A DNA stretch of 20,578 nucleotides from a virus. Both the position numbers and the translations under genes were made by a program. Shown piece by piece: positions 1-20,578 of the stretch. The DNA lies in the IMG/VR virus record IMGVR_UViG_3300040751_002363, positions 1-20,578 of that record; one strand, written 5' to 3'. The notes under the pieces are model-generated. The model searched no databases. It had not been told where the DNA came from and worked only from the letters and a program-made list of their open reading frames with translations. Each line of letters begins with the position of its first letter. The stretch's first letter is position 1.

Positions 1-3000
1 CCGCCAAATTTAAATACATTCTTTATTGGGTACACTAATACCGATACCTCATTAAATCTATATAACAGATTCATTGCTGGTGAAAAGCTTACAGTTTCTG
101 AAAAGAAATTTAAGGTAGGTGGCTTGGATGTCGGCGAAACAAATCCAATTCAGACCACCGCAGTTAAAGCAGAAATTGATGTCAGTGATTTATCTAATCA
201 TGTAGGACAATCATATGGTCTTAGAGCAGAATCCGGTGTCATATTCCAAAAAGGACATTTCCTATTTGCGGAATCACAGACTCTTATTGTTAGTAAATAT
301 ACAAGATTTCCAGACCAATTAGCTGTAGGATATCGGGTTACCGAAAATTTGGTAAACGCCTTTGAAGATCCTACTCTTTACGATAATGCTAATGGTTCAA
401 GTAACTTTAATGCACCTGGTGCAGATAGACTTAAATTAGTTCCATCTCTTACCGTATTATCACAAGAGACTGCGGATGCAGATGCGTCATTCTTTAGCTT
501 AATTAGATTTAATAATGGTAATCAGGTTACAGTACGTGATATTGCAGAGTATAATGTTCTTGGGGATGAAATGGCTCGAAGAACATTTGAGGAATCTGGA
601 AACTACATTGTAAAGAATTTTAAGACCACCCCCTCAAGACGAGGAGATGATTTAAAAATAGGTATTGGTCCAGGTACCGCGTACATTAAAGGTTACAGAA
701 TTGAGAATCTAGGTGAACAATTTTTTACCGTCGATCCTATTTCAAATAGTGAAATTATAGAAGATCAAACTGTAAGTTTTAAATATGGCCAATATGTAGA
801 TGTGTTGGATTGGAACGGCTATATTGATCTTGATAGATCTTCAGCCGTTGATCTCAAAAACAGCTCTAGTACAAAAATTGGTGAAGCGTTTGTTAATAAC
901 ATTGTTGATACCAGAATTCATCTCAGTGGTGTAAGAATGAATCCAGGTGAAAATTTTGCTACGGTTGAACGCGTTGATGTTCCTACTGGTTATATTGAAA
1001 TTGCAAATACCGCAGTGGAACCAGCAAGATTAAAAGGCACCGATAATCAGGCATTTATTTTTGAAACCGGGCTGACAAGTCTAAAAAATACTATCTGTAC
1101 TAAACTTCCTATCAGAGAAGTGGCGGCTGCTTCGGTTGACAGTGGGACAGATCAGATTATTATCTCGTCGGGGTCAGACGGAGATTTTTATCTTGATCAG
1201 GATGACCTTCTTGTAATTGAGGATACTGGTACAAAGCTAACTATTCAGTCTTCTGTAGTTGAAAATCTTGGAACACAATTAAGAATTCAAATTGATCCAG
1301 CAGAAGGTGCTGGTGGTTCAGCTGTACATGTCTATTATAATAGAAATAGAACAGGTAATACAGCACCAAAGCCATTTGAAAAATTGGCAAAAGAAACTCA
1401 TGTTAAAATTGCACATGTATTTGATACTCAGAATAACAGATGGAGTCTGGGCTTCCCTGATGTATATGAAATTATAGACATTGTCGATAGTAATGGAGAT
1501 GATTATACAAATAGTTTCCGATTAATCAGAAACCAAAAAGACACCTATTATGATATTTCATATATTGAATATATTCAAGGTAGACCTATTCCACCGAATA
1601 GTACTCTTACAGTAGAGCTAAAGGTGTTTGAAATAAATCCTATTGCTGGAAGAAGTTATTATTTTGCAGTAAATAGTTATCCAGCAACTTTGGATTATGA
1701 TGATATTCCTGTATATACATCATCTAGTGGTCGGAAGTATTATTTAAGAGAATGCTTTGATTTTAGACCATATGCTGATAAAGAGGCAGCTGCAGATTAT
1801 AATGCAACAAATCCAGCAACAGCACCTAATGTCAGTGGTGCGGTTGGCGCTAGCCCTACATTTACAACATTGGTTCCTATTACACCAGTAGGTGGCGGTG
1901 TGGCAAATCTTGACATTGAACACTTCCTTGCTAGGGTAGATGCAGTAACGGTTGATTCATACGGTACTTTTAATATTATTAAAGGTCGCGAGGAAAGAAA
2001 ACCTACACCCCCGTCATTATCTCCAGATCAAATGGTTTTGGCAGAAGTCAAAATTCCAGGTTCTCCGGCCTTAACACCGGCGGAAGCACTTGCAAAAGGA
2101 ATGCGGCCATATGGTGTCTCTGTTATTAAAAAATCCCACAAGGGTTATAAAATGCAGGACATCAAACGAATTGATGATAAGGTTAACTCTTTAAACTATT
2201 ACATATCATTAAGTCAACTTGAAAGCTCAACTCAGAATCTTTCGATACTTGACGAAAATGGTAGAACCAGATTTAAAAATGGTTTTGTTGTAGATCCATT
2301 TAATGATCTTACATTTGCTGAAATAGCTGACCCCGAATATAATGCTGCAATCTTGCACAACCAAAAAATATTGACTCCAGCTGTTAAACAGTTTGCATTG
2401 GATCTTAAATATTCATCTGCTACTGGAGCACAATTATTTCCACCGACGAATAATCCTAATGTAATGACACTAGGAAGGGATTCAAACCTTACGGTTCTTA
2501 ATCAGCCGTATGCTACTGAATTTAGAAATTGTGTGAGTAACTATTATGCCTATAATGGACTGGGAGGACTATCACCAGAATATGATATTGCATACGATTT
2601 TACTCAAAACCCAGATCCATTAACAATTGATACTGCATCAATGTTTGAAGACTTTGTAGACAACCTACAAGAATTCTTACCTCTTACGGATGTTCTCACA
2701 GAAGAAGGTATTGCAGTAAACACATTTGGCAGAGCCGGTGGTACTGTAATCGTTGACGATACATTTTCTACACTTGAAGTCGGAAGTGCTGCAGAACAAG
2801 TTGGAGATTTTGTTACCAATGTGGAATTCAATCCATTCATTGCTGCAAGAGAACTTAAGGTTTGGGTTGGCGGTCTAAGACCAGATACAAATCATTATTT
2901 CTTCTTTGATGGTGTAGATGTGAATGCTCATATTGTTCCAGGCACCGCAGCAGATAGTCCAGGTGAGATTGAAACATTCGGTGATCCGATTGGTACTGCC

Positions 3001-4959
3001 GGGCTTAAAACAGATTCCAGAGGTGTTCTGAGAGCAGTATTTAATATACCAGAAGCAACATTCTTTGTGGGTGATAGAATTCTTAAGGTCGTAGATGTAG
3101 ATCAATATAATTCTATTGATTCGGCTGCAACATCCTCTACTTCTCTTACATATAGAGCATATAATTTCTCAATAGAGAAAACTGAACTTTCTACAAGGGA
3201 ACCAGAGTTTAATTTAAACGAGACAGTTGTGGCTAGGTCAGTTACCTTCCCACGGCAAGGCGACCCTCTTGCACAAACCTTCTATATTAAGAAAGGTATG
3301 GTCGAGGGCGGTGAATCATTGCTTGTATCCGAACTTGATGTGTACTTCAAGCGTAAATCAGAGGTGAATGGTATTACTCTATACTTGAGTGAAACAGATA
3401 ATGGATACCCTTCTGGTAATATTATTCCTTTCTCGAAAGTTCACTATACAAAAGATCAAGTAAATGTTTCTGATGATGCTTCTGCAGCTACTACATTCCA
3501 ATTTGAGGCTCCAATAAGACTCTATTCAGAAAGAGAATATGCATTTGTTGTAATGCCAGATGGGAATGATCCAGATTATTTAATCTATACATCAAAGGTA
3601 GGTGGACTTGATTTATCACCTGGTGATACTCAAGGCCAAACAATTGTGCAGGACTGGGGAGACGGTGTTCTCTTTACGTCTACCAATAACCGTGCATGGA
3701 AATCATATCAGGACGAAGATGTTAAATTTGAACTGAGACGACACAGCTTTGACGAGAATCAAGGTTTCATCCGTCTTAAGAATAATGATCATGAATTCCT
3801 ATCTGTAAATGATATCTCAGGAAGATTTAACTTTAACGAAGATGTTTACCAATTAAAAGATCCTGCTGTTGGAACAAGTAATGTGGTATCAATGGAAGTC
3901 GGCAATAATGTAATTACAGGGTCCGGACTTGATACGACATATGCAATTAATGATGAGATTCTTATTAACGATTCAACTAATAAGGACATTTTCAGAATTA
4001 CAGACATTACGTCGGCTACAAGAATGGTCGCCCACAAACAGACACCATATGATTTTGTATCAAGCTCTGGTCTGCCTGTTGTTTCTGGTAAATTATCGCA
4101 CTATGATAAAAGAAACCCAGGTGAAATGTACCTCGAAGGCAGTTCTGCAAGAGAAGGTAGAAAGTTTGACCAAGGTGTATTCTTATACGGACTTTCGTCT
4201 GGGTCGCAAGCTAATACGGCTTCCATCGATGATATTAACATAAGCTATATACAACCATTCATTAATAGAACCAATGATGGTACGACCTCTACATCGTTGA
4301 CGGGTCGTTTCACTTCACCCAATGATGTTAATACTTACTACGAACAACAATTAAAATTTAATAGTAACAATTACTTCTCCAAATCCGGAGCAGTGATTTA
4401 CAGTAAATCAAATGACTTGACGGATACTAAGAAATTTGAAATTATTGTTGATATGAAAAAACAGGCTGGCTCAAATACATCATCGCCGCTTGTTGATGTT
4501 GAGTTATCAAAACTCATTGCATATCAATGGAAAATTACAAACAGCTCAAGTACTACAGCTAAGTATATCTCAAAGAGAGTTGAACTTGCTGAAAGCTTTG
4601 ATGCTGAGGATTTCCAACTTATTATTACTGGATATAGACCTCAAGGTACTGATATTAAATGTTATATCAAACCTCAGAATGTTTATGACAGTGAAGGTTT
4701 TGAGAATATTGATTGGATCGAACTTGAAATTATCGAAGGTAAGAATATATTCTCATCTAAGGTAAATATAGAAGATTATAAGGAATTTAAATTTGCAGTT
4801 CCTGACTCAGCTAAAAATGCCGATGGGGCTTTGGAATATACTAGTGATGCTGGAACCTTTACAGGATATAGAAGATTTGCAGTAAAAATTGAAATGCTTT
4901 CCTCGACTGCTTATAATGCACCATCGTTGAGAGATTATAGAGGAATAGCATTAACATGA
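1..4959 (+). CDS. DUF4815-like phage virion structural protein, 5'-truncated by the window edge
   Basis: The frame is open from base 1 to the TGA at 4957-4959, giving 1652 visible residues, so the gene starts left of the window. A TTG at 124 (visible residue 42) is an internal Leu codon. The text resembles the DUF4815 family of large structural proteins of marine T4-like phages: an early segment with SGVIFQKGHFLF and KYTRFPDQLAVGYRV, then NAPGADRLKLVPSLTV, and ARRTFEESGNYIV followed by a Gly-rich turn. The middle has VWVGGLRPDTNHYFFFDGVD, and near visible residue 1088 the motif DPLAQTFYI opens a beta-rich domain ending in VNVSDDASAATTFQFE. It has no obvious signal or membrane segment, as expected for a virion protein. 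It overlaps the next gene by four bases (ATGA). A baseplate or tail-periphery role is inferred from family and neighbours; the exact T4 counterpart is not clear to me. Confidence 0.85.
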   Translation, partial: PPNLNTFFIGYTNTDTSLNLYNRFIAGEKLTVSEKKFKVGGLDVGETNPIQTTAVKAEIDVSDLSNHVGQSYGLRAESGVIFQKGHFLFAESQTLIVSKYTRFPDQLAVGYRVTENLVNAFEDPTLYDNANGSSNFNAPGADRLKLVPSLTVLSQETADADASFFSLIRFNNGNQVTVRDIAEYNVLGDEMARRTFEESGNYIVKNFKTTPSRRGDDLKIGIGPGTAYIKGYRIENLGEQFFTVDPISNSEIIEDQTVSFKYGQYVDVLDWNGYIDLDRSSAVDLKNSSSTKIGEAFVNNIVDTRIHLSGVRMNPGENFATVERVDVPTGYIEIANTAVEPARLKGTDNQAFIFETGLTSLKNTICTKLPIREVAAASVDSGTDQIIISSGSDGDFYLDQDDLLVIEDTGTKLTIQSSVVENLGTQLRIQIDPAEGAGGSAVHVYYNRNRTGNTAPKPFEKLAKETHVKIAHVFDTQNNRWSLGFPDVYEIIDIVDSNGDDYTNSFRLIRNQKDTYYDISYIEYIQGRPIPPNSTLTVELKVFEINPIAGRSYYFAVNSYPATLDYDDIPVYTSSSGRKYYLRECFDFRPYADKEAAADYNATNPATAPNVSGAVGASPTFTTLVPITPVGGGVANLDIEHFLARVDAVTVDSYGTFNIIKGREERKPTPPSLSPDQMVLAEVKIPGSPALTPAEALAKGMRPYGVSVIKKSHKGYKMQDIKRIDDKVNSLNYYISLSQLESSTQNLSILDENGRTRFKNGFVVDPFNDLTFAEIADPEYNAAILHNQKILTPAVKQFALDLKYSSATGAQLFPPTNNPNVMTLGRDSNLTVLNQPYATEFRNCVSNYYAYNGLGGLSPEYDIAYDFTQNPDPLTIDTASMFEDFVDNLQEFLPLTDVLTEEGIAVNTFGRAGGTVIVDDTFSTLEVGSAAEQVGDFVTNVEFNPFIAARELKVWVGGLRPDTNHYFFFDGVDVNAHIVPGTAADSPGEIETFGDPIGTAGLKTDSRGVLRAVFNIPEATFFVGDRILKVVDVDQYNSIDSAATSSTSLTYRAYNFSIEKTELSTREPEFNLNETVVARSVTFPRQGDPLAQTFYIKKGMVEGGESLLVSELDVYFKRKSEVNGITLYLSETDNGYPSGNIIPFSKVHYTKDQVNVSDDASAATTFQFEAPIRLYSEREYAFVVMPDGNDPDYLIYTSKVGGLDLSPGDTQGQTIVQDWGDGVLFTSTNNRAWKSYQDEDVKFELRRHSFDENQGFIRLKNNDHEFLSVNDISGRFNFNEDVYQLKDPAVGTSNVVSMEVGNNVITGSGLDTTYAINDEILINDSTNKDIFRITDITSATRMVAHKQTPYDFVSSSGLPVVSGKLSHYDKRNPGEMYLEGSSAREGRKFDQGVFLYGLSSGSQANTASIDDINISYIQPFINRTNDGTTSTSLTGRFTSPNDVNTYYEQQLKFNSNNYFSKSGAVIYSKSNDLTDTKKFEIIVDMKKQAGSNTSSPLVDVELSKLIAYQWKITNSSSTTAKYISKRVELAESFDAEDFQLIITGYRPQGTDIKCYIKPQNVYDSEGFENIDWIELEIIEGKNIFSSKVNIEDYKEFKFAVPDSAKNADGALEYTSDAGTFTGYRRFAVKIEMLSSTAYNAPSLRDYRGIALT
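4939..4944 (+). promoter_or_regulatory. Ribosome binding site for the 63-residue gene
   Basis: AGAGGA lies 11 bases before the ATG at 4956, inside the end of the DUF4815-like gene. With the ATGA overlap this supports the chosen start and coupled translation. Confidence 0.5.
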
Positions 4960-5147
4960 TACAAAGAGATCCGAATAGTAGAGCGATTATCAGCACCGAC
5001 CTTGAAGCTTTGAATAAATATAAAACGGAAAGGCTTTATTACAAGCGTGTTGATAGACTTCAGGATGATGTTTCTGAAATTAAATCGACTCTACTTAGGA
5101 TCTGCGAAAGAATAGACGCACTGGAAAAGAAGCATAAACATGGCTAA
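4956..5147 (+). CDS. Small coiled-coil-like protein of unknown function
   Basis: This 63-residue protein is highly charged and has no Trp or Pro-rich region. After an N-terminal stretch (MIQRDPNSRAIISTDLEALN) the rest reads as a single amphipathic helix with hydrophobic residues at heptad-like spacing (V, L, V, I, L, L, I, I, L) and ends in KKHKHG. That pattern fits a short coiled coil. It overlaps the upstream gene by four bases and the downstream fibre gene by eight, so it sits inside a translationally coupled structural operon. A similarly placed small gene is familiar from marine T4-like phages, but I know no function. It could be a trimerisation or assembly partner of the adjacent fibre, or a minor virion protein. 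That is inference from position only. Confidence 0.75.
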   Translation: MIQRDPNSRAIISTDLEALNKYKTERLYYKRVDRLQDDVSEIKSTLLRICERIDALEKKHKHG

Positions 5148-6540
5148 ACCTGGAATTACAAATTTACAAACGTCACAAACGTTTCAGAATTGGTTTGATA
5201 AAACCAACGATGTTATTGATATCCTGAAAACGGAAATTGTGACTGCAACCCCGGCTGGTGATACCACCACGGGTGACGCCATCCTTATTGGGGATTTTAC
5301 CGCAACCAATTTTGAGGCAACCGGCACCATATCATCAGATACTTTTGCGGCTGCAAATACTGCTGCAAATATTACATTTTCACAACCTGGTGAATTTAGC
5401 TCGGGCCAAAAGGTTACCGCTATTTTTGCATATGGAGCAAGTGGTGGTCAGGCAAGATTTACAAATAATGTTTTTAACTGGGACATCGGCCTAGATAATA
5501 ATACTGATGCTAATTTTGTTATTAAAACATCTACAACCACACCGTTTAAACTTTCTCCAAATGGTAAACTTACCTTAACTGATCTTGAGGTCACTGGCAA
5601 CACAACATTGGGTGCTAGTGGTTCTGTAGTAGATATTGCACATGGTGCATTTAAGGCTGGTGATAATATTGTTTTCACTGGACCAGATGCGAATAATCAA
5701 ATTGAAATATCTGCTGGACAGTCATATGACGGCACTGGTTTGGATATTGTGGTGCCTCGACAAGTTTCTCACCAAGGTGATGCAGATACAAGAATACGTT
5801 TTGATCACATGTCGGAGTCTGGTGCAAGAAACGGCCAGACAATTTTTGAAAATAATGGTCATGTAATGATGTATATCCACGGTGAGGAAAGATCTACAGA
5901 TCGCCGTGTTGATTTTATTCTAAAAGATGATCTGTCTGGCACACCTACAGTAGCTGGTGCTTCTTTTTACCAGGCAACAAATGGTTTAGGGACAGACAGT
6001 GGTAAAACATCCTTCAACGTAGAGGGTACTATTACTTCAGGTCTTAATACTACTGTCAATGAAGATGGCACTATTGGAAATAAATTACGGGTTCGGAATG
6101 GAGCCAATATTGAATTGGAAAACACCAGTGATAATGTTAAAATCACACTTGAAGGCAATACTGGTAACATTGATATTGACGGCACTTTTAATGCTAGTTC
6201 TGTAACGGCGACCGGCAATATACAGGCCGGTGGTGACCTTATAACACTTTCTGATAAACGTGTCAAGGAAAATATTAAGGATCTTTCGGATTCATTAGAT
6301 AAAGTTAATCAAATGAGAGGTGTCTCCTATAATAAAATTGGAGACACAGAGGAAAAAATTGGTTTTATTGCTCAAGAATTAGAAGCCATTTTACCTCAGG
6401 TGATTACAGAAGATAGCGATAAATATAAGAATGTTGCATATGGTAATATTGTTCCTGTGCTGGTCGAAGCGATAAAAGAGTTAAGTACTAAAATTGAAAA
6501 ATTAGAAAAAAATTCATGTAAGTGCGCTTGTGATAAATAA
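5140..6540 (+). CDS. Tail fibre-like protein with C-terminal S74 intramolecular chaperone
   Basis: This 466-residue virion protein starts with a short helical head (ITNLQTSQTFQNWFDKTNDV), typical of marine phage fibres, and continues as a Gly/Thr/Asn-rich beta shaft with repeated T-A-T-G or V-T-G-N turns (near residues 60-80, 148-160 and 355-368). The last 96 residues form a peptidase S74 domain: SDKRVKENIKDLSDSLDKVN, then IGFIAQELEAILPQVI. This domain is known to drive trimer folding and then cut itself off. Ser371 and Lys376 have the Ser-x4-Lys spacing of the known catalytic dyad, so cleavage is expected just before Ser371. The tail ends in a heptad-like helix and a Cys-rich tip. The start overlaps the 63-residue gene by eight bases, with a weak AGAAG at 5128-5132. 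Host-receptor binding or an accessory whisker role is inferred; the receptor is unknown. Confidence 0.85.
   Translation: MAKPGITNLQTSQTFQNWFDKTNDVIDILKTEIVTATPAGDTTTGDAILIGDFTATNFEATGTISSDTFAAANTAANITFSQPGEFSSGQKVTAIFAYGASGGQARFTNNVFNWDIGLDNNTDANFVIKTSTTTPFKLSPNGKLTLTDLEVTGNTTLGASGSVVDIAHGAFKAGDNIVFTGPDANNQIEISAGQSYDGTGLDIVVPRQVSHQGDADTRIRFDHMSESGARNGQTIFENNGHVMMYIHGEERSTDRRVDFILKDDLSGTPTVAGASFYQATNGLGTDSGKTSFNVEGTITSGLNTTVNEDGTIGNKLRVRNGANIELENTSDNVKITLEGNTGNIDIDGTFNASSVTATGNIQAGGDLITLSDKRVKENIKDLSDSLDKVNQMRGVSYNKIGDTEEKIGFIAQELEAILPQVITEDSDKYKNVAYGNIVPVLVEAIKELSTKIEKLEKNSCKCACDK
6250..6537 (+). other. S74 self-cleaving chaperone domain (residues 371-466 of the fibre)
   Basis: The TCT codon at 6250 encodes the predicted nucleophile Ser371, followed five residues later by Lys376. 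The core motif G-F-I-A-Q-E-L lies at residues 408-414. By family knowledge the domain assembles a trimer, cleaves at Leu370/Ser371 and is released or stays loosely bound. The end reads NSCKCACDK, with three Cys in alternating positions. Confidence 0.8.
6532..6539 (+). promoter_or_regulatory. Weak candidate T4-type late promoter overlapping the fibre stop codon
   Basis: GATAAATA matches the T4 late consensus TATAAATA at seven of eight positions. It overlaps the last codons of the fibre gene and lies 25 bases before a second such box. In AT-rich DNA such matches arise by chance, so this is only a candidate. Confidence 0.2.
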
Positions 6541-6556
6541 TTCTTGAATTGATATT

Positions 6557-6564
6557 CATAAATA
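6557..6564 (+). promoter_or_regulatory. Candidate T4-type late promoter before the giant gene
   Basis: CATAAATA differs from the T4 late promoter box TATAAATA only at the first base and lies in the single 46-base gap of the window, just before the longest gene. T4 late promoters have only this -10 box and are read by RNA polymerase with the gp55 sigma factor and the sliding clamp. Transcription would begin only a few bases before the Shine-Dalgarno, giving a very short leader. The box and its position are seen; promoter function is inferred. Confidence 0.45.
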
Positions 6565-6571
6565 AAAGAAA

Positions 6572-6580
6572 AAAGGTAGA
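6572..6580 (+). promoter_or_regulatory. Ribosome binding site for the giant structural gene
   Basis: AAAGGTAGA lies just before the ATG at 6587, with the AAGG core about 10 bases away. It fixes the start at M-S-K-I-S-E-L, which resembles N-termini of phage fibre proteins. Confidence 0.6.
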
Positions 6581-6586
6581 CTTTAT

Positions 6587-9500
6587 ATGTCAAAGATTTC
6601 AGAATTAGGTCCTATTACCGGTGCTAATACTAGAACTGAAGATCTTTTTGTTATTGTAAATCTAGTACAAGGTGATGACGGTACTAAAAACATCACCAGA
6701 AGAGAACTTGTAGAGGCTATTCAATACGAGCAATTTTCTCGTATCCGAATCACGGGTGGGACAATTGCTAATGTTGTAATGTCTAACTCTACCTTGAATA
6801 ATGTGACTATCAATACATCCGATTTTATTGCTGGTGACATTGATAGATCAGTTATTGCAAGATCAGACTTCAATGATGGTGACATCGCTAGATCCACATT
6901 TGATGACGGTCAGTTAACAGATTCAACTGGCGCCAATCTTCAGATCACAGATTCAGTATTCGATGCTGGTGAACTCACCAACTCATCGGGTAACAACCTC
7001 GACATCACAGCTTCGGTCCTTGACCAATCTAATGTAACATCGAGTTATATTACAGATTCAGTATTCGATGCTGGTGATGTAATTAATTCAAATGCAAATA
7101 ATATTTTAATTACTAGTTCTGATTTTAGTAACGGTACTGGTAATAATGATGTATTTACAAATTCTCGTATTGATGATTCATTCTTTAACAACCCTACCAT
7201 TGAAGGTGGTGTTGCGAACGGTACTATTCTTACAAACGTACAGATTGACGGATTAACACTTGAAGATGTAATTATTTCAAACAGTGAAATTGTTGATACA
7301 AATTTTGCAAATGGTGCAATTACCAACGCACAGATTGGTGAGTCAACATTTACTGCAGGTACTATTACAAATTCAAATGCAAATAACATTGTTATCACAA
7401 GCTCTGAATTTAATGACGGCACGGGTAATAATGTAACACTTACAAACTCAACCATCGATAATAGTTTAATTCAGAATTCTGTAATTGCTAATACAGATTT
7501 CCAAGGTGGTCTGAATGACGTAACAATTAATGATGCTGTAATTACAAGCTCCTCTGCATCGAATACAGGTATTACTGAATCAACTTTCCAAGGTCGGATT
7601 GAGGATTCAACAATTGCGAATTCAGTTATTGAAGATCTTGATCTTGATAATGTTGTAATAAGAAATTCAAAAATTCTTGATAGTGAAATCAAAGACTTTG
7701 ATATGGAACTCACCAAACAGTGGGAACCAAATATGGACGAAGACAGTTACTTCGCCATTAAAAATGTCAAAACTGATGAAACTGAAAAGATTTCATATAG
7801 ACAATTCTTTGACGAGATTGCTAGAAAAACAGAAAAAGCACTCAAGGTCCATGTTGCCATTGATGGTGATGATGACGCACCAGGTACCATTTTACAACCA
7901 GTTGGTACTTTGGAAAGAGCTGCGGAACTGGCACTTGAAAAAGCGGGGGGTTCATTTAACAGAAACGGTTTAAATGATGCAGTTCATATCTCGGTTGGGC
8001 CAGGTACCCACTATACAAAAGGTAATATTAAATTACCTGACGATTGTTCGATTACATCAACATCTGGTCAATACGCAACTGTTATCCAAGCATTACCTGG
8101 TTATGAATCTGAGAACTGTTTCCTACTAGGTTCTGGTTGTTATGCTCAAGGTTTCTCATTCTTCAACTGGAAAGTAGATAACTTTGATTACCCTGAAGGC
8201 GGATTTGCTTATGCATATCGCCCTGGTGCAAAAATCTTACGTTCACCATATGTGCGTGACTCATCTCAGCTTTCAAACTTTAATCGACTAGATGTCGAGC
8301 CACCATTGCAGCCATTTAACTCAAAAGGTACTGTTGCCGATCTAGGTCAAGAAGTTATCTTGGAGGTTGGCCATTCTGGTGAGTTTAATGAAGGCGATGA
8401 GGTTACATTCTCAAATGGCGCTTATGGATTCCTTTCATGGGATGATTCACTAGATACTGCCAAGGGCATAGATCCTGATCTTGCAACCAACAATAAAATC
8501 TTTGTTCGGAACTTAAAAGGCACAGTAGAAGTTGGTGATTATGTCTATGCGCAATCCGGTGGTACTGGTCAAGTCAATGCATTGGGTATTGATGATTTCC
8601 CTAACCCATTGGTTGGCCGCGGTGGCGGTGTAATTCTTGCGGATAGACGACAGCTAGATACTGACTCACTTTATACTTACTTCCTTGCATTTGGTGCTAC
8701 ACCTCGTACCCAAAACGGTATCGGTTACGTTGCACGTGATGGTGCTGGTGTAAACGGTATTGGTTCATTGTCAATCTTTGTTCGTGTAGCATTCTATGCT
8801 CTGAACGGTGGTCAAATGACACTGAACAACTCAGGTACTCAGTTTGGTGATATTTCAATGAGAGCAAAAGGTAGTACTACAATCTTTGCTCCACAAGATA
8901 CAACTGCAAATCTGGTTGGCAATACTGACTTTGCGGATTCGATTGAAAATAGAGCAACAGATATCATTGAGGATATGGTTGACTATCTCACGGCAAACAC
9001 TGCAAACGGTGGGTTAGGTCTACAGGAATATGATTCAGATAAATGTAAGCGTGACACGGGCATTATCATTGATAGTGTAGGTTATGATGTTGCATTAAAC
9101 ACAAACTACTGGGGTCGCTTAAACGGCCTTACATATCGTAGCCCAATTTCACAACGTGTATATGGTGAACAGTTAAATGAGACTGCAGGTTCAATTAGAC
9201 ATCTGAAAGATGAAGTTGACTACCTGTTTAGAAATTCAGATGTATCAGTTCTGGAAAGAGCAAATACTTCGTTCAATGCAACACTGGATATTCTTGAAAA
9301 CGGCGAAGACTATGCGGCTCCACTGGTATTTGAAGATACTGGTGTTGTTTCCAGAACCGCAGCACGTAAGCTTCTGATGAACAATACAGATCATATTACT
9401 GAAAAGTTTATTGATTGGATTGAAGATAACGATCAGTTCTATGCTTACGATAGCAACAAGTGTCGCAGAGATATTCAGGACTATATCTTACCTGCAGCAA

Positions 9501-12500
9501 AATATGATATGCTGTTGGACACAAACTACAATGCGGTAACTGCTGGCAATGCATACTATATGAATACTGCCAGAAAAGTTATTGGTGAACAAAGAAATGA
9601 AACGGTTTCTGCTTATCAAAGATTAAGAACTCAAACCGCGGATCTACTATCGGCCAACTCATCTGCTGGTGAAGTTGGTGCCTCGGATTCAATCAATGAG
9701 ATTGTTGACATTTTAAATAATGCTGGACGTAAATATACTCCAGTAGATGCAACTTATAATCCAGTCACTGGTTCCATGACAGTAACAATTGGTTTCCATG
9801 ACTTGACTGTAGGAACAAGAATAGTTATTGATCCAGGTAGCATGATCTTTACATGTGAGGATGATGATTTTGTAACAGAACTTGCACATCCAAGACCTAC
9901 TGATAAAGTTGCTTACCAACGACCATTGCCTATTACAGCAGTAACTGTGACTGGGTTTACAGTGTTCGTAGGTACTTCTACTAACTTTAGACATAAGTTT
10001 GAAAGATCAACCAAAAAATGTATCTCGGTTGTAGGTTCGGAAATTACTTATAGCAATGATGCTTCAATCCCAGCTGTAAATAGAAATGCCAGAAAACAAC
10101 TTCAGGCTAACAGAACCTATATACAGGATTATATGTTAAACTGGATTGATGATAACTATTTCCTATACGATAGTGATAAGTGTCGCCGTGACACAATTGA
10201 ATATATCTTACCTGCTGTAGAGCGTGATATGCTCCTCGGCACAAACTTCAACTCAATTCAATCTGGTGTTGCTTATTATACAGCAACTGCTAGTGAAGTT
10301 GTCGGAAGCCAATTAACACAGACTGCCGGAGCAATTAGACATCTTAAAGATCAAGTTGCAAATACGGTTTTAACTGACGCAGAATCTATTCAAAGAGTAA
10401 ATAATGCATTTAATGAAGTTGTCAGCATTATGGAAAATGCCGGCAGAGTATATACACCACTAGGTGCCGTATACGACCCAACAACTGGAGTCATGGAAGT
10501 TACTATTGGTACACATGATCTTCAGGTTGGTCAACAAATATTGATTGCCGATGAAAGCATGACATGGGAATGTGGCTCACCTGCGGTGCAAATTACACAT
10601 CCAAGACCGTCAGATCCAGCGTATAGAACACCACAAACAATTGTTGAGGTTACCAACACAACTATTACAATGAACGTTGGTGACGCGGGTGGATACACTG
10701 GTGCGCACACTCTGGTGAGTGCCGATGCTGATTCATTTAAATTGGCAACATATACAGGTTCCTATACTCCTATAACATCAACATATGATCCTGTAAATGG
10801 TGAAATGGTTGTTACAATTGGCCAACACAACCTTAAGCAAGGTGACTGGATTCAATTTAAACCTGGCAGCATTACATTCTCATGTCTTGATGCCAACTCA
10901 AACCCAGTAACAATTACACACCCAAGACCTACTGAGGGCCCATATCAGACTCCAGTAAGAATTCATGATGTGGATGGCTCAACAATTAAAGTATATGTTG
11001 GAAATGCTAATGGTTACACTGGTACTCACACATTTGTAAGTGCTGAAACAGGTGCTGTTAATGTTGATGCAATTTACTGGAGTGATCCTGCTAAGGTAAT
11101 TGAAACTCATACACCAACCAATGGTACATATGATCCAGTCACTGGTGTCACAACTCTTGAAATCGGAACACATGCTATTGAAACCGGTGATTTTGTTGAA
11201 ATTGCACCTTATGGCCTTACTTGGTCTTGTGGATCGCCAACAGAATATATTTCAAATCCACGGATAGGTGAGCCAAACTATGGTGTGCCTATTGAAATTA
11301 CCTCGACTACAGCTACTGGAATTACATTTAACTCTGGTGCCGCTGGTTACTCAGGTGCACATACATTTGAAAGTGCTTCTGCTGGTAGTGTTATACACAC
11401 CCAAGCGACAAAAGGCGGTGTACTTACAGGAAGACAATTGTTGGCAAATAAACAGCTCATCAAAGATGAAGTTGTTGGGTATTTAAACAATAATTATTTC
11501 ACATATGACGGCGCAAAATGCTCACGTGATACGGCGCTTATTCTTGATGCAGTCAAAAGAGATGTACTGACAGGGTCTAATTTCAGCTCAGTGTTTGCTG
11601 GACTGGCTTACCGTGCTGGAACATCAAGCGGTGATCTTGTAATAACTGACCAACTTACAGAAACAGTTGGTGCTATTACCTGGTTAAAAGGTGAAATTGG
11701 TGCCAATCTTACTGGTACTGCACTCACAAGATCAAATACTGCATTTGATGAAATCATTGACATTATGAATGCTGGTCAAGGTAATGCCGACGCAATTACA
11801 TTTGGAACACCTACCGTAAGTACTGGTCACACAAATGCTAGAATTGCATTGCAAACCAATAAGGCATTCCTTCAAGCAGAGGCAACAGCCTGGCTTGCGG
11901 CCAATTACCCTGCCTTCTCATATGATGTTGCCAAATGTGAAAGAGATGTAGGATATCTTGTTGACTCAATTTCATTCGACATTCAACACGGTTCAAATAC
12001 TGCGGCTGTAAATAATGCAAGACTTTACTTTGACAATGCAGTAAGTGTATTACCGGAAGCACAAAAGATAATTACAGCTGAAGTGTTTGAAAGAATTGCT
12101 GCACTTGCTGGAAGAATTGTCAGAGGTCAACCAGTTGTAAAAACAAATACCAACCCAGAGAATGCTGATGTGACTGTTCCAGGAGGATTTACTCCAACTG
12201 GCGGAACATATGATCCAGTTACTGGAATTATGGAAGTCACCATTGGTGCTCATAACTTTGTGGCTGGTGATAGAGTTACCTTTGGTTTGGAAAGTATTAC
12301 TTGGGAATGTGGTTCACCTGCTCAACAGATTTCGCATCCAAGAGCAACCGATCCAATTTATGACCAGGCAGTTCCAATTAGATCTGTTACCTCAACATCT
12401 ATCACACTTGATGTCGGTGATGCAAATGGTTACACTGGTGCTCATACATTTATCTCGGCAACTACTGATGCAATTAAGGATTCTGCTCTGAGTATTTCTC

Positions 12501-15500
12501 AACGGACACAGGATCTATTTGCCATTGTATCTGACATGATCCGTGGTGATGAATTTGCAGATCTTCCTGCATATGAGGAACCAACTGTTACTGCTGCTGT
12601 TGCTGAACAGGAAGCATATGAATATATTAATGGTGTTAGAGAAAAATATGGGTTTGAAATTCTGAACTTTATTTCAGAAACATATAACGGACTATCATAT
12701 AATCAAGAAAAATGCTCACGTGATGTGGGTTATATTGTTGATGCCATTGCTCAAGATATGGAATACGGTGGTAATGAAGCTACAATTACTGCAGTTAAAG
12801 AATACTTTGAGGCAGCACTTGAACTGAGTGAAGCTTATCCAGAAAAGCAGACAAGACCTGCTTCTACATTGGATACAAACAGTAACGAAACAAATTATAT
12901 TGATTATATCAAGTCTATCAATACACTGCCTAAGGATCAACGTGAGCCTACAAAACAAGCTTACCTCCATATGGCAGATGTTATTTCTGATATTGCTCAA
13001 GAAATTGCTGTCACCCCATCATATACTCAATACACTCCAACAGGCGCCACTTATGATCCTGCAACAGGTGTATTTACTGCAACCATCGGATCACACTCAC
13101 TTAGAGTTGGTGAAACGGTTTATCTTAAGGACGAAGGCTTTACATTCGAATGTGATGCAGGAAGTGGCCCACAGCAATCAACTGCACCTCAAGCTCACCA
13201 TCCTTTCTGGAGAAAAGCGGTTACAATTACTGGTGTAACAGGAACCTCCATTACAATGAATGTAGGGACTGGTGGTACAGGGCAATATGCACACACATTT
13301 ATCTCTGCTGTTGCTAATGCAATCAGTGAAGGTCCATATCAAAATGTAGATGGAATTGCCGCTGATGCAACAACCGCACAGGCAGCCAAGGATTTGGTAC
13401 TCATTATTGCTAATGCAATTGATGAATATAAAGAACCTTCCGATCTTCCTGCAATCTCTGGTGCTCCAACATATGAGCCGAAGAGAACATTTGCTAGAAA
13501 CATTATTCAGAGAAATAAACCTTTCCTACAAGAAGAAATAGTTTCATATATCAACGATGTATTCTTTACCTTCGAGGAAGGCAAATGTGCCAGAGATGCT
13601 GGTTACATTGTAGATGCTATTGCTAGAGATATTCTTACTGGTAGTAATTATAATTCTGTTTATGCAGGTCGGGCATATCGTATTGGTACTTTAGGTGCTG
13701 ATAAGGTTATTGACGATCAATTATCAGAAACAATCGAAGGCTTTAAGTTTGTTCAAAGAAAGATTGAGGACGGGATTACTGGTAACGCACTAGATAGATC
13801 AAAAGCTTCATTCACTGCTCTATTTGATGTCCTTACTGACGGTGTTGATGCTGCTCCTGCATATGTCTTTGGATCTGCAAACGCAAGTACATCGAACCTT
13901 AATGCTGCTCAAGGCTTAATTGCAAACAGAACATTCATGCAGGCTGAGGTACTTGCCTGGCTTGGAATTAACTTTGCAGGATTGACATATGACCAAAATA
14001 AATGTTACCGTGATGTAGGTTATATGGTGGATGCTGTAACATATGATATCAGACATAATACCAATACAGGTATCCGTGATGTTGCTAGACTGTATTTTGA
14101 AAATGCAGTAAGTGTTCTTCCAGATGATCAAAAAGCTCCAACTGCGGCTGCCTTTGTACGGCTTGCTGAAGTGGCAGAACAATTGGTACTTAAACAACCA
14201 GTAACCAAAAGTGCAGGTAATGCTGAAACTCAAGATACAGTTTCATTCGGTGCAACCACTGCGGCCGTTGGTGATAATGTACAGGCTCTGTTTGAAATTG
14301 TTTCGGATGTGATTACAGCGGATAGCTTGAGAGAATTACCAGCGGTAACAAATATTGATGCTGCAGGTGTAAATGCTACAGGCTACGATTTGGAATTCCA
14401 AAATGCATATAACACAATCAATAATGATCTTAAGTCTAAAATTCAAGCTGACATTGTTCCATTCCTAAATGAAAAATATAACTTCCTAGAGTATGATGAA
14501 GATAAATGTCGGAGAGACACTGGTTACATTGTTGATGCTATCTCACACGATATTCAATATGGTGGTAATGCGGCAATTCATGGCTGTGCTGAAATTTACT
14601 TTAAAAATGCAGTTAATGTTTTGGATAGAGATCAAAGAGAACCTACAAGAAGAGCATTTGCTCATCTCGGTGAGGTAATTGAAAAACTGATTAAACGTGA
14701 AACAGTTACTCCATCTGGTAAAAATACATTGGTTCCTGATCTTATGGGTCTGCCTGGTGCAAACCCTGCAAAACCTGAGATTGCAACCGAAGCTAGAGAT
14801 TTGGCTTGGATTATTTCCTCAATCGCTGATGATGAAGATCCATCTAATATCCCACAAAGAATTGATCCTATTATTACTTGGGTTGATGATCACTTTGTTG
14901 CTTCAAAAGATCTTATTGAGGACAATACAGTCACTCTTGTAGAAAATATGATTTCATATATCTCAACTGAATACAATGGCTTGAGTTTCCCAAGAGATAA
15001 ATGTCGCAGAGATATGGGTTATCTTGTTGATGCGGTTTCACATGATATTAACTATCAGACAAACCATGCTTCAAGAATATCTGCTCAAATTTACTTTGAA
15101 AACGGAATTAGTGTTTTACCTGTTGATACAAGAATACAAACAGCAGATGTTTATCTTGAAATGGGTAATCTTATGTCTGATATTGTTCTTGAGGCTAATA
15201 CTGGCGCAGGCCAAGACTTTACTTATGAACCATCAGATGGTGCTACTGCACTTGAAGTTAAAAATCTTATCGGAATAGTTGAGGACGTAATTAGAGCAGA
15301 CAGTACTGCGGTAATTCCTGAACTTGTTGAACCTGATCTTTCATGGGTCGAGGCAAGTAAAATATGGGCAGCAGACGCTATTGACAATAATAAAGATATG
15401 TTGGCTGATGATGTTCAAGAATGGCTCAGAGAAGAGTTTACGGTTCTTGATTATAATAAAGCTAAGTGTCGCAGAGATGTTCAACAGTACATCATCCCTG

Positions 15501-16735
15501 CATTCAGCTTTGACCTTAACTATGGCGGTAATGCAGCTACAAGATGGAATGCAGATTTCTACTACTGGAATAACATTTTAAGACTTCCTGAGAATCAAAG
15601 AATTCCAACTGCAAAAGCATATCGTCAGCTTGGTGAAATTTGTGAAGCCATTGTTTTAGGTAAAGACCCAGAAGCGGTGGTGGTTGAAGAAGTTGCAAGT
15701 TCAGTCGAAGGAACTAAGGTCAAATATCTTGCTAATATCTTGTATGAAACACTCCTAAATAATGATACTAAGAGATTACCGGCACTTGATTTACCTGATT
15801 TTGATTATGCAGCCGATGGTGTTCATAAGTTCTCAAGAGACATTTTGGTTGCAAAGAGAAGAGTATTGCAGTCAGAGATTGTAAGATTTGTAAATTCAGA
15901 ATATAATTTCATAGATATAAATCTAACAAGACGTGATTCTCTAAACTTGTTATATACTATTGCTAATGATTTCAGATTCATTAATACAGCAATTACTAGT
16001 GCACCAGGCTATGGTGGAATTGAAGGTAAAGGTTCGTCTAAAGCTACAAGAACATTTGTTGCTTCATTCTTTAATTATGACGGTACTCATGTATTCCCTG
16101 TATTTAATCCAACAACGAGAGGATTGAACTTTAAGGGCACCACTACTGATATAAATAATGTTGATACTAATGAAACTAAGAGGAATGATGCTTACATAGT
16201 ACCAACAGATAACAACACAAACAGATATTCAGGAACAGTATATTATTGGAACGGAACAATCTGGGTTAATGATGGTGCTAACAATGATCAACTCTTATAT
16301 GCATTTTATAAATCATGGGAAAAAATGAGAGATTATATTACAACTAATTTGAATGGGGGAGCGGACGAAAACACAATGATTAATGGCCTGTTTAATGATA
16401 TTATACTTGGAAATGTTTTAAGACCTAACACATTGCAATTCGGTTCGTTGGTTGAATCTATTGCCCACCAGTTTAACGGTGCATCCGCTGGTGTAAATAG
16501 AACGGCATTGCCTCTAAACTTTAGAAACATTGGTCTTCCGATTTCGGCCTTGGCTTCTGTTCTCTCTGAAGATGGTGGTAGAGTTCGTTGGTCAGGTGCT
16601 GACGAATTGAACAACCAATACTTCGCTAGAGGATTGAGGATTAATGGTAGAACAGGGCGAATTGAAGGTAGGCCGTTTACATCATCAGTAAGAAAACTCG
16701 CAAGAAGAGCATCCAACAGTAGGGCGATCGTATAA
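6587..16735 (+). CDS. Giant modular virion protein: beta-helix, K-C-x-R-D helical modules and beta cassettes
   Basis: This 3382-residue protein starts with a short adaptor-like head (residues 1-48). Residues about 50-375 are Asn/Ser/Asp-rich pentapeptide-like repeats, probably a right-handed beta-helix. Residues about 400-785 look like a second, pectin-lyase-type helix (VGPGTHYTKG, SGCYAQGFSFFNW, GVGRGGG-like turn, NGIGSLSIFVRVAFYALNGG). From residue 820 to 2961 eleven helical modules carry K-C-x-R-D, and a twelfth (Thr3114) has lost the Cys. Six beta cassettes of about 100 residues interrupt them. The C-terminus has ALPLNFRNIGLPI and GGRVRWSGADELNNQYFARG, a tail I know from large structural proteins of marine T4-like phages. 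It ends in a basic stretch (RKLARRASNSRAIV). The stop overlaps the next start (TAATG). It is probably a long tail or baseplate-attached fibre. No enzyme active site was recognised. Confidence 0.85.
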   Translation: MSKISELGPITGANTRTEDLFVIVNLVQGDDGTKNITRRELVEAIQYEQFSRIRITGGTIANVVMSNSTLNNVTINTSDFIAGDIDRSVIARSDFNDGDIARSTFDDGQLTDSTGANLQITDSVFDAGELTNSSGNNLDITASVLDQSNVTSSYITDSVFDAGDVINSNANNILITSSDFSNGTGNNDVFTNSRIDDSFFNNPTIEGGVANGTILTNVQIDGLTLEDVIISNSEIVDTNFANGAITNAQIGESTFTAGTITNSNANNIVITSSEFNDGTGNNVTLTNSTIDNSLIQNSVIANTDFQGGLNDVTINDAVITSSSASNTGITESTFQGRIEDSTIANSVIEDLDLDNVVIRNSKILDSEIKDFDMELTKQWEPNMDEDSYFAIKNVKTDETEKISYRQFFDEIARKTEKALKVHVAIDGDDDAPGTILQPVGTLERAAELALEKAGGSFNRNGLNDAVHISVGPGTHYTKGNIKLPDDCSITSTSGQYATVIQALPGYESENCFLLGSGCYAQGFSFFNWKVDNFDYPEGGFAYAYRPGAKILRSPYVRDSSQLSNFNRLDVEPPLQPFNSKGTVADLGQEVILEVGHSGEFNEGDEVTFSNGAYGFLSWDDSLDTAKGIDPDLATNNKIFVRNLKGTVEVGDYVYAQSGGTGQVNALGIDDFPNPLVGRGGGVILADRRQLDTDSLYTYFLAFGATPRTQNGIGYVARDGAGVNGIGSLSIFVRVAFYALNGGQMTLNNSGTQFGDISMRAKGSTTIFAPQDTTANLVGNTDFADSIENRATDIIEDMVDYLTANTANGGLGLQEYDSDKCKRDTGIIIDSVGYDVALNTNYWGRLNGLTYRSPISQRVYGEQLNETAGSIRHLKDEVDYLFRNSDVSVLERANTSFNATLDILENGEDYAAPLVFEDTGVVSRTAARKLLMNNTDHITEKFIDWIEDNDQFYAYDSNKCRRDIQDYILPAAKYDMLLDTNYNAVTAGNAYYMNTARKVIGEQRNETVSAYQRLRTQTADLLSANSSAGEVGASDSINEIVDILNNAGRKYTPVDATYNPVTGSMTVTIGFHDLTVGTRIVIDPGSMIFTCEDDDFVTELAHPRPTDKVAYQRPLPITAVTVTGFTVFVGTSTNFRHKFERSTKKCISVVGSEITYSNDASIPAVNRNARKQLQANRTYIQDYMLNWIDDNYFLYDSDKCRRDTIEYILPAVERDMLLGTNFNSIQSGVAYYTATASEVVGSQLTQTAGAIRHLKDQVANTVLTDAESIQRVNNAFNEVVSIMENAGRVYTPLGAVYDPTTGVMEVTIGTHDLQVGQQILIADESMTWECGSPAVQITHPRPSDPAYRTPQTIVEVTNTTITMNVGDAGGYTGAHTLVSADADSFKLATYTGSYTPITSTYDPVNGEMVVTIGQHNLKQGDWIQFKPGSITFSCLDANSNPVTITHPRPTEGPYQTPVRIHDVDGSTIKVYVGNANGYTGTHTFVSAETGAVNVDAIYWSDPAKVIETHTPTNGTYDPVTGVTTLEIGTHAIETGDFVEIAPYGLTWSCGSPTEYISNPRIGEPNYGVPIEITSTTATGITFNSGAAGYSGAHTFESASAGSVIHTQATKGGVLTGRQLLANKQLIKDEVVGYLNNNYFTYDGAKCSRDTALILDAVKRDVLTGSNFSSVFAGLAYRAGTSSGDLVITDQLTETVGAITWLKGEIGANLTGTALTRSNTAFDEIIDIMNAGQGNADAITFGTPTVSTGHTNARIALQTNKAFLQAEATAWLAANYPAFSYDVAKCERDVGYLVDSISFDIQHGSNTAAVNNARLYFDNAVSVLPEAQKIITAEVFERIAALAGRIVRGQPVVKTNTNPENADVTVPGGFTPTGGTYDPVTGIMEVTIGAHNFVAGDRVTFGLESITWECGSPAQQISHPRATDPIYDQAVPIRSVTSTSITLDVGDANGYTGAHTFISATTDAIKDSALSISQRTQDLFAIVSDMIRGDEFADLPAYEEPTVTAAVAEQEAYEYINGVREKYGFEILNFISETYNGLSYNQEKCSRDVGYIVDAIAQDMEYGGNEATITAVKEYFEAALELSEAYPEKQTRPASTLDTNSNETNYIDYIKSINTLPKDQREPTKQAYLHMADVISDIAQEIAVTPSYTQYTPTGATYDPATGVFTATIGSHSLRVGETVYLKDEGFTFECDAGSGPQQSTAPQAHHPFWRKAVTITGVTGTSITMNVGTGGTGQYAHTFISAVANAISEGPYQNVDGIAADATTAQAAKDLVLIIANAIDEYKEPSDLPAISGAPTYEPKRTFARNIIQRNKPFLQEEIVSYINDVFFTFEEGKCARDAGYIVDAIARDILTGSNYNSVYAGRAYRIGTLGADKVIDDQLSETIEGFKFVQRKIEDGITGNALDRSKASFTALFDVLTDGVDAAPAYVFGSANASTSNLNAAQGLIANRTFMQAEVLAWLGINFAGLTYDQNKCYRDVGYMVDAVTYDIRHNTNTGIRDVARLYFENAVSVLPDDQKAPTAAAFVRLAEVAEQLVLKQPVTKSAGNAETQDTVSFGATTAAVGDNVQALFEIVSDVITADSLRELPAVTNIDAAGVNATGYDLEFQNAYNTINNDLKSKIQADIVPFLNEKYNFLEYDEDKCRRDTGYIVDAISHDIQYGGNAAIHGCAEIYFKNAVNVLDRDQREPTRRAFAHLGEVIEKLIKRETVTPSGKNTLVPDLMGLPGANPAKPEIATEARDLAWIISSIADDEDPSNIPQRIDPIITWVDDHFVASKDLIEDNTVTLVENMISYISTEYNGLSFPRDKCRRDMGYLVDAVSHDINYQTNHASRISAQIYFENGISVLPVDTRIQTADVYLEMGNLMSDIVLEANTGAGQDFTYEPSDGATALEVKNLIGIVEDVIRADSTAVIPELVEPDLSWVEASKIWAADAIDNNKDMLADDVQEWLREEFTVLDYNKAKCRRDVQQYIIPAFSFDLNYGGNAATRWNADFYYWNNILRLPENQRIPTAKAYRQLGEICEAIVLGKDPEAVVVEEVASSVEGTKVKYLANILYETLLNNDTKRLPALDLPDFDYAADGVHKFSRDILVAKRRVLQSEIVRFVNSEYNFIDINLTRRDSLNLLYTIANDFRFINTAITSAPGYGGIEGKGSSKATRTFVASFFNYDGTHVFPVFNPTTRGLNFKGTTTDINNVDTNETKRNDAYIVPTDNNTNRYSGTVYYWNGTIWVNDGANNDQLLYAFYKSWEKMRDYITTNLNGGADENTMINGLFNDIILGNVLRPNTLQFGSLVESIAHQFNGASAGVNRTALPLNFRNIGLPISALASVLSEDGGRVRWSGADELNNQYFARGLRINGRTGRIEGRPFTSSVRKLARRASNSRAIV
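6947..6972 (+). repeat. 26-base exact direct repeat, copy 1
   Basis: The stretch coding for (I)TDSVFDAG(D/E) is identical over 26 bases with copy 2 at 7052-7077. The offset of 105 bases keeps frame (35 codons). It suggests recent duplication or gene conversion inside the beta-helix region. Confidence 0.85.
7052..7077 (+). repeat. 26-base exact direct repeat, copy 2
   Basis: Second copy of the 26-base repeat at 6947-6972, in the same reading frame. Confidence 0.85.
9734..10033 (+). repeat. Beta cassette 1 (residues 1050-1149 of the giant protein)
   Basis: It starts with YTPVDATYNPVTGSMTVTIG and contains a Cys (I-F-T-C-E) and the motif HPRPTD. It is the most diverged copy: the closing G-Y-T-G-A-H-T-F motif of the others is replaced by NFRHKFERSTKKC. 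It follows the helix end ILNNAGRK. Confidence 0.7.
10451..10762 (+). repeat. Beta cassette 2 (residues 1289-1392)
   Basis: A canonical copy: YDPTTGVMEVTIGTHDLQVG, then W-E-C-G-S-P, HPRPSDPAY and GGYTGAHTLVSA. It follows the helix end IMENAGRV. The three cassettes 2, 3 and 4 lie in direct tandem. Confidence 0.75.
10763..11107 (+). repeat. Beta cassette 3 (residues 1393-1507)
   Basis: It has YDPVNGEMVVTIGQHNLKQG, F-S-C-L, HPRPTEGPY and NGYTGTHTFVSA. A short extra linker (AVNVDAIYWSDPAKVIE) at the end makes it longer than its neighbours. Confidence 0.75.
11108..11404 (+). repeat. Beta cassette 4 (residues 1508-1606)
   Basis: It has YDPVTGVTTLEIGTHAIETG, W-S-C-G-S-P and AGYSGAHTFESA. The usual HPRPTD is changed to NPRIGE, losing the His. 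Confidence 0.75.
11417..12178 (+). repeat. Two-module unit, copy 1 (K-C-x-R-D modules 4 and 5)
   Basis: A type A module followed by a type B module, with Cys1645 and Cys1784. It aligns with 13484-14245 at a constant offset of 689 residues (2067 bases), judged by eye from the translations. Shared landmarks are GSN(F/Y)(S/N)SV, R-L-Y-F-(D/E)-N-A-V-S-V-L-P and QPV(V/T)K. Confidence 0.7.
12188..12481 (+). repeat. Beta cassette 5 (residues 1868-1965)
   Basis: It has YDPVTGIMEVTIGAHNFVAG, W-E-C-G-S-P, HPRATDPIY and NGYTGAHTFISA. It is very close to cassette 2, although a K-C-x-R-D module pair separates them. Confidence 0.75.
13031..13330 (+). repeat. Beta cassette 6 (residues 2149-2248)
   Basis: It has YDPATGVFTATIGSHSLRVG, F-E-C-D and a closing G-Q-Y-A-H-T-F-I-S-A. 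The central motif has drifted to HHPFWRKA, with a longer Gln/Ser/Pro loop before it. Confidence 0.7.
13484..14245 (+). repeat. Two-module unit, copy 2 (K-C-x-R-D modules 7 and 8)
   Basis: Second copy, with Cys2334 and Cys2473, again 139 residues apart. The protein similarity is clear but the DNA has drifted, so the duplication is not recent. Confidence 0.7.
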
Positions 16736-17157
16736 TGACTATTACAACTATTACAACAACACAGGCACCGGACGCCAAACCGGTATATGTGAACAAAACG
16801 TTGACCACAAACTGGCAAATACTTATCGATGTTCCTAACTACGAGGTTCCAGAACTTGTGTTTGGTGGATCTACGACTGTCGAGCCTGGAGTTGGTGAAG
16901 TTATCTCACCACTCATTCTCTGCAACACAACTGCAAATACTGCATATGTTGATCTTAAGGCATATAGATATGTCGAAAACGATTCATGGTACATTTTAAG
17001 AAATTTACCAGTTCCTTCATATGATACAATTCCTATTCCTATCAACGGACAATTCTTTAAATCCGGTGATACATTGGAGATAAAAGCAGATAAAAACCTA
17101 CACGTAGATTGTACTCTATCATTCACCCTTGGCCAATCGGAAGAGGATGATGTCTGA
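16735..17157 (+). CDS. Small beta-rich virion protein of unknown function
   Basis: This 140-residue protein opens with a Thr/Ile-rich stretch (MTITTITTTQAPDAKPVYVN) and then reads as alternating beta strands with Gly/Pro turns. Two Cys are present (L-I-L-C-N near residue 62 and V-D-C-T near residue 127), and the end is acidic (QSEEDDV). The middle (YVENDSWYILRNLPVPSY) and the end (G-D-T-L-E-I-K-A-D-K-N-L-H-V) resemble small beta-sandwich proteins found beside fibre genes in marine T4-like phages. A minor virion or fibre-tip role is inferred. The start shares one base with the stop of the giant gene, and its stop shares one base with the start of the collagen-like gene. A weak AGGG at 16721-16724 serves as its ribosome binding site. 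Confidence 0.75.
   Translation: MTITTITTTQAPDAKPVYVNKTLTTNWQILIDVPNYEVPELVFGGSTTVEPGVGEVISPLILCNTTANTAYVDLKAYRYVENDSWYILRNLPVPSYDTIPIPINGQFFKSGDTLEIKADKNLHVDCTLSFTLGQSEEDDV
17142..17147 (+). promoter_or_regulatory. Ribosome binding site for the collagen-like fibre
   Basis: AGAGGA lies nine bases before the ATG at 17157, inside the end of the 140-residue gene. ATG triplets at 17147 and 17150 are in another frame, so 17157 is the supported start. Confidence 0.55.
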
Positions 17158-20100
17158 TGGCAAGCAGATTTAAGTCACTACGAGGAAGATCACAAACGCT
17201 TGGGCATGGAATACCCCAGGCGTTTCCTATCAATTTAGATCCGGTACCCTTTGAAGGTGCTATCGTTTATGCAGAAAATGGAGATTTAAAATACTCCAAC
17301 GGAACTGCATGGGTGGATCTTGGGGCAGGGCCGCAAGGTACCACAGGTATACAAGGTAATGACGGCAACCAAGGTGTTCAGGGCGATTATGGCCCTGGTT
17401 TTACTATTATAGGGTCTGTTCCTGATGTTGATGCTGGTGGTGATCCACAAGCGACTTTAAATACTGCTTTCCCATCTGCTAATCTTGGCGAAGGTGTTAT
17501 TGACCAAGCAGATGATGAACTTTGGATTTATGACGGAAGTACTTGGGTTAACATTGGTAGCTTTAGAGGTGTTCAAGGTTTCCAAGGTGTACAAGGTGTT
17601 CAAGGCAATCAAGGTACAATTGGTGAAGAAGGTATCCAAGGCTCACGAGGTTATCGTGGTAACCAAGGTGTGCAAGGTCTCCAGGGAGTACAAGGCAACC
17701 AAGGTGTCAGAGGTAACCAAGGTGTGCAAGGTATCCAAGGTGTTCAATCAACACAGGGTATTCAAGGTTCATTAGGTTTTCAAGGTGTCCAAGGAGTTCA
17801 GGGAGTACAAGGTGTCCAAGGTGATACTGGTATTCAAGGCTATGATGGCACTCAAGGAATTCAAGGAGTCGTCGGTCAATACGGTGGCGTAAGCTTAAGA
17901 TATACATATAATCAGACAGATATTACAAATACAGACCCAGGCGCTGGAATCATTAAAGGTAGCGACGGTGTATTTGGCGATTCAACACAACTCTATATTG
18001 ATGTTGAAGATGCAGATGGTGTTAACGTACACGGACTGCTACAAGAATTTTACGAGTCATCCAATCCAAATAGTAAAGGCTATTTAAAGATTGCTGATGC
18101 AACAAACGTATATAATTATTTTGTATACGAAATAGTAAGTGGTTCTCTTACAGGTACTTCCTCAGCAGGTTATCACGTACTTAATGTTACAACAAACATC
18201 GGCGCAGCCGCATCACTTGCCAATGGTACTGACGTACGAATTTCGTTTATCAGAACTGGCGACCAAGGTATTCAAGGTGTCCAAGGTGATACTGGTATTC
18301 AAGGTTTCGATGGTATTCAAGGACCACAAGGTGTTCAAGGTGTTCAAGGCAATACTGGTATTCAGGGCTTTGATGGTTTCCAAGGTATCCAGGGACATAC
18401 AGGTTATAACGGTGGTCTAACATTTACTTGGATTTGGAATTCTTCAACTAGTGAAGGTTTCCCAGGATTAAATAGTTGGTTACTTAACAATACTAATGTT
18501 ACAACAGCTGATAAACTCTACATTGATGATCTTACAGAAACTGGTAGAAGAGTCGATGGTCTATTTGATTATCTTGATTCAATTGCTGGTAATCCTGCAA
18601 AAGGTCAAATTTTTGTAAGAACATTAAAAGATCAATCTACTGATGATTACGAATTTGTAATCTATAACATTCTTGACTGGACATGGAGTCCAACCGGAAC
18701 TGGTAAGGACTGGGGTCATTTTGATGTTCAATGGGTTGCAAGTTCGCTATTAGGTGGAACAGACGCTTCTCCAGGAACTAACTGGAACACTGGTGCTGCT
18801 AATGTATATGGTAATAGCACTATTATTAACTTTATCCCTGCTGGTACATTAGGTCCGCAAGGGGTTCAAGGTGATACAGGTGTCCAAGGTTTCACTGGTA
18901 ACCAGGGTGTCCAAGGCTTTCAAGGTTCTCAGGGTACTCAGGGTTTCCAAGGTAACCGAGGCATCCAAGGTGTTCAAGGTATCCAGGGTGATACTGGTGT
19001 CCAGGGTGTTCAAGGTATCCAAGGTACACAAGGCCTTAGAGGCTATACTGGCGCCTACGGTGGGATGACCTTTGAATATAACTTCCTATCTGATACTGCG
19101 GTTTCAGATCCATTAGCTGGTAATCTTAAATTTGATAATGCAGTACTTGCCACTGCGGCAAATATGCGGATATCAGATGAGGATGCAACCGGAAATGATT
19201 TGGATGCATTTTTAAGAACCATTGATGATTCCACAAGTGGAGTCAAAGGTTACTTTAAAGTTATTTCGGTAGTAGATCCTTCAATCTTTGTGATTTACCA
19301 AATTGATAGCTTGTCAGAAGTACCAACATATTTTACTGTTGGATGTACATTTATTGCTGGTAACGGAACATCGGCATACTTTACAACCAATCCTGAAGTA
19401 GTAGTTACATTTACAAGAACTGGTGACCAAGGAACACAAGGCGTACAAGGCGTACAGGCAACACAAGGCATACAAGGTACTCAGGGATTCCAGGGTGCTC
19501 AAGGACCTCAATCTGTACAAGGTATACAGGGTGCTCAAGGTGATCTTGGTTTCCAAGGTTTACAAGGTGTTCAAGGTGTCCAATCAGCACAGGGTGTTCA
19601 AGGTAATACTGGTGTGCAGGGTAACCAAGGGGTCCAAGGTGACTTTGGCCCACAAGGTTTCCAAGGAACACAAGGAACACAAGGCTTCCAGGGGTTCCAA
19701 GGTCTTGAAGGCAACAGAACATATCAGGTTGTTAATGATGGAAGTTCTGCATGGGAAATTGATGGTGTAACCAACAATCCAACATTACGGCTTTTAAGAG
19801 GCTTTACATATGTCTTTAATGTAAATGCTTCGGGCCACCCATTCTACATTAAAACAGATCCAGGTACAGGTACAGGTGACCAGTACAACAATGGTGTTAC
19901 CAATAACGGTGCGCAGGTAGGACAAATATTCTTTAAAGTTCCTGGTGACGCACCTGACACATTATATTATCAATGTCAGTTCCATGGCACAATGGTTGGC
20001 CAAATGGATATTTCTGATCTTGGTCCTCAAGGTGTTCAGGGTGTTCAGGGTGTTCAAGGTGACTTAGGTCCTCAAGGACCTTCAGGTAGCTTTGGTGGTG

Positions 20101-20578
20101 TATCATTTGACTATACATTCTCTTCAAGTACTGCTGTAGGCGATCCGGGTGTTGGTAAATTAAGATTTAATAACTCTACATGGTCCTCAGCTTCATTGTT
20201 GGTAATGAACGAAAGAGATGATAACTTTACCTCTATTGAATCTTATCTTAGAACAATTGATGATTCTACCTCTACTATTAAAGGTCACTGGAAACTAACT
20301 GAAGGTGCAAACCCACAAAACTTTGCACTTGGTACAATTTCCGCTTCAACTGAGGTTGGTTCATACCACGTAATTGATATTACATATTTAAGTGGCTCAA
20401 TCACATCACTACCAGATGGAACAGATGTAAGAATTACATTTGCTAGAACTGGTGATATTGGTGACCGAGGTGTTCAAGGCCCACAAGGTACACAATCAGT
20501 ACAGGGTTTACAAGGACCTCCTGGTGAAGGTACTCAAGGTATCCAAGGCCCGCAAGGTATTCAAGGCGGCGGTGGTGT
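17157..20578 (+). CDS. Collagen-like modular fibre protein with globular inserts, 3'-truncated by the window edge
   Basis: Read by hand from ATG 17157, this frame has no stop to base 20578: 1140 complete codons plus two bases. The head (residues 1-57) ends in a W-V-D-L-G motif typical of phage fibre adaptors. A second such motif (LWIYDGSTWVNIG) lies near residues 122-134. Seven Gly-x-y blocks follow, with Gln dominating the third position (GVQ, GIQ, GFQ). Between them sit beta-rich inserts of about 120-150 residues. Inserts 1, 3 and 5 share (Y/F)GG(V/M) at the start and RTGD at the end, insert 2 is diverged, and insert 4 is cupredoxin-like. Such Gly-x-y segments form triple-helical stalks in phage fibres, so a trimer is expected. 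Only two Cys occur (730 and 940). The C-terminal tip, probably the receptor-binding part, lies outside the window. Confidence 0.85.
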   Translation, partial: MASRFKSLRGRSQTLGHGIPQAFPINLDPVPFEGAIVYAENGDLKYSNGTAWVDLGAGPQGTTGIQGNDGNQGVQGDYGPGFTIIGSVPDVDAGGDPQATLNTAFPSANLGEGVIDQADDELWIYDGSTWVNIGSFRGVQGFQGVQGVQGNQGTIGEEGIQGSRGYRGNQGVQGLQGVQGNQGVRGNQGVQGIQGVQSTQGIQGSLGFQGVQGVQGVQGVQGDTGIQGYDGTQGIQGVVGQYGGVSLRYTYNQTDITNTDPGAGIIKGSDGVFGDSTQLYIDVEDADGVNVHGLLQEFYESSNPNSKGYLKIADATNVYNYFVYEIVSGSLTGTSSAGYHVLNVTTNIGAAASLANGTDVRISFIRTGDQGIQGVQGDTGIQGFDGIQGPQGVQGVQGNTGIQGFDGFQGIQGHTGYNGGLTFTWIWNSSTSEGFPGLNSWLLNNTNVTTADKLYIDDLTETGRRVDGLFDYLDSIAGNPAKGQIFVRTLKDQSTDDYEFVIYNILDWTWSPTGTGKDWGHFDVQWVASSLLGGTDASPGTNWNTGAANVYGNSTIINFIPAGTLGPQGVQGDTGVQGFTGNQGVQGFQGSQGTQGFQGNRGIQGVQGIQGDTGVQGVQGIQGTQGLRGYTGAYGGMTFEYNFLSDTAVSDPLAGNLKFDNAVLATAANMRISDEDATGNDLDAFLRTIDDSTSGVKGYFKVISVVDPSIFVIYQIDSLSEVPTYFTVGCTFIAGNGTSAYFTTNPEVVVTFTRTGDQGTQGVQGVQATQGIQGTQGFQGAQGPQSVQGIQGAQGDLGFQGLQGVQGVQSAQGVQGNTGVQGNQGVQGDFGPQGFQGTQGTQGFQGFQGLEGNRTYQVVNDGSSAWEIDGVTNNPTLRLLRGFTYVFNVNASGHPFYIKTDPGTGTGDQYNNGVTNNGAQVGQIFFKVPGDAPDTLYYQCQFHGTMVGQMDISDLGPQGVQGVQGVQGDLGPQGPSGSFGGVSFDYTFSSSTAVGDPGVGKLRFNNSTWSSASLLVMNERDDNFTSIESYLRTIDDSTSTIKGHWKLTEGANPQNFALGTISASTEVGSYHVIDITYLSGSITSLPDGTDVRITFARTGDIGDRGVQGPQGTQSVQGLQGPPGEGTQGIQGPQGIQGGGG
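17328..17399 (+). repeat. Collagen-like block 1
   Basis: Eight Gly-x-y triplets (GPQGTTGIQ and on), residues 58-81, ending where the insert FTIIGSVPDVDAGG begins. Confidence 0.8.
17565..17879 (+). repeat. Collagen-like block 2
   Basis: The longest block with about 35 triplets (residues 137-241), mostly GVQ, GIQ, GNQ and GFQ. It holds one Gly-to-Ser break at codon 17748 and an exact 21-base DNA repeat at 17658-17678 and 17712-17732. Confidence 0.85.
17880..18257 (+). other. Globular insert 1 of the collagen-like fibre
   Basis: About 126 residues, opening YGGVSLRYTYN and closing GTDVRISFIRTG. Beta-rich, no Cys. It is homologous by eye to inserts 3 and 5. Function unknown; a side lobe of the trimeric stalk is likely. 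Confidence 0.65.
18258..18404 (+). repeat. Collagen-like block 3
   Basis: About 49 residues of unbroken Gly-x-y triplets (GDQGIQGVQGDTGIQGFDG and on), ending before YNGGLTF. Confidence 0.85.
18405..18851 (+). other. Globular insert 2 of the collagen-like fibre
   Basis: About 149 residues, Trp-rich (WIW, W-T-W-S, DWGHFDVQW, N-W-N). It shares the N-G-G-L-T-F opening and the D-L-T-E-T-G-R-R-V-D-G-L-F-D-Y-L region with the other inserts, but lacks the closing RTGD. It is a diverged or extended member. Confidence 0.6.
18852..19055 (+). repeat. Collagen-like block 4
   Basis: About 68 residues of Gly-x-y with no break (GPQGVQGDTGVQGFTG and on), ending before YGGMTFEYN. Confidence 0.85.
19056..19421 (+). 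other. Globular insert 3 of the collagen-like fibre
   Basis: About 122 residues, opening YGGMTFEYNF and closing VVVTFTRTG, with an inner RTIDDSTSGVKGYF that matches RTIDDSTSTIKGHW in insert 5. It has one Cys (residue 730). Confidence 0.7.
19422..19712 (+). repeat. Collagen-like block 5
   Basis: About 97 residues. Glycine is replaced by Ala at codon 19458 and by Ser at 19512 and 19584, each time directly after Gln. Confidence 0.85.
19716..20018 (+). other. Cupredoxin-like domain inside the collagen-like fibre
   Basis: About 100 residues between collagen blocks 5 and 6. The order of motifs is that of a small blue-copper fold: TLRLLRGFTYVFNV, then SGHPFYI, then FFKVPGDAPDTLYYQC and QFHGTMVGQM. 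His894 lies 46 residues before Cys940, and Cys940, His943 and Met946 follow the Cys-x2-His-x2-Met spacing seen in amicyanin. All four type 1 copper ligands are therefore present at plausible places. Similar domains occur, to my knowledge, in marine phage fibres; copper binding in a virion is inference. A simple structural beta-sandwich is the alternative. Confidence 0.7.
20022..20090 (+). repeat. Collagen-like block 6
   Basis: A short block of 23 residues (GPQGVQGVQGVQ and on), with three GVQ triplets in a row, ending before F-G-G-V-S-F. Confidence 0.8.
20091..20450 (+). other. Globular insert 5 of the collagen-like fibre
   Basis: About 120 residues, opening FGGVSFDYTF and closing GTDVRITFARTG. 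It is the closest relative of inserts 1 and 3, and has no Cys. Confidence 0.7.
20451..20578 (+). repeat. Collagen-like block 7, cut by the window edge
   Basis: At least 42 residues of Gly-x-y continue to the last base, with a Gly-to-Ser break at codon 20496 and a more proline-rich stretch (GPPGEG) near the end. Confidence 0.8.

Follow-up and report, generated by a model that had tools for sequence, protein, structure and literature searches.

The window, by which we mean the whole stretch of DNA analysed here, is an entire IMG/VR virus record of 20,578 bases and holds a long tail fibre open reading frame (ORF) whose 3′ end is cut because the window is the whole record. This ORF matches PF01391 at 6.3e-52 over 10 stretches in a Pfam scan and also matches PHROG tail fibre families, and its Gxy repeats together with the tail-fibre family matches place the ORF at 17157-20576 in the class of collagen-like phage tail fibres. 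Between two of its collagen-like stretches lies a globular domain with four candidate copper ligands:

17157..20576, + strand: collagen-like tail fibre ORF, Gxy stretches alternating with globular regions; 1140 amino acids (aa) in the window, 3′ open
19593..19718, + strand: collagen-like stretch directly before the predicted cupredoxin domain; aa 813-854
19716..20018, + strand: predicted cupredoxin-fold domain between two collagen-like stretches; aa 854-954
19836..19838, + strand: His894, first equatorial copper ligand by homology, in a GHPF motif; aligned with the copper His of plastocyanin 6yez, two residues off against 2plt and 2vmj
19974..19976, + strand: Cys940, thiolate ligand by homology; alignments with copper proteins
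19983..19985, + strand: His943, second His ligand by homology; alignments with copper proteins
19992..19994, + strand: Met946, axial ligand by homology; alignments with copper proteins
20022..20102, + strand: collagen-like stretch directly after the predicted cupredoxin domain; aa 956-982

A domain identical to that of the window occurs in a 54-kb record (locus L003), within a fibre that forms an open frame of ~2,020 aa, contains one C-x2-H-x2-M motif and has 2 Cys, one of them the Cys ligand; the C terminus of that fibre is S74-chaperone-like by eye. Upstream of the fibre, the window encodes on the same strand a tail-fibre-like protein carrying an S74 chaperone domain at its C terminus (5140-6540; PF13884, 1.4e-16), a 3,382-aa ORF (6587-16735) with a pentapeptide-repeat region (PF13599) close to its start, many repeated YDPxTGxMxVTIGxHxL modules recognized by eye and matches to virion structural and tail fibre PHROGs, and, between this giant ORF and the fibre, a 140-aa protein (16735-17157) with no match at 1e-5 in 50,697 phage records.

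The window virus is probably a T4-like myovirus, judging from the matches of its first ORF to Sinorhizobium and Pelagibacter phage proteins. Over its full length and at 32% identity this ORF matches VrlC, virion structural or hypothetical proteins of Sinorhizobium phages phiM12, phiN3, phiM7 and phiM19, and it aligns over 66% with a protein of Pelagibacter phage Mosig, all five phages being ones that we take to be T4-like; 1,499 phage records match the ORF somewhere. Among four domain-bearing records searched for the Gp23 major capsid protein, three large ones (domain 58-69% identical) encode it and the 54-kb record of L003 does not.

Predicted fold and ligand set

Structure prediction confirmed aa 854-954 as a cupredoxin-fold domain with a His-Cys-His-Met type 1 copper ligand set. 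The AlphaFold2 model, computed with 18 aligned relatives, reached a pLDDT of 95.7 and a pTM of 0.87. In the numbering of the 101-aa domain, it places the first His between strands 31-37 and 43-46, the Cys as the last residue of strand 82-87, and the second His and the Met in the loop before strand 94-100; the ligands of plastocyanin occupy equivalent strand and loop positions. By title, 48 of the 50 PDB matches listed by Foldseek are cupredoxin-fold copper proteins, and the other two (3cvd and 3cvb), whose titles carry no molecule name, are presumably plastocyanin. The first VIA-align row is the rusticyanin mutant 2cal (Z 11.0, rmsd 2.0, 20% identity), close to tied with nitrite reductase and small laccases at Z 9.5 to 10.5, and the superposition of the model on known cupredoxins over 91 of its 101 residues places it in the cupredoxin fold superfamily.

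The earlier note had proposed, from the letters of the sequence, a complete type 1 copper ligand set in a cupredoxin-like domain. Both parts of that proposal hold: H894, C940, H943 and M946 are where it had put them, the fold is confidently predicted and matched by Foldseek and VIA-align to copper proteins, and the model sets the four residues in the strand-end and loop positions typical of blue copper ligands. The 46 residues that it had counted from the first His to the Cys are right as a difference in position, with 45 residues lying between the two. Its amicyanin spacing is correct for the Cys-x2-His-x2-Met loop and does not extend to the family model, as the window domain has no match to the NCBIfam amicyanin profile.

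In sequence, too, the residues follow the order expected of a type 1 site, with the His...Cys-His-Met series aligned with known ligands. All four coincide with the ligands of plastocyanin 6yez; the printed profile alignments with 2plt and nitrite reductase 2vmj match the Cys, the second His and the Met but shift the first His by two residues. The exact C-x2-H-x2-M motif occurs once in the 1140 aa of the fibre ORF, where ~8e-5 would be expected by chance from its composition (2 Cys, 9 His and 6 Met). A profile of 34 relatives (alignment A4, comprising 34 of 48 representatives) was compared with PDB sequences, and since all 34 members have intact ligands this profile favours intact sites. The first 29 of its 54 matches are copper proteins, including nitrite reductase (E value 6.6e-4), plastocyanin (0.009), an azurin (0.01), amicyanin (0.06) and rusticyanin (0.12), and the first non-copper match, a penicillin acylase, appears at 0.31.

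Curated family models capture the domain less readily. The window domain lies below every Pfam and NCBIfam cut-off and matches no NCBIfam family up to E 1, the amicyanin model included. Three assignments were rejected: PF25489 (At5g54830-like), for which the domain scores 20.8 bits against a curated cut-off of 27; amicyanin, for want of a match to the curated NCBIfam model; and plastocyanin, as the Cys-x2-His-x4-Met loop is absent and PF00127 is not matched. Among the 34 relatives, at E up to 0.1, PF25489 touches 15, PF00127 (Copper-bind) matches 11 (best 0.0024) and TIGR02657 (the NCBIfam amicyanin model) matches 8 (best 5.5e-4), with the non-copper family DUF4352 beating Copper-bind in 3 of the 34 (best 8.5e-6). 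To judge from these profile comparisons, the domain family is poorly covered by Pfam. It also carries a signature of its own: Pro follows the first His in 34 of 34 sequences of A4 and in 98% of the pooled set described below, and this invariant His-Pro separates the family from plastocyanin, which has His-Asn in the 6yez alignment. A His-Pro after the ligand is known from multicopper oxidases.

Spread among phages and cells

The earlier note had placed similar domains in marine phage fibres. With an E limit of 1e-3, 348 of 50,697 phage records match the domain, a tail fibre protein of cyanophage P-SSM2 included, and 338 of these 348 records are named Synechococcus, Prochlorococcus or ‘Cyanophage’. 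Pattern scans, using patterns that contained ligands, recovered relatives in 38 viral loci, and two Autographiviridae phages of Prochlorococcus carry the domain as well. Structural matches of the model in BFVD include the proximal tail fibres of P-SSM2 and S-SCSM1. The collagen-like context recurs, with such repeats present in 72 of 144 distinct viral ORFs and lying within 25 aa of the domain in 67.

The second common setting is a baseplate protein. When 60 records were taken at even steps down the ranking (E up to 0.01), the matching protein was named a baseplate wedge tail fibre (protein) connector in 44, and in 6 of 15 named phages fetched the match lies inside a connector-annotated protein. 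The domain ends no more than 2 residues from the C terminus of the connectors of ACG-2014d, P-SSM4, S-SSM5, Syn19 and S-WAM1 and is followed by 52 residues in that of MC09; in P-SSM4 the connector gene directly follows gp7. All 15 named phages have an intact primary copy, and each of the six connector-annotated copies keeps the four ligands. We rejected the window fibre itself as a gp9 connector, for its match to PHROG 677 spans only positions 302-410 of the 412 in the profile, that is, the C-terminal domain alone. The proteomics passages of PMC3037559 covered here do not name gp9.

Two observations concern neighbouring genes. The gene after gp9 (loci L229-L232; T4-GC 399 in P-SSM4, S-SSM5 and Syn19) encodes a large protein with additional cupredoxin-like copies, of which some have C-x2-H-x2-M and others lack the Cys. 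In P-SSM2 (locus L148), a piuC gene at 20143-20736 is located within the group of fibre genes and near the fibre that bears the cupredoxin.

Outside phages, a scan whose pattern included the first His found relatives at 28 loci, in bacteria and in one record titled Euryarchaeota, and the best domain has intact ligands in 27 of the 28 cellular loci recovered with this pattern. By eye, many of the bacterial relatives start with an export signal or lipoprotein box, which would put them where copper is accessible. Among four bacterial relatives that were scanned, CHRD is the fusion partner in one and Lipoprotein_15 in another. Their occurrence is patchy: counting the centre genome, the domain is present in 12 of 149 genomes of the family around that of locus L126 (Pseudozobellia) and in 3 of 142 genomes of the class around that of L123 (OCS116). 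In BFVD the model also matches ‘beta-sandwich’ proteins of Pithovirus and Marseillevirus, as well as a ‘Blue type 1 copper protein’ of Fadolivirus, and modules of this kind may therefore extend to the giant viruses of eukaryotes.

Ligand retention and joint loss

Ligand retention was assessed in a ligand-blind sample (A3), for which the bait, a 40-residue stretch taken from between the first His and the Cys, had no ligand in its pattern. The best 80 of 105 confirmed loci gave 56 distinct copies, and since these loci were ranked by likeness to the segment of the window, the sample leans to window-like copies. Within these best 80 of 105 loci, 47 of the 56 distinct copies retain HCHM, one has lost the Met alone, two have lost three ligands, and six, all from one clade, have lost both His while keeping Cys and Met.

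A larger pooled set combines this with the first scans, whose patterns held the ligands, or the first His, so that the early conservation counts and the pooled count of 167 intact HCHM sets among 182 distinct full copies are inflated; the 15 broken copies fall into 8 lineages. The 182 derive from 308 domain matches, from which 32 partial ones were left out to give 276, reduced to 183 distinct copies and then by one contained sequence. Halves of split outer copies in 11 loci account for 22 of the 32 partials; others without ligands are L030 (all four lost), L027 and third copies without Cys in P-SSM4, S-SSM5 and Syn19, alongside a chance-like match in L221 and ligand-keeping pieces of L138 and P-SSM4. 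Counting the broken partials would lower the retained fraction.

Losses in the pooled set are coupled. An equatorial ligand (His, Cys or His) is missing from 14 copies in 7 lineages, and two or three are missing together in 13 of these 14 copies and 6 of the 7 lineages, the sole single equatorial loss being a bacterial copy without Cys (L139). Random placement of losses on clades gave, over 20,000 trials, a mean of 25.8 single and 2.3 multiple losers, and no trial was as extreme as the data; this null used a midpoint-rooted FastTree tree, took the loss sizes from the same data and placed ligand losses independently, and the test is rough, its sole control for general relaxation being 12 other conserved columns. 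In an independent-pairs tree test, which offered very few pairs (1 to 3 well-supported ones each), none of six tests was mainly opposite. Copies that have lost ligands keep 8-12 of the 12 other conserved columns (intact mean, 11.2), with DSRM copies (8-9 of 12) and YCYY (9 of 12) the most decayed, which indicates mostly loss of the site and not decay of the domain. Joint loss is as a shared metal site predicts, and these alignments suggest such a site.

Copies with broken sets also bear on the fold. For a copy from the DCQM clade, which has neither His, the prediction is again a cupredoxin (pLDDT 80.3), with rusticyanins as the first Foldseek matches, in a model for which 5 of the 12 alignment rows were intact relatives. 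On this prediction the metal would not be essential to the fold, and it would be dispensable there and perhaps to the protein as well. The module would then stand without the full site in some lineages, with metal binding an added function that most keep under selection.

The earlier note had reasoned that a predicted fold with the four residues far apart, or free variation of the Cys and His among homologues, would count against a site, and also that a purely structural domain need not keep all four. Within the reach of the model and the alignments, neither of the first two conditions spoke against the site, the ligands being kept, or lost, together; the last argument is qualified by the existence of broken-set copies, one of them still predicted to be a cupredoxin. 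These same data frame the best-surviving alternative, a metal-free structural or adhesive cupredoxin in which packing and hydrogen bonds would account for the retention of the four residues. The persistence of broken-ligand copies in viral proteins speaks for it, as does the predicted fold of the His-less copy, bearing in mind the intact relatives in its alignment; joint equatorial loss with the other columns mostly kept fits a shared metal better than independent packing, however, and Cys is otherwise rare in the L003 fibre. We consider this alternative possible but unlikely.

Further irregular copies were seen among the viral loci. At ~aa 160-370 of L161-L166, L168, L171, L173, L176 and L185, an outer cupredoxin-like copy is split into halves lying far apart (about 5-39 and 56-87 of the profile), and in L162 a copy without both His sits between the split halves, a domain nested in a domain. 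The L030 ORF starting at 4506 has, at aa 166-318, a copy without all four ligands and with a ~55-aa insert that by eye resembles a small carbohydrate-binding module.

Possible roles and known counterparts

Our preferred reading, to which we assign a probability of roughly 55%, is that the fibre bead is a true cupredoxin with a type 1 copper site that stabilizes the fibre and is filled after lysis. The cupredoxin would be a globular bead inserted in the collagen-like tail fibre; collagen-like phage fibres are usually trimers, and a trimeric fibre would carry three copies of the domain. The His-Cys-His-Met set would form a type 1 (blue) copper site, probably filled, already folded, in the lysate or in seawater. 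Filling after lysis is the simplest order, given that fibre synthesis takes place in the cytosol and that little free copper is available there. Plastocyanin keeps the geometry of its site in the apo form, and 2pcy, which we take to be apo-plastocyanin, is in the Foldseek list. Once bound, the metal would tie the two ends of the sandwich together, stiffening and stabilizing a bead that is flanked by triple-helical segments or, in many cyanophages, terminates gp9. Within this reading we infer the metal, its identity, the time of loading and the stabilizing role. Against it stand the broken-set lineages, the offset of the first His, the His-Pro, assembly in a copper-poor cytosol and the weak family matches.

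A site for another metal, zinc or Cu(I) in a non-blue form, with a structural role, would accommodate the replacement of His-Asn by His-Pro, which changes the outer sphere, and the one clade that has Cys and Met without both His. The order of the ligands and the length of the loop nevertheless match blue copper sites, and copper proteins head the PDB profile search with the first 29 of 54 matches, so that we regard a different metal as distinctly unlikely.

We give still less credence to a redox-active role, in which a copper centre of the virion would sense copper or redox state, or swap electrons with a host surface protein, and thereby tune attachment or ejection. Nearly all known proteins with a type 1 site use it for electron transfer, and it would suit such a role that many cyanophages have the domain on their annotated fibre-baseplate connector and that it is shared with bacterial proteins that look exported by eye; its occurrence not only in fibres and gp9 but also in other large proteins, structural or unnamed, argues instead for a generic module, broken-ligand copies persist, and we know of no partner for the putative centre. 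A chance motif or misassigned frame is ruled out for practical purposes by the composition estimate, the open frame, the 348 phage records and 38 viral loci with relatives, the predicted fold and the covariation of the ligands.

Fold and site are known, and what appears undescribed, as far as the open-access literature searched here goes, is their widespread use as a bead of phage fibres and gp9. Among the open-access papers listed there was no description of a cupredoxin in a phage fibre or baseplate, and we know of no copper centre described as part of a phage virion. If copper is bound, a large class of ocean viruses would carry an extracellular metal cofactor, in a medium whose copper is both scarce and tightly bound, and the domain would provide a visible (blue or yellow) handle on a part of the virion. 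It also offers a direct test of why phages keep the site, with the coupled ligand losses as natural controls in which the site is broken. A broader proposal, that many marine T4-like virions are copper proteins whose blue copper centres on fibres and gp9 fill from the surroundings after lysis and work as a switch set by copper or redox state, altering fibre stiffness or release and thus attachment to the next host, is speculative and in our estimate of low probability.

Among characterized proteins, rusticyanin, the first VIA-align row, shares the cupredoxin fold and has the His-Cys-His-Met set with a longer ligand loop (Cys-x4-His-x4-Met); it is a soluble electron carrier and, at 153 aa, ~50 residues longer than the window domain. 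Amicyanin has the same Cys-x2-His-x2-Met loop as the window domain, but His-Asn follows its first ligand where the window family has His-Pro, and it is not part of a fibre. Plastocyanin (PF00127, TIGR02656) has the four ligands in the same order and a near-equal length (chains of 98-105 aa), and differs in its loop, which is Cys-x2-His-x4-Met in the 6yez alignment against Cys-x2-His-x2-Met here. Exported proteins of Flavobacteria and others contain domains 37-62% identical to that of the window and are cellular, not parts of a virion. Closest in setting are the phage proteins: the C-terminal ~100 aa of Kyanoviridae gp9 (PHROG 677) correspond to the domain of the window (6.5e-27, profile 307-409 of 412), while the rest of gp9 is unmatched by the window protein, a collagen-like fibre. 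In cyanophage P-SSM2, PSSM2_028 has a domain 58% identical to that of the window followed, by eye, by Gxy residues, and the best BFVD match is Q58M57, a ‘Putative T4-like proximal tail fiber’; both proteins are annotated only as fibres, with the domain unmentioned.
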